NCBI RefSeq assembly: GCF_900163645.1 | Contig: NZ_FUKM01000005.1 | Span: 1-64,000 of the forward strand | DNA from: Halomonas citrativorans | Lineage (GTDB): Bacteria > Pseudomonadota > Gammaproteobacteria > Pseudomonadales > Halomonadaceae | DNA length: 64,000 nucleotides | Reading direction: 5' to 3' | Shown here: piece after piece, positions 1 through 64,000 of the stretch | Position numbering within the stretch: the stretch's first letter is position 1 | How the letters are laid out: the number at the start of each line of letters is the position of its first letter | Notes under the pieces: generated by a model | Seen by the model: the letters and a program-made list of their open reading frames with translations, nothing else | Told to the model about the DNA's origin: nothing | The model's database searches: none | Translations under genes and position numbers: made by a program

Positions 1-165
1 AACTCAGGCCTTATCCGCTTAGTGTTTTACTGTCCAAGTTTTTGGGGTCAGTTCATTGTGCGGGGTTTTTGTCGTTTAACGCCCCGGGCAATGCCCACGC
101 GTACCCGGCTTTAAAGCGTGGTACCATCAGCGCCTTTATTAGGCAGCTTTTAGGTCATCATTACC

Positions 166-903
166 GTGCTTTCCAATATTCGCATTGTGCTCGTGCAAAC
201 CTTTCACCCTGGCAACATAGGCGCTGCCGCTCGCGCCATGAAAACCATGGGACTAACCAACCTGGTATTGGTTAATCCGCGAAGCTTCCCGGATGAAGAG
301 GCCACCCGATTGGCAGCGGGCGCGACGGATGTGCTGGAAAACGCCCGTGTGGTTACTAGCCTTGAAGCAGCGGTGCAGGATTGCGTGCAAGTGATTGGTG
401 CAAGCGCCAGATTACGCAGCCTGCCACTTCCCCACTTTGATGAGCCGGATGAAATGGCCGAACAGGTTATTTTAAACGCGGCCAATGCCCCCGTCGCACT
501 CGTTTTTGGCCGTGAGCGTTCGGGCTTAACCAATGACGAGATTCGCTGCTGCACGCATCAAGTCAGCATACCGGCCAACCCTGAATACGGTATTTTAAAC
601 CTTTCTCAAGCCGTACAGATCCTCGCCTACGAAACCCACCGCGCTTGGCGAAAACGCGCCGGTAACGACTTTACTTACCAGCGCCCTCTTGACGCTACCC
701 CACCCAGCCGCGAGCAGTTTGTGTATTTCCAGGACCACTTGGGCCGTTTGATGCAGCAAAGTGGTTTTCTTACCCAGCCGCATGCGCGCACCGAAGAGCA
801 GCTTCAGGCGCTCTTTGCACGTGCCCAGCCAAGCCGAAAAGAGCTTTCTCTGTTGCGCGGGTTATTAAGCGCCTTTGAAGCTCACTTCCCGAAACAGCCA
901 TAA
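166..903 (+). CDS. trmJ: tRNA (cytidine/uridine-32-2'-O)-methyltransferase TrmJ
   Basis: SPOUT-family methyltransferase that 2'-O-methylates position 32 in the anticodon loop of certain tRNAs, using S-adenosylmethionine in the cytoplasm. The 245-residue product has the expected motifs in order: HPGNIGAAARAMKTMGL (about 14-30), FGRERSGLTN (114-123) and the knot/SAM-binding segment SIPANPEYGILNLSQAV (134-150). Length fits the family (about 240-250). The start is GTG; no earlier in-frame ATG gives the canonical N-terminus. It converges on the antiporter gene, with a strong hairpin between them. Assignment of the family is secure; the exact tRNA set modified is taken from the E. coli protein. Confidence 0.93.
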   Translation: MLSNIRIVLVQTFHPGNIGAAARAMKTMGLTNLVLVNPRSFPDEEATRLAAGATDVLENARVVTSLEAAVQDCVQVIGASARLRSLPLPHFDEPDEMAEQVILNAANAPVALVFGRERSGLTNDEIRCCTHQVSIPANPEYGILNLSQAVQILAYETHRAWRKRAGNDFTYQRPLDATPPSREQFVYFQDHLGRLMQQSGFLTQPHARTEEQLQALFARAQPSRKELSLLRGLLSAFEAHFPKQP

Positions 904-928
904 ATGAGGCAGCCATAAGCGCTAAAAC

Positions 929-959
929 CAACAAGGGCAGCCATTGGCTGCCCTTGTTG
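929..959. terminator. Hairpin between convergent trmJ and antiporter gene
   Basis: Perfect 14-bp stem with a 3-base loop: ACAAGGGCAGCC and GGCTGCCCTTGT plus two flanking pairs. A short A run on the left side (924-927) becomes a U run for minus-strand transcription, so it could terminate the antiporter transcript as well as trmJ. Confidence 0.7.
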
Positions 960-1010
960 TGACTGCTATTACCGTTTTGAGTGCTTAATGGTTGCTGTCA
1001 TATAACACTA

Positions 1011-2357
1011 TTAAAGCGTCATGGCCGCCAGCCAGCCAAAGGCGATTAATGGCAGGTTGTAATGCAGAAATGTCGGTACAACGCTATCCCAGATGTGGTC
1101 GTGTTGACCGTCCACGTTTAGGCCTGAGGTTGGCCCTAACGTCGAGTCAGATGCTGGTGAACCTGCATCGCCCAATGCCGCCGCCGTACCCACCAGTGCC
1201 ACCGTTGCCATGGGGGAAAAGCCAAACTGCATCGCCAAGGGTACAAAGATCGCAGCAATAATCGGAATCGTCGAGAATGATGATCCAATGCCCAGGGTAA
1301 TAAAAAGGCCTACCAGCAACATCACTAACGCTGCGACACCTCGGTTATCACCAAATATATCAAAAGCCCCCGTCACTAACGTATCGATATCGCCAGTGGA
1401 TTTCATCACTTCGGCAAAACCTGACGCAGAGATCATGATAAAACCGATCAGCGCCATCATCCGCATGCCACTGGTGAACAGGTCGTCAGCTTCACGCCAC
1501 TTAAAAATGCCGCCCAAGGAGAGCAAACCAATCCCGACCAGGCCACCCAAAATCATCGACCCGCTATAAAGCTGCAGGCCTAGCGCCGCCACAATAGCAA
1601 CGCCAGACATTACCAACCCAAAGAGGTGAGGCTCTGCCGGTGTAGAATCCTGCTGATAAGGAGCCGCCGCCAACTCTTTATCCGCATATTCGCGATTACC
1701 GCGGTAGCTAAAGAACAGCGCCACTAATAAGCCAATGGCCATACCCCCAACAGGAATGGCCATCGCCATCGGCACCATGCCACGCGTAATCTCCAAGCCA
1801 AATGGCGTACCGGCGCTGTTTAAGTTAGCCAACAAAATATCGTTCAAGAAAATTGCGCCGAACCCAACGGGCAATAACATGTAAGGCGCGGTTAGGCCGA
1901 ACGTTAATGCACAGGCAACAGCTCGACGATCCAACTTCAGACGATTCATAAGGGTAAGCAGTGGAGGAATCAGCACCGGAATAAACGCGATATGCACCGG
2001 AATCACGTTTTGCGATGCAATAGCCACTAACAATATGGCGGTGAGCAGCAGCGTTTTCACACGAGCCTGACGCGCGGCCGTCGCCTCCTTGCCCAGCATG
2101 GTAATCAATCGGTTCGCCAGCATATCGGGCAAGCCAGAACGAGAGATGGCAACCGCAAACGCACCGAGCGTTGCATAGGCTAGCGCTACTTGCGCTCCTC
2201 CGCCAACGCCGCTGTTGAAGGCCTCTAGTGTTTGGTCAAGCGTAAGCCCGCCCACCAGGCCACCCACCAGCGCACCTACAACCAATGCAAAAACAACTGA
2301 GACACGCACAAGAGACAGCACTACCATGACAAGCACGGCAAGAATAACTGCATTCAT
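1011..2357 (-). CDS. Na+/H+ antiporter-family transporter (YuiF-like)
   Basis: Integral inner-membrane transporter of the NhaC/YuiF-like superfamily, about 11-12 hydrophobic segments over 448 residues. Glycine-rich, helix-breaking stretches such as [14 protein letters not shown] and [20 protein letters not shown] near the C-terminus are typical of this ion-transporter group. The start is placed at the ATG at 2357 (protein begins [10 protein letters not shown]), because GGAA lies about 7 bases upstream and the extra 28 residues of the longest frame are not membrane-like. The substrate cannot be read from sequence: family members are annotated as Na+/H+ antiporters, and some as amino-acid permeases. 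It stands alone and is convergent with trmJ. Confidence 0.8.
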
Positions 2358-2650
2358 GAAGATTTCCAGACCGATGACAAGGTGATTAGGACGTGTACGA
2401 AAAACAAGCGAATGCCGGATGGCACACTCAAGAGCCACCATTTCGTACGCAGCCTAATATCGAAGGGTGCAAATTTTAGCAGATAGCGCGCTTACAAAAA
2501 GCATCCATCAGTTATTTCTCTGCTGTTGCTAATGTTTTGGCAAATAAAAGCATCTCTGTACGTTTGCTAGCCCCGCCAATGGCATCACTGGCCGTACTGC
2601 TTTTTGGCCAACTCATGGCGGACTCGGGTGCTCTGTTCGTAAACGAGCCG

Positions 2651-3586
2651 TTATCCCATCTTCCAATGACGCCACTGGCGCGGCACGATCCCCTGCTTGG
2701 GCGAAAAGAGCAGCGCCAAAATAAAGAAAGCGAAAGCCACCAACACGATTGAGCCACCCGATGCCACGTTAAATACTACCGAAAGCCAAAGCCCAATAAC
2801 CGCAGACAATATGCCAATGGATACCGAAATCAACAGCATTATCGTGAAGCGGTCTGTCAGTAGATGTGCTGTCGCACCTGGCGTGATTAACATGGCAACG
2901 ACCAGAATAATGCCGACAGTTTCAAGACTTGCAACAATCGTCAGCGTCAGCAAAAGAATGAGGCCATAGTGAATAATCTGCGTATTAAAGCCCAATGCTT
3001 GTGCCTGCTGGGGGTCGAAGGCATAGAGCAACAAGGGCCGATAAGCGAGCCATACCGTTAAAATGGCAATGATGCTGGCAACAAAGGTCAGCATTAATGC
3101 TGAGTGTTTAACGCCCAGTACATTGCCAAACAGAATGTGCATCAGATGGGTACTGGAAGCCAGTTTACTGATAATGACCACACCAAGGGCGAAGGAGGCG
3201 GTAAACATCAGCCCCATCGCAGCATCCGCTTTAATTCGTGTGTTCCTTTCAATCGCCCCGATGCCTACCGAGGTCAGCGCCCCGGTAATAAACGCCCCTA
3301 CAAAGAAGGGCCAGCCAAGCAAATACGCAATGGCTACCCCCGGCAGCACAGCGTGAGAGATCGCATCACCCAGCAGCGACCAGCGCTTTAGCACGACATA
3401 ACAGGAAAGCATCCCACAAATAGCGCCTACCAGCACCGAGGTGAGTAGCGCTCTTTGCATAAATGCATACTGAAAGGCGTCGGAAACGCTGTCAGGTAGC
3501 AGGTTAACTACCACCATTAACGCTGCGATTAAGCCATTTACCAGTGCATCGCTAAACGCTTCAATCATTAATATGCTATCAACCAC
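2651..3586 (-). CDS. Manganese/zinc-type ABC transporter permease
   Basis: Membrane subunit of a metal-chelate ABC importer (ABC-3 family; MntB/SitC/ZnuB type), with about eight membrane helices. The segment LLGDAISHAVLPGVAIAYLLG, cut here to its core SHAVLPGVAIAYL, is the conserved ABC-3 signature. Length (311 residues) is slightly above the usual 280 because of an N-terminal extension. The start used is GTG at 3586; an internal ATG at 3568 is also possible, and neither has a clear ribosome site. Third gene of a minus-strand operon: binding protein, ATPase, permease, with gaps of 6 and 5 bases. The divergent mntR points to manganese as substrate. Confidence 0.88.
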   Translation of the reverse strand: MVDSILMIEAFSDALVNGLIAALMVVVNLLPDSVSDAFQYAFMQRALLTSVLVGAICGMLSCYVVLKRWSLLGDAISHAVLPGVAIAYLLGWPFFVGAFITGALTSVGIGAIERNTRIKADAAMGLMFTASFALGVVIISKLASSTHLMHILFGNVLGVKHSALMLTFVASIIAILTVWLAYRPLLLYAFDPQQAQALGFNTQIIHYGLILLLTLTIVASLETVGIILVVAMLITPGATAHLLTDRFTIMLLISVSIGILSAVIGLWLSVVFNVASGGSIVLVAFAFFILALLFSPKQGIVPRQWRHWKMG

Positions 3587-3591
3587 GTAAC

Positions 3592-4419
3592 TTACCCCTG
3601 CCCAGAACTATTGGAAGCCACTGGCATTATTTGGCGATCATTGACCGTTTGCTCAATTGAACTCACTGCAAGTTCGGCCAGTTTTGCTTCGCTTAGCATC
3701 TCTTCAGGCGTACCGGTACCCCGCACAAAGCGATTAATCAGCACGACGTGGTCCACATAGCGGCGAGCACCGGGCATATCATGTGTGACCATAATCACGG
3801 TTTTACCCGCTTCACGCTCGCGACGAAGTACCGACAAGATAAGCTTCTCGCTGGGCGGGTCAACGCCAGCCAGTGGCTCATCTAACAACAAAATGCTGGC
3901 CTGCTGCGCTAGTGCGCGTGCTAGCAACACACGTTTTTTTTGACCACCGGAAAGCGCGCCAATAGGTCGGTCAGCCAAGTCGAGCATATTGACTGCCACC
4001 AAGGCCTCGTGGACCGCTTCGCTATGCCGAGCGTGATGCCAGCGAGCTGGCAATAGCCGGCGCCATAACGCATCGCTGCGCATGTGTCCGTAGCGCCCGC
4101 CCATGACGGTGTCCCATACCGAGACAGGAAAATCCCACTCAATCGCCTCGCGCTGAGCCATATACGCGATACGCCCCGCCCGACGATGCTTTGCTATGGG
4201 CTCGTCAAAGGCTTTTACACTGCCTTGCAGCGGCTTCATGCTGCCGGTCAACACATGAAAAAGTGTCGATTTTCCGGCACCGTTAGGTCCGACAATGGCC
4301 GTCCATTTCCCAGCGGGAAATGTGAGGTGTATATCTTCCAGCACGGTTTGGCGCTGATAAGCAACGTACAGCCCAGTTACTTCAATGGCTGCCATCGTGC
4401 TCGGTAAACTGGTTGTCAT
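3592..4419 (-). CDS. Manganese ABC transporter ATP-binding subunit
   Basis: Cytoplasmic ATPase that powers the metal importer. All ABC motifs are visible: Walker A GPNGAGKST (44-52), signature LSGGQKKR (156-163), Walker B ILLLDEP with the DE pair at 180-181, and the switch histidine in MVTHD. The 275-residue length fits MntB/SitB/ZnuC-type subunits. It follows the binding-protein gene by 6 bases and precedes the permease by 5, so the three are almost certainly translated from one transcript. Manganese rather than zinc is inferred from the MntR-type regulator next door. Confidence 0.92.
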   Translation of the reverse strand: MTTSLPSTMAAIEVTGLYVAYQRQTVLEDIHLTFPAGKWTAIVGPNGAGKSTLFHVLTGSMKPLQGSVKAFDEPIAKHRRAGRIAYMAQREAIEWDFPVSVWDTVMGGRYGHMRSDALWRRLLPARWHHARHSEAVHEALVAVNMLDLADRPIGALSGGQKKRVLLARALAQQASILLLDEPLAGVDPPSEKLILSVLRREREAGKTVIMVTHDMPGARRYVDHVVLINRFVRGTGTPEEMLSEAKLAELAVSSIEQTVNDRQIMPVASNSSGQG

Positions 4420-4425
4420 GATGTA

Positions 4426-5343
4426 CTACTCAACGGCTAAATACTGGCGCAGCAAATCGGCGTTATGCCTCAACATGGCAAAATAGTCTCCCGCCTCGCC
4501 CTCTGGCTCGCTTAACGAATCCACGTATAAAGGGCCTGCTATGGGAATCCCCGTATCTCTGGAAAGGCTACTAACGTAACGATCCGACGTTGTGCTTTCC
4601 CAAAAAAGCGCCGCAGGCTGGCGTGCGTTAATCAAGTCGATGATGCGCATTAACTGCTGCGGCGAACCTTCCGTTTCGGCGTTATTTCCCCAGATACCGT
4701 CATGTTCAAAGCCATAAGCATCGGAGAAATACAAAAATGCTGCTTCGCTTGAGAGCAAAACACGACGCTCTTTCGGAATATCGCTTAGCGTCTGTTGAAG
4801 CTCCAAGTGAAGGTCTTGAAGTTCTGCCACGACGTTATCGGCACGCGCCTGAATATCCTCTGCCTGCTCTGGCAGAAGGTCTTCCAACGCATTAGCTATC
4901 ACGTGAACATAAGCCATTGCCGCACGCGGGTCTGTCCACATATGTGGGTCGACATCGCCCTGCATATCGCCAATCACAATATGCTGAGTGGGGTACTCTG
5001 AGGCTTCGGCAACGGCGACTAGCGGCACGTTGTCTTGGGTCGTCGCTTCCACCTGGCGCATCCACTGCTCTAGTTGATAGCCGTTATAAAACACAATATC
5101 GGCTTCTTCCAGGGCGGCAAAATTATTGGGCGTTAACTCCCACTCGTGCACCTCTGCATTAACAGGGCTCAGCACTGATACGTTGGCGTCGTCTCCTGCC
5201 ACACGCGCCACTAAATCGCCCAATATCGTAAACGTCGCCACAACATTAATGGGCGGCGATAGCGCCTGAGCGGTGGCCGTCGTAACGCTACCCGCCGTCG
5301 CAAGCACAAAACTTATCGTCAACCATGCCTTTCGTTGACTCAT
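4426..5343 (-). CDS. Manganese ABC transporter periplasmic binding protein
   Basis: Cluster A-I metal-binding lipoprotein/periplasmic protein (MntA/SitA/PsaA/ZnuA family), 305 residues. An N-terminal signal peptide is visible (hydrophobic LTISFVLATAGSVTTATA ending at AQA, about residue 26). The four expected metal ligands line up with H66 (AEVHEWEL), H134 (DPHMW), E200 (LSSEAAF) and D275 (LYVDSLSE). It lacks the long His-rich loop typical of ZnuA zinc binders, which supports Mn/Fe. First gene of the operon; it faces mntR across a 160-base intergenic region with inverted repeats. No lipobox cysteine is seen, so it is probably a soluble periplasmic protein. Confidence 0.9.
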   Translation of the reverse strand: MSQRKAWLTISFVLATAGSVTTATAQALSPPINVVATFTILGDLVARVAGDDANVSVLSPVNAEVHEWELTPNNFAALEEADIVFYNGYQLEQWMRQVEATTQDNVPLVAVAEASEYPTQHIVIGDMQGDVDPHMWTDPRAAMAYVHVIANALEDLLPEQAEDIQARADNVVAELQDLHLELQQTLSDIPKERRVLLSSEAAFLYFSDAYGFEHDGIWGNNAETEGSPQQLMRIIDLINARQPAALFWESTTSDRYVSSLSRDTGIPIAGPLYVDSLSEPEGEAGDYFAMLRHNADLLRQYLAVE

Positions 5344-5364
5344 GGACGCACCCCGTCATGTTGC

Positions 5365-5437
5365 AAATAGGATTGCTATAAAGACAACTTTAGCTCAACA
5401 AAAAAGCATTGTGCAAATAGTTTAGCCTTGGCTAACA
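5365..5437. promoter_or_regulatory. Candidate MntR operators between mnt operon and mntR
   Basis: Two inverted repeats lie in the divergent intergenic region: ATAG-GATTG-CTAT (5367-5379) and TTAGCC-TT-GGCTAA (5422-5435). Both resemble the ATAGC...GCTAT core of the known E. coli MntR box. Their position between the transporter operon and mntR fits manganese-dependent repression, but this is a match by eye only. Confidence 0.5.
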
Positions 5438-5503
5438 ATCATTCTACAATATGCGCTACCATGATCCATTAGAGTTTTCCATTCACCTCGATATAGTCTG
5501 CCA

Positions 5504-5995
5504 ATGAGTGATAACGATAAGGCGCTTCCCCCTACCGCCAAAAGCTTGAAAAAAAGTTACTGCAATGACGCATTGCCGCCCATTGAAGAGCACACACGGC
5601 AATATGAAACCGTGCGTAACGCGCATGAAACCGAGCTAATCGAAGATTATGTTGAGCTGATTGGCGACCTGATTAGCCATCGGGGAGAAGCGCGCGCCGC
5701 CGACATCGCTAGCCGCATGGGGGTGAGTCAAGCAACCGTATCCAAGATGATCCGCCGCTTAAATGAGCTGGGGCTAGTGACCAGCAAGCCTTACCGCTCC
5801 CTGTTTCTAACGGCGGAAGGCCAAAAAATGGCAGAAACATCCCGGGCACGGCACGATATAGTGCTACATTTTTTACGCGCCTTGGGCGTTAATGATCATA
5901 CGGCGCGCATTGATGCTGAAGGCATGGAGCACCATGTCAGCAATGAAACCCTGGCGATTATGCAGCGTTTTATTGACGAACAAACAAAGCGTTAA
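5504..5995 (+). CDS. mntR: Manganese-responsive regulator MntR (DtxR family)
   Basis: Manganese-sensing DNA-binding repressor. The 163-residue protein has a DtxR-type winged helix (AADIASRMGVSQATVSKMIRRL, about residues 65-86, shown by its core GVSQATVSKMIRR) followed by the dimerisation/metal-binding domain with H/E ligands in EGMEHHVSNET near residue 144. It lacks the C-terminal SH3-like domain of DtxR, as expected for MntR. The N-terminal acidic extension (about 35 residues) matches the E. coli type. It is divergent from the manganese ABC operon, so it probably represses it when Mn(II) is plentiful. Confidence 0.9.
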   Translation: MSDNDKALPPTAKSLKKSYCNDALPPIEEHTRQYETVRNAHETELIEDYVELIGDLISHRGEARAADIASRMGVSQATVSKMIRRLNELGLVTSKPYRSLFLTAEGQKMAETSRARHDIVLHFLRALGVNDHTARIDAEGMEHHVSNETLAIMQRFIDEQTKR

Positions 5996-6034
5996 TTACG
6001 CCCGATAGCCAGCCTGGTGCAATAACACCCCTCG

Positions 6035-6466
6035 CTACTCACTGCCCTTAGAGCTACTGTTTAAGAAGCACGGTGAGGAAGCTGGCTCTTGGTCGGCTCG
6101 GTCTTCTAGATCCAGCGCGCCCAGCACCGCTTCACGCAGAATTGGCAAATGTGAATGGTCCAGCTGGCGTGAGGCGGTTAATAACGTCAGTTTACCTTGC
6201 CTGGCATAACGCATCAGCGGTAGTAATGCGTCATCAGATTCCTTTAATTCCAAACGGTAGCGCGCCTGAAAAGAGGCCTCACTAATCTTGTCTTGATGGT
6301 AGTCACGCCTCAAAGATGAAGAAGGCGCAGCATCTCGGTACCAGTCCGTTAGCGCCAGCGAAGCGCGCTCTTTTCCACGCGGCCATAAACGGTCAACCAA
6401 GACGCGTGCTCCATCGTCTTCTTCAAACGCTGAATAGACGCGCTTAAGCACTATTTCGTAGTTCAT
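6035..6466 (-). CDS. DUF488 (YeaO-like) protein
   Basis: Small cytoplasmic protein of the DUF488 family, 143 residues, of unknown biochemical function. The family hallmark VLVDRLWPRGKER (about residues 22-34) and the following LTDWYRDAAPSSSLRRDY segment are present; family members usually have about 115-125 residues, so the C-terminal 25 residues (EPASSPCFLNSSSKGSE region) are an extension. Start ATG at 6466 has a strong AGGGAGGT ribosome site. It stands alone between mntR and nsrR, with no operon partners. Confidence 0.85.
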   Translation of the reverse strand: MNYEIVLKRVYSAFEEDDGARVLVDRLWPRGKERASLALTDWYRDAAPSSSLRRDYHQDKISEASFQARYRLELKESDDALLPLMRYARQGKLTLLTASRQLDHSHLPILREAVLGALDLEDRADQEPASSPCFLNSSSKGSE

Positions 6467-6659
6467 ATGACCTCCCTGATCAGATTTTTCACCAACACCC
6501 CATCCACCCCACCCATGCTATACAGGCTGCCAGGCAATTACCCTGCCCCATGTTAACGACATTAACGATGAGCAAAAATGATTAATAGCGCTCCCTTTCT
6601 ATAATAAACGCCTTCCTTCTATTAACGAGGCCCGTAGCTGAATATTCCCCATCCTTTTG

Positions 6660-6682
6660 AAACACCGTACAATGCGGTGTTT
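6660..6682. other. Inverted repeat just upstream of nsrR
   Basis: AAACACCG and CGGTGTTT (8 bp each) separated by 7 bases end 20 bases before the nsrR start. The position would suit an operator or a hairpin in the 5' leader; no known motif was recognised. Confidence 0.35.
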
Positions 6683-6701
6683 AGCCCTCACTTGGCAAAC
6701 T

Positions 6702-7148
6702 ATGCACTTAACCCGCTTCACGGATTACTCTATTCGCGTTTTGATTTACCTGGCAGCCAAGGGAGAAGAGCGCGCAACAATCACGGAAATTGCCGAGACA
6801 TTCTCGATCTCGCGCAATCACTTGATGAAAATTGTCCAGGAACTACATCAAAAAGAGTACCTCAAAGCCATCCGCGGCAAGCATGGCGGGCTTTGGCTAA
6901 ACCGGGCACCCGAACACATCCGATTAGGGGCGTTGGTGAGAGATACCGAGCAGGAAATGGCGCTCGTCGAGTGCTTTCGAGACGATAACGCCTGCATCAT
7001 TACACCCGCATGCCGCTTAAAGCCTATCCTTAACGATGCATTAGACGCCTTTTTGGGCGTTCTGGATCAATATACGCTGGCCGATTTGCTGCAAGGCCAG
7101 CACACCAGCCTGGCGTCGCTAATGAAAATCCCTGCCACCAACATGTAA
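6702..7148 (+). CDS. nsrR: Nitric-oxide-sensing Rrf2 repressor NsrR
   Basis: Rrf2-family repressor that senses NO through an iron-sulfur cluster. The 148-residue product begins MHLTRFTDYSIRVLIYLA, the usual NsrR N-terminus, which fixes the start at 6702 although no clear ribosome site precedes it. The winged helix with SISRNHLMKIVQEL is followed by the cluster-binding cysteines in VECFRDDNAC and ITPACRLK (three Cys, about residues 89-103). A Crp/Fnr-type gene lies downstream, about 150 bases away. No flavohaemoglobin or NO reductase gene is in the window, so its targets lie elsewhere. Confidence 0.88.
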   Translation: MHLTRFTDYSIRVLIYLAAKGEERATITEIAETFSISRNHLMKIVQELHQKEYLKAIRGKHGGLWLNRAPEHIRLGALVRDTEQEMALVECFRDDNACIITPACRLKPILNDALDAFLGVLDQYTLADLLQGQHTSLASLMKIPATNM

Positions 7149-7159
7149 TTTTTTACATG
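7142..7159. terminator. Inverted repeat at the end of nsrR
   Basis: CATGTAA-TTTT-TTACATG overlaps the nsrR stop codon. It may act as a weak terminator or as an operator for the downstream Crp/Fnr gene; the short stem and lack of G/C make a terminator only moderately likely. Confidence 0.35.
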
Positions 7160-7299
7160 CCCCCAGTCAGTAGAGCTTGACCATGTAGCCTAGCCATTTC
7201 CCCTAGCGTGGAGCATGCTGAGGCCAGAGCTACATCACCAAACAAGCGCAGGTAATGTTGCATACAGCTTCATTATTTCTACAAACCTCGGAGCCAAAC

Positions 7300-8043
7300 A
7301 TGGCCACCGCGCCCTTCTCGCCCAATCAAATCATGATCCGCAAACTAGAAAATATTTTCGTGCTTACTGGTGAAGAGAAGCAGGCGCTGATGGAACTACC
7401 GATTCACACAAAAGAAATTAAGAGCAATCAGGACATCGTTAAAGTGGGAGACCAGCCAAACCAGTGCTGCTTGATGATTGAGGGCTTTACGTGCGTCAAT
7501 AAAGTATCCATTGAAGGCAAACGCCAAATCATGGCCCTCCATGTTCCTGGCGACATACCCGACCTGCAAAGCCTTCACTTGAGGGTAATAGATATTAACA
7601 TTGCCTCTATCAGCCCCTGCAAGCTCGGCTTCATTCAGCATAAAGATCTGCATCAACTCTGCGAGCGCTATCCCAGGCTTGTCGCTGCTTTCTGGCGCGA
7701 GACACTTGTGTATGCCTCTATTTTCCGTGAATGGCTGTTAAATATTGGACAACGCGAGGCCTACTCCCGCATCGCGCATATTATTTGTGAATTAATGGTG
7801 CGCTTAAAGACAGTGGGCCTGACTGAGGGGAACACGTTCTATATGCCCACGACCCAAGCAGAAATAGCAGATGCGACAGGGATGACGCCCGTCCACGTAA
7901 ACCGCGTTTTTCAGGCACTACGCGCAGATGGCTTGATCATCACCGAAAAAAGCCGGATGACCATACCTGACTGGGACAAGCTGCAGCAAGCTGGCGAGTT
8001 CGATCCACTCTACCTTCACCTTAAAAACGATGGGAACGCATAG
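7300..8043 (+). CDS. Crp/Fnr-family transcriptional regulator
   Basis: Cytoplasmic transcription factor with an N-terminal cyclic-nucleotide-binding-like beta-barrel (about residues 15-125; core VKVGDQPNQCCLMIEG) and a C-terminal Crp-type helix-turn-helix whose recognition segment is TGMTPVHVNRVFQALR (about 192-207). Length is 247 residues from the ATG at 7300, chosen because CTCGGAG lies 7 bases upstream; an ATG at 7255 has no such site. The N-terminus lacks the Fnr [4Fe-4S] cysteine array, so the effector is unknown. Being just downstream of nsrR, it may belong to the same nitrosative or redox stress response, but this is inference. Confidence 0.85.
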   Translation: MATAPFSPNQIMIRKLENIFVLTGEEKQALMELPIHTKEIKSNQDIVKVGDQPNQCCLMIEGFTCVNKVSIEGKRQIMALHVPGDIPDLQSLHLRVIDINIASISPCKLGFIQHKDLHQLCERYPRLVAAFWRETLVYASIFREWLLNIGQREAYSRIAHIICELMVRLKTVGLTEGNTFYMPTTQAEIADATGMTPVHVNRVFQALRADGLIITEKSRMTIPDWDKLQQAGEFDPLYLHLKNDGNA

Positions 8044-8287
8044 CGGCAACGGCTTAGAAAAGACCGATCAAAGGCAAAGCAAAAACAAGTTGAAAGGAAA
8101 GTGCTAGGAATGTCGTTCTCAACAAAACTTGACATAAGCGCAACGCGAAAACAGACACTTATAGCCTGATTCTCAAGCAACCTGGCATAAATTCTCAACT
8201 TGATCTTGGCATAAATTCAAACGAGCGTATGCTGCCGTTTCTAAATTACGTAGTTTCATTGGCCGGGTTATTAGGGATATAGCGCTA
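8044..8287. other. Non-coding stretch with a short direct repeat
   Basis: No convincing gene. It holds a direct repeat GGCATAAATTC (about 8184-8194 and 8208-8218), just upstream of a broken LysR gene, where a LysR-type binding region would be expected. Start of the accessory zone. Confidence 0.4.
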
Positions 8288-8423
8288 ATGAACCAAATAC
8301 TCGCAATGCGCACCTTTATCCGCGTGAGCGGAAGGTACAGCGTATTACCAGGAGGCACAGAGACTAATCGCGGATATAGATGCAGTAGACAACGCGATGC
8401 GGCCTAACGGGAAGAAGACATAA
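8288..8423 (+). pseudogene. LysR-family regulator remnant with internal deletion
   Basis: Two pieces of a LysR regulator are joined with a frame change. The first reads MNQILAMRTFIRV (from ATG 8288), the classic LysR N-terminus. The second, from 8331 to a stop at 8423, reads EGTAYYQEAQRL then ADIDAVDNAM, which matches the region after the LysR helix-turn-helix. The DNA-binding helix between them is deleted and the effector domain is missing. It is dead as a gene. It probably once regulated a pirin or YcaC-like operon, whose debris lies next to it. Confidence 0.6.
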
Positions 8424-8441
8424 GACCTGACATCAATGTTC

Positions 8442-8549
8442 ATGAGTATGGATAATCCTCATGGCTCTTTTGTGATAAACAATAAGCCGGAAATAATTGA
8501 GGCGATTGACGACTTCAAAAGCGGACGGCTTGGTTCAATATCTGGCTAA
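8442..8549 (+). pseudogene. Pirin C-terminal fragment
   Basis: A 35-codon open stretch reads NPHGSFVINNKPEIIEAIDD and then FKSGRLG before a stop. This matches the conserved last segment of many pirins (GPFVMNT...EI..AI.D...G..G). The rest of the gene is gone. It is distinct from the intact pirin gene on the other strand 50 bases on, whose C-terminus is of another subtype. Confidence 0.55.
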
Positions 8550-8600
8550 TAGTTATTTGAAGTAAGCTGACTGCCTGTGGCAGCCAGCTTCTTTGGGGCC

Positions 8601-9548
8601 TTATTTAGCAGGCTCTCCAGGAAAAGGAATGAACTCAGCATCGTCTCCAGGGGGGAGGCGAAAGCGGCCATTTTCGAAATCCGCTTCTATCCAAGCCTGT
8701 TTGGCGGCCTCTAGCTTTTCTCGCGAAGAGGCAACGAAGTTCCAGGATATATAACGGGGACCATTCAGGGTTTCACCGCCGAGCAGCATCAGTCGAGTGC
8801 CGGTTTCACCCGCCACAACCGTTATTGGGTCGCCTGGACGGAACACCATCATTCTGCCTGCATCAAATGACTCCCCTGCAATAATGACACTGCCGGACAT
8901 GACATAAATGCCACGGTCCTCATGGCCATCCGGCAATGGGAGCTTTGCACCTGGCTGCAGTACCGCATCTGCATAAAACATTTCAGAGAAGGTTTGTACC
9001 GGTGCTCGCTCTCCCCAGGCCGTACCCAGGATCAGGCGCACTTCTTTGCCCTCGCCTTCCAACACCGGTAGCGCCTCCTCGCCATGATGCTCAAAGCTGG
9101 CAGGCTTGTCTTCATAAGCTTCAGGGAGCGCTACCCACGTCTGTATCCCCATCACCGAGTGCTTGTTCTGACGAGTGATAGCCCTGGTGCGCTCCGAATG
9201 GGTGACCCCATTGCCCGCCACCATCCAATTAACCGCGCCAGGACGGATTATTTGGTTAGTGCCCAGGCTATCACGGTGCTGAAATTCACCCTGATATAGA
9301 TAAGTCACCGTGGCTAGCCCAATATGGGGGTGTGGGCGAACATCAATGCCTTCATCCTTAAGAAATTCAACGGGTCCCATCTGATCAAAAAAAATGAACG
9401 GCCCCACCATCTGCCGTTTCGGGGCAGGCAGTGCGCGGCGCACCTCAAAACCACCCAGATCTCTAGCCCGGGGAACAATCAGTGTTTCTATGTCATTCAA
9501 ACTACCGGCAGATGGGCATTTGGGCTCTAAATCAGGCATCCAACTCAT
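8601..9548 (-). CDS. Pirin family protein (bicupin)
   Basis: Cupin-superfamily protein of 315 residues with the pirin N-terminal domain: FIFFDQMGP, then the metal-binding motif DVRPHPHIGLATVTYLYQGE (about residues 55-74, two His), and HRDSLG with a further His. The second cupin domain covers about 185-275. Some pirins act as quercetin 2,3-dioxygenases, others as regulators; the function here is unknown. Start ATG at 9548 (MSWMPDL) is chosen because GGAGAA lies 7 bases upstream; a longer frame would add 35 unlikely residues. It is followed on the same strand upstream by the small GNAT gene 45 bases away, so the two may be co-transcribed. Confidence 0.87.
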   Translation of the reverse strand: MSWMPDLEPKCPSAGSLNDIETLIVPRARDLGGFEVRRALPAPKRQMVGPFIFFDQMGPVEFLKDEGIDVRPHPHIGLATVTYLYQGEFQHRDSLGTNQIIRPGAVNWMVAGNGVTHSERTRAITRQNKHSVMGIQTWVALPEAYEDKPASFEHHGEEALPVLEGEGKEVRLILGTAWGERAPVQTFSEMFYADAVLQPGAKLPLPDGHEDRGIYVMSGSVIIAGESFDAGRMMVFRPGDPITVVAGETGTRLMLLGGETLNGPRYISWNFVASSREKLEAAKQAWIEADFENGRFRLPPGDDAEFIPFPGEPAK

Positions 9549-9592
9549 AGGTTTTCTCCAGAAATGAGAGACAAGAAAATTTGACGCGTACC

Positions 9593-9895
9593 TTAGAACA
9601 ACACATCGTGCCACTCCGAGTGGCGTGCAAACTGTGCTTTCGCAAATGGGCATAACGGCATGATTTTCTTACCCGCAGAACGGGCATCTCCCACCGCTTG
9701 AGACACTAACGCAGCACCCACTTTTTGTCCGCGCATGACATCAGGCACTTCGGTGCTATCAATGATAATCATCGCATCACCTGCTTTCGAATAGGTCATT
9801 TCTGCTTTAGCACCATTGAGCTCGACCCTATAGTAGCCCTTGGTATCGCTGGTTTCATGTTCAATGGTAAATGAGGCTTCAGGTGCACCGGACAT
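9593..9895 (-). CDS. Small GNAT-type acetyltransferase (YjdJ-like)
   Basis: Hundred-residue protein of the short Gcn5-related N-acetyltransferase group. The core TEVPDVMRGQKVGAALV (about residues 48-64) carries the acetyl-CoA pyrophosphate loop RGQKVG, and the family's C-terminal PLCPFAKAQFARHSEW is present. Length matches the family (90-100). AAGGAG stands a few bases before the ATG at 9895. It lies directly upstream of the pirin gene on the same strand. The substrate is unknown. Confidence 0.85.
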   Translation of the reverse strand: MSGAPEASFTIEHETSDTKGYYRVELNGAKAEMTYSKAGDAMIIIDSTEVPDVMRGQKVGAALVSQAVGDARSAGKKIMPLCPFAKAQFARHSEWHDVLF

Positions 9896-9971
9896 TGCCT
9901 TCTCCTTTCTGTATTACACGCTAAACAGCTCAGCATTTGTTTCTATAGTACTTAAGAGCATTACTCAGCTT

Positions 9972-10022
9972 AGTACTTATGCCTTTGAAGTACTTATGCC
10001 TTTGAAGTACTTAGCCCTTTGA
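9972..10022. repeat. 17-bp tandem repeat, three copies
   Basis: AGTACTTATGCCTTTGA occurs twice in perfect tandem (9972-9988, 9989-10005), followed by a third copy with two changes, AGTACTTAGCCCTTTGA (10006-10022). It lies about 80-130 bases upstream of the GNAT gene. Unit copy number could vary between strains. Confidence 0.85.
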
Positions 10023-10084
10023 ATACGACCCTATGCTCTGCCTGCATTAGGATGATTAAAAGTCAGGAAATGGCGCACGACCGG

Positions 10085-10178
10085 GCCTCCCTCCCCTTGG
10101 TGGATCGGCCAGCGAGCGTACGCCGTCCCAGCGCAGTTTAAGGTTGTAGTTCAAGCCGCCGCGCGCATAAGGGCGGCC
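10085..10178 (-). pseudogene. YtcJ-like amidohydrolase fragment
   Basis: The minus strand reads RGGLNYNLKLRWDGVRSLAD (about 10107-10166), which matches the conserved segment after the metal motif of YtcJ-type amidohydrolases. The intact copy at 12411 has NYTYNVRWDGVPTLNRAL in the same place. About 30 codons remain, with no start or downstream part. It abuts the 3' end of a YcaC-like gene. Confidence 0.55.
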
Positions 10179-10197
10179 AGAGCCGCCCCATAACGGC

Positions 10198-10884
10198 CTA
10201 AATTTCAGCGTGAACGGGAGCCAGTGTAGGGCCGTGCTTTACCCGCTCATCGGCCTTATGCACCATGGTGTAGGCGTAATCAACACCCATGCCATAAGCG
10301 CCGGAATACTCTTGCACCACAGCCATCACCTCGTCGTAGGTATCCCTGTTTTTCCAGTCACGCTGCCACTCTAGCAAAACCTGCTGCCAGGTTACCGGCA
10401 CTACCCCTGCCTGGATCATCCGCTGCATCGAGTAATCATGGGCCGCTAGGCTGGTGCCACCGGAAGCGTCAGCCACCATATAGATTTCGTACCCGGCATC
10501 GTGCATCGCCGAGAGGGCGAACGTGGTATTGCAGACTTCCGTCCAAAGACCCGAAACGATGACTTTGTTTCGCCCGTTTTGCTTGAGCGAATCGCGTACT
10601 TTTTGGTCATCCCAGGAGTTCATCGACGTACGTTCGAGGATGGGAGCATCAGGGAACACTTCCAGCAGTTCAGGGTAAGTGTGACCCGAAAAGCTTTCGG
10701 TCTCGACGGTTGTAATGATCGTCGGGATGCCGAACACTTTCGCGGCCTTGGCCAAGCCAACGACATTGTTCTTCAGCGCTTGGCGGTCAATCGACTGCAC
10801 ACCAAAAGCCATCTGCGGCTGTTGGTCGATGAAGATCAACTGTGAATTGCTGGGCGTAAGGACTTCAAGCTTAGGGTTCTGCAT
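10198..10884 (-). CDS. YcaC-like isochorismatase-family cysteine hydrolase
   Basis: Cysteine hydrolase of the isochorismatase superfamily, 228 residues. The catalytic Asp (LIFIDQQPQ, D20) and nucleophilic Cys (GLWTEVCNT, C118) are visible, and the family cis-peptide region follows. YcaC-type enzymes hydrolyse amide or carbamoyl substrates that are mostly unknown. Start ATG 10884 has AAGGTGA 6 bases before it; the upstream TTG is rejected. The first 35 codons and the upstream region recur as fragments at 11723 and 23834, so this gene belongs to a repeated module. No partner gene follows on the same strand other than a YtcJ remnant. Confidence 0.87.
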   Translation of the reverse strand: MQNPKLEVLTPSNSQLIFIDQQPQMAFGVQSIDRQALKNNVVGLAKAAKVFGIPTIITTVETESFSGHTYPELLEVFPDAPILERTSMNSWDDQKVRDSLKQNGRNKVIVSGLWTEVCNTTFALSAMHDAGYEIYMVADASGGTSLAAHDYSMQRMIQAGVVPVTWQQVLLEWQRDWKNRDTYDEVMAVVQEYSGAYGMGVDYAYTMVHKADERVKHGPTLAPVHAEI

Positions 10885-10996
10885 TAGGTTCACCTTTGAC
10901 AAATAGGATGGATGTCGTGAAACGGCTATTAACTATCGCAATCCACCCCTGCTTATGATTGGACGACAATCTTGGCTTGGGATGATTGTGTGATAC
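10885..10996. repeat. YcaC-type upstream module, copy A
   Basis: The region before the YcaC-like gene (GTCGTGAAAC, ATCGCAA, then TTGGGATGATTGTGTGAT) is homologous to 23939-24051 and 28422-28502. It is probably a shared promoter/regulator-binding module. Copies B and C resemble each other more closely than they resemble this one. Confidence 0.6.
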
Positions 10997-11098
10997 GTGT
11001 GCCCTGCAGCATCCTATCCGGCGAGTGGCCGATGCCCCCCAGCATTTGAGGGGCTGAACGATCTCGGCAAAAGCACCAACCAGCCTATCCCTAAGTCG

Positions 11099-11695
11099 TT
11101 ACTCCGCACCCACGGTAAAGGGGGCTGTTTCCTCAGGTGTTTTCACAGTCCACGAGCCAGACTGCCGGAACGAACTGGCAGAAGCATAGGTATCTTCCAT
11201 GAACTGGAAATACGTCATCTTTCCGTCACGGACCTTAGCGTGGATGGAAAACGGTGATGTGAACACATGGTCTAGCTCTAAGGACCGATAAGTGAACCTA
11301 CCGAAAATCGCGACGTCCTCGCCGGAGGCAATTTGATCAGTGATGGTAAAGTCTTCAGTCTCCCAGTAATCCGCGAGCTGTAAGAATAAGCCGCTGAAGG
11401 CCCTCGGGCCATAGTTTGTGCCGGTCCAAGGTATGATTTTCTGGAGTTCCGGATTGTCAACGTTCAGAGAAATGTAGGTTGCGTCTGGAGCGACCAATCT
11501 CTCTGCAGCAGCTTCAACTTTATCAGGCGCGGTATTGGACAGGAATTCCATGACAACCGAAAGTGAGGCTTCAGACTGCGCGTCACTAATCGACTGAGCT
11601 GCGGCAGGGGTGACAGTTAAAATGGACGTGGCGGTCATACTAGCGGTGAGCGCAATTATTGCAGCAAGCGACTTAGCTTGAGTAATCGTGTTCAT
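11099..11695 (-). CDS. Secreted SnoaL/NTF2-like protein
   Basis: Protein of 198 residues with an N-terminal signal peptide (hydrophobic AAIIALTASMTATSILTV, cleavage near AAAQS, about residue 34) and an NTF2-like cone fold (about 45-180) of the SnoaL type, with DATYISLN and the late AKVRDGKMTYFQFMEDTYA typical of these ester- or lactone-handling domains. SnoaL-like proteins include isomerases, dehydratases and non-enzymatic binders, so the reaction is unknown. Good ribosome site (GGAGAA) before the ATG. It is flanked by debris of a YcaC-like gene upstream. Confidence 0.75.
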   Translation of the reverse strand: MNTITQAKSLAAIIALTASMTATSILTVTPAAAQSISDAQSEASLSVVMEFLSNTAPDKVEAAAERLVAPDATYISLNVDNPELQKIIPWTGTNYGPRAFSGLFLQLADYWETEDFTITDQIASGEDVAIFGRFTYRSLELDHVFTSPFSIHAKVRDGKMTYFQFMEDTYASASSFRQSGSWTVKTPEETAPFTVGAE

Positions 11696-11722
11696 GAGTT
11701 TTCTCCGGATTTAGAGGTGCTA

Positions 11723-11806
11723 TTGCTCTTCAGCGTCGGTTGATCAATAGACTGCACACCGAAAGTCCTGTGCGGCTGTTGGTCGATGAAGATCAACTGT
11801 GAATGG
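11723..11806 (-). pseudogene. YcaC-like gene fragment (codons about 14-41)
   Basis: The minus strand reads SQLIFIDQQPHRTFGVQSID and then QPTLKSN, corresponding to residues 14-41 of the intact gene at 10198, with three or more substitutions. Neither the start nor the catalytic Cys region is present. Confidence 0.75.
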
Positions 11807-11899
11807 GTTCCGCGATGCCCGAACAGCATTAGACAGTGATGAGAATTCTAGCGAGCGCTGTCGTGCTCTACGTCGCCGATTCTGCTGAGACGGTGCCGA

Positions 11900-12235
11900 T
11901 CTTGCGATTTGATGCGTGGAAGTCCTGTTAGCCGCAACTGCACAACATGTGCTGGATACCTTTGTAGAATTGCGCGCGGTTCCGAGACAGCGCCTCGCGA
12001 AATTCGTCGAAAACCTCCATCGGAATACCATCAGGGTTCGTGTCGGACTTGACCATCACGGGGGAACGGTGCCGATCAGCACGGCCTTGGCTACACGGCC
12101 GAACTCGGCCTAGGCGACATAGCGAGCGACCTCTTCCCCGCCGGTTGAATGGCCGATAACAGGGAAGTGTCAGTACGACGGTAGGCATCCTCGTAATAGA
12201 TCGGCGAGGGGGTCAGCAGCACCCATCAGATCTTC
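11900..12235 (-). pseudogene. Chloroperoxidase-like alpha/beta hydrolase, broken middle part
   Basis: The minus strand shows the nucleophile elbow IGHSTGGEEVARYVA (Ser intact), an in-frame stop, AEFGRVAKAVLIGTVPP, another stop or frameshift, and then VMVKSDTNPDGIPMEVFDEF followed by REALSRNRAQFY. This is the centre of a non-heme chloroperoxidase/arylesterase-type hydrolase. Several stops and at least one frameshift make it a pseudogene. The N-terminus and C-terminus are absent here. The C-terminal part of a similar gene lies at 24088-24282. Confidence 0.72.
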
Positions 12236-12410
12236 GAAGAGATCAAAAGGACGCTACCGCACTGCTATTGACCGCAAGATCGGCAACTGAACCGCAGCTT
12301 CCGCGCCGCACTCCGTTTAAACGCTTGCTAGATTAATCAGGCTGAAACCATGTGGCACTAAGGCCGATCTGGCTGCGCTGCGCAACGCTTTTTTCGAGAG
12401 GGTACTGAAG
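12236..12410. other. Short intergenic stretch before amidohydrolase
   Basis: No gene recognised. It carries the leader of the amidohydrolase gene, with GAGAGGG about 9 bases before the start codon. Confidence 0.4.
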
Positions 12411-14201
12411 ATGACCAAAACACTACCGGTCGCAACACCGACGACTCCTTCCGTTTCCAGCGGAAACACACAGTTCACGCAAGAGGCTCCCGGCGCAGAC
12501 CTGATCGTATTCAATGCGAATATTTTCACCGGCAATCTCGCACAGCCCGAAGCGTCTGCGTTCGCGGTCAAGAAAGGTCGCATCTATTCGGTCGGCATCG
12601 ATACTGACATTCTTGGTCTGAAAAACGCCAGCACCCAGATCATCGACGCTGGCGGTCGCAGACTGATCCCGAGCATAAATGATGCCCATATGCACCTCCT
12701 GAATGAAGCCAACTACACCTACAATGTCAGGTGGGACGGGGTGCCTACGCTTAACCGAGCGCTGTCCATGCTGAGCGAGCAGGCAGAACGAACGCCAGAG
12801 GGGCATTGGGTCAAGGTGATTGGAGGCTGGTCACCCTACCAGTTCGAAGAAAATCGCTTCCCCACCATGGAGGAGCTACGCGAGGCGGTGCCTAACCGCC
12901 CTCTGCAAGTGCAATACGCCTACAACCACGCCTTTATGAATGAATTAGCGATGGAGGCATTGGGCGTGGGGACGGATCGCTTCCCTGACCTCCAGGTCAT
13001 TGAGTTTGAGCAGGACGACAAGGGAAATTACACAGGTGTTTTGCATGGCGACACGTTCGGCTTTGTAGCCTTGGAAGCGCTGGTGCCCCAGCCTACGTTC
13101 GAGGAACAACTGAGCTCGTTGATCTACACAGTCCACGGTTTGAACCGTTTCGGCGTGACCTCGGTGTTTGATTGTGGCAGCAGGGGCTATCCCGACGCCC
13201 ATGTCACAGCAGAAATGCTCATGCGCGAAAATCGTTTCAATCTGCGCCTGTCCTTCGTGGACATGCAATGGGGCAGTTCCAGCATGGTCGATGCAGAAAT
13301 TAATGCCATTACGGCAATCTCACCTATGAGTCCCGGACAAAGCCTGAACCCATCCATGGCACACGGCCATGTATTTCGAGGCGCCAAGGCACTGGATACG
13401 GAAGTGCATGATCACGAGAATTTCGACCTCCCGGCAGTCCTTCTCGATCCGGAACGGATTCATCGGCACGTCGAGCAGGATATTGCCAAACTGGTTCAGC
13501 GGCGAATTCCGTTCCGCATGCATATCAGTTACAACGAAAACATCACGCCGTTCCTTGATGCCATGGAGAAGATGAACGAAACCACACCGCTAGATGGCCT
13601 GAAGTGGAGCATCGAGCACGCCGAAACGATCAGCCCTGAGAATATTATAAGAGTCAAAAACCTTGGCGGCGGAATTGCCCTTGATCCCAAAATGGCGATG
13701 CACGGCGATGCTTTCATCAAGACCTACAGCCGGGAGAAAGCTCTGGAAACGCCACGTCTTCGTGCGCTCGTCGATAGTAGGATCCCCCTGGCCATGACGA
13801 CCGACGGGTTCCGTGCCAGCTCATTCAACCCTTGGGTCGCTGTCAGTTGGGTGGTCTCGGGAAAAGCGGTTTCCGGCACTGAAGTTCTTGCTGAACACAA
13901 TCGTCTTTCCCGTGTCGAGGCGTTGAACCTGTTTACTCGGGGTGCTGCGTGGTTTACAGACGCAGAGGCCGAAATGGGCAGGATTGCCCCAGGCAACCTG
14001 GCTGACTTCGCTCTGCTGGACAGGGATTACTTCAGCGTGCCGGAAGATGAGATCAAGCACGTAACCTCCGTCCTGACGGTCTTGGACGGCCGGGTGGTGT
14101 TTGGAGCCGAAGACTTCAGTACCCTCGCACCGGTCCTGCCCGACATTCTGCCTGACTGGTCTCCCATCAAATATTACGGGGGCTACTACGGGGCCAAGTG
14201 A
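12411..14201 (+). CDS. YtcJ-like amidohydrolase (amidohydrolase family 3)
   Basis: Metal-dependent hydrolase of the YtcJ group, 596 residues, acting on an unidentified C-N bond. It has the N-terminal beta-sandwich (DLIVFNANIFTGN), the metal motif NDAHMHL (about residues 90-96), the WDGVPTL segment, a later metal His in FRMHISYNEN and in WSIEHAET, the catalytic Asp in AMTTDGFRAS, and the C-terminal NLFTRGAAWFTDAEAEMG...GNLADFALLD typical of the family. There is no signal peptide in the first 30 residues. It is followed by an SDR gene 119 bases on, and a fragment of a paralogue lies at 10085. Together with SDR and AraC genes it may form a small catabolic unit. Confidence 0.85.
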   Translation: MTKTLPVATPTTPSVSSGNTQFTQEAPGADLIVFNANIFTGNLAQPEASAFAVKKGRIYSVGIDTDILGLKNASTQIIDAGGRRLIPSINDAHMHLLNEANYTYNVRWDGVPTLNRALSMLSEQAERTPEGHWVKVIGGWSPYQFEENRFPTMEELREAVPNRPLQVQYAYNHAFMNELAMEALGVGTDRFPDLQVIEFEQDDKGNYTGVLHGDTFGFVALEALVPQPTFEEQLSSLIYTVHGLNRFGVTSVFDCGSRGYPDAHVTAEMLMRENRFNLRLSFVDMQWGSSSMVDAEINAITAISPMSPGQSLNPSMAHGHVFRGAKALDTEVHDHENFDLPAVLLDPERIHRHVEQDIAKLVQRRIPFRMHISYNENITPFLDAMEKMNETTPLDGLKWSIEHAETISPENIIRVKNLGGGIALDPKMAMHGDAFIKTYSREKALETPRLRALVDSRIPLAMTTDGFRASSFNPWVAVSWVVSGKAVSGTEVLAEHNRLSRVEALNLFTRGAAWFTDAEAEMGRIAPGNLADFALLDRDYFSVPEDEIKHVTSVLTVLDGRVVFGAEDFSTLAPVLPDILPDWSPIKYYGGYYGAK

Positions 14202-14320
14202 ATTGCTCACCACGCCCAACAGATGGCGCCTTGGCCGCCTTCCTCTCCGATATCTGAAAGCCGTTTTTCCCGAGCCCGAATGCGGGCCTTCTACACTCAT
14301 CTCAAAAAAAGGAATGAAGC

Positions 14321-15061
14321 ATGCCTAATCTCAAGGGCAAGCGCGCGCTCGTCACTGGCGGATCCCGCGGCATCGGTGCAGCGATTGCGCTGGCATTGGC
14401 CGAAAGCGGCGCGGACGTCGCGATCACGTATCAAAACTCGACCAAGCGCGCGGACAGCGTCGTCACTTCGATCACGAAACTGGGCCGCCGTGGATTTTCC
14501 ATTCAGGCCGACAGTGCCGATCCGGAAGCCATCAAACGGGCCGTCAGCGAAGCTGTCGAAACGCTTGGCGGCCTCGACATTCTGGTTAATAGTGCAGCCG
14601 TCGGACTTGCCGGACCGGTCGCGCAAGTCGACCTTGCGGAATTCCAGATGATGATGGACGTGAACGTGCGCGGACCGTTTGTTGCCGCACAGGCCGCCAT
14701 ACCGCACTTGCCCAAAGGTGGTCGCATCATCTCAATCGGGTCGGCCTTGGCAGAAAGCGTCCCTTTTCCAGGTGTAACGGCTTACGCGATGTCGAAGTCT
14801 GCGCTGCTCTCTTTTACGCGCGGCCTGTCGCGCGAACTTGGCCCGCAAGGCATTACGGTAAATCTTGTTCTACCAGGATCGACCAATACCGAGGCGAACC
14901 CGGCCGATGGTGAAGGTGCTGATTTCCAGCGAAGCCTTTCTTCGATCGGGCGCTATGCTGAGCCGCGAGAAATTGCGGACGCGGTCGTGTTTCTTGCAAG
15001 CCCTTCCGCAAACATGGTGACAGGTAGCACCCTTACCGTGGACGGAGGCGCGAACGCCTAG
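14321..15061 (+). CDS. SDR-family NAD(P)-dependent oxidoreductase
   Basis: Classical short-chain dehydrogenase/reductase, 246 residues. Cofactor motif TGGSRGIG (12-19), catalytic Ser141 (SIGSA), Tyr155 and Lys159 (AYAMSK) are present; the usual NNAG is NSAA (90-93). The C-terminal VTGSTLTVDGG is standard. The substrate cannot be predicted. AAGGAA stands before the ATG. Downstream is a convergent AraC gene with only 28 bases between, and upstream the amidohydrolase; the three may be functionally linked. Confidence 0.88.
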   Translation: MPNLKGKRALVTGGSRGIGAAIALALAESGADVAITYQNSTKRADSVVTSITKLGRRGFSIQADSADPEAIKRAVSEAVETLGGLDILVNSAAVGLAGPVAQVDLAEFQMMMDVNVRGPFVAAQAAIPHLPKGGRIISIGSALAESVPFPGVTAYAMSKSALLSFTRGLSRELGPQGITVNLVLPGSTNTEANPADGEGADFQRSLSSIGRYAEPREIADAVVFLASPSANMVTGSTLTVDGGANA

Positions 15062-15089
15062 GTCGGTCGGGCAAAAATCTCGACAGAGT

Positions 15090-15977
15090 CTACCGTCGAA
15101 CGGCCCGACGGTAGTCTGTTGGGCTCATGTGCCGATACTTGATAAAAATCCGAGCGAGAACCTGATTCGACGAGTACCCGACATCTTGGGCGATCTCAGT
15201 AACCGAAAGATCCGTCAGCTCTAGGAGTTCACAGGCTTTCTCCACTCTAAGTCGCGTCAGGTAGGCACGTGGCGGAACACCGACGCTCTGCTTGAACATG
15301 CGTGCGAAATGAAAAGGTGAGAGCCTCGCCTCAGCTGCCAACTCGTTGAGGCAGATATCTTCCGAAAGCCGCGTCCGCATCAATTCCAGACAACGCTTCT
15401 CTGCCCACGGGGCAAGACCACCGCTTGCCGACTCGAACGGAGTCCCGCCCTTGCGGCACAGCTCGGCCATGATTTCGCAGCCTGCAGCCTGAGCCAGCAG
15501 ACGCGACGGCGTGCCCTCCTCATCACATAAAAGCCACAGACTCCGGAGCGCTGACTGGATGGCCAGCGAGTGAAACGGCCCTCCGTAGAGCTGCAGGCAT
15601 TCCATGGAGAGTCGCCCGTCGGTGGCTTCATCGAGCACTTTCTGCCAGTGAGCTACAGGAAAGGACAAGCTACGAAGCTGATGACTGGAGTCGACCACCG
15701 CCTTATTAGCAAAGCTCGGCGCAGAGAGATAGAAAAAGCCCTTTTCACTCGCGACATTGTAATACCCGCCTCCCGAGTCGCCGCTAACACGACTGCCACC
15801 AAGCAGATCCTGATACAGGACAAGTTCCGGTAGAGCTGGGCGAGACATATCTCCGGCTGGGCGAGCCACCTCAAGCAGATCAAGGATACCGCCTGGGGAT
15901 TTTCTTGTACGTACATAGGACGCTTCTTGGCCCTCGCGGTACCACTTGGAGAAAGACGAATTGGCAGGTACATTCAT
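15090..15977 (-). CDS. AraC-family regulator (cupin-type sensor domain)
   Basis: Transcriptional regulator, 295 residues. The C-terminal AraC double helix-turn-helix covers about 195-290: LNELAAEARLSPFHFARMFK and SVTEIAQDVGYSSNQVLARI, ending YRHMSPTDYRR. The N-terminal AraC-type ligand domain is not specific. Start ATG 15977 (MNVPANSS) has AAGGAC 6 bases upstream; the 22 extra residues of the longer frame are rejected. It is convergent with the SDR gene, which it may control together with the amidohydrolase. Confidence 0.85.
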   Translation of the reverse strand: MNVPANSSFSKWYREGQEASYVRTRKSPGGILDLLEVARPAGDMSRPALPELVLYQDLLGGSRVSGDSGGGYYNVASEKGFFYLSAPSFANKAVVDSSHQLRSLSFPVAHWQKVLDEATDGRLSMECLQLYGGPFHSLAIQSALRSLWLLCDEEGTPSRLLAQAAGCEIMAELCRKGGTPFESASGGLAPWAEKRCLELMRTRLSEDICLNELAAEARLSPFHFARMFKQSVGVPPRAYLTRLRVEKACELLELTDLSVTEIAQDVGYSSNQVLARIFIKYRHMSPTDYRRAVRR

Positions 15978-16157
15978 CGTAATGTCCTTTGAAATGGTCG
16001 CGCCGACTCGCGCAAAGAGGTTTCGACCCGCCATGCACCTCATATATCGCTCAAGCGCTATTAACCGTACCCGGCGCTACCATAGTAGACCACTTTTCTG
16101 CATATTATATTATGCAATGAACACTGCAAAGCTGCCCATATCCATCAGAAGAGGCCC

Positions 16158-16292
16158 CTATTCCGTGCCGACGGCATAGCTCCTTGATGGGCAGTCACGC
16201 TCCTGCTTCGCTCAGAAAACCCTGATCTGTTCTTCGCTGAAATGCTTCATGGCCAATCGCCTTACACAAGGATTGGACACTACAGTGTCGCG
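16158..16292 (-). mobile_element. IS3-family insertion sequence, 5' end remnant
   Basis: From ATG at 16250 the minus strand reads MKHFSEEQIRVF, then after frame changes SEAGA and PIKELCRRHGI, the beginning of an IS3-family OrfA (MK..F.EEQI...L.E.EAG.PIKELCRRHG). The likely IS end TGTAGTGTCCAATCC starts near 16292. No further transposase or second end was seen. Confidence 0.65.
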
Positions 16293-16615
16293 CTAACGCC
16301 CAGTGGCCCTCCAACCGGATTCGCGTGCAATCTATCGGGCGTTTGTACAAGCCAGCGCGGTTCAGTTTGTTTATCTTGCCTCCAAAGCCTTATGCGCGCC
16401 CTTCGATTGATACCCTGAGAACGCTCAAAGAACCGTCCTAAGGATATCGTTGGCAAAAATGAAAATAATGTTGGGCCAATAACTTTCTTCAAGCATACCG
16501 AGGAAGCCCAGCTCCGTTTATGCACTGGTCGATTCTATTATTTGGCACGACTACATCGCTTCTTCCCTTTGCATCGTCTGCCTTAATCCACGCATTTATT
16601 CGGTGACTGGTACTA
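16293..16615. other. Unassigned stretch upstream of ltrA-like gene
   Basis: Some minus-strand open frame exists (about 16280-16525) but it matches nothing recognisable and its codon use is poor. Probably debris next to the IS3 remnant, plus the promoter of the following gene. Confidence 0.35.
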
Positions 16616-17806
16616 ATGGAAATTAACCCCATACTCATCAGGCTTGGCATTTTACCTCTTGTTCCCAGAGATCCTGCGGAACCTCACCGAGGGGCAACAC
16701 CGCTTGAGCTGCTATTTGATCTGGTTTCGGTCATTGCGGTCGCCTCCGCTGCGTCAGGTCTTCATCATGCCATTTTAGCTTTCCACATAACGGAGGGCGT
16801 GCTGAAGTTCTCAGCGTCTTTCTTTGCCATTTGGTGGGCGTGGATGAACTTCACTTGGTACGCCTCTGCTTATGACAACAATGACAGTCTGCATAGAGTA
16901 TTAACAATAGTGGCGATGGCAGGCTCGCTTATTATGGCCGCAGGTATCGATAGATTCTTTCAGACAAATAACATAGACATGATCGTCGCAGGTTTTGTCG
17001 TAATGCGCCTTGCAATGGTTTGCTTTTGGTTGAGGGCGGCAAGGCATGATCCGGAGCGTCGACTGACGGCCTACCGGTATGCAGTCGGCATCGCAATTGT
17101 TCAGGTTTATTGGGTGGGATTGATGCTCGCCCAGCCGATAGCAGTCAATCTATTGGTAGGTTTTTATGCTGTCGGTGCCTTGTTCGAATTAATAGTTCCG
17201 GCATACGCGGAGAGCAACAACACCACTCCTTGGCATCGACGTCATCTCATTGAAAGGTATGGCTTGCTAAATATTATTGTGCTGGGTGAAACACTTCTGG
17301 CTGGCAGCCTAGCCATTCAACGAGTTGCAAGCGACAACATGGGCAAGGAATTAATTGGCATTGCCATCTCTTCTTTGGTCCTGGTGTTTGCACTGTGGTG
17401 GGTTTATTTCTCACAAAAAGAGCACGTTGCACACCCACGTTTGTCGCTAGCATTGCTATGGGGGTACGGCCATCTATTGATCTATATGTCTGGGGCAGCC
17501 GTTGGTGTGGGTGTCGCGGTACTGATAGAGGTGGTCACCGGCTATTCAAGTTTATCCACATCAGTGGGTTTATACACCATAGCCGTTGCTATCAGTGGAT
17601 ATTTGTTCGGACTTTGGGTGATAAGAGAACGATTTGAACTGGAAGGAGCTGGGCGCTACATATTGTTATTAACAGCAATCGTGCTTCTTTTCTCCCCTCT
17701 AATACTACCCATCGAGGGCATCGCTGCGTTACTGGTTATTGGCGTTGCAATTCGAAATCAATACGCATGCAAATCCGTCAAGCAAGAAACCCCTCATGGA
17801 ATTTGA
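16616..17806 (+). CDS. LtrA-family membrane protein
   Basis: Integral membrane protein of the low-temperature-requirement A family, 396 residues with about 10-11 hydrophobic helices. The N-terminal hallmark ATPLELLFDLVSVIAVA (about 28-44), the FAIWWAWMNFTWYAS motif, and ERYGLLNIIVLGETLLA in the middle are characteristic. Named for a Listeria locus; the molecular function is unknown. The ribosome site is weak. It is a single gene with 148 bases before the next, and sits in the accessory zone. Confidence 0.87.
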   Translation: MEINPILIRLGILPLVPRDPAEPHRGATPLELLFDLVSVIAVASAASGLHHAILAFHITEGVLKFSASFFAIWWAWMNFTWYASAYDNNDSLHRVLTIVAMAGSLIMAAGIDRFFQTNNIDMIVAGFVVMRLAMVCFWLRAARHDPERRLTAYRYAVGIAIVQVYWVGLMLAQPIAVNLLVGFYAVGALFELIVPAYAESNNTTPWHRRHLIERYGLLNIIVLGETLLAGSLAIQRVASDNMGKELIGIAISSLVLVFALWWVYFSQKEHVAHPRLSLALLWGYGHLLIYMSGAAVGVGVAVLIEVVTGYSSLSTSVGLYTIAVAISGYLFGLWVIRERFELEGAGRYILLLTAIVLLFSPLILPIEGIAALLVIGVAIRNQYACKSVKQETPHGI

Positions 17807-17954
17807 GCAATGAACTCTTGCACCCACCATAGCTGCCTTAACCGTGGTGGATAAATGACACACATCACAAAGCCTGAAGCTCAACCAGACCACGCCCTCA
17901 CGGACGTAAGAATAATTGCCCCCATGACTATCGCACGCATCACGGAGAACCACC

Positions 17955-18539
17955 ATGAATGATAAAGCAGCAGAATCTGTACCCAGTGTGCATTACAACG
18001 ACGGCAGATCGATCATTATTAAGCATACCGTCCGCCCGGAATTCAGAGAACGTTATGAGACTTGGTTAAAGCAAATAATTGCCGCAGCAGCTGAATTTCC
18101 GGGTCATTCAGGTGTTCACATACTTCGCCCCTCGGAAGGGAATGACACCTTTGAAATTGCCGTGCGATTTACCAGCAACTCCGCCGCAGAAGCATGGCTG
18201 AGCTCAAACATCCGAAAGGAGTTGTTATCATCCATTGTTTCCGCGCTCGCTTCTGATGAACAACTGGAAATCAAAAGTGGAATTGATTTCTGGTTCACAC
18301 CCCCGGCCTCGAAAGCTAAGCAGCCGACTAGATGGAAACAATGGCTCATAACGACCGCTGTGATATGGCCTCTAACTATCATAGTTCCAGCGTTGTATCA
18401 GCCGCTATTCAACATAATTCCTGAGATATCCGTGTGGGGTGTTCGCCATGGAATTACCGCCGCGACCATCGTTGCACTCGTCGTCTACTTAATCATGCCG
18501 AGGGTAGTTCGCCTCGTGGCCGGCTGGCTGTTCCGCTAG
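17955..18539 (+). CDS. ABM-domain protein with C-terminal membrane helices
   Basis: Protein of 194 residues: an N-terminal antibiotic-biosynthesis-monooxygenase-like ferredoxin fold (about 18-115; IIIKHTVRPEFRERYETWL and the later FEIAVRF are typical), then two membrane helices (about 128-150 and 165-190). This fusion is known among proteins annotated as 'antibiotic biosynthesis monooxygenase'; no reaction has been assigned. GGAG precedes the ATG. Its 3' end overlaps the convergent AraC gene by 51 bases. Confidence 0.8.
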   Translation: MNDKAAESVPSVHYNDGRSIIIKHTVRPEFRERYETWLKQIIAAAAEFPGHSGVHILRPSEGNDTFEIAVRFTSNSAAEAWLSSNIRKELLSSIVSALASDEQLEIKSGIDFWFTPPASKAKQPTRWKQWLITTAVIWPLTIIVPALYQPLFNIIPEISVWGVRHGITAATIVALVVYLIMPRVVRLVAGWLFR

Positions 18540-19130
18540 GGCTTTGGCCGAACCCAAGGACGGGTCTAGATAATCCGCAGGGGGATTTTCAGTATGTAAC
18601 TTTCGCCAGGTTTGCGGAGACAAGCCGGTTTCGCGCCTGAACACGCGGCAAAAGTGGGACTGGTCGCAAAATCCGTGGCTAAGCGCAATATCGCTCAAGG
18701 AATGTATTGAACATAGCATGTATTGCCGCGCTGCCTCCACACGCTTGGTGGTCACATACATTAGCGGAGTCATTCCGGTCGTCTGTTTGAACACATGCGA
18801 AAAATGACTTACGCTCAAACCCAGCAATAAAGCAAGTTCGGTCGTCCGTATGCACTGGTCGAGATGTTCATTTATGAATTCGTCAATACGCGATATCTGC
18901 CAGCGTGCCAATCCTCCCCTATTTCTATGCGGCGAAGGCCCACCCTGACTGTCGATTGCCAGCAAAGCGATCGCCTCATTAAGATACGTCGAAGCGATGT
19001 CGGAATTATGGTGAAGGGCTCGCTCCGTTTCCATCAGCAACGTCAACAGTTGCTTAGCCTGTTTTAAGCGGTCAGAACCACTGAAGGCGGTGTTGTCCAA
19101 TGAGTAACCTGTGCTAACACTCCCGTTCAT
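18489..19130 (-). CDS. AraC-family regulator
   Basis: Regulator of 213 residues with a C-terminal AraC helix-turn-helix pair (about 75-175): ELALLLGLSVSHFSHVFKQT and LSDIALSHGFCDQSHFCRVF, ending GLSPQTWR. The N-terminal part is short and has no clear ligand-binding domain. Start ATG 19130 is chosen for its AAGGAG 8 bases upstream; a longer frame to 19253 exists. It lies immediately downstream of the response regulator/sensor kinase pair on the same strand, so the three may form one regulatory operon. Its 3' end overlaps the convergent ABM gene. Confidence 0.8.
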   Translation of the reverse strand: MNGSVSTGYSLDNTAFSGSDRLKQAKQLLTLLMETERALHHNSDIASTYLNEAIALLAIDSQGGPSPHRNRGGLARWQISRIDEFINEHLDQCIRTTELALLLGLSVSHFSHVFKQTTGMTPLMYVTTKRVEAARQYMLCSIHSLSDIALSHGFCDQSHFCRVFRRETGLSPQTWRKLHTENPPADYLDPSLGSAKALAEQPAGHEANYPRHD

Positions 19131-19273
19131 AGCTCTCGCTCCTTGGCCGGGGTCAGAACTTGGTGGCGTGCTCAGCTCGCTACCATGGGATACCCAGGTT
19201 AGCAGTGTGGCCGAGCCCGACACAGCCCTAAACAGGGGAGCATTTACCAACACTAAAGTGGGGGGCGAACTAT

Positions 19274-19912
19274 TTATTGCGGAAGCTCGATGATCCCTCG
19301 CTGGAGGCCAATAGTGACCGCATGCGTCCGATTATAGGCTCCCAGCTTATCCATGATATTTCTCAGATGCCCTTTGACGGTATCTTCACCTATTGCTAAT
19401 GCAACAGCCGTCTCCTTGTTCGACAACCCTTCGGCGACATGTTGCAGCACCTGAACCTCACGGCGAGTGAGACCGTCCTGATCAATATGGGCCGCCAACT
19501 CCGCCGCAATCTCCGGCGGAAAGCGTTGTTTGCCCGCGGCCAGATTGCGTATGGTTTCAATCAGTTCATGGCGTAGCGTGCTTTTCAAAAGATAGCCTCT
19601 CGCCCCCGCCTTGATTGCTTGTAACGCCCTTACATCGCCTCGGTAGGTGGTGAGTACAGCGATACATGCTTGCGGAAACTCCGACATGATAGCGCTAATG
19701 GCACCAAGGCCGTTGAGCTCAGGCATCTGAACATCCATGAGCGTAACGTCTGGCTGAGAAGCTCGGTATAGCCGGATCGCCTCCAGCCCATTGGAGGCTT
19801 CGCCGACCACGCTGATGTCCTCGTAACCGCCCACTACCGCCGAAATTCCCTCGCGTATCAGCGCATGGTCATCCACGATCAACACGGTGATGGGTTTCTT
19901 GTGAACAACCAT
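19274..19912 (-). CDS. NarL/LuxR-type response regulator
   Basis: Two-component response regulator, 212 residues: receiver domain (about 5-125) with acidic pocket DD at 14-15 and phospho-acceptor Asp60 (VTLMDVQMPELNG), and LuxR-type helix-turn-helix (about 148-208) containing LTRREVQVLQHVAEGLSNKE and VKGHLRNIMDKLGAYNRT. The start ATG at 19912 lies 4 bases after the stop codon of the kinase gene, using the ribosome site inside its end (GGATAA). A longer frame overlapping the kinase is unlikely. It pairs with the kinase encoded just upstream. Confidence 0.9.
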   Translation of the reverse strand: MVVHKKPITVLIVDDHALIREGISAVVGGYEDISVVGEASNGLEAIRLYRASQPDVTLMDVQMPELNGLGAISAIMSEFPQACIAVLTTYRGDVRALQAIKAGARGYLLKSTLRHELIETIRNLAAGKQRFPPEIAAELAAHIDQDGLTRREVQVLQHVAEGLSNKETAVALAIGEDTVKGHLRNIMDKLGAYNRTHAVTIGLQRGIIELPQ

Positions 19913-19916
19913 AGCT

Positions 19917-22900
19917 TTATCCTGCACTGCTGGAGCGGTTTTGTTTACTATAGACTGCATGTTCATAGGCAACGGAGCCAGGTAGCGAAAGGCTGACCCG
20001 CGTACCGTTTCTGGCATTGCTGATGATCGCAAGCGTTGCGCCAATTCTCTCGGCGCGCTCATACATGCCCCTCAGACCGCCATGTTCAGGCCGGCCCTGC
20101 ATTCTCTGGTAAAGTGGTTCAATGCCCATCCCGTCATCAACAACCAACATTTCAAACGTGCCCGCAGCGTATTTGAAGCTAACGGCAACCTGACTCGCCT
20201 GGGCATGACGAAGTGCATTTAAAACCGCTTCTCTGCCCACCTGATAGAAAGCATCGCGAACGTCATTCCGCAGCGGCACCGGTTCACCCATATTGCTAGC
20301 GCTGTAGGCAACTGAAGACGGAGGGCCTACATCCAGCGGTAACGCTTGAAATGCAACGGCCAGATCTTCCGTGGGTGCCATCTGGCCGCGTAGACCTGTG
20401 ATCCTGTCGCGGCCCTCAGCAATCACCTGTTCGGCCCGGTCCAGCGCCCGCTCCATCGATTGATGAGCACGAGATTCTCTAGGCAGACTGTCGGCGACCG
20501 CCTGAAAGCTAAGCATCATCCCCTGCACGCTTTGCAGCAACGTGTCATGCAGCTCGCGCGCGATGCGCTCGCGCTCCTGAAAGCGCTCTTCCAGGCGTGT
20601 CCGGAGGGCTGCCTTTTCACGTCGCGTATAAAGGCGGGACATCCAGAGCGCGAGCGCCAGCAACGTTCCTGAAAAGACCAGCAGGAATCCTGGGCGCAGA
20701 TAGAAAACCTGAGGAATGACGACCGCTAAAGCCGCATCAGGAAGAATGAAACTCTCATTCTCGCCAAGCGCACGAACCTGAAATTCGTAATTACCCGGGC
20801 GCAGGCGTGGAAACACCGCTTGCCTGGAGCGCCCAGCGTCGACCCATTCAGCATCATGACCATTGAGCCGGTATTGAAAGCGCATCGTCTCTGGTGCGGC
20901 GAGGTTCAATGCTGAATAGGTAATAATCAGCTTTTTCGGAACAGCTGATAACCGAACGGTGGCGGCGGAGATATCAAGTTCGGCTCCATCGGCTGTCAGC
21001 GACTTGATCATGACGACGGGAGATTGTGCCATACCCCTTAGTTGGTAAGGATCAACACGGACGACCCCGCTTTCGGTAGCGAACCATAGCAAACCTTCGG
21101 GCGTGTAGGCCGCAGTGGGCAATGGTAATACCTTGTATGGATCCATGGGTAGCTGACCAATGTGATCATGCGAGCTGTACAAGAGCGTGTCGCCATCGGC
21201 TATTACCCGCTCGATCTCTTCTGCTGGCAGTTTGAAGATACCTCCGCGACTGTGTACCCAGATATCCATCCCGGATTCGCTGGCATTTTTCTCAGCCGGT
21301 ACAGCGACTAACCCGTAGATACTCTGAAATGGCCCAGCAGCTGGCAGATCCAGCCGATGAAAGCGTCCATCCTTGAGATACGCCAAGCCGTGCTGGCCAC
21401 CTACCCAAGTGCGCCCAGGCAAATGCAGCATGGCGGTCACATGTCCGATATTCAGCCCTTCCTCATCACCCCAGCGTTCGATTTCCTGATCATCGAAGGA
21501 CACTAGAAGATTATCCCGGTAGCCGAACCACAGCTTGCCCGCCAGGTCTCGGGAGGCGCTGACAGGCATCACCTGCCGTTCAGAATCACTGACTGACTCA
21601 ATGTATCGCCATTGTTGATCAGCCCAGACGAAAAGCCCCACTCGGTTGACGGAGACCCATATATCGCCATCCTTCCCTACCGTCATCGCCCTTACGGCAG
21701 CCTCGCTGGCGGATTCAACAGGTAATGGTGCGATGCGCATCGGTCCGTCATCTGTAAGCGAGAAAATCCCCCGGTCCCCGCCAATCAACAAGCCGTGTTG
21801 CTGACTGTTTACCAATGTGGTGATCGGCATGTCCAACTCAAAAGTGGAACGGCTGTCGCCCCGGAGACCCATCAGTTGGCCGTTGCCGGAGCCGATCCAT
21901 AATGAACCATCACCGCTCACTGCCAATGCGTGACTGCCCGCCTCGACAGGCAGAGCAAGGGGAGGCATTGTTGTACGCTTGAGTCGATCCAGGCCCGCAT
22001 CAGTACCCACCCAAAGGGTGCCATCACGGTCGATAAGCTGCGCCAATATATTATCGGAGCTGAGTCCATCGTGAGTGGTGTATGAAGTGATTGTATCCTG
22101 ATCCTCGGCAGAGCTGGGCCGCTGCCCGGCAGCCAGGTAATGCACGCCAGATCCCAGGGTGCCCAGCCAAGCGTCGCCCTGCTCGTCCAGAACGATACTC
22201 ACCGAGCGTGATGCCGGTATCTCTTCCACTTTAATGCCGACATGGCCTGTTTTTTTCAGACGCAATAGGTGGTTTCTGGCACGATCCGTTATCCATATAT
22301 CACCTGCAGAGGAAGATACTATTTCACTGATCGATTGGCTCTTGATGCCAATCTCCGTGAACGCCGATGCCCCAGGGGGAAGCATATATATTGCCTCTTC
22401 ACTCGCAGCCCAAACATAACCATCTGCATCCACGTGCACCGCTCGGGCATGGCGGTCGAGAAAGCCCGTTTCCTTGCCAGCCAAATGCCAACCCGTGCCA
22501 TCATGACGGGCAAGCCCACCACCCGTCGCGGCCCATACATGCCCTTGCGGGTCCTCGGCCATGTCGTACACCACCCCGCCCGGAAGGCCTGGGTCAACCG
22601 GTTGAATCACACCGTTCGTGCTGATTAAACGGGCTCCACCGGCACGAAAACCCACCCACAGGCCGTCGGTAGTGCTTAGAAGCGCCGAGACCACGCCCAG
22701 CGGCTCACCGTCAGCAGGCTCGAATTTCTCGAAGTCAAAACCATCGAAGCGATACAAGGAATCATGAGTTCCCAGCCACAGGTACCCATCAGCGGTTTGC
22801 GCAAGCGCTCCTACAGAACTGGGGCCCTGGTCGCTGGTAGTCCAACGACGATGGTCCATTTCGTCCGAGATGCGCGCCGCTGCACTTGAGCACGCAAGGT

Positions 22901-22943
22901 AGCCAAGCACGAGATTCAGCAACAAAATTACGAAAGTTCGCAA
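19917..22943 (-). CDS. Propeller-type sensor histidine kinase (Reg_prop/Y_Y_Y/HisKA_3)
   Basis: Large membrane sensor kinase, 1008 residues. A signal-anchor (FVILLLNLVLGYLACSSAAA) is followed by two seven-bladed beta-propellers built from two-component regulator repeats (about 30-620; repeated DGYLWLGT, DGTLWVGT, DGSLWIGS), a Y_Y_Y domain (about 650-735), one membrane helix (about 745-765), a HisKA_3 dimerisation domain with ERIARELHDTLLQSVQG near 795-810, and an ATPase domain ending near residue 995. The propellers sense periplasmic ligands; in gut Bacteroidetes such sensors respond to glycans, in Proteobacteria ligands are mostly unknown. The only plausible start is TTG at 22943, because the signal peptide would be lost from the next ATG. 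Partner: the response regulator downstream. Confidence 0.9.
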   Translation of the reverse strand: MRTFVILLLNLVLGYLACSSAAARISDEMDHRRWTTSDQGPSSVGALAQTADGYLWLGTHDSLYRFDGFDFEKFEPADGEPLGVVSALLSTTDGLWVGFRAGGARLISTNGVIQPVDPGLPGGVVYDMAEDPQGHVWAATGGGLARHDGTGWHLAGKETGFLDRHARAVHVDADGYVWAASEEAIYMLPPGASAFTEIGIKSQSISEIVSSSAGDIWITDRARNHLLRLKKTGHVGIKVEEIPASRSVSIVLDEQGDAWLGTLGSGVHYLAAGQRPSSAEDQDTITSYTTHDGLSSDNILAQLIDRDGTLWVGTDAGLDRLKRTTMPPLALPVEAGSHALAVSGDGSLWIGSGNGQLMGLRGDSRSTFELDMPITTLVNSQQHGLLIGGDRGIFSLTDDGPMRIAPLPVESASEAAVRAMTVGKDGDIWVSVNRVGLFVWADQQWRYIESVSDSERQVMPVSASRDLAGKLWFGYRDNLLVSFDDQEIERWGDEEGLNIGHVTAMLHLPGRTWVGGQHGLAYLKDGRFHRLDLPAAGPFQSIYGLVAVPAEKNASESGMDIWVHSRGGIFKLPAEEIERVIADGDTLLYSSHDHIGQLPMDPYKVLPLPTAAYTPEGLLWFATESGVVRVDPYQLRGMAQSPVVMIKSLTADGAELDISAATVRLSAVPKKLIITYSALNLAAPETMRFQYRLNGHDAEWVDAGRSRQAVFPRLRPGNYEFQVRALGENESFILPDAALAVVIPQVFYLRPGFLLVFSGTLLALALWMSRLYTRREKAALRTRLEERFQERERIARELHDTLLQSVQGMMLSFQAVADSLPRESRAHQSMERALDRAEQVIAEGRDRITGLRGQMAPTEDLAVAFQALPLDVGPPSSVAYSASNMGEPVPLRNDVRDAFYQVGREAVLNALRHAQASQVAVSFKYAAGTFEMLVVDDGMGIEPLYQRMQGRPEHGGLRGMYERAERIGATLAIISNARNGTRVSLSLPGSVAYEHAVYSKQNRSSSAG

Positions 22944-22998
22944 GGAATGTACCTAAAGCATGCGTCTTTGTATTGAGTACTACAGTCGGTGGGCGGCA

Positions 22999-23784
22999 TC
23001 AAAACCAGCCCAATTGTTGCTGAAGCCATTCAATGATTCGGTCAGCGACGCGCTCCCAACCCAGCTGCGTAATAAGCAGATGCCCATATCCGGGAAACGA
23101 GATGTAATCTGTCGGCGCCAACGACTGTCTCTGATAGCAATAATTAGCTAAAACCACAGAACTGGCAACCATACGATCGTCGCCACCGGAAATCAGTAAT
23201 AAGGGCCCGCGCTCTTGGTCGAAGAGCAACCTGCTACCCACCCCTAATGCTACCGTAGTCATCAGTATTTGCGGGACTCTACCAACAAACTTTTCATATA
23301 ACGGGTCGGTTGTCTGCCGGGATGCCGGATGCCCTACGCGGCGAGAGAATTGCGCAGGCGTCATGCGCAGAAAACGCATGCCCTCGAGCCGCTCAGCTCT
23401 CGCCGTAAGTATCTGCAGTAGCGAACGAATACCAGGGAAGACGCACTGGGGTGGACGCGGGGCGATTGCGATACCAGCCACCCCCAGACCACGGTCCAGC
23501 AAAAGCTGAACGATCAACCCGCCCATCGCATGGCCAATCAGAATAGGCGGCACCGGGAAGGCTGCAATCTGCTTCGCGTAAAAATCCACGAGACGCCCAA
23601 GGGACGATGACCTAACATCTTTACCATGCAGAACTCGGTACCAGCCTTGCTCGCCGGGCGCTGGCAGCGACAGGACACTGCAGGCGTAGCCGCAAGCCTT
23701 GAAATGGCGCTGAAACTTGTCCCATACCGTCGGGATCAGCCAATCGCCTTGAATAAAACAGATATGGTAGCCCACGATCGACAA
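22999..23784 (-). CDS. Alpha/beta-hydrolase-fold protein lacking nucleophile serine
   Basis: Alpha/beta hydrolase fold, 261 residues. The nucleophile elbow reads LIGHAMGGLIVQ (82-93): Ala86 (codon GCG) replaces the catalytic Ser of GHSMGG. The later acid-loop (SGGDDRMV) and His (PGYGHLL) are in place. Either the protein is a non-catalytic homologue or the gene has decayed; the frame is otherwise intact. No ATG fits the N-terminus: the frame opens with TTG at 23784, and GTG four codons in is an alternative. Upstream neighbour on the same strand is a YcaC-like fragment; downstream the sensor kinase, 55 bases away. Confidence 0.72.
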   Translation of the reverse strand: MSIVGYHICFIQGDWLIPTVWDKFQRHFKACGYACSVLSLPAPGEQGWYRVLHGKDVRSSSLGRLVDFYAKQIAAFPVPPILIGHAMGGLIVQLLLDRGLGVAGIAIAPRPPQCVFPGIRSLLQILTARAERLEGMRFLRMTPAQFSRRVGHPASRQTTDPLYEKFVGRVPQILMTTVALGVGSRLLFDQERGPLLLISGGDDRMVASSVVLANYCYQRQSLAPTDYISFPGYGHLLITQLGWERVADRIIEWLQQQLGWF

Positions 23785-23833
23785 TCAGTGGCCTGCTACG
23801 TGCATTGAATGATGCTTCATCGTTCTTCGGGGC

Positions 23834-23938
23834 TTATCGGTCAATAGACTGCACACCAAAAGCCATTTGCAGCTGTTGGTCGATAAGGATCAGTTGGGAG
23901 TTACTGGGGATCAGGACTTCAAGCCTAGCGTTCTGCAT
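23834..23938 (-). pseudogene. YcaC-like gene, first 34 codons only
   Basis: Open frame MQNARLEVLIPSNSQLILID then QQLQMAFGVQSIDR and a stop. It matches the first 34 codons of the gene at 10198 with few changes, and keeps its ribosome site and start. Truncation comes right after QSID, close to where the 11723 fragment diverges. Confidence 0.8.
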
Positions 23939-24051
23939 TGGGTTCACCTTATACAAATGTGATGGGTGTCGTGAAACGTCAGTTCACTGTCGCAAAGTCC
24001 CGCCGCTGACTCTTGGATAACTGCCTGAGATTGGGACAAGAGTGTGATGAT
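23939..24051. repeat. YcaC-type upstream module, copy B
   Basis: Contains GTCGTGAAAC, CACTGTCGCAAAG, CCGCCGCT, TTGGATAACTGCCTGA and ATTGGGACAAGAGTGTGAT; homologous to 10885-10996 and 28422-28502. Probably the promoter region that belonged to the truncated YcaC-like gene. Confidence 0.65.
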
Positions 24052-24087
24052 CGACGCCCGACTAACTGCTCAAGCGTCGTAGAAGTT

Positions 24088-24282
24088 TCAGCTACGAATA
24101 AAAGCCAGCAAATCTGCGTTGAACTGGTCGGCATTAATCTGGGCAAGCCCATGTGAACCGTCGGGGTATACTTTCAGAATGGCGTCGTTGACGATCCCAG
24201 CAGCCAATTCAGCAGAAGTGGCGATCAGGACAATCTGATCATCGTCACCGTGGATAAACAATACCGGCTTGTTAAAGGCGCA
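24088..24282 (-). pseudogene. Chloroperoxidase-like alpha/beta hydrolase, C-terminal fragment
   Basis: The minus strand reads FNKPVLFIHGDDDQIVLIAT, then SAELAAGIVNDAILKVYPDG, then SHGLAQINADQFNADLLAFI and RS before a stop. It carries the acid Asp (HGDDDQIV) and the catalytic His (GSHGL) of non-heme chloroperoxidase-type hydrolases. About 64 codons remain; the break lies at the edge of the aldehyde dehydrogenase gene, so the insertion of that block probably cut it. Confidence 0.75.
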
Positions 24283-24284
24283 CC

Positions 24285-25718
24285 TTATGGTCGGCGAATT
24301 ACCAGGTTGCGGATTTCGGTCATATCTTCCATCGCGAAACGCACGCCTTCGCGGCCCAGGCCCGAATCCTTGACGCCACCATAGGGCATGTTGTCGACGC
24401 GGTAACTAGGCACGTCGTTGATTACCACGCCCCCAACATCGAGATGATCCCAGGCATCGAACATCTTGAACAAGTCGCGGGTAAAGACGCCCGCCTGCAG
24501 CCCGAATTTAGAGGCATTGACCTCGGCGAGTGCAGCATTGAAATCAGTGAAGCGTGACAGCACAGCGACCGGGCCGAATGCCTCTTCAGTGACGATCTTG
24601 GTATCGGCAGGCACGGCTTCGAGCAGGGTGGCATCGAGCATCGCACCATCACGGTTGCCACCACAGAGCAGCGTACCACCAGCGGCGACGGCCTCATTGA
24701 CCCAGGTTTCGAGCCGCGTCGCTTCCTTGACATGAATCATCGGGCCGATGAACGTGTCGCGCTGCTTGGGGTCGCCCGCCACCAGTGTCTTTGTCTTGGC
24801 GACCAGCATATCGCGGAAACGGTCGTAGACATCGGCATGGATGATGATGCGCTGCACCCCGATACAGCTCTGCCCTGACTGGTAGAAGGCGCCGAAAATG
24901 ACACGCTCGAGCGCATCGTCGAGATTGGCATCCGCATCAACGATCACCGCGGCGTTGCCGCCAAGCTCGAGCACCACCTTCTTCTTGCCGCAGCGTGCCT
25001 TGAGGTCCCAACCGACATCGGGCGATCCGGTAAAGGAGAGCAACTTGAGCCGGTCGTCGGTGGTGAACAGATCGGCGCCGTCGCGGCTGGCGGGCAGGAT
25101 CGAGAATGCGCCTTTGGGCAGGTCGGTCTCGGCAAGCACTTCACCGATGATGATCGCGCCCAAAGGGGTCCGGCTTGCCGGCTTCATCACGAACGGACAG
25201 CCCACCGCGAGCGCTGGGGCGATCTTATGCGCGGCCAGGTTGAGCGGGAAGTTGAACGGAGAGATGAACGAACAAGGCCCAATGGGCACGCGCTTCCACA
25301 TGCTCTGATAGCCCTTGGCGCGCGGCGAGATATCGAGCGGCTGAACCTCGCCGGTCATCCGCACCGACTCCTCGGCGGCGATACGGAAGGTATCGATCAG
25401 CCGGCTGACCTCCCCCTCGCTGTCCTTAATCGGCTTGCCTGCCTCGACGCATAGTGCGTACGCGAGCTCGTCGAACCGCTCGGTGAAGCGAGCGACGCAA
25501 TGGGCAAGCACCGCCTGGCGCTCATAGCTCGCCATACGCGCCATTGGTTCTGCCGCCTCGACCGCCCCCGCGATCGCCGCATCGATCGTCGCGGCATCGG
25601 CCCGCGCGACGCGAAACGCGACCTCGCCGGTGAACTTGTCGGTCACGGCGAGATCGGCGTTAGGCTGCTGCGCCACGTTGTTGAGATAGAGCGGATAGAC
25701 GGACTTGAGCTTGGTCAT
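24285..25718 (-). CDS. Aldehyde dehydrogenase (non-acylating, NAD(P)-dependent)
   Basis: ALDH-superfamily enzyme, 477 residues, oxidising an aldehyde to its acid. Catalytic Cys285 (SGQSCIGVQ), general base Glu251 (VLELGGN) and the conserved Asn156 (SPFNFPLN) are present. It resembles the glyceraldehyde-3-phosphate/phosphonoacetaldehyde/lactaldehyde-type branch more than BetB. Codon use is much richer in G and C in third positions than in the flanking genes. It is followed upstream by the ThDP enzyme gene 56 bases away on the same strand; the pair looks transferred from an alphaproteobacterium as one block. GGGAG precedes the ATG. Confidence 0.88.
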   Translation of the reverse strand: MTKLKSVYPLYLNNVAQQPNADLAVTDKFTGEVAFRVARADAATIDAAIAGAVEAAEPMARMASYERQAVLAHCVARFTERFDELAYALCVEAGKPIKDSEGEVSRLIDTFRIAAEESVRMTGEVQPLDISPRAKGYQSMWKRVPIGPCSFISPFNFPLNLAAHKIAPALAVGCPFVMKPASRTPLGAIIIGEVLAETDLPKGAFSILPASRDGADLFTTDDRLKLLSFTGSPDVGWDLKARCGKKKVVLELGGNAAVIVDADANLDDALERVIFGAFYQSGQSCIGVQRIIIHADVYDRFRDMLVAKTKTLVAGDPKQRDTFIGPMIHVKEATRLETWVNEAVAAGGTLLCGGNRDGAMLDATLLEAVPADTKIVTEEAFGPVAVLSRFTDFNAALAEVNASKFGLQAGVFTRDLFKMFDAWDHLDVGGVVINDVPSYRVDNMPYGGVKDSGLGREGVRFAMEDMTEIRNLVIRRP

Positions 25719-25774
25719 TCGAAACTCCCGAACCGCATCCCGCTTTCCGGCGAAGCCGGGGAACGGGACAACGA

Positions 25775-27421
25775 TTACAATTCTTTCGACAGCGTCTTGA
25801 TGTCGACGTTAAGGATCTGGTCGTTCTCCGAATAGTCTACCGGGCACTCGATCAGATGGACGCCCAGCGTATCGCGGGTATGCGCGAGCAACTGCGTGAG
25901 ATGCTCGGCGCTTTTGGCACGATGGCCGAACGCGCCATAGCTTTCCGCGTACTTGACGAAATCAGGGTTGCCATAGGTCAACCCCCAGTCCCTGAAGCCC
26001 ATGTCCGCCTGCTTCCAACGGATCATGCCGTAGCTGTTGTCGTTGACGATCAGCACGGTGAGGTTGAGCTTCAAACGAACGGCGGTCTCCATTTCCTGGC
26101 TGTTCATCATGAAGCCGCCATCGCCGCAGATCGCCATCACCTTACGATCAGGATAGACCATCGCCGAGGCCATGGCCGAGGGCAGGCCTGCGCCCATCGT
26201 GGCGAGCGCATTGTCGAGCAGTACAGTATTGGGGCGGTAAGCCGTATAGCCGCGTGCGAACCAGATCTTGTACACCCCGTTGTCGAGACAGATGATGCCA
26301 TCTTCGGGCATCGCCGCACGGACCTGTTCGACCAGATAGGGCGGAGAGATGGGGAAGCGTGTATCGTCCGAGATCGACGCGGTGTGCGCGATCTCACCCT
26401 TGCGCGCCGCCAGCATCGCGTCGAACCTCCAATCGCCGCTGGGGACGATGTCCTGCTTGATCTGCCAGATCGTGTTGGCAATATCTCCGACAACCTCGAT
26501 CTGCGGGAAGTAGACCGGATCGACCTCGGCGGTCTTGGACGAGATATGGATCACCTGTGTGCCGCCCGGCTGCATGAAGAACGGCGGTTTTTCGATCACG
26601 TCATGGCCGATATTGACGATCAAGTCGGCGGCCTCGACGGCGCGGTGGACAAAGTCGCCTGCCGATAGGGCCGCGCAGCCGACAAAACTGGGGTGACGTT
26701 CGTCGATCACGCCCTTCCCAAGCTGAGTGGTAAGGAACGGAATGCCGGTCTTCTCGATAAACTGAAGCAGCATCCGACAGGTCATGGTGCGGTTAGCACC
26801 AGCACCGATCACCAGGATCGGCGATTTAGCGTTTTCCAGCGCATGCAGCGCAGCGCGGATCGACTTCACATCGGCAGTGGGCCGCCGTACGTGGCTGCGC
26901 TTGAGCGGCACTGATTCGGTCTTCTCGTCGGCGACATCCTCGGGAAACTCGATATGCGTCGCGCCGGGTTTCTCCTCTTCGGCGAGCCGGAACGCCTCAC
27001 GCACCCGACTGGGAATGTTGTCGGCGCTGGCGAGTTGATGGGTGAACTTGGTCAATGGTTTCATCATGTCGACCACATCGAGGATCTGGAAGCGGCCTTG
27101 CTTCGACTTCTTGATCGGCTTTTGCCCGGTGACCATCAGGATCGGCATACCGCCAAGCTGTGCATAAGCGGCGGCGGTGACTAAATTCGTCGCGCCTGGC
27201 CCTAGCGTCGCCATGCACACCCCGGTTTTGCCGGTATGTCGACCATAAGTTGCAGCCATGAAGCCTGCCCCTTGTTCGTGCCGAGTAAGGATCAGTTGAA
27301 TCTTGGTCGAGCGGCTGAGGCTGTCGAGCATGTCGAGATTCTCCTCGCCAGGGACCCCGAAAATATACTCCACCTCTTCTTCTTCCAGGCACTGGATAAA
27401 CAGATCGGATGCTTTGGTCAT
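25775..27421 (-). CDS. Acetolactate-synthase-like ThDP enzyme, large subunit
   Basis: Thiamine-diphosphate enzyme of the acetolactate synthase/acetohydroxyacid synthase type, 548 residues. It has the catalytic Glu motif TRHEQGAGFMA (about 46-56), the central NAD-like domain (about 190-320), and the ThDP motif GDGGFMMNSQEMETAV ending VLIVNDNSYG (about 435-466). No regulatory subunit gene is nearby, which suggests a catabolic enzyme that condenses pyruvate or a related 2-oxoacid. Its codon use is GC-rich like the ALDH. AGGAGAG precedes ATG 27421, which overlaps the stop codon of a MoaF-like fragment. An aldehyde dehydrogenase is paired with it, so the product may be an aldehyde or acetoin precursor. 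Confidence 0.87.
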   Translation of the reverse strand: MTKASDLFIQCLEEEEVEYIFGVPGEENLDMLDSLSRSTKIQLILTRHEQGAGFMAATYGRHTGKTGVCMATLGPGATNLVTAAAYAQLGGMPILMVTGQKPIKKSKQGRFQILDVVDMMKPLTKFTHQLASADNIPSRVREAFRLAEEEKPGATHIEFPEDVADEKTESVPLKRSHVRRPTADVKSIRAALHALENAKSPILVIGAGANRTMTCRMLLQFIEKTGIPFLTTQLGKGVIDERHPSFVGCAALSAGDFVHRAVEAADLIVNIGHDVIEKPPFFMQPGGTQVIHISSKTAEVDPVYFPQIEVVGDIANTIWQIKQDIVPSGDWRFDAMLAARKGEIAHTASISDDTRFPISPPYLVEQVRAAMPEDGIICLDNGVYKIWFARGYTAYRPNTVLLDNALATMGAGLPSAMASAMVYPDRKVMAICGDGGFMMNSQEMETAVRLKLNLTVLIVNDNSYGMIRWKQADMGFRDWGLTYGNPDFVKYAESYGAFGHRAKSAEHLTQLLAHTRDTLGVHLIECPVDYSENDQILNVDIKTLSKEL

Positions 27422-27662
27422 GATAGAACTCTCCTGCTGCCGCCCAGGTTGCGACCGTAGTCTTGAACATTGGTGACTGTCACGCCGTTCTTCTCCTGCC
27501 AGTTGACCGCGAAAAGACGGTTGCCGAGTGGCACGACCTGAATATCAACGATCTGGGTCCGGGCTAACTCCCCTTCCTTGGTCTCGAACCTCAATTGGAT
27601 GACACTCAATACGCCACTCGGCTTTCTCGCAACGTGCCAATGAAGAGCCTCGCCATCCTCGC
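27418..27662 (-). pseudogene. MoaF-like domain fragment
   Basis: An open stretch reads IQLRFETKEGELARTQIVDI, then QVVPLGNRLFAVNWQEKNGV and TVTNVQDYGRN, which resembles the C-terminal beta-barrel strands of MoaF-related lipocalin-like proteins. It has no good start, its last residues (LGGSRRVLS) look out of register, and its stop overlaps the ATG of the ThDP gene. The junction with that GC-rich gene falls near 27455, so the insertion probably truncated it. The identification is tentative. Confidence 0.45.
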
Positions 27663-27667
27663 TCAGA

Positions 27668-28321
27668 TCATCCTGCGTTGTTGGGCACCGGTGTGTTGAG
27701 CAACTGTTGCTCCCACAGGAACGCGATACCGCTACCGCCGCTATGCTGCTTCATAACATCGATCATCCCTTCAAGGCTGCCAGTTCGGGCCCAATCACGC
27801 TGCCACTCGGCCGCCACCGCCAACCAGGTCATCACGTTCACGCCGGCCCCAATCATGCGCTGGATGGCAACCTCATGGGCCTCGACTGAGACGGCGCCAG
27901 ACGCATCAGTGACTACCGTCACGTCCCAGCCTTCTCCAGCGGCTTGGATGGCTGGCATGGCGACGCATATTTCGGTCCACAGCCCGGCGATGATCAGCTG
28001 CTTTCGGCCTGTCGCCTTGACCACGTCCACCACCTTCGGGTCCTCCCAGGTATTGATGAATGTCCGATCGATTACCTCCTGGTCAGGGAACACGTCGGTG
28101 ATCTGAGGGAAAATCACGCCACCCTGAGCAGCCAGCACGCTCGTCAGAATGGTGGGCACGTTGAACGCCTTGGCTGCCTTTGCGAGGCCCGTTGAGTTGT
28201 TGATCACCATCAGTGGCTCGTGGCTGTTCAAGTTCGCCAGCTGAAACGGCTGGTGGTCGATGAGTACGAGTACCGAGTCTTCGGGACGAAGAAGCGAAGC
28301 AAGGCCGTTACGGAAAGTCAT
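27668..28321 (-). CDS. Isochorismatase-family cysteine hydrolase (YcaC-like, second type)
   Basis: Cysteine hydrolase, 217 residues. Catalytic Asp22 (VLVLIDHQPF) and Cys119 (AGLWTEICVAMP) are present. It shares the architecture of the enzyme at 10198 but is a distant paralogue (different N-terminus, LASLLRPED). Substrate unknown. GAGGA precedes the ATG. Its upstream region contains copy C of the shared promoter module, about 100 bases from the start. The MoaF-like fragment follows downstream. Confidence 0.87.
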   Translation of the reverse strand: MTFRNGLASLLRPEDSVLVLIDHQPFQLANLNSHEPLMVINNSTGLAKAAKAFNVPTILTSVLAAQGGVIFPQITDVFPDQEVIDRTFINTWEDPKVVDVVKATGRKQLIIAGLWTEICVAMPAIQAAGEGWDVTVVTDASGAVSVEAHEVAIQRMIGAGVNVMTWLAVAAEWQRDWARTGSLEGMIDVMKQHSGGSGIAFLWEQQLLNTPVPNNAG

Positions 28322-28421
28322 GGGGTTATCCTCTTTAGTGTCATTGTAGACGAACCTGGCTCTTCGATAGATATGTGCCAGTGACTGAGCCGCCTCACCT
28401 TACGCCGTGGACGGGTGGTTC

Positions 28422-28502
28422 GTGGAATGCCCGTACACTGTCGCAAAGCACCGCCGCTTTTTATTGGATGACTGCCTGAAATTGGGATGACTGTGTGATC
28501 GG
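28422..28502. repeat. YcaC-type upstream module, copy C
   Basis: Contains CACTGTCGCAAAG, CCGCCGCT, TTGGATGACTGCCTGA and ATTGGGATGACTGTGTGATC, closely like copy B at 23939 and more loosely copy A at 10885. It lies upstream of an isochorismatase-family gene in all three places. Confidence 0.65.
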
Positions 28503-28510
28503 CAAAGACT

Positions 28511-28600
28511 CCTGCTCAATACAAGAAGAGAAAGACCCGCCGCGAAATCTTTCTGGAGCGGATGGACAAGCTGATCCCTTGGACGCTACTGGATTCCAAT
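28511..28600 (+). mobile_element. IS5-family transposase N-terminal remnant
   Basis: The plus strand reads SPAQYKKRKTRREIFLERMD and then KLIPWTLL, matching the start of IS5-type transposases (..K.RKTRRE.FLE.MD.LIPW..L). After that the frame runs into unrelated residues and a stop at about 28650. No inverted repeats or other half are seen. Confidence 0.6.
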
Positions 28601-29024
28601 TATCTCCTCGATTATTTTTCGGGGGGTATTTCGCCACTTCTTCGGCAGCGCTGACCCAGGCCCATGGCATCAGCGCGTATTCTGGGGAGTCTCGGCATGA
28701 TGTTCGCGCCGTACCGCGGCCTCTCCCACGAGGATCTCAGCTAAGTAAGGGTAGGCAGCCCAGGCAGGCAGAGTTGAAGCCGGAGGATTAGGAGATACAA
28801 GGCATGGGTCTGCGAGGAATCGCAGGCCCATGTCTTGAGGTGGGGAAGCAGTAAGTTAGAGTCAATAACCATGAGCTTAGAAGGCTTCTGTGACAACAGA
28901 TTCCCAATAGTTTCGCAAACGGAAAAATATCTTACGAAACATATTGATGCATAACACTCAATGCGGTCTTGCAGCCATCTCTCAAGGTAATCTTGTCAGA
29001 TACAAGAGGCATAAGTGGTATCAA
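28601..29024. other. Gene-free stretch with one hairpin
   Basis: Nothing coding is recognised in either strand. A 13-bp stem (CATGGGTCTGCGA at 28803, TCGCAGGCCCATG at 28820, one G-T pair) with a 4-base loop lies here without a T run. It marks the border between the debris zone and the tcu/tct island. Confidence 0.4.
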
Positions 29025-30131
29025 TTAACTGCTTCGATTGCGCTCTAGGGCGTTACGATAGATCGCCAGCAAGCGATAGAAACCGTGAACGAATTTGCCA
29101 TAGGGCATGGTGATGAAGAGCGCCATTACTACGCCTAAATGTATCACCAGCATAACTCCCATGGCTGAAGTCTCACGTAGAAGCATTAGGGACAGGCCTG
29201 TTAAGCCGGTCAGCCATAGCAGCACTATGAAAGCCACATCCATTCCCATCTGACGCACATCAGCAGTGTCTTGATCACGCACCAGCTTGAGGTACAAAAG
29301 CCCCGCCGGGCCTATCAAAAGGCCGATGCCGCCCAAGGTACCGAACAGCTTGGGAAGACTGATAAAATCGTAGGGCGCCTGCCACCCAAATACATAGTGA
29401 TAGATGGTGCCGGTCACGGTCGCTGCGAAGCTAAGCATGAACCCGTAAAAGGTAAAATGGTGGAAGCGTCGCCGCCAGTGCGAATGATAGGCATCTGGGT
29501 AAGTGCAACCAGCCTCCTCCTGACCGTGCAGATGCTTGAGTGAAAAGGTTTCTTTGAGTGCCTGCCGCCAGCTTTCGGCATCGCGTAGCCCAGCAACGCC
29601 CTCGCCGCTTTCTCGCCAAAAGCGCACCATTCCCATTACTAAAGCTAGTAGTACAAATAACGATACCGAGCCGAAGGTCACCACCAGCGTGTTGTGTGGC
29701 AATAGCTCGTAGAAGTTTCCACTATGCTGTGTGGTGACTAGAGCCGACAGATCACCGTTGAGTGCAATAGCAATCAACAGTATTAGCGTCAAACCTGCTG
29801 CCAACGCCAAGGCGGTAAGCAGGCCATTGCGGTCAAACAGTCTTGCCAACGGTTGTGGCCAAGCATACTGCCGATAAGACTCTACACGAAGCTTGGCCAT
29901 TGACTGCGGTACGTTAACGGCAAACTCATGGGGCGGAGCGTACTGGCAAGCGTAGTAGCACTCACCACAGTTGTGGCATAGGTTAGCCAGATACTTAAGA
30001 TCCTCGGGAGTGAACGTACGACGCCTCTCCATGGCCGGAAATACCGGGCAGAACCCTTCGCAGTACCGACAGGCATTGCAAATCGTCATGTTATTGCGGG
30101 TTTCTTCGATTATTGCATCAATCTTTTGCAT
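29025..30131 (-). CDS. tcuB: Tricarballylate-utilisation-type iron-sulfur membrane protein TcuB
   Basis: Membrane-bound electron-transfer partner of TcuA, 368 residues. The N-terminus carries two four-cysteine clusters, CNACRYCEGFCPVFP (about 18-32) and CHNCGECYYACQYAPP (about 52-67), ligating two [4Fe-4S] centres. The rest has about six membrane helices with His residues suited to quinone or haem contact. TcuB in Salmonella passes electrons from TcuA to the quinone pool. Start ATG 30131 lies inside the last codons of tcuA (14-base overlap), so translation is coupled. The substrate of this pair need not be tricarballylate. Confidence 0.87.
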   Translation of the reverse strand: MQKIDAIIEETRNNMTICNACRYCEGFCPVFPAMERRRTFTPEDLKYLANLCHNCGECYYACQYAPPHEFAVNVPQSMAKLRVESYRQYAWPQPLARLFDRNGLLTALALAAGLTLILLIAIALNGDLSALVTTQHSGNFYELLPHNTLVVTFGSVSLFVLLALVMGMVRFWRESGEGVAGLRDAESWRQALKETFSLKHLHGQEEAGCTYPDAYHSHWRRRFHHFTFYGFMLSFAATVTGTIYHYVFGWQAPYDFISLPKLFGTLGGIGLLIGPAGLLYLKLVRDQDTADVRQMGMDVAFIVLLWLTGLTGLSLMLLRETSAMGVMLVIHLGVVMALFITMPYGKFVHGFYRLLAIYRNALERNRSS

Positions 30132-31542
30132 AATTGCCTGCCTCTGTGCCTGCGATACGACCAAATACGGTGCCGATAGTCATACCAAAGCCAGCGACAT
30201 AGCCCTGGCCTAGAATATTACCGGCCATGATTTCACCGGCCAGGAAAACATTGTCAGCCAACTCGCCGTTAGCCATGTACATACGCGCCTTTTCATCGAC
30301 TTTGGCACCAAGGTAGGTGAAAGTAATACCAGTACGAAGCGGGTAGCCATAAAAAGGTGGCTCGTCGATACGTTGTGCCCAATGGGTCTTTTCGGGCGTA
30401 ACACCCTGTGTATGGCAATCGTCGAGCACACTGTGATCGAAGTTGCCAGGCTGTACGCCAGCATTGAAGTCATCGACAGTTTTGAGCACGGCTTCAACCG
30501 GCAGATCGAGCTTAAGTGCCAATTCCTCCAGAGTATCGGCTTGCTCGGGTGGAAAAACTGAAGGCATAAAGCGCCCCTGAGCCTTGGAGTCGGTAATTGA
30601 ATAGCCCATCTGCCCCGGCTGCTTGGCGATCAGCCGACCCCAGATGGCGTAGCGCTTGGGCCAGAAGTCCTCGCCCTCGTCATAGAAGCGCTGGCCATCG
30701 CGGTTAACCACAATACCCAGGGACACACAGTCGACACGGGTGACGATACCGCCATCGTACTTGGGCGCACGTGCATCAATAGCTACCGCATGTCCTTGCG
30801 TCGGATCCCCAATCACCATGGCGCTGTTATCAATCAGGCTGCGCAGCATCTTGCCCTGGTTGAAGCGTGTTCCGCGGATCAGGAAATTACGGGAGACCTC
30901 TCCCCATGCTTCTTCCAACCACGCTTGGTTGGACTCGAAGCCACCAGAAGCAATCACTACTGACTTAGCACTCACCTTGCGTGGCGAGCCATTGTAAGTC
31001 ACCAACGCATGGTCAAAGCGGTTGTCATCAAAGACCAACTGTTCGGCTTCAGCCTCGTAGAGGATTGTCACCCCAAGTCGCTCAGCTGCCTGGTAGTAGG
31101 TATTGACGAGCGCTTTACCGCCTCCCAGGAAAAAGGCGTTGGTTCGCCCCAAGTGCAGAGTGCCACCCAGCGACGGTTGAAAGCGCACACCGTAACTTTT
31201 CATCCACTCGGTGCAGGTTTCTGAGGCTCGAATCACATGCTTCGCCAAAACTTCGTTGGTGATGCCGCCGGTAACACGCCAAACGTCATCGAAGAACTCA
31301 TCCTCAAGGTAGGCGTCACTGAGCACGTCGGTAGGTTCGCGATGCATGCAACGTAAGTTGCGGGTATGGATACTATTACCACCACGCCATTGACGCGGAG
31401 CACTCTCCAACAATAAAACGGTTGCGCCTTGCTCACGCGCCGACAGCGCAGCACACAACGCGGCATTGCCTCCGCCGATCACTAATACATCATGGTCAAT
31501 TAGATCGGCCTCGCTAAGCCGTTCTCCAGTCGATGACAACAT
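30118..31542 (-). CDS. tcuA: FAD-dependent tricarballylate-dehydrogenase-type protein TcuA
   Basis: Flavoprotein of the fumarate reductase/succinate dehydrogenase group, 474 residues. FAD-binding VLVIGGGNAALCAALSAREQ (about 19-38), the conserved RGGNSIHTRNLR after it, and the C-terminal VFLAGEIMAGNILGQGYVAG (about 435-454) are TcuA hallmarks. In Salmonella TcuA oxidises tricarballylate to cis-aconitate. Downstream tcuB is coupled to it, and a divergent GntR/FCD regulator starts 159 bases away. In this island the tctCAB transporter would supply the carboxylate. Start ATG at 31542 gives MLSSTGERLSEADLI, a plausible N-terminus. Confidence 0.87.
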   Translation of the reverse strand: MLSSTGERLSEADLIDHDVLVIGGGNAALCAALSAREQGATVLLLESAPRQWRGGNSIHTRNLRCMHREPTDVLSDAYLEDEFFDDVWRVTGGITNEVLAKHVIRASETCTEWMKSYGVRFQPSLGGTLHLGRTNAFFLGGGKALVNTYYQAAERLGVTILYEAEAEQLVFDDNRFDHALVTYNGSPRKVSAKSVVIASGGFESNQAWLEEAWGEVSRNFLIRGTRFNQGKMLRSLIDNSAMVIGDPTQGHAVAIDARAPKYDGGIVTRVDCVSLGIVVNRDGQRFYDEGEDFWPKRYAIWGRLIAKQPGQMGYSITDSKAQGRFMPSVFPPEQADTLEELALKLDLPVEAVLKTVDDFNAGVQPGNFDHSVLDDCHTQGVTPEKTHWAQRIDEPPFYGYPLRTGITFTYLGAKVDEKARMYMANGELADNVFLAGEIMAGNILGQGYVAGFGMTIGTVFGRIAGTEAGNYAKD

Positions 31543-31608
31543 TGAGACTCCTCATAATTATTATTGGGAAACATGCCGACGGTAAAATCATGCACCAGAT
31601 TCCAATAA

Positions 31609-31620
31609 ATACAAATGTAT
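31609..31620. promoter_or_regulatory. Candidate GntR/FCD operator upstream of tcuA
   Basis: ATACA-AA-TGTAT, an inverted repeat between the divergent tcuA and GntR genes. Very similar words (TTACAATGTA at 37282, ATACAATG at 37301) lie in the intergenic region between tctC and the SDR gene, which suggests one regulator for the whole island. Confidence 0.4.
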
Positions 31621-31701
31621 CCAATAGTGTTCAAAATGACAAGCGATGTTCTTTGGCATACCATAGCCAAATGCCACTATCGCAATTAAAGGCCCTAAGC
31701 T

Positions 31702-32391
31702 ATGTCAGCATCCACAACACGCAAGAGTGCCTCTACGGCAGACAATCCTCGCGGTGAACCGCGCAGCGAGCAGGCATATCGATATATCATCGACGCTATA
31801 AAGGAAGGCAGCCTGCCGCCGGGTACACGGATTCGTGAAGTCGACCTATCAGAACGTGTAGGACTAAGTCGCACTCCTATCCGCGAGGCACTCAATCGAC
31901 TACAGCTCGAAGGGTTGGTGGCTAATGACCCAATTCGCGGCACTATCATCACTGAACTTGACCACGGCATGATCAGCGAGCTGTATGCCATGCGCGAGAT
32001 GTTGGAGGGCACTGCTGCTGGCTTTGCCGCACAGCACGCTTCGGAAGTAGAAATTGCTTTTTTACGAGAGATTAGCGAACGCGATGCGCAATTAAGTGAG
32101 ACCCATGATCTGGTCAAGAATAACAAGCTATTTCATAGCACCCTGTACCGCTGCGCGCACAACCGCTACCTGCTTAAAATGCTGCACTCGCTGCAAGAAT
32201 CAATGATGTTGCTCGGGCGTAGCACCCTAGCCAAACCAGGCCGTTCAGAATCAGCGCGCGGTGAACATCAGGCAATCATTAACGCGCTCGAAGCACGCGA
32301 TCCAGAAGCCGCCGAAAAACTGGCACGGACCCATATCCGCGAAGCCTACAAGATCCGTCTAGAGGCTTTTTTTGAGAGTTATGACAACTAA
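31702..32391 (+). CDS. GntR-family regulator, FCD type
   Basis: Regulator of 229 residues: winged helix (about 20-85; VDLSERVGLSRTPIREALNR) and an alpha-helical FCD ligand domain (about 95-220) whose metal/ligand residues sit in the helices around SELYAMREMLEG and ...KNNKLFHSTLYRCAHNRYL (shown by LFHSTLYRCAHN). FCD regulators usually bind organic acids and repress catabolic genes. It lies divergent from tcuAB and 1 base from the convergent aldehyde dehydrogenase, at the centre of the island, so it most likely controls it. A run TAAAGG precedes the ATG. Confidence 0.88.
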   Translation: MSASTTRKSASTADNPRGEPRSEQAYRYIIDAIKEGSLPPGTRIREVDLSERVGLSRTPIREALNRLQLEGLVANDPIRGTIITELDHGMISELYAMREMLEGTAAGFAAQHASEVEIAFLREISERDAQLSETHDLVKNNKLFHSTLYRCAHNRYLLKMLHSLQESMMLLGRSTLAKPGRSESARGEHQAIINALEARDPEAAEKLARTHIREAYKIRLEAFFESYDN

Positions 32392-32392
32392 A

Positions 32393-33871
32393 TCAGGTAC
32401 GGATCGCAAAAGGATCGCGGGCTTCGTTAGACAAGTCGATCATTAAGTTTTTAATCTCAAGGTACTCATCTAAAGCATGCAGTCCGCGCTCGCGGCCAGT
32501 ACCACTGGCCTTAACCCCTCCGAATGGTGCTTGTGCGGCATTTGTGCGATAGGTATTGACCCATACCCCGCCAACCTGAAGCTGTCTGGCGACGCGATGA
32601 GCCCTTGCCAAATTCTGTGTCCATAGCCCGGCGACCAACCCGTAAGCGGTGCCGTTAGCGATGGCGATGGCCTGCTCCTCCGTCTCGAAGGGAATAATCG
32701 CTAACACTGGTCCAAACACTTCTTCTTGAGCCAGTTCAGAGTCCGATGCCACATCAGAGAATACCGTCGGCTCGACGAAGTAGCCGCGACCATATACGTC
32801 GCCCTGCGGCACCCCACCGCCCGCCGCCAACTTAGCACCCTGAGTGCGGGCACGATCAATGAAGTCGAGCACTCGTCGATGTTGGGCCTTGGTCGCTACC
32901 GGGCCCATCTCGGTGGACTCATCGCGGGGGTCGCCAACCCGAATTACTCGTGCGCGTTCACACACCTGCGCCACCACTTGATCGTAGATGTCGCGCTGCA
33001 CCAACAACCGAGAGCCGGCAATGCAGGTCTGACCAGCGGCGGCAAAGATTCCCGCCACCGCTCCGGTCACAGCCTGCTTAAGGTCAGCGTCGGCGAACAC
33101 GATGTTGGCCGATTTACCACCTAGTTCAAGGGTCACCGGTGTCAGATGCTCGGCGGCGATCCGAGAAATTGCCTTGCCTGTGGCGGTACCTCCGGTGAAA
33201 CTAATTAAATCAATACCGGAATGAGCAGTGAGCGCCGCACCGACGCTGCCGTCCCCGGTCACCACGTTAATCACACCGGGAGGAAAGCCAGCTCTTTCGC
33301 TCAGCTCGGCGAAAGCCAAGGTGGTCACGCTGGCCATCTCCGAGGGCTTAATTACAACGGTGCAACCCGCCGCCAGCGCTGGCGCCAGCTTATTAGCCAG
33401 GATAGCCATGGGCGAATTCCAAGAAGTAATCAGGGCCGCTACGCCTCGGGGCTCGCGGGTGGTGAAGTCTACGAGTTCGGCGCGATCCAGCGGGATGCTA
33501 TCGCCCTGAAGCTTGTCGGCCCAGCCAGCAAAATAGCGATAATTACGCGCAGCAAAGCGCATCTGAACGCGAGTCTCGCGGATTACCTTGCCGTTGTCGG
33601 TGGTCTCAAGCTGAGCCATGCGCTCAGCATCAGACTCCAGCAGCTCGGCGAGTCGTTGCATCAATGTTGCCCTAGTCAAGCCATTAGTGTCTTTCCAGCC
33701 ACCATCGAAGGCCTCTCGTGCCGCGCTTACTGCAGCATCTACATCCTCTGCGTTGGCTTGTGGAAGATCAGCCCAAGCCTGCTGATTAACCGGATTGATG
33801 GCAGGAAATGTGGCACCACCCGTGGCATCGCGCCAGGCACCACCAATGTAAAGTTGATAGCAAGTTGTCAT
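32393..33871 (-). CDS. Aldehyde dehydrogenase of the tct island
   Basis: ALDH-superfamily enzyme, 492 residues. Asn152 (TSWNSP), Glu249 (TLELGGKS) and Cys283 (AGQTCIAGS) form the active site. The substrate is unknown; sequence style is close to the broad-range ALDHs often found with decarboxylases. ATG 33871 has GGAGAAA upstream and is preferred over the longer TTG frame. It is the last gene of the minus-strand tctC-tctA-tctB-ALDH series, 27 bases after tctB, so it is probably co-transcribed with the transporter and acts on an aldehyde formed from the imported acid. Confidence 0.88.
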   Translation of the reverse strand: MTTCYQLYIGGAWRDATGGATFPAINPVNQQAWADLPQANAEDVDAAVSAAREAFDGGWKDTNGLTRATLMQRLAELLESDAERMAQLETTDNGKVIRETRVQMRFAARNYRYFAGWADKLQGDSIPLDRAELVDFTTREPRGVAALITSWNSPMAILANKLAPALAAGCTVVIKPSEMASVTTLAFAELSERAGFPPGVINVVTGDGSVGAALTAHSGIDLISFTGGTATGKAISRIAAEHLTPVTLELGGKSANIVFADADLKQAVTGAVAGIFAAAGQTCIAGSRLLVQRDIYDQVVAQVCERARVIRVGDPRDESTEMGPVATKAQHRRVLDFIDRARTQGAKLAAGGGVPQGDVYGRGYFVEPTVFSDVASDSELAQEEVFGPVLAIIPFETEEQAIAIANGTAYGLVAGLWTQNLARAHRVARQLQVGGVWVNTYRTNAAQAPFGGVKASGTGRERGLHALDEYLEIKNLMIDLSNEARDPFAIRT

Positions 33872-33898
33872 GTGGTATTTCTCCAAGGGTAGAGGCAA

Positions 33899-34399
33899 TC
33901 AGCGGAATGGATCGAAGAAATAGCCCACCGGCCAATGCATATTGAATGCTTCTGCAAGGCCAAACAGTGCAGCCATCAGCAGTACTGTACCGATCAGAGT
34001 CGCAAACCAGCGCATCTTGCCGACTAGGCGACAGAATGCGACGGTAAAAATCGCTGCAGAGGCAATAAGACCAATCAGATAAATCCCAAGGTAAAGCGCC
34101 GCTAGCCAGGCCAGATAGGGGGCAGTACGGCGGAACTTGGCGCCCCAGATTGGCTCAATGCCAGCATTGCCAACATGCTCACCATTCACTTTAGTGTCAT
34201 CGACAGAGTGCGGTGCACGAAAGCGTCGTATGGTCAGCACTCCCTCTACAATGAGTAGAAACATCACCGCGCTCGATACCACCTGGGGCATAAGCCGCGC
34301 GTTGAATGGATAGCCAGCGGCCATGAACAGGGCCATCCCCATAAGCCCTATCAGCACCACGATAAATAGTAGTTCTTCACGCAGTCGCTGTATCATCAA
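33899..34399 (-). CDS. tctB: Tripartite tricarboxylate transporter, small membrane subunit TctB
   Basis: Small membrane component of a TTT (tctABC-type) secondary importer, 166 residues, four membrane helices (about 11-30, 37-57, 95-115, 120-155). The family is poorly conserved, so the call rests on size, topology and a 4-base overlap (ATGA) with tctA. Between helices 2 and 3 lies a polar stretch (residues 60-90) as usual. Works with TctA in the inner membrane. Confidence 0.83.
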   Translation of the reverse strand: MMIQRLREELLFIVVLIGLMGMALFMAAGYPFNARLMPQVVSSAVMFLLIVEGVLTIRRFRAPHSVDDTKVNGEHVGNAGIEPIWGAKFRRTAPYLAWLAALYLGIYLIGLIASAAIFTVAFCRLVGKMRWFATLIGTVLLMAALFGLAEAFNMHWPVGYFFDPFR

Positions 34400-35868
34400 G
34401 TTTCTCCCAAGCCCTTGCGTTTAGCGCACACCCCTGCTGCTACCACAGCCACCGCTAGAACTCCGATAACGATGACGATTGGATCACTGAGCCAGGACCA
34501 GCCGTAGCGGGATGCCGAGATGGTCAGATACCGCTCGATGCTCGGCGCCAGCACGAAGCCGATCAGGATCGGCGCCCGAGGCCAGTCATAGGACTTGAGC
34601 AGCCAGCCAAACATGCCAATGACAATGAAGGCGACCAAGTCACCCCACTGATTGGTGTTTTGGAAGGCACCGACCAGCATTATGATGAGCAGGAAAGGCG
34701 CGAACTTTGCGGCTGGAATAGTACTAAGGCGGGCGATAGGCCTCGATAGCAGAAAGCAAGCGAAGGCACCCACTACATTGGCCAACGCCAATGTCCAGAC
34801 GATGGTTAGGGTAATCGACAAATCCGTAGTCAGCATCGAAGGGCCGGGCTGTATTCCGAGCAGGATCAAGCCTCCAAGCAGTACCGCCGTGGTACCACTG
34901 CCAGGAATGCCAAACAGCATAGTTGGGATTAGCGCGCCCCCCTCCTTGGCATTGTTGGAGCTCTCAGGAGCAATAACACCGCGGACATCACCCTTCCCGA
35001 AGCCACTCTTGTCTTTAGAGCTCTGCACCGCCTGGCCGTAAGAGAGCCAATCGACCACCGAGCCACCAAGACCAGGGATCGCCCCAACAGCCACGCCCAG
35101 GGCTGCAGAGCGGAGTACTAGCCATCGATTGCGGATGGTATCGCGCACACCGTCCTTCCAGCCGCTGGAGATTTCTTTAACTTTGGAGACAGCTCGGTTA
35201 TCAGCCAAAAGATCAATGATCTCAGGCACCGCGAACAGACCCATAGCCAGTATCGACAGAGGTATCCCATCCATCAGATAAACGCTGTCACCGACGAAAC
35301 GGAAAGTAACCGATGAGGGTGCTGAACCAAGCATAGCGATCATGATGCCAATAAGGGTGGCGAGAATACCGCGGAACGGGTACTTACCTGCTAGCAGGCC
35401 AACCACGCATAGGCCCAGCACAGTGAGCATAAAAAGATGGGGCGACTTAAAAGCCAGCACTACCGGACGAGCGATGGGCAAGATAGCGAACAACACTAAC
35501 GCACCGATCAGGCCGCCGATCAGGGAGGCGCTGAAGGCCGCACTAAGTGCACGGCCAGCTTTGCCCTGCTGCGCCATAGGATAACCATCGAGGATGGTTG
35601 CCTGAGAGCCCGCCGAGCCAGGCACCCCAATCAGGATACTCGGAAAGGTGTCGGCGGTTGCAATCACAGCGGCCATACCGATAAGCATCGCTGTAGCAGC
35701 ATGGGGATCCATACCATAGATGAACGGCAACAACAGCGACATGCCCACAACCCCCCCTAACCCGGGGAGAATACCCACAACCAACCCCACACTGATACCC
35801 AAAAGCATGAATACCAAACGGGATGGATCCAGGATCAACGACAGTGCATCAAACGAAGCGGCTAACAC
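34396..35868 (-). CDS. tctA: Tripartite tricarboxylate transporter, large membrane subunit TctA
   Basis: Main permease of the TTT family, 490 residues with about 11-12 helices. Signature segments GILPGLGGVVGMSLLLPFIY (about 33-52) and its internal repeat GAIPGLGGSVVDWLSYGQAV, with VIAPESSNNAKEGGALIPT near 300, are characteristic of TctA. The start codon is GTG at 35868, with AGGAG 9 bases upstream. It is preceded by tctC and overlaps tctB. The substrate is set by TctC and is likely a di- or tricarboxylate. Confidence 0.92.
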   Translation of the reverse strand: MLAASFDALSLILDPSRLVFMLLGISVGLVVGILPGLGGVVGMSLLLPFIYGMDPHAATAMLIGMAAVIATADTFPSILIGVPGSAGSQATILDGYPMAQQGKAGRALSAAFSASLIGGLIGALVLFAILPIARPVVLAFKSPHLFMLTVLGLCVVGLLAGKYPFRGILATLIGIMIAMLGSAPSSVTFRFVGDSVYLMDGIPLSILAMGLFAVPEIIDLLADNRAVSKVKEISSGWKDGVRDTIRNRWLVLRSAALGVAVGAIPGLGGSVVDWLSYGQAVQSSKDKSGFGKGDVRGVIAPESSNNAKEGGALIPTMLFGIPGSGTTAVLLGGLILLGIQPGPSMLTTDLSITLTIVWTLALANVVGAFACFLLSRPIARLSTIPAAKFAPFLLIIMLVGAFQNTNQWGDLVAFIVIGMFGWLLKSYDWPRAPILIGFVLAPSIERYLTISASRYGWSWLSDPIVIVIGVLAVAVVAAGVCAKRKGLGET

Positions 35869-35982
35869 GGCTACGAGCTCCTATCCTGCTTTTGGTAAAG
35901 GAGGGTACCCTGCTAATAAATCAACAGCGCACCCGAGCACTTCAAGTGAGAATCTAGTAGTTCTCTAGCGTTGTAAGTTATC

Positions 35983-37086
35983 TCAAAGGTCAGCGTCGTA
36001 GCGTTCCTTGAAGGTCTTGCGTAGGTAGTTGAGAGCCTCCTCAGAAACATCCAAGGTTGCGCTCATAGCAGTGTAAGCATCATCACCGACCAACCACTCG
36101 TAGGGGCCATTGGCTTCTACAGAGTCAGCCATAAAGTCTTCATCTTCACGTGCTTGCTCGAAGGCGTAGCGCAGATCATTAATTGAATCCTTTGGAGCGT
36201 CGGCCTTGGCCCACAGCATCTTGATACTGCCTGCAGAGAGCACCGCCCGATAGGCATCCCAGGCAACCCCGGACGGCGCTTCGCCGTGACGCTCCTCGTA
36301 TACCTCAGCGACAGTTGGCATATCAGGGAAGGCCGGATCACGCACCAACTCACCGTCAGTGTCGATAACACCTAAGCTGAATAGCGGAACCGCAGTGCCC
36401 TCCTCGACCAGCGGCTCGACGTTGGAGGTGTAGGCGCTAGTGGTCTGGAAATCGAGATTGGTTTCACCTTGTTCCAGCGCCAGCCGGGTCGGCCCACGGC
36501 TCTGATAGCCGAAAATAGCGTCATGCGGTAGGTCAAGAAGTGCGAAGGCAGCTAGTGCCATCGAGCCAATTGCCTGGGGCGATACTTCTCCGTAAATCAG
36601 CTCGTCTACTTCCCACAACTCAAGTGGATCTTCTATTCCCAAATCAGCGCTAGCATAGACCACGCCGCTTTGAGCCATGGCAACAATTGGTTCGTAGTCA
36701 CGGAAGTCATAGCGCACCGCATCAGAACCATACATGAAAGGAAAAACCTGACCGGCACTTTGCAGCAATACCGTCATGCCATCGCTGGCAGTTCTCAACT
36801 GGAACTCGTTGGAGCCCTGTACACCGCCAGCCCCTGGCCGATTGATAACCTGCACACTAACGTCTTCTCCCAAATAAGGGCCGATAGTTGCAGATACATA
36901 GCGCCCCCAGGTATCTGCCCCTCCGCCAGGTGTCCAGGGTGTCAGTATCTCTAACGTCTCGCCGTCGTAAAAACCGGTAAGTTCGGCGTGGCTATTGGCT
37001 ACCACCCCGGAACTCAGTCCTGCTGCAACTGCAAGTGTCAGTGCACGGCGGGTAAAACATGAGGCATTGCGTGTAGTTTTATTCAT
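35983..37086 (-). CDS. tctC: Tripartite tricarboxylate transporter binding protein TctC
   Basis: Periplasmic Bug/TctC-family solute-binding protein, 367 residues. A signal peptide with an Arg pair (FTRRALTLAVAAGLSSGVVA, cleavage near HAE, about residue 34) is followed by the Bug fold with the VINRPGAGGVQGSNE segment that forms the carboxylate-binding loop (about 80-94). It is acidic, as expected in a halophile. Length exceeds the common 320-330 by about 40 residues. AGGAG precedes the ATG. First gene of the tctC-tctA-tctB-ALDH operon, facing the SDR gene across 272 bases. Confidence 0.85.
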   Translation of the reverse strand: MNKTTRNASCFTRRALTLAVAAGLSSGVVANSHAELTGFYDGETLEILTPWTPGGGADTWGRYVSATIGPYLGEDVSVQVINRPGAGGVQGSNEFQLRTASDGMTVLLQSAGQVFPFMYGSDAVRYDFRDYEPIVAMAQSGVVYASADLGIEDPLELWEVDELIYGEVSPQAIGSMALAAFALLDLPHDAIFGYQSRGPTRLALEQGETNLDFQTTSAYTSNVEPLVEEGTAVPLFSLGVIDTDGELVRDPAFPDMPTVAEVYEERHGEAPSGVAWDAYRAVLSAGSIKMLWAKADAPKDSINDLRYAFEQAREDEDFMADSVEANGPYEWLVGDDAYTAMSATLDVSEEALNYLRKTFKERYDADL

Positions 37087-37271
37087 TTCTTGAGAACTCC
37101 TTTCTGGATTTACGGCTGGTGCACGCTTGGCAAAAAAACGGTACCGCCGATGCTGCTAGTTGTTGTTGTGTACTTGAGTATGCAAATGAACTCAACGATA
37201 TTCAATAATAAGGAAAGTAAATTCTACTGCCTACATTGCTTTAGTCTTAGTGAGTAATTCACCAAATACAG

Positions 37272-37310
37272 TCATCCTGTATTACAATGTAGACTCTTGC
37301 ATACAATGCG
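37272..37310. promoter_or_regulatory. Candidate regulator sites between tctC and SDR gene
   Basis: TACA-A-TGTA (37283-37291) and GCAT-ACA-ATGC (about 37299-37309) lie 50-75 bases before the SDR start. They share ATACAATG with the repeat near tcuA, consistent with shared control by the FCD regulator. Confidence 0.35.
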
Positions 37311-37358
37311 TCGACATGCCTTATATCGTCCAAGGTATCTAAAATCAGGAGCAATCGA

Positions 37359-38141
37359 ATGGACATGGCCCTCACCGATAAAGTGGCGTTAGTGACTGGC
37401 GCCAGCCAGGGTATCGGCTTCGAAACAGCACTACTGCTCGCCGAAGAAGGCGCCAAGGTAGTACTGGTCGCCCGACGTGAAAAACCACTGCAGCTAGCTG
37501 CCGAGCGCATCAACTCACTGACCGGCCAGCGTCCGATAACCATCGTTGCCGACATTGCCAGTGCCGACGGCCCCGTTGCGGCAGTGGAGCGTACTATTGA
37601 GGCCTGCGGCGGCCTGGATATCCTGATCAACAATGCCGGAAGCAGCGCCTCTGGACCTTTTCTGGAGGCCGATGACGCCGTGTGGCAGGCCGATATTGAA
37701 CTCAAGCTGATGGGCGCAATACGTGGAATTCGTGCCGCTCTACCTTACCTTGCAGACTCGTCAGCGGCGGCGATCGTCAATGTCACTACAGTGTCGGGCA
37801 AAGCACCTCCGGCCAAGACCTTACCTACTTCGGCAACCCGCGCCGCCGGTATTGCTCTGACCAAATCACTAGCCAATGAGCTCGGCGCACAAGGTATTCG
37901 CGTCAATACCGTTTGCCTGGGTAGGGTCCGTTCGGCTCAGGTCGAGCGGCGCTGGCAGCGTGAAGCACCTGAGCTCAGCTGGGAGGACTACTCGGCGCGC
38001 CAGGGCCAAGGCATTCCTCTCGGTCGACTGGGCGATGCTAAAGACGTGGCCAATGCCATTGTGTTCTTAGTCTCATCCCGCGCAGGTTACGTGACCGGCG
38101 CCAGTCTCAACGTCGACGGCGGGCGCAGCGCCACTGTCTGA
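37359..38141 (+). CDS. Atypical SDR protein lacking the YxxxK pair
   Basis: Rossmann-fold SDR, 260 residues. Cofactor motif TGASQGIG (13-20) and NNAG (91-94) are normal, and Ser146 (TTVSG) is present. The catalytic Tyr and Lys are replaced: LPTSATRAAGIALTKS places Thr157 and Arg161 where YSASK is expected. The rest (VTGASLNVDGG at the C-terminus) is standard and the frame is intact, so this looks like a genuine subfamily with a different mechanism or a non-redox role. AGGAG precedes ATG 37359. It is followed by a ThDP enzyme 62 bases on, in the same direction. Confidence 0.85.
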   Translation: MDMALTDKVALVTGASQGIGFETALLLAEEGAKVVLVARREKPLQLAAERINSLTGQRPITIVADIASADGPVAAVERTIEACGGLDILINNAGSSASGPFLEADDAVWQADIELKLMGAIRGIRAALPYLADSSAAAIVNVTTVSGKAPPAKTLPTSATRAAGIALTKSLANELGAQGIRVNTVCLGRVRSAQVERRWQREAPELSWEDYSARQGQGIPLGRLGDAKDVANAIVFLVSSRAGYVTGASLNVDGGRSATV

Positions 38142-38203
38142 ATCAACGCAATTCGCCACCACTCAACAGCCAACCCCAATAACAATTGTATAGGAGGCCC
38201 GCC

Positions 38204-39844
38204 ATGCCAAGCGTTGCCCAGACCCTAATCGACGGCCTGCGTCGCGAAGGCGTCACCCATGTATTCGGCATTCCCGGCACCCAGAACCTGGCGCTGCTCG
38301 ACGTCATTCGCGAGACCCCGGAGATGCGCTTCATCCTTACCCGTCACGAGCAGGGGGCAGCCTTCATGGCTTACGGCTATGCCCGCGCCGGCCAGCGTCC
38401 GGCGGTGGTCACCGCCACAGAGGGGCCCGGCGTGACCAACATGGCCACGCCGTTTGGTGCTGCCTATCGTGGCAACGTACCGCTGATAGGCATCAACGGC
38501 CTACAAGAGGAGTGGCTGCGCGAGAAGGATGCCAGCCAGGAGATGGATCAAATCACTTTCTTCAAGCCGATCACCAAGTGGGCCTATTCAATCACCGGCC
38601 CAAATAAAGCTCAGGAGGCGCTGCGCAAGGCGTTTCGCACCGCATTGGCTGAGCCACCGGGGCCGGTTCACATTGAAGCTTCTACCGCTATTTACCGCGC
38701 TGAAGTTGAGGCAGAGACACAGTTGCCTCAGCAATATCGCGCCAGCGTGCTTCCCGAAGTTGCCGGGCAGTGTCTCGACCAGGCCGCAGCATTGCTGGCT
38801 AAGGCAGAATGCCCGGTCATCTTGGCGGGCAGCGGCGTATTACGCGAACGCGCCAGCGCCGAACTGATCGCCTTCGCCGAACAGCACAATATCCCGGTCG
38901 CGCCGCTACAGTTCAGCCCCGATGCTTTCCCCACTTCGCATCAGCTGGCCCTTGGGCCGCTAGGGCGCAATGGGTGGAATAGTGCCAACCGGGTAGTCAA
39001 GCAGGCAGATGTAGTCATCGCCGTGGGCGCACGCATGGATCTGTTCTCGACTACCTTCAAGCACGGGTTGATTCACGATGACGTTATCCTTATCCACCAA
39101 GCAGCCAGCGTCGATCCGATCGGCACGGTATTTCCGGTGGACGTCGCTGCGGTGGGAAGCACGCAGAGCTTCCTAGCCGGACTGGCGACCCGCCTTGACG
39201 GACAACGCTGGGACTGGGTCGATGTGACTGCCGAGGTAGCGCTCTGGGAAGAGGAGCGTCAGGCACTAATCGACCCCAGTGCCGAGCCGATTCAACCCCC
39301 TTTCGTCGCCGATGTGCTCAGGCGCACTTTGCCCAAGGGCGGCATAATGGTGGTCGACGCTGGCAATGCTGGTAAGCACGTCCGCCAGCACTTTGTCAGT
39401 CATGCCCCCGATACCTATATATTCATCGATAACTGGGCGGCCGTCGGCGCCGGTTTCCCCACAGCGCTGGGGGCGGCATTAGCCCGACCTAATGTGCCGG
39501 TACTGGCAGTACAAGGCGATATGGGGTTTATGTGCAATATCGGCGAACTGGAAACCGCCGTGCGCGAGAAGATCAAATTGGTGGCTGTCGTCATCAACGA
39601 TCAGGGCCTTGGCAATGAACGAGCCTTTCAAGACGCCTACTACGATGGTAAGCACTTCGCTGTCGACTATCAGAACCCCGACTTCGGTGTTTTGGCCCGT
39701 GCCTTCGGCGCTCACGGGGAGAAGGTCACTCGACCCGGCGACCTAGAGGCCGCTATGCAACGCGCCTTTGCAGCGGATGGCCCCGCGGTAGTCGACGTAA
39801 TGATCGACAAGCTCAATCTCGCTCCGGTGCTTTTTAAAGCCTGA
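38204..39844 (+). CDS. ThDP-dependent enzyme (decarboxylase/acetolactate-synthase-like)
   Basis: Thiamine-diphosphate enzyme, 546 residues, with catalytic Glu motif TRHEQGAAFMAYG (about 45-57) and the cofactor motif GDMGFMCNIGELETAV ending VVINDQGLG (about 440-470; GDM instead of GDG). The family covers acetolactate synthase, benzoylformate decarboxylase and similar enzymes; the exact reaction is unknown. Given the neighbouring aldehyde dehydrogenases and carboxylate transporter, a 2-oxoacid decarboxylase or a carboligase is likely. ATG 38204 (MPSVAQTL) follows a strong GGAGG; the longer frame is rejected. It sits between the SDR and MFS genes in one operon. Confidence 0.85.
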   Translation: MPSVAQTLIDGLRREGVTHVFGIPGTQNLALLDVIRETPEMRFILTRHEQGAAFMAYGYARAGQRPAVVTATEGPGVTNMATPFGAAYRGNVPLIGINGLQEEWLREKDASQEMDQITFFKPITKWAYSITGPNKAQEALRKAFRTALAEPPGPVHIEASTAIYRAEVEAETQLPQQYRASVLPEVAGQCLDQAAALLAKAECPVILAGSGVLRERASAELIAFAEQHNIPVAPLQFSPDAFPTSHQLALGPLGRNGWNSANRVVKQADVVIAVGARMDLFSTTFKHGLIHDDVILIHQAASVDPIGTVFPVDVAAVGSTQSFLAGLATRLDGQRWDWVDVTAEVALWEEERQALIDPSAEPIQPPFVADVLRRTLPKGGIMVVDAGNAGKHVRQHFVSHAPDTYIFIDNWAAVGAGFPTALGAALARPNVPVLAVQGDMGFMCNIGELETAVREKIKLVAVVINDQGLGNERAFQDAYYDGKHFAVDYQNPDFGVLARAFGAHGEKVTRPGDLEAAMQRAFAADGPAVVDVMIDKLNLAPVLFKA

Positions 39845-39872
39845 GCGTCACCACCCACTACCAAGGAACGTA

Positions 39873-41099
39873 ATGGACGACAGCCCAAGCTCAACTCCCG
39901 ATAAAAGCGCTATACGCAACCTAGTAATGGTCTGTATAGGACTAACGAGTGTATTCGTCTCACAGACGATGCTGCTGATTTCAGTCCCCTTGCGCGCTCT
40001 TGAGCTTGGTGCCAATCCATCGCTAGTGGGCTTTATCCTCTCTGCACCCTATTTACTACCGCTAGTTTTCGCGATTCCGCTGGGGGGTGTGGTCTCCCGG
40101 ATTGGTCCACAGAAAATGTTCTTTATTGGCGCCACTGGCATGATCCTTGGTCCCTTGCTAAGTCTCTTGTCCCCAACCTTCCTCGGGCTGCTGGCAACCC
40201 AGGTAACCATCGGCCTTACGCATGTGGTGATGGTCATCGCCGCCCAATCAGTGGTCGCCGGATTAGGCCGAGGACGAACCTTAGAGCGTTATTTTGGCTG
40301 GTACACCATGTGCCTTTCAGGCGGCCAGTTAATTGGCCCACTGTTAGCTGGATATCTGATTGATACGCTATCGACAAACTGGGTTTTTGTAGTCATCAGC
40401 GTGGTCCCGGCGATAGGTCTAGTGAGCTCCTGCTTCTTTGTGGGCAATGCTCGTAGTGGCCATGCAACACCGCGTTCACTACTTGGTTACCGCGCCCAAG
40501 CTTCGTTGCTGCGCGAAAATGTCGGTGTGCAGATGTCGCTAACCGTCACTATCGCAGTGCTATTTGCATTGGGCGCACATGGTGCTTTCTTACCGGTCTA
40601 TCTTGAGGAGTTAACTTTCTCAGCCACATTGATCGGGGTACTGGTGAGTCTGCGAGCACTAACAGCGATGCTAATAAGACCCGTCATGCCACAGATTATC
40701 CAGGCACTTGGCGGGCGCGCCAGGACAATGATTGCGTCGGTGGCGGCGGTGTCCATGGGGCTAATGTGGACGGGAATGACCGGCAGTGTTTTGGCGCTGG
40801 CAGTGCTTGCCATTATGGTGGGTCTAGGATCAGGAATTTCTCAACCACTGTCGATGGTTATCCTTGCCGAACACGTACATCCCGACCAACGCTCCAGCGC
40901 ACTTGGTATGAGACTCATGGGCAACCGTGGAGCCCAGGTACTGGCGCCTTTGCTGTTGGGCATAATCGCCGAGCTGGCCGGCTTCACGCTAACCTTTCTG
41001 CTTACCGGAACCTTACTGCTGGCGATGCTCGTCATTGTGGTTCGCCTCAGACCGCGCTTTGACCAGGCTGAAGCGGCCAACGCTCAACAGCACTTTTAG
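39873..41099 (+). CDS. MFS transporter
   Basis: Major facilitator superfamily transporter, 408 residues, 12 membrane helices. The loop between helices 2 and 3 reads GGVVSRIGPQKMF, as usual in MFS (G..SDR.GRR), and the middle loop after helix 6 is short. Probably moves an organic acid or exports a product of the island; the substrate cannot be given. AAGGAA precedes the ATG. It is the last gene of the plus-strand SDR-ThDP-MFS operon, 28 bases after the ThDP gene. Confidence 0.85.
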   Translation: MDDSPSSTPDKSAIRNLVMVCIGLTSVFVSQTMLLISVPLRALELGANPSLVGFILSAPYLLPLVFAIPLGGVVSRIGPQKMFFIGATGMILGPLLSLLSPTFLGLLATQVTIGLTHVVMVIAAQSVVAGLGRGRTLERYFGWYTMCLSGGQLIGPLLAGYLIDTLSTNWVFVVISVVPAIGLVSSCFFVGNARSGHATPRSLLGYRAQASLLRENVGVQMSLTVTIAVLFALGAHGAFLPVYLEELTFSATLIGVLVSLRALTAMLIRPVMPQIIQALGGRARTMIASVAAVSMGLMWTGMTGSVLALAVLAIMVGLGSGISQPLSMVILAEHVHPDQRSSALGMRLMGNRGAQVLAPLLLGIIAELAGFTLTFLLTGTLLLAMLVIVVRLRPRFDQAEAANAQQHF

Positions 41100-41384
41100 A
41101 CTAGCGCCAACAGTCCAGCTAACTCATTACAAACCCATGATATATAAGCATAAAAAATTTTAATCCATTAAGTTAGCTTGTGCTCAATCAAGACGCATCC
41201 ACAGCTTCACTGCCTTAAATAAAGCATTCAGCACTACGCACTACGAGCACTTTACTGCCGCAAATACGGGGCAGCTATCTGTCAGCCTCTTTGCCGTAAA
41301 ATGCCGGATGATAGATTAAGCCATAGGAGCTATCCTCTGTTGGCAGCACGTGACCTCATTGCTTACTTTATTCAGGAGCAGCGT
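41100..41384. other. A+T-rich gap between MFS gene and TnsA-like gene
   Basis: No gene, RNA or clear hairpin seen. It lies between two convergent genes and separates the catabolic island from the TnsA-like remnant. Confidence 0.45.
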
Positions 41385-41714
41385 TTAATTAATCATGAGG
41401 GACCCAACAGCTATAGGCCGTTGTTTAGCGTCATATTTTTGAAAAATACTGACAGATTTAATCTCGACAAGCGTAGCAATACCCAACGTATTAACTAAGC
41501 GAAAATCAGGTGTGTAAGGAAGAGCCTTGGCTTCATAGCAATAAGAAAAGCCTTCGGGCTGAGCTTCATATAATAAAACATCATCCGAGTATTCAAACTG
41601 AAAGCATGCATCAAATTCCAGCGACAACTCAACGGTTAGTACGCTATGATTTTTTGCGCTGGCAAATTTGTAGAGGTTTTTGACTCGGGAGTGACGGAGC
41701 TTGCGGCGATACAT
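41385..41714 (-). CDS. Truncated TnsA-like endonuclease (Tn7-like remnant)
   Basis: A 109-residue product that matches the N-terminal nuclease part of Tn7 TnsA: MYRRKLRHSRVKNLYKF, an acidic ELSLEFDACFQFEYSDDV (cut to EFDACFQFEYS; catalytic Glu), YTPDFRL (catalytic Asp) and LVEIKS (Glu-x-Lys). Full TnsA has about 270 residues; the C-terminal domain is missing, and no tnsB or tnsC follows. It reads away from the 4.5S RNA gene, starting 72 bases from its 3' end, the layout expected of a Tn7-like element inserted at ffs. A stand-alone TnsA-domain protein is the alternative. Confidence 0.65.
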   Translation of the reverse strand: MYRRKLRHSRVKNLYKFASAKNHSVLTVELSLEFDACFQFEYSDDVLLYEAQPEGFSYCYEAKALPYTPDFRLVNTLGIATLVEIKSVSIFQKYDAKQRPIAVGSLMIN

Positions 41715-41785
41715 GGCATCACCATTTTCGTAGTAATGTTACTAAGAAATAGTCTATACCAAGTTTAGATGAAAACGACAGAAAT
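41715..41785 (-). other. Possible right end of Tn7-like element next to ffs
   Basis: Reading on the minus strand from the end of ffs, the sequence TGTCGTTTTCATCTAAACTT begins about 6 bases past the RNA. Tn7-like ends start with TGT and carry transposase sites; the matching opposite end was not found. Inference only. Confidence 0.3.
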
Positions 41786-41898
41786 GGAGGCGGCCCCAAA
41801 AGCCACATCCCGGCACACGCAGCCACCACTACCGTTGCTCCCTTCCGGGCCTGGCGGGGTTTGCAGTATAGCGTTGCGGGAGGACCTAAGGGGCCACC
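41786..41898 (-). ncRNA. ffs: 4.5S RNA (bacterial SRP RNA)
   Basis: The RNA strand starts GGTGGCCCC and ends GGGGCCGCC, which pair to close the hairpin (one G-U). Inside are TCCTCCCGCAACGCTA, the SRP core AGGCCCGGAAGGGAGCA (contains the conserved tetraloop region GGAAGG) and GTGTGCCGGGATGTGG, in the order known from E. coli 4.5S RNA; length about 113 fits. It is the RNA scaffold of the signal recognition particle with Ffh. Located 41 bases downstream of tRNA-Met on the same strand, possibly one transcript. Confidence 0.93.
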
Positions 41899-41939
41899 AT
41901 AGCAATACACTTGAATATCCATGTACTGCGGCGCTGATT

Positions 41940-42016
41940 TGGTGGCTACGCCCTGATTTGAACAGGGGACCCCATCATTATGAGTGATGTGCTCTAACCA
42001 GCTGAGCTACGTAGCC
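41940..42016 (-). tRNA. tRNA-Met (anticodon CAT)
   Basis: Cloverleaf of 77 bases with CCA encoded. Acceptor GGCTACG pairs with CGTAGCC, D arm GCTC...GAGC, anticodon stem CATCA/TGATG with loop CTCATAA, T arm CCCTG/CAGGG with loop TTCAAAT. The D and anticodon arms, and the paired first base, fit elongator rather than initiator Met. Confidence 0.95.
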
Positions 42017-42107
42017 TTTCCGACATCAGCGGGTGCAGATTATGCCTATTCTCGAAACAAAAGGCAAGCCGAAAACAGGCTTACCTTTCAATGAGACAAT
42101 GACAGAT

Positions 42108-43040
42108 TTACAGAGCGGTCTGAACCGCTGGCAGTGCAGGCTCGCCATCCAGGGTCGTCACACCTTCAAGCCACGTGGCTAATAAATCGTCGTGCTCTTT
42201 TAAATAACGATTGGCGGCAACGCGAGGGTCGACCCCCTCATTCATAATGGCGCCCATTAACTGGTTTTCCATTTCCAGCGTAAACGTCATATTGCCAAGT
42301 AGTGTACCCACGTTCGGGCACGCTTCGACAAACCCGGCGCGCGTATTGGTGTGCACCGTGGCGCCACCCAAGTCAGGTCCAAAGTAATCATCCGCATCGG
42401 ATAAGTAGGCCATATCAAAGTTGGTATTCATGGGATGCGGCTCCCACCCCAGAAAGACCATCCACTCTTCATTGGGGACGCGTGTTGTCAACTCTGAAAG
42501 CATGCCTGCTTCACTGGAATCCACCACCTGCCAATCGCCCAGGTCGTAGGCATTATCATCAATCATTTGCTGGATAAGCTCATTGCCATCGTTACCCGCC
42601 TCGATGCCATGCACGCGATGGTTAAATTGATCAGCGTGAGCCGCTAAATCATTCACAGAGGTAACACCTGCATCGTACACGTATTGCGGTACGGCCAGCG
42701 TGTATTTGGCGCCTTCCAAATTAACAACTAACCGCTCAACATCGCCACTCTCAATATACGGGTCGCTGATGGACGCCATAGAGGGCATCCAGTTGCCTAA
42801 AAAGACATCAAAATCATTGTTACGCATACCCGCATAGGCAATCGGTACTGATACCGTATCGACGGTTGGCTCATAGCCTAGCGCCTCCAACACTTCGCTG
42901 GCCAACGCCGTTGTCGCGGTAATATCGGTCCAGCCTACTTCGGCAAAACGCACACGCGAACACTCATCGGCTTGAGCCATCATGGGCATAGCAGCCCCCA
43001 ACATAAATGCGCTTAATCCCACCACCTGGACACGTTTCAT
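42108..43040 (-). CDS. Choline/glycine-betaine ABC transporter binding protein (ChoX-like)
   Basis: Periplasmic binding protein of the OpuAC/ChoX family, 310 residues. Signal peptide QVVGLSAFMLGAAMPMMA, cleaved near AQADE (about residue 24). Aromatic residues that form the quaternary-amine box are in FAEVGWTD, LGNWMPSM and FLGWEPHPMN. No permease or ATPase gene is adjacent; the ABC partners must be elsewhere. ATG 43040 has GGGGAG upstream. It is divergent from betI, with a palindrome between, so it is probably induced by choline together with betIBA. Confidence 0.85.
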   Translation of the reverse strand: MKRVQVVGLSAFMLGAAMPMMAQADECSRVRFAEVGWTDITATTALASEVLEALGYEPTVDTVSVPIAYAGMRNNDFDVFLGNWMPSMASISDPYIESGDVERLVVNLEGAKYTLAVPQYVYDAGVTSVNDLAAHADQFNHRVHGIEAGNDGNELIQQMIDDNAYDLGDWQVVDSSEAGMLSELTTRVPNEEWMVFLGWEPHPMNTNFDMAYLSDADDYFGPDLGGATVHTNTRAGFVEACPNVGTLLGNMTFTLEMENQLMGAIMNEGVDPRVAANRYLKEHDDLLATWLEGVTTLDGEPALPAVQTAL

Positions 43041-43117
43041 TGCGACTCCCCTTCTATTTACGTCAATGGGCATGTTTATTCCTTTAACGCCAAGCGCAGC
43101 AACATGCACCAACGTTT

Positions 43118-43139
43118 ATTGATTGAACGTTCAATAAAC
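43118..43139. promoter_or_regulatory. Candidate BetI operator
   Basis: Perfect palindrome ATTGAACGTTCAAT (43122-43135), flanked by TTTATTGA and TCAATAAA, lies between the binding-protein gene and betI. TetR-type operators have this form. BetI is known to repress bet genes until choline is present. Confidence 0.6.
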
Positions 43140-43215
43140 AACTACTAAGATATACAGGTAATCATGACTAACCGTATGTTTCAAGGTAGGCATTCAACGT
43201 CATCAGGAGATAGCT

Positions 43216-43830
43216 GTGCCGAAGGTGGGAATGGAACCGATACGCCGCCAGCAGTTAATTAACGCCACAATGGCGGCCATTGACGAAGTGGGATTGGCAG
43301 AAGCAACCATTATGCGGATTGCCCGTCACGCGGGCGTCTCAGCAGGTATCATCAGTCACTACTTTGGCGGGAAAGATGGCCTTCTTGAAGCCACTATGCG
43401 CCAGATATTGACCGACCTTAGTGACGCTATTTCGGCGCGACGCAGGGCGTTGAACGAGGACTCGCCTAAAGCGCACATCAGCGCGATTATCGAAGGCAAC
43501 TTCGACCGTACTCAAGTAACCGGCCCCGCTGCTAAAACATGGCTTGCCTTTTGGGCCAGCAGCATGCACAAGCCGATGCTTCAGCGCCTACAGAATGTGA
43601 ACGATAGACGCCTTTACGCCAATTTATGCTATCAGTTTCGACGCGTGCTCCCCCAAATTGAGGCACGCAATGCGGCCCGCGGCCTGGCCGCCATGATTGA
43701 CGGTTTATGGCTACGCGGTGCATTAACGCCCGAAGGCCTTGATGCCGAAAAAGCCCGCCATCTAGCGCTCCACTATCTTGATCAGCTCTTAGCCCATCAC
43801 GAATATCAACACTCAGCACCCGCTCATTAA
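43216..43830 (+). CDS. betI: Choline-responsive repressor BetI (TetR family)
   Basis: TetR-family repressor, 204 residues. The N-terminal [18 protein letters not shown] and the helix-turn-helix [20 protein letters not shown] (about 35-54) are the BetI signature. The remainder is the choline-binding/dimer domain. Start is GTG at 43216 with AGGAGA before it. First gene of betI-betB-betA; 19 bases precede betB. Represses the operon until choline binds. Confidence 0.93.
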
Positions 43831-43849
43831 GCTTATAAAGGAGCCCAAC

Positions 43850-45319
43850 ATGGCCGCTCAAGACGTACAGCCTCTCTATATTGATGGTCGCCTGGTCGCT
43901 GCCACTTCAGGTACTACCTTTACCGTTACCAACCCGTTTGATGGCAGCCTGCTTGCGACAATTGGCCAAGCAAGCCAACAGGACGTTGACACAGCCGTTA
44001 AAGCGGCCCAGCGCGGCCAGCGCGAATGGGCTGCCATGACCGGCATGGAGCGCTCCCGTATTATGCAGCGTGCGGTTGCGTTGCTGCGTGAGCGCACTGA
44101 CGCGCTGGCAGCGCTTGAGACCCGCAACACCGGTAAGCCGATTAGCGAAACAGCAAATGTCGACATCGTGACCGGCGCTGATGCGATTGAGTATTACGCA
44201 GGCCTGGCCCCCGCTATTGAAGGCAGCCAAATTCCACTACGCGAAAACTCCTTTGTGTATACCCGCCGCGAGCCGCTGGGCGTCATTGGTGCCATCGGCG
44301 CGTGGAACTACCCCCTTCAAATCGCCTGCTGGAAAGCCGCGCCAGCGCTGGCGGCAGGTAATGCCGTTGTCTTTAAACCCAGTGAAGTGACACCGCTGAG
44401 CGCAATTAAACTGGCTGAGATTTTTACTGAAGCTGGCCTGCCAGACGGTGTTTTCAACGTGGTGCAAGGCAATGGCGACGTAGGCGAGATGCTGACCCAA
44501 CACCCAGGCATCGCCAAAGTGTCGTTTACCGGTGAAGCAGGCACCGGCAAAAAAGTGATGGCCGCAGCCGCTAGCTCATCGCTTAAAGACGTCACGATGG
44601 AACTGGGTGGAAAATCACCGCTGATCATCTTTGCCGATGCCGACCTGGACCGCGCCGCCGATGCGGCCATGATGGCCAATTTCTACTCTAGCGGCCAAAT
44701 TTGCACCAACGGTACACGAGTATTTATCGAACGCAGTGTGAAAGACACATTTGAAGCCAAGCTGGTAGAGCGTGTTAAGCGCATCAAAGCCGGTGATCCC
44801 ATGGATCCCAGCGTGAACTTCGGCCCGTTAGTCAGTTTTGAGCATCAAGCGAAGGTGCTTTCCTACATTGCGCTGGGTAAACAGCAAGGCGCCCGCCTGC
44901 TGATTGGTGGTGATGAGTGGAAAAGCGGCGACTGGGCCAACGGCGCTTGGGCAGCGCCTACCGTATTTACCGATTGCACAGACGACATGCGCATTGTGCA
45001 GGAAGAAATTTTCGGCCCGGTGATGTCGGTGCTGGCCTTTGATGATGAAGCTGACGTCATTCGTCGCGCCAACGACACCCGGTATGGCTTGGCAGCTGGC
45101 GTATTTAGCAAAAGTTTAAACCAGGCGCATCGCGTTATTCATCAGTTGGAAGCGGGGATTTGCTGGATTAATACGTGGGGTGAATCGCCTTCTGAAATGC
45201 CGGTTGGTGGCTATAAAGAGTCCGGCATTGGCCGTGAAAACGGTATCGAAACGCTTAACCACTATACCCAAACCAAGTCGGTGCAGATTGAGATGGGGCC
45301 TTTTGAATCCGTCTTTTAA
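43850..45319 (+). CDS. betB: Betaine aldehyde dehydrogenase BetB
   Basis: NAD(P)-dependent oxidation of betaine aldehyde to glycine betaine, the second step of osmoprotectant synthesis. ALDH fold of 489 residues with Asn153 (GAWNYP), Glu251 (MELGGKS) and Cys285 (SGQICTNG). The [13 protein letters not shown] block is typical of BetB. AAAGGAG precedes the ATG. Second gene of the betIBA operon. Confidence 0.94.
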
Positions 45320-45492
45320 CAAGACAAACCGCCCTTTGGCAGGAGCGCTTGCGGTACCTGAAGCAAGTGCTTCTGTCATCACCGGAAAGGTTTACACCAT
45401 TTTCACAAAGTGACACCCCGCTACCACCTCATCGCTCTACTCCATCAACCTTCTCCATCAACCTATGCCACTTTCAGGCTCGGTAATTTGCC

Positions 45493-47166
45493 ATGTCTCA
45501 ACCACGAGAATTTGATTACATTATTATCGGCGCGGGCTCAGCGGGAAGCGTGCTGGCTATGCGTTTAACGGAAGACAGCGACGTCCGCGTTCTCTTGTTA
45601 GAGGCCGGCGGGCCGGACTACCGGCTAGATTTTCGTACCCAAATGCCAGCAGCCCTCGCCTTTCCACTTCAGGGAAAGCGTTACAACTGGGCATTTGAAA
45701 CGGACCCGGAACCGCATATGGATGGCCGCCGCATGGAGTGCGGGCGCGGGAAAGGGTTGGGCGGCTCTTCGTTGATTAATGGCATGTGCTATATCCGCGG
45801 CAATGCACTGGATTACGATAACTGGGCTCAACAGCCAGGCTTGGAAGATTGGGATTACTTAAGCTGCCTGCCCTACTTTAAAAAGTCAGAAACCCGCGAC
45901 ACCGGGGCCAATGACTACCACGGTGGCAGCGGCCCGGTCAGTGTCACTACTCCTAAAAACGGTAACAACCCGCTGTATCGCATCTTTATTGAAGCAGGCA
46001 AACAGGCAGGTTACTCCGAAACAGACGATGTTAACGGCTATCAGCAGGAAGGCTTTGGCCCCATGGACCGGTTCGTTACGCCCAAGGGGCGACGTGCCTC
46101 TACCGCCCGGGGTTACCTGGACACCGCTAAACAGCGCGACAACCTGACCATAGAAACCCACGCCGTTACCGACATCATTGAGTTTGACGGCAAGCGCGCT
46201 GTGGGTGTGCGCTACGAGCGCAAAGGGCAACAGCAGACCGCCCGCGCCAAGCGGGAAGTGCTGCTGTGCGGTGGTGCTATTGCGTCACCACAAATTTTGC
46301 AGCGCTCGGGCATCGGCCATCCTGAAGTGCTCGAGCCGCTAGGTATCAAGACCGTTCATGCCCTGCCGGGTGTCGGCGAAAACCTGCAAGACCATTTAGA
46401 GATGTACATTCAGTACGCGTGTAAAGAACCTATCTCACTCTACCCCGCCCTGAAATGGTACAACCAGCCCATGATAGGCGCTGAGTGGCTACTCAAGGGT
46501 ACGGGCATTGGCGCCAGCAATCAGTTTGAAGCGTGTGCGTTTATTCGCAGCCGTGATGAGGAAGAGTGGCCCAACCTGCAGTATCACTTTTTACCCATCG
46601 CGATTAGCTATAATGGCAAAAGCGCGGTTCAAGCGCATGGCTTCCAAGCTCACGTGGGCTCGATGCGCTCCAAAAGCCGAGGCCGCATTCGGCTAACCTC
46701 AAAAGACCCGCACGCGGCACCCAGTATTTTGTTCAACTACATGTCGCATGAGAAAGACTGGGAAGAGTTCCGTGATGCAATTCGCTTAACGCGTAACATT
46801 ATCGAACAACCCGCATTCGATAAGTACCGAGGCCATGAAATTTCTCCGGGCCCTGATGTGCAAAGCGATGAAGCGCTGGATCAGTTTATTAAGACAAACG
46901 CGGAAACGGCATATCACCCCTGTGGCAGTTGCCGTATGGGAGACGATACGCTGGCCGTGACAGATGGCCAGGGCCGCGTTCATGGCGTAGAAGGTTTAAG
47001 GGTGGTTGACGCCTCACTGTTTCCCCTAATTCCTACCGGCAACCTGAATGCGCCAACCATCATGTTGGCCGAAAAGATTGCCGACCACATCCGTGGACGT
47101 GCACCGCTGCCTCGTGCGCAGGTTACCTATTATGTAGCCAACGGCGTGCCTGCCCAACATGGGTGA
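45493..47166 (+). CDS. betA: Choline dehydrogenase BetA
   Basis: FAD-dependent GMC oxidoreductase, 557 residues, that oxidises choline to betaine aldehyde at the membrane. FAD motif [16 protein letters not shown] (about 10-25), GMC signature [15 protein letters not shown] (about 86-100) and C-terminal catalytic segment [12 protein letters not shown] (about 473-484) with the active-site His. Third gene of betIBA, 173 bases after betB and followed by a strong terminator. Confidence 0.94.
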
Positions 47167-47203
47167 ATGACGTCTTCACATATGAATCCCCGTTCATCCA
47201 GGT

Positions 47204-47233
47204 GCCACGGCTAACTGCCGTGGCTTTTTTTTT
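47204..47233 (+). terminator. Rho-independent terminator after betA
   Basis: GCCACGGC-TAACT-GCCGTGGC (8-bp stem, 5-base loop) followed by nine T's. Confidence 0.93.
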
Positions 47234-47304
47234 ACTAAGCTACTATTAATAAGCAGGATAAAAAGACGTAACGACTTGCGCGGGATAGCGTACGTCTGCC
47301 AATA

Positions 47305-47322
47305 TTCAAACATCTGTTCGAA
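47305..47322. promoter_or_regulatory. Candidate PsrA/FadR-type operator before fadE
   Basis: TTCAAAC-ATCT-GTTCGAA, about 145 bases before fadE, is a near-perfect inverted repeat and fits the PsrA consensus (G/C)AAAC-N2-4-GTTT(G/C). Fatty-acid-responsive repression of fadE is the expected role. Confidence 0.45.
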
Positions 47323-47465
47323 TGCCTATGGTTTGCGTTCTAATCATCACTTCAAGCGTTACACACGAAAGCAAGGCTGCATTGATTGATCAGAAATCAA
47401 CGTTCTGAGCCAAGGGCAATGCAGACCAGAACCGGACAGCGCCTAATAATACATGGAGACGTTCT

Positions 47466-49952
47466 ATGCTCACCCTACTACTGATTATCCTGGCTGTGGT
47501 TGGCCTGCTGATTATTATGCGCCGCGAAGCAGGCGCCCCAGCAGCCCTGACACTGTTAGGTATATTAGGGCTTGTTGGCCTACTCTTTGACGCCGCCGTT
47601 ATAGGAGTATTGCTGCTAATCGCTGCTGCGGTTGTTGCTGTGACGGGCCTTGAGACATTGCGCAAACAGTGGCTGACACCGCGGATTTTTAAAATTTTCA
47701 AAAAGGTCGCGCCAAAGGTCTCCGCCACCGAGCGCACGGCACTAGAAGCCGGTAGCGTTTCCTGGGACGGGGAGCTTTTCTCCGGCAAGCCACAGTGGAA
47801 CAAGCTACTGGCCTACAAGGATGAAGGCCTGCGTGAAGATGAACAGGCCTTTCTCGATAATCAGTGCGCTAAAGCAGCTGGCATGTGTAACGCCTGGGAT
47901 ATTGCTCAAGAGCGTGCCGACCTGCCCCAGCAGTTATGGGACTATCTGAAAAAAGAAGGCTTCTTTGGGATGATTATTCCCAAGGAGTACGGTGGCCTGG
48001 GTTTCTCAGCAAAAGCCCAATCAATGGCATTGCAAAAACTTTCCGCCAACGAAACGTTAATGGTGACCGTTGGAGTACCCAACTCCCTCGGCCCGGGCGA
48101 GCTTCTGCTTAAATATGGTACTGAGGAACAACAAGACCACTACCTGCCCCGCTTGGCCGATGGTCGCGAAATTCCCTGCTTCGGCTTAACAGGCCCGCGG
48201 GCTGGCTCTGACGCAACGTCACTGCCTGATACCGGCATAGTATGTAAAGAAATTATTGATGGAAAAGAGACGCTAGGCCTGCGCCTAACGTTTGAAAAAC
48301 GCTGGATCACGCTGGCACCCATTGCCACTGTTGTGGGTTTAGCCTTCCGTTTATTCGACCCTGAAAAGCTGTTGGGCGACGAAGAAGACCGAGGCATTAC
48401 CCTGGCGCTCATACCGCGCGACACGCAAGGTATGGACATTGGCCGTCGCCATCACCCCATCGGCAGCCCGTTTATGAACGGCCCGATTAAAGGTGTGGAT
48501 GTCTTTGTGCCGCTGGATACCATCATCGGCGGGCAGGAGATGATTGGCCAAGGCTGGCGCATGCTGGTTGAGTGCCTATCGATTGGTCGTTGTATCACAC
48601 TGCCCTCAGGCGCGACCGGCACCGCCCGCTACGCGCTGGGCTGGAGCGGTGGCTTTACGCGTGTTCGTCGTCAGTTCAACGTACCTGTGGCCGAAATGGA
48701 AGGCGTTCAAGAGCCGTTGGCACGTATGGCAGCGATGGCTTACATCTCCCAGGCAACCGTTTATCAAACGGCTAACCTGATTGACCATGGCGAGAAACCA
48801 GCGGTTCCCTCGGCCATTCTGAAGAGCCAACTAACCGAGTTCCAACGTGTTCTGTTAAGCGATGCGATGGATGTGCATGGTGGTAAAGCGGTCACATTGG
48901 GCCCGCGTAACTATTTAGGCATTGGCTATAGCGCCAACCCGGTAGCGATTACCGTTGAAGGCGCCAACATCATGACGCGGAACCTGATGATCTTTGGTCA
49001 AGGGGCGATCCGCTGTCATCCCTATGTACTGGAAGAGCTAGCCGCTAAAGATGCCAACGACATCAATGCGTTTGATAAAGCCTTCTTCAGCCATGCAGGC
49101 CTGATTTTTGGTAATGCCGCACGTGCGTTCACCATGGGATTAGGGTTTGGTAAAGAGAGCGTTCCGTTTGATGGGCCAGCTGCGGCTTATGCGCAAGATA
49201 TTGCCCGCCTCTCTGCAGGCTTTGGGCTATGTGCGGATGCCGCCATGGCCAGCCTGGGTTCCGCGCTGAAAAAACGCGAAATGCTCTCCGCCCGTTTGGG
49301 TGATGTACTCTCTAATCTGTATCTCGCATCCATGGTACTCAAACAGTGGCAAGCAGGCGACAAAGTGGAAGGCGAAGACGCCCTGCTTCATTACAGCTGC
49401 CGCTTCCTGTTGCATCGCGCAGAACAAGCCTTTGTGGAGATTTTCGACAACTTGCCTAATCGGGCAATAGGCCGTGTGCTTAACGCCGTCGTAATGCCAA
49501 CCGGACGCCGTTGGGACAAGCCCCATGATGACCTGGCACGCGACATTGCCAAACGGGTTTCCACCCACAGTGCATTGCGCACCAAACTGCTTTCCAACAC
49601 CTGGGATACCGACGACGGCGAACAGCCCAACCCGCTGGCGCGCTACAATGCACTGCTGGTTGATTATGACCGTGCTGAAGTCATTTATCGCACGGTTAAC
49701 AAAGCCTACGCCAAAGGTGAGCTGCCTCAAACGGCCCTCCACCCTGAAGCCAGGGTGGAGGTAGCATTTGAGAAAGGCCTGATTAGTGAAGAAGAAACGG
49801 TCTTTATGCGCGAATTCGAAAAGAACGTACTGGAAATGCTAACGGTCGATGACTTTGCCTACGATGCGTTTGCAAAGGATAAAGACACGCTCATTAACCA
49901 TAATGCTACGCAGGCAGCACCGATTAATCCTGAGGAAGCCCGCGTTGAGTAA
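47466..49952 (+). CDS. fadE: Acyl-CoA dehydrogenase FadE
   Basis: First step of fatty-acid beta-oxidation: FAD-dependent formation of 2-enoyl-CoA. The 828-residue length and domain order match E. coli FadE (814). Two hydrophobic N-terminal helices (about 2-18 and 26-62) anchor it to the membrane; the ACAD N, middle and C domains cover about 100-560, with GFFGMIIPKEYGGLGFSAKA and AMDVHGGKAVTLGPRNYLG typical of FadE, and a C-terminal DUF1974 domain (about 560-810). Single gene with its own terminator. Substrate length range is not predictable. Confidence 0.93.
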   Translation: MLTLLLIILAVVGLLIIMRREAGAPAALTLLGILGLVGLLFDAAVIGVLLLIAAAVVAVTGLETLRKQWLTPRIFKIFKKVAPKVSATERTALEAGSVSWDGELFSGKPQWNKLLAYKDEGLREDEQAFLDNQCAKAAGMCNAWDIAQERADLPQQLWDYLKKEGFFGMIIPKEYGGLGFSAKAQSMALQKLSANETLMVTVGVPNSLGPGELLLKYGTEEQQDHYLPRLADGREIPCFGLTGPRAGSDATSLPDTGIVCKEIIDGKETLGLRLTFEKRWITLAPIATVVGLAFRLFDPEKLLGDEEDRGITLALIPRDTQGMDIGRRHHPIGSPFMNGPIKGVDVFVPLDTIIGGQEMIGQGWRMLVECLSIGRCITLPSGATGTARYALGWSGGFTRVRRQFNVPVAEMEGVQEPLARMAAMAYISQATVYQTANLIDHGEKPAVPSAILKSQLTEFQRVLLSDAMDVHGGKAVTLGPRNYLGIGYSANPVAITVEGANIMTRNLMIFGQGAIRCHPYVLEELAAKDANDINAFDKAFFSHAGLIFGNAARAFTMGLGFGKESVPFDGPAAAYAQDIARLSAGFGLCADAAMASLGSALKKREMLSARLGDVLSNLYLASMVLKQWQAGDKVEGEDALLHYSCRFLLHRAEQAFVEIFDNLPNRAIGRVLNAVVMPTGRRWDKPHDDLARDIAKRVSTHSALRTKLLSNTWDTDDGEQPNPLARYNALLVDYDRAEVIYRTVNKAYAKGELPQTALHPEARVEVAFEKGLISEEETVFMREFEKNVLEMLTVDDFAYDAFAKDKDTLINHNATQAAPINPEEARVE

Positions 49953-49977
49953 CACATTATAGAAACATGAGTGCCAT

Positions 49978-50008
49978 AAACCGGCTCCACGATGGAGTCG
50001 GTTTTTTT
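49978..50008 (+). terminator. Rho-independent terminator after fadE
   Basis: AAACCGGCTCCA-CGA-TGGAGTCGGTTT with one G-U pair, followed by a run of T's to 50008. Confidence 0.9.
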
Positions 50009-50018
50009 ATAGCCACTC

Positions 50019-50056
50019 AATGTTCGTTTTCAAACTTGAAAGATCGCAAACGATCA
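50019..50056. promoter_or_regulatory. Candidate GlpR operators upstream of glpD
   Basis: AATGTTCGTTTTCAAACTTG (50019-50038) and GATCG-CAAA-CGATC (50042-50055) resemble the E. coli GlpR operator (TATGTTCGATAACGAACATA). Both carry the TCG-N4-CRA core. Glycerol-3-phosphate would relieve repression. Confidence 0.6.
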
Positions 50057-50130
50057 CATATTCTTCATAAATGAAAATAACTGTGTTTTGCTTTGGTTAT
50101 CAAACCTAATTTCCCATTAATGAGGCTATC

Positions 50131-51771
50131 ATGACCCTGCGTGAACAAAACGTTAGTCAATTGACAAGTACCACCTTTGACGCGCTGGTGATTGGTGGCG
50201 GTATTAATGGCGCGGCCAGCGCGGCTGCGCTGGCGGGCAAAGGTGCCAAGGTTGCCTTGATTGACCGTGGCGACTTTGCGGGCAGCACCAGCATGCAATC
50301 CTCCAACCTGGTTTGGGGAGGCATCAAATATATGGAAAGCAATGACTTTGGCTTGGTGCGTAAACTCTGTAAGAGCCGCAATCATCTGATCAAGAGCTAC
50401 CCTTCCACGGTTGAAGAAATACGCTTTCTCACCACGATTACTAAAGGCTTTCGGCACTCCCCTCGCTATCTCTGGGCAGGCACCTGGCTTTATTGGTTAA
50501 TGGGTAATGGATTTACCAAAAAACCCCGCCTGCTTTCGCCAAAAAACATCAAGCAAGAAGAGTCGATCATTAATGTCGATACATCGGTGGGCGGCTTTGA
50601 GTATTCGGATGCCTACCTGCACGACAATGATGCCCGGTTTGTGTTTAATTTTATCCGCCACGCACTCGATTTCGGCGCGACAGCCGCCAACTATGTGGAG
50701 TCGCTGGGCGCTGAGCGCAAAGACGGCATTTGGGTAACGAAAGCCCGCAATACAATGGATGGCAGCACCTTTGAGATACGTGCCAAGGTATTGATTAACG
50801 CGGCAGGCCCATGGGTTGATCATCACAACAAACTGACCAACCAGCAGACATCGCACCAGCACCTTTACTCAAAGGGCATCCACTTAATCGTGCCGCAGTT
50901 AACACAATCAAAGCGGGTACTGGCGTTTTTTGCCGATGATGGACGGCTTTTCTTTGTTATACCCATGGGTAATCGTACCTGTATCGGCACCACCGATACC
51001 CACATGGACCACCCTAATGCGGTGGTGACCGATGAAGACGTAAGCTTCGTGCTGGAGAACATCAACAAGCGCTTAACGCTTGAGAAGCCCCTGACGCCTA
51101 GCGATATTATTTCAACACGCTGTGGTGTGCGCCCCTTGGCCATTGAGGCCAACCAGGGCAGTGACCGAGACTTCCTGCAGCTTTCACGCAAACACATTAT
51201 TGATACACATGACGATACGGCACATATCAGTATCTTTGGTGGCAAGCTCACCGACTGTTTAAACGTCGGTGATGAAATTGCGGATGCGGTAACCCAGCTA
51301 GGCGTGACGTTAACCAAACCCAAGTTCCAATGGTACGGCGAACCTTCTGATTCTGTTAAGCAGCAATTTATGGCTCAGGCCGAGCGTATCGGCCTTGACG
51401 CGATGACGCCCAGCACCTCTTCAGAGCTACTGACAAAACGCCTGTGGCGCCGCTACGCGAATAAAGCGTTTGCAATGCTTGAAAAAATCGAAGCAGACCA
51501 TGACCAGGCCGCCTTGCTTATTGAAGGTACCGAATATATTCGCGTTGAGCTTGAACACGCCCGCGATTATGAAATGATCACTGAACTGGAAGACTTCCTA
51601 CGGCGCCGGGCCAAAATATCGCTAGTGGTGCATCATGATCAGCTACGCCACTCGGAAGGGCTTAAAGAGGCTTGCCGGATGCTTTTCGGTGACCAGGCCG
51701 ATGAACGATTTAATGCCTACTTTGAAAATAATTCTGGCGAGGCGATTCAACAAGCAATGGCAGATGCTTAG
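50131..51771 (+). CDS. glpD: Glycerol-3-phosphate dehydrogenase (FAD, GlpD/GlpA type)
   Basis: Oxidises glycerol-3-phosphate to dihydroxyacetone phosphate and feeds electrons to the quinone pool. FAD motif ALVIGGGINGAASAAALAGK (about 19-38), SSNLVWGGIKYME (about 65-77), and TRCGVRPLA (about 330) are conserved. At 546 residues it is longer than E. coli GlpD (501), with an extended C-terminal helical domain. The gene has GlpR-like operators upstream. It lies about 800 bases from glpK on the opposite strand. Confidence 0.9.
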   Translation: MTLREQNVSQLTSTTFDALVIGGGINGAASAAALAGKGAKVALIDRGDFAGSTSMQSSNLVWGGIKYMESNDFGLVRKLCKSRNHLIKSYPSTVEEIRFLTTITKGFRHSPRYLWAGTWLYWLMGNGFTKKPRLLSPKNIKQEESIINVDTSVGGFEYSDAYLHDNDARFVFNFIRHALDFGATAANYVESLGAERKDGIWVTKARNTMDGSTFEIRAKVLINAAGPWVDHHNKLTNQQTSHQHLYSKGIHLIVPQLTQSKRVLAFFADDGRLFFVIPMGNRTCIGTTDTHMDHPNAVVTDEDVSFVLENINKRLTLEKPLTPSDIISTRCGVRPLAIEANQGSDRDFLQLSRKHIIDTHDDTAHISIFGGKLTDCLNVGDEIADAVTQLGVTLTKPKFQWYGEPSDSVKQQFMAQAERIGLDAMTPSTSSELLTKRLWRRYANKAFAMLEKIEADHDQAALLIEGTEYIRVELEHARDYEMITELEDFLRRRAKISLVVHHDQLRHSEGLKEACRMLFGDQADERFNAYFENNSGEAIQQAMADA

Positions 51772-51880
51772 TGCTTGCTCAAAGCATGTCATCACAAGTA
51801 CGTCATCAAAAAACACATAGTCAGAAGTACTTATCCAAACGTAGTTAGCCTACGTTCATAGCCAGACCACTGTGATAAAA

Positions 51881-51913
51881 AAAGCCCTCTTAAAAAATGT
51901 TTAAGAGGGCTTT
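51881..51913. terminator. Bidirectional terminator after glpD
   Basis: AAAGCCCTCTTAAA-AAATG-TTTAAGAGGGCTTT, a perfect 14-bp stem. The A run to the left gives a U tract for minus-strand transcripts, so it serves glpD and the small minus-strand gene at 51942. Confidence 0.9.
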
Positions 51914-51941
51914 GTGTGCGTCAATATAAGCGTTTAACGCC

Positions 51942-52166
51942 TTACTCCTCGTTGGCAACCTGCAGCTGCGAGTCGCCTGCCAACACTTCATCCCAGGCTT
52001 CATCTAGCGTACAGCCAGACCGACTATCGAGCGTATCGATCACTTCTACGGCACATTGAAGCGACCTAGGGCTATCTTTAAGAGCAAGTACCAGCTTAGC
52101 CAGATCCTGCTTGCTAAATGTACTGGCAATCTGGTCAGCTTGCTGGCTTAGTTCAATACAGTTCAT
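51942..52166 (-). CDS. Small conserved-looking hypothetical protein
   Basis: 74-residue acidic cytoplasmic protein, not recognised. It is predicted helical (LSQQADQIASTFSKQDLAKL near the N-terminus) with a Cys-containing middle and a DEAWDEVLAGD motif near residue 55. GAGGT lies upstream of the ATG, and a clear terminator follows. It is located between glpD and glpK, 22 bases downstream of another small ORF on the same strand. Confidence 0.65.
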   Translation of the reverse strand: MNCIELSQQADQIASTFSKQDLAKLVLALKDSPRSLQCAVEVIDTLDSRSGCTLDEAWDEVLAGDSQLQVANEE

Positions 52167-52187
52167 ATTCAGTACCTCATGGTATGG

Positions 52188-52508
52188 TCATCCGCTGCCG
52201 GTCTCACAAAGGGCTTTCGCTGATAAAGGCAGCCGCCCTATACGTATGGTGACATTGCTACTCATGCCAGGTCGGATAAGCACCTGGTTCGGTGACTGCG
52301 AACGGTCAAAAAAACAGATAAGATCTTCACTCTTTAGCGCCTGCTGTATGCACGCACAAAGGTTATATGGCAAGGCATAGTGCGATGTGTCGGGGTAACG
52401 AGGCATCACTCCATCCCATGCCCTGACTATGGTCCATGAACGATTAACCAACAATGCATCATTGGACGCACGCCCCGTTGTAGCTTGACGACATCGGCCG
52501 CTGCCCAT
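52188..52508 (-). CDS. Hypothetical protein
   Basis: 106-residue basic product with 4 Cys, no recognised domain, membrane helix or signal peptide. It opens with ATG at 52508, ends 22 bases before the small gene at 51942, and starts 81 bases after the end of glpK. Reality is uncertain: codon use is less regular than in glpK. It might be the first gene of a two-gene unit with the 74-residue gene. Confidence 0.4.
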   Translation of the reverse strand: MGSGRCRQATTGRASNDALLVNRSWTIVRAWDGVMPRYPDTSHYALPYNLCACIQQALKSEDLICFFDRSQSPNQVLIRPGMSSNVTIRIGRLPLSAKALCETGSG

Positions 52509-52588
52509 GGTTAAACGTGTTAAAAGCTTACAACAAGAAGAGAATCAAGAAGTGCACGCAGCCACCTTGCGATGGCTACGTGATGGCC

Positions 52589-54076
52589 TTATTCGCCGGA
52601 ACGTACGCGCGACACGGCATCCAGCCAGCCTTGGTACAGCTGCTCGCGAGGCGCATCCTCCATGGTCGGCATAAAGCTCTTTTCACAGTTCCAGAGCTGT
52701 TCAATTTCTTCCAAAGAGTCATACCAGCCTAAACGTAAGCCTGCCAGGTACGCTGCTCCCAGTGCAGTGGTTTCTAAAATAGTGGGACGATCCACCTCAA
52801 CATCCAGCATGTCGGACAAAAACTGCATCAGCCAGCTGTTTTTAACCATGCCGCCATCCACACGCAGTTTGCTTGGTGTGGCGTCCATATCGTCGTTCAT
52901 GCAGTGCTGTAAATCGCGGGTTTGGTAACAGACTGCCTGCAAGCCTGCCGCAACGATTTCTGCAATACCGGTGTCCCGTGTCAGGCCAAAGATTGCTCCC
53001 CGCGCTTTAGGGTCCCAGTGCGGCGCCCCAAGCCCCGTAAATGCAGGTACCAAATAGACGCTATGGCCCAGTCGGGTCTCCTTGGCAAGCGCCTCGGTTT
53101 CAGCCGCATCCGCAAACAGGTTCAAGCCATCCCGCAGCCACTGTACGGTTGCACCTGCAACAAAAATGCTGCCTTCCAGCGCATAGGTGGGCTTACCGTT
53201 AAGCCGATAGCCGATGGTGGTCAACAAGCGATTACGCGAAAGCGCAGGTGTGTCACCGGTGTTTACAATCATAAAGCAGCCGGTGCCGTAGGTGCTTTTT
53301 CCCATCCCCGGCGTAAAACATGCCTGCCCTACTAGCGCTGCCTGCTGATCGCCCGCCACACCAGCTATCGGTAGCTCAGCCCCTAACCACTCTGCCTCCA
53401 TCATGCCGAAATCATCGCTGGAGTCTTTCACACTGGGCAGCAGGTTGGCAGGTATGTTGAACAGCGCCAGCAAATCCTCATCCCATTGCTGGGTGTGTAT
53501 GTTAAAGAGCGCCGTGCGTGAGGCATTGGTGGCATCGGTGACATGCTGCTTACCGTTTGTCAGCCGCCAAATCAGAAAGCTATCTACGGTTCCAAATGCC
53601 AGTTCGCCACGCTCAGCGCGTTCACGGGCACCCTCCACGTTCTCAAGCAACCATGCCAGTTTCGTCGCCGAAAAGTAGGGATCAATTAACAGGCCGGTTT
53701 TTGCTTGAACGCTATCGGTATGCCCAGCTTCACGCAGCGTTTGGCAGGTATCAGACGTTCGCCGATCCTGCCATACAATCGCGTTATAAAGTGGCTTACC
53801 TGTTGCGCGGTCCCACAACAGCGTGGTTTCGCGCTGATTGGTAATACCCACACCCGCCACTTGACCTGCAGAAACACTGGCCTTCACCAGCACTTCTTTG
53901 CAGGTCGCAACTACTGATTCCCAAATATCTTCAGGATCATGCTCAATCCAGCCATCACGGGGAAAGTGCTGGGTAAACTCTTGCTGGGCAACGGCCGCAA
54001 TTTCCCCTTGTCGGTTAAACAAGATGGCACGGGAGCTGGTGGTACCTTGATCAATAGAAAGTAGATAACGGGACAT
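52589..54076 (-). CDS. glpK: Glycerol kinase GlpK
   Basis: FGGY-family kinase (495 residues) that phosphorylates glycerol to glycerol-3-phosphate, the committed step of glycerol use. N-terminal [18 protein letters not shown] (about 6-23; ATP-binding phosphate-1 region), [19 protein letters not shown] (about 77-95), and the C-terminal [19 protein letters not shown] (about 405-423) are conserved. The size matches E. coli GlpK (502). Upstream AT-rich repeats suggest GlpR control. glpR lies 109 bases upstream on the same strand. Confidence 0.95.
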
Positions 54077-54077
54077 T

Positions 54078-54110
54078 AGATGTTCGCTTTGAGGTGAATA
54101 TTTTCGCTTT
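54078..54110. promoter_or_regulatory. Candidate GlpR sites before glpK
   Basis: On the minus strand AAAGCGAAAATAT and AAAGCGAACATCT form a direct repeat with 20-base period right before the glpK ATG. The second matches the GlpR half-site GCGAACAT. Confidence 0.4.
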
Positions 54111-54116
54111 ATTATG

Positions 54117-54140
54117 AATAAGGCTACGCTAAGCCTTATT
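54117..54140. terminator. Hairpin between glpR and glpK
   Basis: AATAAGGCT-ACGCTA-AGCCTTATT, a perfect 9-bp stem, 45 bases after the glpR stop. No strong U run follows, so termination may be partial. Confidence 0.5.
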
Positions 54141-54185
54141 GATGCTCAAGTACGAAAATACCCCTACAAAGCAGCCTTGGCCCGT

Positions 54186-54944
54186 TTAGGCGATATAGAG
54201 CGCCACATCATATTGGGTAAGCAACTGCTGGATAGACTCGGGAGGCTTGCGGTCAGTGAACAACGCATCCAGCTGGGAAAGATTCCCTTGACGTACCACA
54301 GGGTTGCGATGGAACTTGGAGTAATCCGCAGCTAGATACACGCGTCGCGAATTAGCAATGATCGCTTGGGCCACACGTACTTCCTGGTAATCGAACTCCA
54401 ACAAAGAGCCATCTTCATCAATACCGCTGATACCAATAATACCGTAGTCGACCTTAAACTGATTAATAAAGTCGATGGTTGCTTCACCGATGATGCCGCC
54501 ATCCCGAGAGCGCACTTGGCCGCCCGCAATGATGACGTTAAAGTCTTCTTTATGCTGCAAAATAGCGGCGACGTTCAGGTTGTTGGTGATCACTTCCAAC
54601 CCTTGATGCTCTAGCAATGCCTGGGCAATGATTTCATTGCTGGTACCAATATTGATAAACAGCGATGAGTGATTAGGAATATGCTGTGCCAGACAATGAG
54701 CAATACGCTCTTTCTCTTCAAGATGCAGTGTTTTACGGGTGCTATAGGCCGTATTAACGGTGCTTGACTCAATGCCCACGCCACCATGTACCCGCCTCAC
54801 TCTGCCCTCGTTCGCCAACGTGTTGAGATCGCGCCGAATCGTTTGAGGCGTTACTGCGAAATGATCAGTCAGTTGCTCAATGCTCATATAACCGTGCTGA
54901 CGAACCAGCTCGACAATCGCATCCTGACGGTATTGTTGATTCAT
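54186..54944 (-). CDS. glpR: Glycerol-3-phosphate regulon repressor GlpR (DeoR family)
   Basis: DeoR-type repressor, 252 residues from ATG 54944 (MNQQYRQDAIVELV), the same length as E. coli GlpR; a longer TTG frame is rejected. The helix-turn-helix is SIEQLTDHFAVTPQTIRRDL (about 19-38), followed by the sugar-phosphate isomerase-like sensor domain (about 75-235) with FINIGTS and IGISGIDEDGSL. Encoded upstream of glpK on the same strand. Likely represses glpD, glpK and itself unless glycerol-3-phosphate is bound. Confidence 0.92.
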   Translation of the reverse strand: MNQQYRQDAIVELVRQHGYMSIEQLTDHFAVTPQTIRRDLNTLANEGRVRRVHGGVGIESSTVNTAYSTRKTLHLEEKERIAHCLAQHIPNHSSLFINIGTSNEIIAQALLEHQGLEVITNNLNVAAILQHKEDFNVIIAGGQVRSRDGGIIGEATIDFINQFKVDYGIIGISGIDEDGSLLEFDYQEVRVAQAIIANSRRVYLAADYSKFHRNPVVRQGNLSQLDALFTDRKPPESIQQLLTQYDVALYIA

Positions 54945-55033
54945 AGGCTTAGCCTGTTCACTTTTGTTTATCGCCAAGCGTAATAGGATAACAAAATCTG
55001 ATAGCCCTGATCCACACGACGAAACTCAACAAA

Positions 55034-55062
55034 GCTCGGTGGCCAACGGAGGGCCACCGAGC
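55034..55062. terminator. Hairpin downstream of SLC13-type permease gene
   Basis: GCTCGGTGGCC-AACGGAG-GGCCACCGAGC, an 11-bp stem. On the minus strand it follows the permease gene by about 20 bases; a weak U-rich tail follows. Confidence 0.75.
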
Positions 55063-55083
55063 ACTATCTCTTGCTGTCGTTAC

Positions 55084-56928
55084 TTACAGCGGCCATACCC
55101 ACAAAATAACCGGCAGGGCAACCACCAGCACAATGATCGAAAGCGGCAAGCCTAGCTTCCAATAATCACCAAACCGATAGCCGCCTGGCCCCAGCACCAG
55201 TGTATTGGACTGATGGCCGATGGGGGTTAAAAACGCGCATGAAGCACTCACCGCGACCACCATTAAAAACGGATCAAGAGAGGCATTAAAGCCTTGGGCT
55301 AAACTGGCGGAAATCGGTGCCATTAACAATGCGGCGGCGGCATTATTGACCACATTTGAAAGTAGCATGGTGAGCACGAAAAGGCCGATTAAGGAAATAA
55401 AGATGGGCCACTGCGCGCCAAAGCTAAGCAAGGCATTCGCCACAATCGTAGCCCCACCGCTGGTTTCCAAAGCCTCCCCTACGGGTATCATGGCGGCTAA
55501 CAGTACAATCACAGGGCCATCAATGGCCTGATAGCCATCCCGCAGCGGTAATACCCCAATTAATAGCGAAATAAGCGCGGCACAGCCCATTGCGACCGCT
55601 GCGGGCAGAAGGTCCAGCAACATCGCGACAATGGCCAGCGCAAAAATCCCGATTGAGATAACCAACTTACGCGGCTGGCCTAACTGCAGCTCTCGATTAG
55701 CCAACGGCAAACAGCCTAAGGTAGAAAGGCTATCGCTAATTTCGTTCTCGCTGCCCTGAAGCAGTAGTACATCGCCGGTTTGAAAACGAATATCTCGCAA
55801 GCGCTGTTTCAAACGACTACCGTCACGAGCAACTGCCACCAGATGTAGACCAAACTGTTGATTTAATCGCAGCTGTCGGACACTGCGATTATTCATCATC
55901 GAATCATTACGCACGACGGCTTCGATCAGTTGCAGCCCTTCGGTATCCACCGGCTGCCGGCCCTCACTGCTGTCTGCTTCGCCCTCATCCTCTTTTGAGG
56001 CATCTTCATCCTTCTCCTCAGGCTCCGCAACCGCACTCAACCCTACTTTATCTTCAAGCAGCTTTAGATCATCCGGGCCCGCCTCAAGCAGTAAAATATC
56101 GCCCTCTTGCAAGATTCCGTGAAAGGAGTAGCCCGCCCGGCGATTATCATCGCGCACTACGGCCAATACAGGAATGGTTTCCTCAAGTTCATCGCGTAAC
56201 TGCGGCAGCGTTAAGCCGTTGGCTTTAGAGTCCTTGGTAACGTTAAGCTCTACCAGATAATTGGCGGTATCAAACATCTCTTCAGCTGACGACTTCGCAT
56301 TGCGTTTAGGCGTTAAGCGCCAGCCAATTAACACGATAAACGCAAGACCTACGACGGCCACCGCAACCCCGACAGGGGAAAAGCTGAACATGCCAAAATT
56401 TTCTCCGGTCACACTGCCACGGTAGCTGGAGATAATAATATTGGGCGGTGTGCCAATCAGGGTGGTTAAGCCCCCCAACAACGAACCAAACGCGAGCGGC
56501 ATTAAAAGTAGTGAAGGAGACGTGTTATGTTCGCGGGCAAGCCGCATGGCAACGGGTAGCAATAGCGCTAACGCCCCCACATTATTCATAATGCCGGACA
56601 ACACCACCACGGTTCCTACTAGCGCTAAAAGCTGGAGCATCAGCCGGTCACCCACCTTGAGCACTTGGTTGGAGATAATATCCACTACGCCAGAACGCTC
56701 AAAACCACGGCTTAACACCAGTACGGCAGCCACCGTAATAACGGCTGGATGACCAAACCCGGCAAACGCTGAATCAGCCGGAACAAGCCCTAGCATAACT
56801 GATGCAAAAAGCGCCGTTAATGCCACTAAATCATAGCGGAAACGTCCCCATACGAACGCTACCAACGTTAATCCCAGCACGATGAATATCAGTGTACTGG
56901 GTGCTAAGCCGATTGCTTCCATCGCCAT
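55084..56928 (-). CDS. SLC13-family permease with two TrkA-C domains
   Basis: Inner-membrane transporter of the divalent anion:sodium symporter (DASS/SLC13) group, 614 residues. N-terminal helices (about 8-215), two cytoplasmic TrkA-C (RCK_C) domains (about 225-300 and 335-415) separated by a very acidic linker (EPEEKDEDASKEDEGEADSS), and C-terminal helices (about 430-612). Repeated signatures TLIGTPPNIIISSYRG and PIGHQSNTLVLGPGGY mark the two substrate-binding hairpins. Substrates of this subgroup include sulfate, thiosulfate and dicarboxylates. The gene stands alone, divergent from the TenA-family gene. Confidence 0.88.
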   Translation of the reverse strand: MAMEAIGLAPSTLIFIVLGLTLVAFVWGRFRYDLVALTALFASVMLGLVPADSAFAGFGHPAVITVAAVLVLSRGFERSGVVDIISNQVLKVGDRLMLQLLALVGTVVVLSGIMNNVGALALLLPVAMRLAREHNTSPSLLLMPLAFGSLLGGLTTLIGTPPNIIISSYRGSVTGENFGMFSFSPVGVAVAVVGLAFIVLIGWRLTPKRNAKSSAEEMFDTANYLVELNVTKDSKANGLTLPQLRDELEETIPVLAVVRDDNRRAGYSFHGILQEGDILLLEAGPDDLKLLEDKVGLSAVAEPEEKDEDASKEDEGEADSSEGRQPVDTEGLQLIEAVVRNDSMMNNRSVRQLRLNQQFGLHLVAVARDGSRLKQRLRDIRFQTGDVLLLQGSENEISDSLSTLGCLPLANRELQLGQPRKLVISIGIFALAIVAMLLDLLPAAVAMGCAALISLLIGVLPLRDGYQAIDGPVIVLLAAMIPVGEALETSGGATIVANALLSFGAQWPIFISLIGLFVLTMLLSNVVNNAAAALLMAPISASLAQGFNASLDPFLMVVAVSASCAFLTPIGHQSNTLVLGPGGYRFGDYWKLGLPLSIIVLVVALPVILWVWPL

Positions 56929-57222
56929 GCCACCTACCTCATTGTAACGCTTTTGGATCAGAGCAAGGCGAACTCACTACCCTACCTGCTTAACCCTACC
57001 TACCGACTTGTTTCTCCGAACCTTAACCCATGTAAACAGTCGGGTAACCTTCCTACATTAGACGGTATCTATACAACCGTATAGGGTACGCAAACGCCTT
57101 AACGTGACAAGGTGCTACCTCATCGCTGGCCGCTTACTTGTGTGCGACGCGAAGGCTGAACTTGGCTGCGCGAGTCGCTAAGATGCTTCTTTGAAGTTTG
57201 GCTTTAACCTACTGGAGATCCT
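56929..57222. promoter_or_regulatory. Divergent intergenic region with inverted repeat
   Basis: It contains CTATAC-AACC-GTATAG (57069-57084) inside GGTATCTATAC. No TPP riboswitch sequence (CTGAGA, ACCTGA) was found before the TenA gene. Confidence 0.4.
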
Positions 57223-57867
57223 ATGGATTTATGTCATCGCTTACGCGAAGCTGCCCAGCCTCACTGGAACGCCTCGGTTAATCATCGCTTTGTTGACCAG
57301 TTACTGGCCGGAGAAGTCGAGGATGCTGTGTTCGCCCGCTATCTGGTCCAGGATTTTCGCTTCTGCGATAGCTTTGTGCGCTTATTGGGTGCTGCCGTTT
57401 GCGTCGCCGACGACCCGGAAGCACGCCTGACCCACGCACGTCAGCTATCGGTACTGGCGGGAAGCGAATACCGCTATTTTATTGATTCGTTTAATGCCTT
57501 AAACATTCCCGAATACCAGTGGAAAACCCCGGAGCTGACTGAACCGACACAGGCGTTTATCAGCTTGATGGAAAAAGCCTGCATGTCGCAGGACTACGCC
57601 TACATTTTGGTCGTGCTGGTCGTGGCAGAGTGGCTTTATCTTGAATGGGCTCAGCGCGCTTATGACCCACTTCCTACACGAGCAGAACATCGCGACTGGA
57701 TCGTATTACACAACGAGCCCGACTTTGTTCGCTGGGTTGGCTTTTTATGCAATGAGCTTAATCGGGTGGGCGCCACGCGCGATTTTGCTGAGCTTAGTCA
57801 GCCATTTATAGAAGCCAGCCAAATTGAGCAACGGTTTTTTGATATGGCATTTGAGACCGTTGTTTAA
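57223..57867 (+). CDS. TenA-family protein (thiaminase II-like)
   Basis: All-helical TenA/THI-4 protein, 214 residues. Family members salvage thiamine pyrimidine by aminopyrimidine hydrolysis or have related roles. Conserved features are the Asp in FVQDFRF-like YLVQDFRFCDSFVR (about 40-54) and VVAEWLYLEWAQ (about 138-149), with the Glu and Tyr of the pyrimidine pocket. A clear TenA catalytic Cys at about residue 135 is not obvious (ACMSQDYAYI has Cys at about 118), so the TenA_E-like subgroup is likely. CTGGAG precedes the ATG. No other thi genes are nearby. Confidence 0.83.
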   Translation: MDLCHRLREAAQPHWNASVNHRFVDQLLAGEVEDAVFARYLVQDFRFCDSFVRLLGAAVCVADDPEARLTHARQLSVLAGSEYRYFIDSFNALNIPEYQWKTPELTEPTQAFISLMEKACMSQDYAYILVVLVVAEWLYLEWAQRAYDPLPTRAEHRDWIVLHNEPDFVRWVGFLCNELNRVGATRDFAELSQPFIEASQIEQRFFDMAFETVV

Positions 57868-57909
57868 GCGATAAAACGTTTAAGGATTAAATCGTCAAAA
57901 GCCTGAAAC

Positions 57910-57937
57910 AACAAAAGCCGCATTTGCGGCTTTTGTT
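57910..57937. terminator. Bidirectional terminator between tenA-like and qor
   Basis: AACAAAAGCCGCA-TT-TGCGGCTTTTGTT, a perfect 13-bp stem with flanking A/T runs serving both convergent genes. Confidence 0.92.
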
Positions 57938-57949
57938 ACTCACTACCGA

Positions 57950-58927
57950 TCAGGGCAGCAGTACGGTTGAACCGGTTGTTTTACGGCTCTGAAGTGCATC
58001 CTGGGCTTTACCCGCATCGGCCAGCGGATAGCGGTTGGCAACATCAATTTTGATTTTGCCACTCTCGATCATGCTAAAGAAATCTTTGCACATCATTTCC
58101 AGACGCTCGCGCGTGTCGGCATAACCGTTCAGGCTGGGGCGGGTAACAAATAGCGACCCTTTCTGATTCAAAATTCCAATATTAACGCCATCAACCGGGC
58201 CGGAGGCATTACCGAAGCTGACCATTAACGCGCGGGGCTTCAGGCAGTTTAACGACATTTCCCACGTGTCCTTGCCCACAGAATCATAAACCACATCGCA
58301 CATTTCGCCGTTAGTAAGCTCACGGATGCGTTCAACGACATCTTCTTCGGTGTAATTAATGGTCGCCCATGCGCCATTTGCCAGAGCCAAGTCGGATTTC
58401 TCTTTAGAGCTAACTGTACCAATCAACTTCACACCTAACGCCTTGGCCCACTGGCAGGCAATCGAGCCTACACCACCCGCCGCGGCATGGAACAAGATGG
58501 TCTCGCCGCCTTTGAGTTCATACGTTTGACGTAACAGATACTGCACGGTTAAGCCTTTAAGCATGCTCGCCGCGGCGGTTTCAAAATCGATAAAGTCAGG
58601 CAGTTTGACGACTTTTTCAGCCGGCAGCGTATGATGCGCCGCATAAGCGCCTAACGGGCCTTGCGCATAGGCAACGCGGTCCCCAACACTTAGATGAGTA
58701 ACCCCTTCGCCAACCGCATCGACAATCCCCGCGCCTTCGGTACCCAAGCCCGCAGGTAGCGACGGTGCTGGGTAAAGGCCGGTACGAAAATAAATATCAA
58801 TAAAGTTGAGGCCAACGGCTTTATTGGCAACCCGCACTTCACCCGACTTCGGCGCTGCCGGAGTAACCGTCGCTAATTCAAGCACCTCGGAACCGCCGGT
58901 ACGGGCAAACTCGATACGCTGAGACAT
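57950..58927 (-). CDS. NADPH:quinone oxidoreductase (QorA-type)
   Basis: Zinc-independent medium-chain dehydrogenase/reductase, 325 residues (E. coli QorA 327). NADP-binding AAAGGVGSIACQWAKALG (about 148-165), quinone oxidoreductase signature KAVGLNFIDIYFRTGLYP (about 36-53), and the absence of zinc ligands fit QOR. It reduces quinones or similar enones with NADPH in the cytoplasm. ATG 58927 has AAGGAG 7 bases before it; the longer frame is rejected. Single gene with a shared terminator. Confidence 0.92.
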   Translation of the reverse strand: MSQRIEFARTGGSEVLELATVTPAAPKSGEVRVANKAVGLNFIDIYFRTGLYPAPSLPAGLGTEGAGIVDAVGEGVTHLSVGDRVAYAQGPLGAYAAHHTLPAEKVVKLPDFIDFETAAASMLKGLTVQYLLRQTYELKGGETILFHAAAGGVGSIACQWAKALGVKLIGTVSSKEKSDLALANGAWATINYTEEDVVERIRELTNGEMCDVVYDSVGKDTWEMSLNCLKPRALMVSFGNASGPVDGVNIGILNQKGSLFVTRPSLNGYADTRERLEMMCKDFFSMIESGKIKIDVANRYPLADAGKAQDALQSRKTTGSTVLLP

Positions 58928-59122
58928 ATAAACTCCTTGTACTCTATTTTGATAAACAGACATTTTGTAAACGAGCTAGCGGCTATCCAAACGCTTTAGG
59001 CATCAGAAATCAAGCCGTTAGTCCTAAGCGAGCGGCATTCGCTGCGATTGACCTGACACGCTGATGTCACTTGCGCATGCTAGACTGATTTTACTTAATC
59101 TGTGACGCCTTATGGATGTGCG

Positions 59123-59887
59123 ATGACCCACCCTGCTATTACCCTCCCTACCCTAATTGCTCACCGCGGCTATTCCGCCGCCGCCCCTGAAAACACGCTA
59201 GCCGCCGTACGAGCCGCGCATGAGGCAGGTGCCCGCTGGGTTGAGCTGGATGTTCAATTACTGGGCGACGGTACCCCCGTGATTTGGCATGACGCGGAAG
59301 TGGACCGTTGCTCTGATGGGCGGGGGAACCTCAATACGCTCACTTGGCCACAGGCCAAAGTTCTGGATGTAGGCAGTTGGTTTGGCGATGCCTTTGCGGA
59401 TGAAAAAATGGCAAGCCTGGAGGCTATGCTGGCGCTGCTCAATGAGCTGGAGATGGGCGTCAATATGGAAATAAAAGTCAATAAAGGCCGCGACCCAATC
59501 GAACTGGTTAATCGCGTACTACCAGAAATGCTCGATGCTCTATCGCCAGAACGCCTGATTGTATCTTCGTTTGATGTAGATGCACTTAAACACTGCCGCA
59601 CATTGGCACCAAAAGAAGAACTCGCGCTGGGAGTCTTGTTTGGCAACACGCCCAGGGAGTGGCGCGCCCTCTGCGAGGCGGTTGATGCGTTCAGCATTCA
59701 CCCCCACTGGCCACGTTTAAAGCGCGACCAGGCCGATGCCATGCACCAGGCGGGCTATCAACTTTTGTGTTACACCGCGAATGACCCAAGCGCTTTTAAT
59801 AACCGCTGGGAATGGGGTATTGCTAGCGTGATTACCGACGAACCTGCTATTTTTAAACGTTTTTTGGATAACCAGCGTTCAAAATAG
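59123..59887 (+). CDS. ugpQ: Glycerophosphodiester phosphodiesterase (UgpQ-type)
   Basis: Cytoplasmic GDPD that splits glycerophosphodiesters to glycerol-3-phosphate and an alcohol. 254 residues (E. coli UgpQ 247). Active-site segments [17 protein letters not shown] (about 12-28), [19 protein letters not shown] (about 40-58) and NMEIKVN (about 118) give the metal and catalytic His/Glu/Asp. ATG 59123 (MTHPAITL) is taken rather than the GTG seven codons upstream. No signal peptide, so UgpQ rather than periplasmic GlpQ. The nfo gene follows 38 bases on. Confidence 0.9.
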
Positions 59888-59895
59888 AGTCATCA

Positions 59896-59945
59896 GGGGG
59901 ATGTCATGAAATACAAGGGGGGTTCATGAAATACATAGGTGCACA
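59896..59945 (+). other. Duplicated ribosome site and start before nfo
   Basis: GGGGGATGTCATGAAATACA is followed by GGGGGGTTCATGAAATACA, a tandem duplication of ribosome site, ATG and three codons. The first ATG (59906) encodes a seven-residue peptide MKYKGGS whose TGA overlaps the nfo ATG (59926), giving possible coupling. Confidence 0.7.
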
Positions 59946-60786
59946 CGTTAGCGCAGCGGGCGGAGCCGACCAGGCCGTGCAACGTGCGGTGGAAATAGGC
60001 GCTAATGCCTTTGCGCTATTCACTAAAAACCAGCGCCAGTGGAAAGGCAAGCCGTTAACCGATAAGGCAATTGAGGCCTTTAAAGCCGCCTGTCGCCAGC
60101 ATGGCTTTGGCCCAGAGCAAATTCTTCCCCACGATAGCTACCTGATTAACCTGGGGCACCCGGAAGCCGAGGGGCTTGAGAAATCCCGTGCGGCTTTTTT
60201 GGATGAAATGCAGCGCTGCGAACAACTAGGCCTGACGCTACTTAACTTTCACCCCGGCAGCCATCTAAACAAAATCAGCGAGGCGGATTGCTTAAAACGT
60301 ATTGCGGAATCGGTTAACGAAGCGCTGGTACATACCCAAGGCGTGGCGGCCGTTATCGAGAATACTGCCGGGCAAGGCACTAACCTTGGCTGGCACTTCG
60401 AGCACTTGGCGGAAATCATTCGCCATGTTGATGACAAGTCACGCGTTGGCGTATGTATCGACACCTGCCATGCGTTTGCGGCGGGGTATGATTTACGAAC
60501 CGCCGAAGCGACACAGGCAACCTTAAATGAGCTTGGCAGCATCGTAGGCTTTGAGTATTTGCGCGGCATGCATTTAAACGATGCAAAAAGTGCGTTTGCC
60601 AGCCGGGTTGACCGCCACCACAGTTTGGGAAAAGGCAATATTGGCCTGCCTGCCTTTACCACCATCATGCAGGATGCCCGCATTGATGGAATCCCGATGA
60701 TTTTAGAAACCGTAGAGCCTGACATCTGGCCTGAAGAGATCAGCTGGCTGCGCACTCAAGCAGAAGAAGCCGCCCCCGGCAAATAG
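59926..60786 (+). CDS. nfo: Endonuclease IV (AP endonuclease) Nfo
   Basis: Zinc-dependent apurinic/apyrimidinic endonuclease of base-excision repair, 286 residues (E. coli Nfo 285). [20 protein letters not shown] at the N-terminus, FHPGSHLN (about 107), IENTAGQG (about 144), [16 protein letters not shown] (about 175-190) and [20 protein letters not shown] (about 214-233) carry the zinc ligands. A duplicated start region precedes it. Its 3' end overlaps the convergent regulator gene by 31 bases. Confidence 0.95.
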
Positions 60787-61343
60787 TGAATCACATCATG
60801 AAAGCGTAAGCGCGTGGCCGTGGCATTACGCATTGCGTGGGGGCGGTCAGCAAAAAAGCGCAGCCCCTCGCCTACCTTTAGCGTTTGCCAACGGTCATCA
60901 AGGCGCAGCTCCATCTCTCCTTCCACAACCACAATATGTTCTACCACGCCCTCAGCATGCGGCGCTGACTCGCTGATCGCGCCGGGCGCCAGCTCAATCA
61001 TGAACATTTCAAAGCCCAACAATGGATCATAAGGGAAAATCAGCCGTGCCTGCATGCCTGCACTGTCATCTCCCCATACCGACTCACCGCTATCCCGGCG
61101 TAGCTCGCCCTGAACCGGTTTTTGGCTGTCGAATAGGGTAGAAAATGACACTCGAAAGCCACTGGCGATTTTCCACAACGTTGATACGGTCGGGCTCGAC
61201 TCACCGCGCTCAATTTGCCCTAACATGGCTTTGCTTACGCCTGTTTCACCCGCCGTGCGGTCCAGGCTCCAGCCATGTTTATTACGTAACTGCTTAACCG
61301 TGCTGGCTATATGTTCAGCAATGGTGTGAACTTCATTCGCCAT
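60756..61343 (-). CDS. XRE-family regulator with cupin domain (YdcN/SutR-like)
   Basis: Regulator of 195 residues: N-terminal XRE helix-turn-helix (about 10-68; [20 protein letters not shown]) and C-terminal cupin sensor (about 105-185; [20 protein letters not shown]). E. coli YdcN (SutR) has the same architecture and lies next to ydcO, a BenE-family gene, as here. SutR affects sulfur utilisation genes. ATG 61343 is chosen because AGGGGAG lies upstream. It is divergent from benE, with two matching palindromes between them. Confidence 0.88.
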
Positions 61344-61579
61344 AGGGCTCCCCTTTAACACCATAAAAGAAGTTTACTGACTCACTCGTCAAAGCGACAC
61401 ACGCATTTAATCGGCACCGCGATGAGTGTCTGTCCGTGCTGATAATTACTTTCACTTCGCCAGCCCTTTGGGTCGGTATGTTCTGCTGTTTTTTAGCCAC
61501 GTATCGCCGCTCAAACTCATGAGCAAGGGTTCCTTAAACTGCGCATATCTCTTTAGGGTAAGGCCTTCTTAATGGCGTT

Positions 61580-61630
61580 GTGCGCTATAGCGCACGGTGG
61601 TAGCCTACACAACTGTGCGCTATAACGCAC
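61580..61630. promoter_or_regulatory. Twin palindromic operators between XRE regulator and benE
   Basis: GTGCGCTATAGCGCAC (61580-61595, perfect 16-bp palindrome) and GTGCGCTATAACGCAC (61615-61630, one mismatch), 35 bases centre to centre, about 32-82 bases before benE. They are strong candidates for the binding sites of the divergent XRE-cupin regulator. Confidence 0.8.
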
Positions 61631-61661
61631 ATTTAATAATAAGCGTTAGCGAGGAGATACC

Positions 61662-62873
61662 ATGGAGGCGCCATCCAGCGAAGGGCATGCCACCTCGCCA
61701 CGGCCACACTACTCGGCCTGGCGGGACGTTAGCCTATCAACGGTGACGGCTGGGTTTGTTGCCGTCGTCATTGGCTATACCAGTTCAGCAGCGATTATTT
61801 TTCAAGCCGCAGAGGCTAGCGGCGCATCCGCAGCGCAAATCAGCTCTTGGCTTTGGGCATTGGGCATGGGTATGGGCGTTACCTCCTTCGGGCTTTCGCT
61901 GCGTTACCGCATGCCCCTGCTAACCGCTTGGTCGACGCCAGGCGCCGCCTTTCTGGCCACTAGTTTGCCGGGTATTCCGCTTGATGAAGCCATTGGCGCT
62001 TTTCTATTCTCAGCGCTGCTTATTACACTATGCGGCGTAACGGGGCTGTTTGATCGTTTAATGCGCTATATACCAAGCGCGATAGCGGCCGCCATGTTGG
62101 CCGGCATTCTGCTGCGCTTTGGGTTGGGGCTGTTTAACGTGATCGAGACACAGTGGCTAATCCCACTCGTTATGCTGGCCGCCTGGATAGCAGGTCGCCG
62201 CTTATGGCCCACCCTTGCGGTACCCGGCGTGCTCGTCACCGGGCTTGGGCTTGCATTTGTGCAGGGGCAAATCAATTTAAACGATATTCCACTCACCCCG
62301 GCCATGCCCGTTTTTACTGCGCCTGCATTTTCCTTAACGACCCTGATTGGCGTGGGTATTCCACTTTTTATTATTACCATGGCGACCCAAAATCTACCGG
62401 GCGTGGCGGTATTACGCGCTGCAGGCTATCAGCCAAACAGCTCACCGCTTATCAGCTGGACAGGCGGCGCAAGCCTGCTGCTTGCGCCATTTGGTGGCTT
62501 TGCGCTCAATATGGCGGCGATCAGTGCCGCTGTCTGCATAGGCCCTGATGCCCACGCAGACCCACGGCGCCGCTACACGGCAGGCATGGCCGCCGGCATT
62601 TTTTATACCATTATGGGGATTTTTGGCGCTACGGTAACCGGCGTGTTTAACGCCCTACCCAACGTACTGGTGATTGCCCTGGCGGGTATCGCCCTGCTTG
62701 GCACACTGGCAGGCGGGCTAGCCAGTGCCTTTGCCGATAGCCGACATCGTGATGCCGCCATCGTCACTTTCTTGTTGACCGGTTCAGGCATTACGCTACT
62801 GGGTATTGCTGGGCCATTTTGGGGGTTAATCGCGGGTTTAATCACCTTAAAGCTGACGACGCCCAATCAATAA
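61662..62873 (+). CDS. BenE-family transporter (YdcO-like)
   Basis: Membrane transporter of the benzoate/H+ symporter BenE family, 403 residues, about 12 helices. N-terminal STVTAGFVAVVIGYTSSAAI (about 27-46) and the middle LPGVAVLRAAGY with GGFALNMAAISAAVCIGPDA (about 270-290) are BenE signatures. Benzoate is the family name substrate, but E. coli YdcO has none established. GGAG precedes the ATG. It is divergent from the XRE-cupin regulator, as in E. coli ydcN-ydcO, and no aromatic catabolic genes are adjacent. Confidence 0.9.
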   Translation: MEAPSSEGHATSPRPHYSAWRDVSLSTVTAGFVAVVIGYTSSAAIIFQAAEASGASAAQISSWLWALGMGMGVTSFGLSLRYRMPLLTAWSTPGAAFLATSLPGIPLDEAIGAFLFSALLITLCGVTGLFDRLMRYIPSAIAAAMLAGILLRFGLGLFNVIETQWLIPLVMLAAWIAGRRLWPTLAVPGVLVTGLGLAFVQGQINLNDIPLTPAMPVFTAPAFSLTTLIGVGIPLFIITMATQNLPGVAVLRAAGYQPNSSPLISWTGGASLLLAPFGGFALNMAAISAAVCIGPDAHADPRRRYTAGMAAGIFYTIMGIFGATVTGVFNALPNVLVIALAGIALLGTLAGGLASAFADSRHRDAAIVTFLLTGSGITLLGIAGPFWGLIAGLITLKLTTPNQ

Positions 62874-62892
62874 CTAATAACCAACAACCAAT

Positions 62893-62947
62893 AAAAAACG
62901 AGATCCCCAAGCAGGCTTACAGAGCAGCCCATGGGATCTCGTTTTTT
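62893..62947. terminator. Bidirectional terminator between benE and lipoprotein gene
   Basis: AAAAAACGAGATCCC (62893-62907) pairs with GGGATCTCGTTTTTT (62933-62947) across a 25-base loop; A and T runs serve both convergent genes. Confidence 0.85.
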
Positions 62948-62980
62948 CAATGAAGGTCTGTTGATGCAGGCCTTTAAACG

Positions 62981-63415
62981 TTACATCGTCGCCAGACGCT
63001 CTTCATCCATCACACCCGACATCCGCACCATTGCCAGCGCTTCTTCAAGGTTGCTCATTTCTTCAATCATCACCAGCTCGCTTTCCAGGCTAACCGGCTG
63101 GCCCGCCTTGTCGGACAACAACTTTTCCAGTGATGCCAGATTTAAGTCACGATCAAGGTGTAGAACATCGACAGAAGCGCTGTTATTGCTGGGCAGATAG
63201 ATTGTGCCATTTGAAAAGTCGACCGCGTAGGCAATAACACCGGGAACAATGAAAAACAGAAGACCCACACCGTTGGCAATGGCCACTACCGGGTCAATTT
63301 GGCCGCTTAATTGGCCTTTCCGCTCTGGATGAAACAGGGTACCGCAACCAGTCAATGCAATAATGGAGGCGCCCACAACGGCTCCCGATAACCAACGGCG
63401 TACAGTTTGCTTCAT
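62981..63415 (-). CDS. Lipoprotein of unknown function
   Basis: 144-residue lipoprotein: signal VRRWLSGAVVGASIIA ending in lipobox ALTGCG, so Cys about residue 24 is lipidated. A second hydrophobic segment ANGVGLLFFIVPGVIAYAVD (about 47-66) and a helical C-terminal tail follow. It resembles YceK/DUF-type small lipoproteins with the ...GV.YF..G.I..A.D pattern. Localisation (inner or outer membrane) is unclear: the residue after Cys is Gly, so outer-membrane sorting is possible. ATG 63415 is used; TTG one codon upstream is also open. Convergent with benE. Confidence 0.75.
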   Translation of the reverse strand: MKQTVRRWLSGAVVGASIIALTGCGTLFHPERKGQLSGQIDPVVAIANGVGLLFFIVPGVIAYAVDFSNGTIYLPSNNSASVDVLHLDRDLNLASLEKLLSDKAGQPVSLESELVMIEEMSNLEEALAMVRMSGVMDEERLATM

Positions 63416-63652
63416 CAAGATTCTCTCAAAAATTCAAAAAAGCGCGCAGGCAAAAAGATACCTTTAAAAGATAGCTTTACAGGAAAACTGCCCGCGAGCA
63501 CATGTGAAAACGCGTTCATATTAACACAAACAGCCACCTGGATAACGGGCATGCTGGCGGCACTATTTTGCCGCGCTAACCGCTAAGCCGTACAATAGCC
63601 TCATTCAACGCTAAACCAGCGGCTTTTATACTATTAAGGAATGTTATCTCCC

Positions 63653-64000
63653 ATGCGCGCCAGCCAATTATTAATCGCTACGTTAAAAGAAACCCCGGCC
63701 GACGCCGAAGTCATTAGCCATCAGTTAATGTTGCGTGCCGGGATGATTCGCCGCCTGACCTCTGGCCTGTACACCTGGCTTCCGCTGGGTCTGCGTACAC
63801 TGCGTAAAGTAGAAGCGATTGTTCGCGAAGAAATGAACCGTGCCGGTGGTCAGGAAGTACTGATGCCCGCCGTTCAGCCGGCAGAACTATGGCAGGAGTC
63901 TGGTCGCTGGGAGCAGTACGGCCCTGAGTTACTACGCGTAAAAGACCGCCATGATCGTGACTACTGCGTAGGCCCGACCCATGAAGAAGTCATTACGGAC
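63653..64000 (+). CDS. proS: Prolyl-tRNA synthetase ProS (5' part, cut by window end)
   Basis: First 116 codons of a class II aminoacyl-tRNA synthetase that charges tRNA-Pro. The start [20 protein letters not shown] and then [40 protein letters not shown] and [10 protein letters not shown] (motif 2 region) is typical of the bacterial ProS. The frame is open to the window edge. AAGGAA lies 13 bases upstream. The remaining about 450 codons are outside. Confidence 0.95.

Follow-up and report, generated by a model that had tools for sequence, protein, structure and literature searches.

Salmonella has an operon, tcuABC, whose three genes encode a dehydrogenase (tcuA), an FADH2:quinone oxidoreductase (tcuB) and a transporter (tcuC) (PMC10468695). 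The TcuA and TcuB proteins encoded in the window analysed here (the whole 64-kb stretch of DNA) belong to the same NCBIfam families as their Salmonella counterparts. Unlike in tcuABC, the tcuBA unit of the window has no MFS gene; the MFS gene of the block sits in an SDR-ThDP unit and shows no TcuC match, and a TTT importer, a GntR/FCD regulator, an extra SDR, a ThDP enzyme and an aldehyde dehydrogenase (ALDH) are present. The Salmonella tcu regulator, TcuR, is of the LysR type. The cyanobacterial 2-oxoglutarate decarboxylase, a ThDP decarboxylase which converts a dicarboxylic 2-oxo acid to an acid semialdehyde (succinate semialdehyde), offers a precedent for the ThDP step proposed below (PMC10418658); the two are likened by reaction, not by sequence, and the enzyme of the block would be expected to act on a different substrate. 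A Roseivivax marinus plasmid, Halomonas sp. PA16-9 and the genome G010 share tcuAB, GntR and ALDH (58-89%) with the block, but TRAP-TAXI importers and hydroxyisobutyrate- or isocitrate-type dehydrogenases replace its TctCAB, SDR, ThDP enzyme and MFS transporter. In the literature covered (titles and abstract openings, few subscription papers) no description of the ten-gene set was found.

The block comprises ten genes at 29025-41099. Their coordinates, strands and families, as obtained from the open reading frames of the window and from family profile searches, agree with those given in an earlier note on this DNA. Together with two intergenic palindromes they are as follows:

29025..30164, minus strand: tcuB, 4Fe-4S membrane protein that partners TcuA and links it to quinone (TIGR02484; 71-91% identity in six island loci)
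30118..31542, minus strand: tcuA, FAD-dependent tricarballylate dehydrogenase by family (NF006130, TIGR02485)
31609..31620, no strand: palindrome A, ATACAAATGTAT, in the tcuA-GntR gap, likely GntR/FCD operator (predicted)
31702..32391, plus strand: GntR/FCD-family regulator (FCD and GntR domains)
32393..33898, minus strand: ALDH (PF00171), proposed to catalyse the step from semialdehyde to carboxylate
33899..34399, minus strand: tctB, small membrane subunit of the TTT importer (PF07331 below cut-off, and position between tctA and ALDH)
34396..35868, minus strand: tctA, large membrane subunit of the TTT importer (PF01970)
35983..37086, minus strand: tctC, periplasmic solute-binding protein, a divergent member (PF03401)
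37167..37184, no strand: palindrome B, TGTGTACTTGAGTATGCA, in the gap between the divergent tctC and SDR genes
37359..38141, plus strand: SDR of an atypical kind, which has the nucleotide-binding motif but other residues in place of the Ser-Tyr-Lys triad
38186..39844, plus strand: ThDP enzyme (acetolactate-synthase superfamily) that may act as a 2-oxo acid decarboxylase or a C-C lyase
39873..41099, plus strand: MFS transporter (PF07690), possibly an exporter or a second importer

The genes at 25775-28321 (an isochorismatase-type hydrolase and a second ThDP enzyme, only 28% identical to that of the block) and, on the other side, the choline genes beginning at 42108 had no match in six 20-kb island loci, and both flanks were therefore placed outside the block.

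Among the 150 further family genomes sampled, the same six have orthologues of TctC, the ThDP enzyme and the SDR (7 of 151 with the own genome), and in all six relatives the ten genes stand in the same order. The neighbourhood, approx. 12 kb long, is kept across four genera; it is more than a chance arrangement and the block is real. The earlier note had reckoned with the case that no relative would show a conserved neighbourhood, and this did not materialise. Its view of a conserved carboxylate-catabolism neighbourhood uniting TcuAB, a ThDP enzyme and an ALDH, with a polycarboxylate as the likely substrate, holds, while its word "complete" was too strong for a set whose substrate, ThDP step and SDR step can only be proposed.

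The block consists of two modules, a lower one, tcuB-tcuA-GntR-ALDH, and an accessory half, tctCAB plus SDR-ThDP-MFS. The lower genes occurred without SDR, ThDP and TctC orthologues at three loci, in G010 and G071 (both among the 150 further family genomes) and in Halomonas sp. PA16-9 (one 19.5-kb stretch), and the TctC, SDR and ThDP orthologues always co-occurred in the family sample (7/7), tctC and the SDR gene diverging from one gap. The lower module of G071 shares its neighbouring tex and LysR genes with the complete island L031, and no importer was recognised by eye within its 20 kb. The lower genes of G010 and PA16-9 have as neighbours a TAXI-TRAP importer and a hydroxyisobutyrate-dehydrogenase-type enzyme, which is plausibly another source of semialdehyde. 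The genome G033 kept tcuBA-GntR, with an ALDH only 33% identical. Recent acquisition of the block as a mobile island in the own genome was considered and rejected: the TcuA, ALDH and GntR gene trees group the window with G010 and PA16-9, both of which lack the upper module, and this suggests vertical inheritance of the lower genes. In these trees, some forks of which are weakly supported, loci that have the upper module are interspersed with loci that lack it.

TcuA exceeded the cut-offs of both tricarballylate dehydrogenase families by a wide margin (NF006130, 704.3 vs 369; TIGR02485, 607.7 vs 372.6). It is approximately 64% identical to plasmid proteins annotated as TcuA (Cupriavidus, Burkholderia, Salmonella); compared with the Cupriavidus protein so annotated, rather than the Salmonella LT2 enzyme, one of three blocks was identical and two were similar (13/17 and 12/17 residues). 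Conversion of tricarballylate to cis-aconitate would thus be expected from family membership. TcuB passed TIGR02484 (402.8 vs 246.6) and fell just below NF011607 (514.9 vs 524); translation may really begin at an ATG inside this frame, as in L070. The regulator, encoded by the sole regulator gene of the block, carries FCD (100.4 vs 24.3) and GntR (53.4 vs 27) domains and was under the cut-off of all 20 NCBIfam families matched.

We tentatively favour, at somewhat less than an even chance, a catabolic island in which the upper module makes a semialdehyde that the lower module would convert through a tricarballylate-type acid to cis-aconitate. TctCAB would import a polycarboxylate, and the products of the SDR-ThDP-MFS operon, SDR and ThDP enzyme, would turn it into an acid semialdehyde, most simply by decarboxylation of a 2-oxo acid. 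The ALDH would oxidise this to tricarballylate or a near relative, TcuA would oxidise the latter to cis-aconitate with TcuB handing the electrons to quinone, and cis-aconitate would enter the TCA cycle. The GntR/FCD protein may control the lower module via palindrome A and possibly the upper one via palindrome B. Apart from the TcuA reaction, which is read from the family, we infer the reactions, the direction of flow and the substrate from the sequence. TcuAB and the ALDH seem to belong at the end of the route because tcuBA-GntR-ALDH occurs by itself at the three loci and because cis-aconitate is already an acid of the TCA cycle. The same two observations count against the order in the earlier note, by which TcuAB dehydrogenates the imported acid first, the ThDP enzyme then cleaves or decarboxylates it and the ALDH oxidises the aldehyde: the expected TcuA product needs no further cleavage. 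That order draws on the same genes and the same synteny, and an unsaturated or oxo acid could arise from TcuAB before the ThDP step; it is less economical than the reverse, and we consider it unlikely.

The ThDP enzyme belongs, by its three TPP domains above cut-off, to the superfamily of ThDP-dependent enzymes; Glu55, which we take to be the catalytic Glu, was invariant in 7/7 orthologues, and the start is likely the ATG at 38204. Its near solved relatives make up one superfamily. Among the best 25 of 54 NCBIfam families it was under every cut-off (top score 376.6 vs 509, PRK08322), including AHAS (TIGR00118, 353 vs 538) and sulfoacetaldehyde acetyltransferase (301 vs 620). The FDDR motif of AHAS, which holds the acceptor arginine, aligns with MDLF in the enzyme. 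In the class and phylum samples, taken to look beyond the family, it was found at E<=1e-100 in the own genome only (one of 369 class genomes, one of 398 phylum genomes), in a search that scored at most three candidates per genome, so that a copy could be missed; the 111 plasmid records at E<=1e-60 were all below 60% identity, the highest among the best 15 of 111 being 34.8%. Acetolactate synthase, sulfoacetaldehyde acetyltransferase and cyclohexane-1,2-dione hydrolase all match and none is clearly closest, which would suit a carboligase or a cyclic-dione hydrolase acting on something other than a tricarboxylate; a 1,2-dione hydrolase would likewise supply the ALDH. The scores under cut-off, which cover acetolactate synthase and sulfoacetaldehyde acetyltransferase and not the dione hydrolase, together with the linked importer and TcuAB, which point to polycarboxylates, make this quite improbable.

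The SDR has an unambiguous SDR domain and is atypical, as the earlier note had observed: aligned to 3ai1, T144, T157 and R161 replace the classical Ser-Tyr-Lys triad in that order, and K116 occupies what we take to be the usual Asn position, where 3ai1 has no Asn either. All four residues were invariant in 7/7 orthologues. Since the classical triad is absent, the protein may not be a dehydrogenase. Its best solved relative, Q9HYA2 (PDB 3lf1, 3lf2), scored only 147 bits; it shares three of the four replacements (Lys for Asn, Thr for Tyr, Arg for Lys) and keeps Ser where the block protein has T144. The highest identity among the best 25 of 309 plasmid records (E<=1e-30) was 42.5%, and two plasmid contexts of such homologues held no ThDP, ALDH or TcuAB match. 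The MFS protein (PF07690, 153.4 vs 33.4) was under the cut-off of all 18 NCBIfam families matched; TcuC was not among them, though a TcuC model exists.

In case of the ALDH (PF00171, 589 vs 23) no NCBIfam function was above cut-off among the best 25 of 42 (top BADH, 520 vs 668.6). Relatives at E<=1e-145 were present in 7 of 21 TcuA genomes of the phylum sample and in 5 of 278 others, as raw counts that ignore genome size and kinship, assume that both searches covered the same 299 genomes and rest on at most five candidates scored per genome. ALDH and tcuA lay on one contig within 15 kb in 3/21 TcuA genomes (the own, G010 and G550), outside the family in only one of 19 (G550), though draft assemblies may hide some. 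On the Roseivivax plasmid GntR, tcuA, tcuB, ALDH (58%) and TAXI-TRAP genes lie inside 12 kb. None of three other plasmid contexts joins ALDH to tcuA: Cupriavidus has tcuAB without the ALDH, Diaphorobacter has the ALDH and TctC-type genes without tcuA, and in Paracoccus the ALDH is accompanied by no more than a 33-34% TcuA-like protein. Thus the ALDH-tcuAB linkage is weaker across the phylum than in the family.

TcuAB alone suffices for tricarballylate use, so the ALDH and the ThDP enzyme could serve another route. The locus would then be for plain tricarballylate use by TctCAB, TcuAB and GntR, and SDR-ThDP-MFS with the ALDH would be a separate pathway sharing the place. This would agree with the 14 of 21 TcuA genomes that lack an ALDH relative, tcuAB without ALDH being common in the phylum sample, and with three family genomes that lack a ThDP orthologue and in which a 59-61% TcuA is accompanied by TcuB and GntR, together with a TctC gene in G043 and G066 and with an MFS gene in G027. 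The constant company of TctC, SDR and ThDP orthologues, the divergence of tctC and SDR from one gap and the retention of all ten genes in four genera speak against it, and we regard it as rather doubtful, if a real alternative.

The palindromes bear on the same question. Each of the two gaps has its own, different conserved palindrome, which fits separate pathways and counts against a single two-module pathway. Palindrome A, ATACANNTGTAT, occurs at 31609 once in the window (0.01 expected) and was found once per locus, always in the tcuA-GntR gap, in 11/11 loci with the gene pair at least 80% identical (seven islands and four without the upper module); a scan of four more distant loci (L071, L072, L073 and L085) did not find it. 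It is likely the putative operator of the GntR/FCD regulator. Palindrome B, TGTRTACNNNNGTATNCA, at 37167, occurs once in the window (0.00 expected), in 7/7 islands and in 0/4 stretches without the upper module. A repeat like ATACAATG, which the earlier note had seen in two of the gaps between genes, was rejected: with at most one mismatch there were 39 matches in the window against 46.5 expected and none in the tcuA-GntR gap, and exact copies lie at 37301, once in the block, and at 50750. The "one regulon" built on this repeat loses its support with it, the halves having different palindromes and the block only one regulator gene.

TctA (PF01970, 413.1 vs 28.9), TctC (PF03401, 32.5 vs 27, just above) and TctB, which is below its cut-off (PF07331, 23.5 vs 29.1, E 6.5e-5) and was assigned because of its operon position, together are by their sequences the subunits of a TTT importer. 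TctC orthologues (80-90%) were found in six of the 150 other family genomes, and the next relatives are 33-40% identical. Of six such loci read in 20-kb stretches, four adjoin a 4-oxalomesaconate tautomerase: L037 (in the own genome), L038, L039 and L042, with 486.8, 475.4, 485.6 and 476.6 against the NF033377 cut-off of 440. Their importers are the nearest relatives of that of the block (TctC 37-40%, TctA 52-54%); unlike the block, these stretches have a LysR regulator (by eye) and no ThDP, ALDH or TcuAB match. 4-Oxalomesaconate, to which 4-carboxy-2-oxoadipate is related, occurs in lignin and gallate breakdown. Since the best-scoring relatives of the importer adjoin this tautomerase, our boldest guess, which we hold to be improbable, is a seven-carbon tricarboxylate, e.g. 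4-carboxy-2-oxoadipate or its 2-hydroxy form, and an undescribed pathway. TctCAB would import it, the SDR would set the oxidation state and the ThDP enzyme would decarboxylate the 2-oxo acid to tricarballylate semialdehyde, from which the ALDH would make tricarballylate and TcuAB cis-aconitate. The carbon count closes exactly, as C7 less CO2 gives the C6 skeleton of tricarballylate.

If the favoured two-module reading is true, TcuAB is, beyond the first enzyme for imported tricarballylate, the final step of a longer pathway as well, one which makes tricarballylate inside the cell; in the seven-carbon version tricarballylate would arise within the cell and the ThDP subfamily would gain a new reaction. 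Both the ThDP enzyme, which lies outside the named families, and the SDR, which lacks the catalytic triad, would be given a testable reaction. The block, compact and conserved in four genera, is amenable to stepwise deletion. From its genes it looks like a ten-gene kit by which a halophile would import a polycarboxylate, trim it with the ThDP enzyme and the ALDH and feed it into central metabolism via TcuAB.

All ten genes reported in the earlier note were found at 29025-41099 of the window, in a genome of 3.98 Mb and 65 contigs, and the gene families named there matched the profile search results. According to the listed gene coordinates tcuA and tcuB overlap, as do tctA and tctB, tctB abuts the aldehyde dehydrogenase (ALDH) gene, and the SDR, ThDP enzyme and MFS genes are spaced by 44 and 28 bases. 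Because the genes overlap, abut or stand this close, the island is probably transcribed as four units: tcuAB, GntR, tctCAB-ALDH and SDR-ThDP-MFS. Around the island the following genes are located:

25775-27421, minus strand: second ThDP enzyme, outside the island, above the PRK08322 acetolactate synthase cut-off (871 vs 509)
27668-28321: isochorismatase-family hydrolase adjoining the second ThDP enzyme, best NCBIfam match YcaC, below cut-off (159 vs 310)
42108-45319: choline-to-betaine genes directly flanking the island, with choline-binding protein, BetI and BetB all above their cut-offs

The 20-kb island loci of six relatives contained no match to the second ThDP enzyme and the hydrolase (25775-28321) or to the choline genes (from 42108).

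TctC, the ThDP enzyme and the SDR were searched in 151 genomes of the family, the own genome included (E<=1e-40, 1e-100 and 1e-45, respectively). TctC matched in 55 of these, and an orthologue of 80-90% identity was present only in the own genome and six others, the remaining matches reaching 33-40%; the ThDP and SDR searches returned exactly the same seven genomes. The co-occurrence search suggested in the earlier note revealed a conserved neighbourhood in every one of the six relatives with a TctC orthologue: in their 20-kb stretches all ten genes are collinear with those of the window and keep their orientation to one another, with 50-96% identity. These relatives belong to three other genera (four to g12, the others to g23 and g19), and among the 25 same-genus genomes listed the own genome alone has the TctC orthologue.

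The lower module (tcuB-tcuA-GntR-ALDH) is also found without the upper one (tctCAB and SDR-ThDP-MFS). TcuA was present in 13 of the 151 family genomes, and tcuB-tcuA-GntR occurred without TctC, ThDP or SDR orthologues in G010 (96%), G071 (92%) and G033 (92%). ALDH accompanies these genes in G010 (88%) and G071 (85%), while the nearby ALDH of G033 reaches only 33%. In G010, as family tests show, a TAXI-TRAP importer and a gene of the 3-hydroxyisobutyrate-dehydrogenase type precede the lower genes; the arrangement is the same in a stretch of the 1.8-Mb plasmid of Halomonas sp. PA16-9, where the lower genes likewise stand behind these two (by eye). The G071 locus (L069) has the lower module alone, flanked by tex and LysR genes as is the complete island in L031, and it could derive from a complete island that lost the upper module by a natural deletion. 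In the trees of TcuA, ALDH and GntR the window grouped with G010 and PA16-9; loci that have the upper module were interspersed with loci that lack it. In the other three TcuA genomes a TcuA of 59-61% identity stands with TcuB and GntR, plus a TctC gene in G043 and G066 and an MFS gene in G027.

The loci L068 and L082 carry tcuBA-GntR-ALDH with TAXI-TRAP and hydroxyisobutyrate-dehydrogenase-type genes, and L082 has in addition an SMP-30-type gene and a P450 with a C-terminal extension, whose DmmA-like match is below the cut-off; these gene sets are possibly another feeder pathway into TcuAB. A separate carboxylate cluster was seen in G035, which also carries the complete island: on its contig C30 (L074) a distant TcuA-like protein (38%) stands with TctC/TctA, MmgE/PrpD and, by eye, isocitrate-lyase-type genes.

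The repeat that the earlier note had described as shared by two intergenic regions was no commoner than chance and was not conserved among the relatives. Two other sites were found. Palindrome A (31609) occurs as one copy in the tcuA-GntR gap of all 11 loci whose tcuA and GntR reach at least 80%, i.e. the seven islands, G010, G071, G033 and PA16-9, and is absent from the 59-61% TcuA relatives and from Roseivivax. Palindrome B (37167) is present as one copy in the tctC-SDR gap of 7/7 islands; the four stretches that lack the upper module do not contain it. Since GTAT/ATAC half-sites are common to both, one GntR protein could bind both palindromes, but A and B are different sites, and the single regulon proposed earlier is no more than a possibility.

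In the ThDP enzyme all three TPP domains are present and Glu55 is invariant, and the acetohydroxyacid synthase motif FDDR reads MDLF. Its best NCBIfam score was 376.6 against a cut-off of 509, and all 25 listed of the 54 matches were below cut-off. Because of these scores and the replaced motif, the enzyme should not be an acetohydroxyacid synthase, as far as its sequence indicates. The SDR retains the nucleotide-binding motif; T144, T157 and R161 replace Ser, Tyr and Lys, and K116 stands where Asn is usual, all invariant in the seven islands. The solved relative 3lf1 has the same Lys, Thr and Arg, although it retains the Ser; therefore a related SDR subclass exists. TcuA shares about 64% identity with proteins that carry the annotation TcuA on plasmids, and of three blocks compared with Cupriavidus TcuA one was identical and two similar. 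In Salmonella, according to PMC10468695, tcuA encodes tricarballylate dehydrogenase, tcuB the FADH2:quinone oxidoreductase and tcuC the transporter; the conversion of tricarballylate to cis-aconitate appears there in the title of its reference 40.

Beyond the orthologues, the closest TctC proteins of the family reach 33-40% identity, and six such loci were read as 20-kb stretches. In four (L037, L038, L039, L042) TctC (37-40%) and TctA (52-54%) adjoin a 4-oxalomesaconate tautomerase-type gene scoring 475-487 bits vs a cut-off of 440. L038, the best-scoring TctC relative, is among them, as is another locus of the own genome:

L037, 7473-11854, contig C60: TTT importer and 4-oxalomesaconate tautomerase-type gene, tautomerase above cut-off

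The neighbours of the TTT genes in L040 and L041 differ from those in these four. The comparison suggests that the importer takes up polycarboxylates resembling oxalomesaconate or aconitate, although 37-40% identity does not fix the substrate. The related TTT genes of L040 (G133) have a ThDP enzyme (32%) and an ALDH (40%) in their vicinity, together with a gene that by eye resembles agmatinase; this set looks like a guanidino-acid route. The own genome (4 Mb) has 14 TctC-family binding proteins, among which the island TctC scores weakest.

Beyond the family, a plasmid of Roseivivax marinus carries in a row GntR, tcuA, tcuB, two dehydrogenase-type genes, an Ldh-family gene, IclR, ALDH (58%), TAXI and TRAP. 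A Cupriavidus plasmid has tcuAB (64%, 55%) with no ALDH match in 15 kb, a Diaphorobacter plasmid context has ALDH (58%) next to TctC-type genes with no tcuA, and a Paracoccus one has ALDH (60%) with a TcuA-like protein of merely 33-34%. Among 299 genomes of the phylum TcuA (E<=1e-100) was found in 21 and ALDH (E<=1e-145) in 12; seven had both, and ALDH alone occurred in 5 of 278 TcuA-less genomes (Fisher p about 2e-6, with no correction for genome size or relatedness and on the assumption that the TcuA and ALDH draws comprised the same 299 genomes). On one contig and within 15 kb they were found in only three of the 21 TcuA genomes (own, G010, G550). Judged from the plasmid contexts and the phylum counts, ALDH is clearly linked to TcuA in Halomonadaceae and only occasionally so in other groups.

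In the route we propose, SDR and ThDP enzyme would act first, and ALDH and TcuAB would form its end, because the lower module also occurs on its own and its final enzyme should yield an acid of the TCA cycle. The ThDP enzyme may be a decarboxylase yielding an acid semialdehyde, by analogy with the cyanobacterial 2-oxoglutarate decarboxylase (PMC10418658). If tricarballylate were the ALDH product, the 2-oxo acid with one more carbon would be 4-carboxy-2-oxoadipate. This is the saturated relative of 4-oxalomesaconate, and as the 2-oxo acid it would, we infer, agree with the transporter evidence. The MFS protein may serve to export a by-product or to take up a second form; in L036 a D-2-hydroxyacid dehydrogenase gene adjoins the MFS gene, and none was seen in the island flanks of L031 and L033.

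The gene combination is real and conserved, and apparently undescribed in the literature searched. Built from known families, the island is a variant of tcu-type carboxylate catabolism, with the chemistry predicted from sequence.
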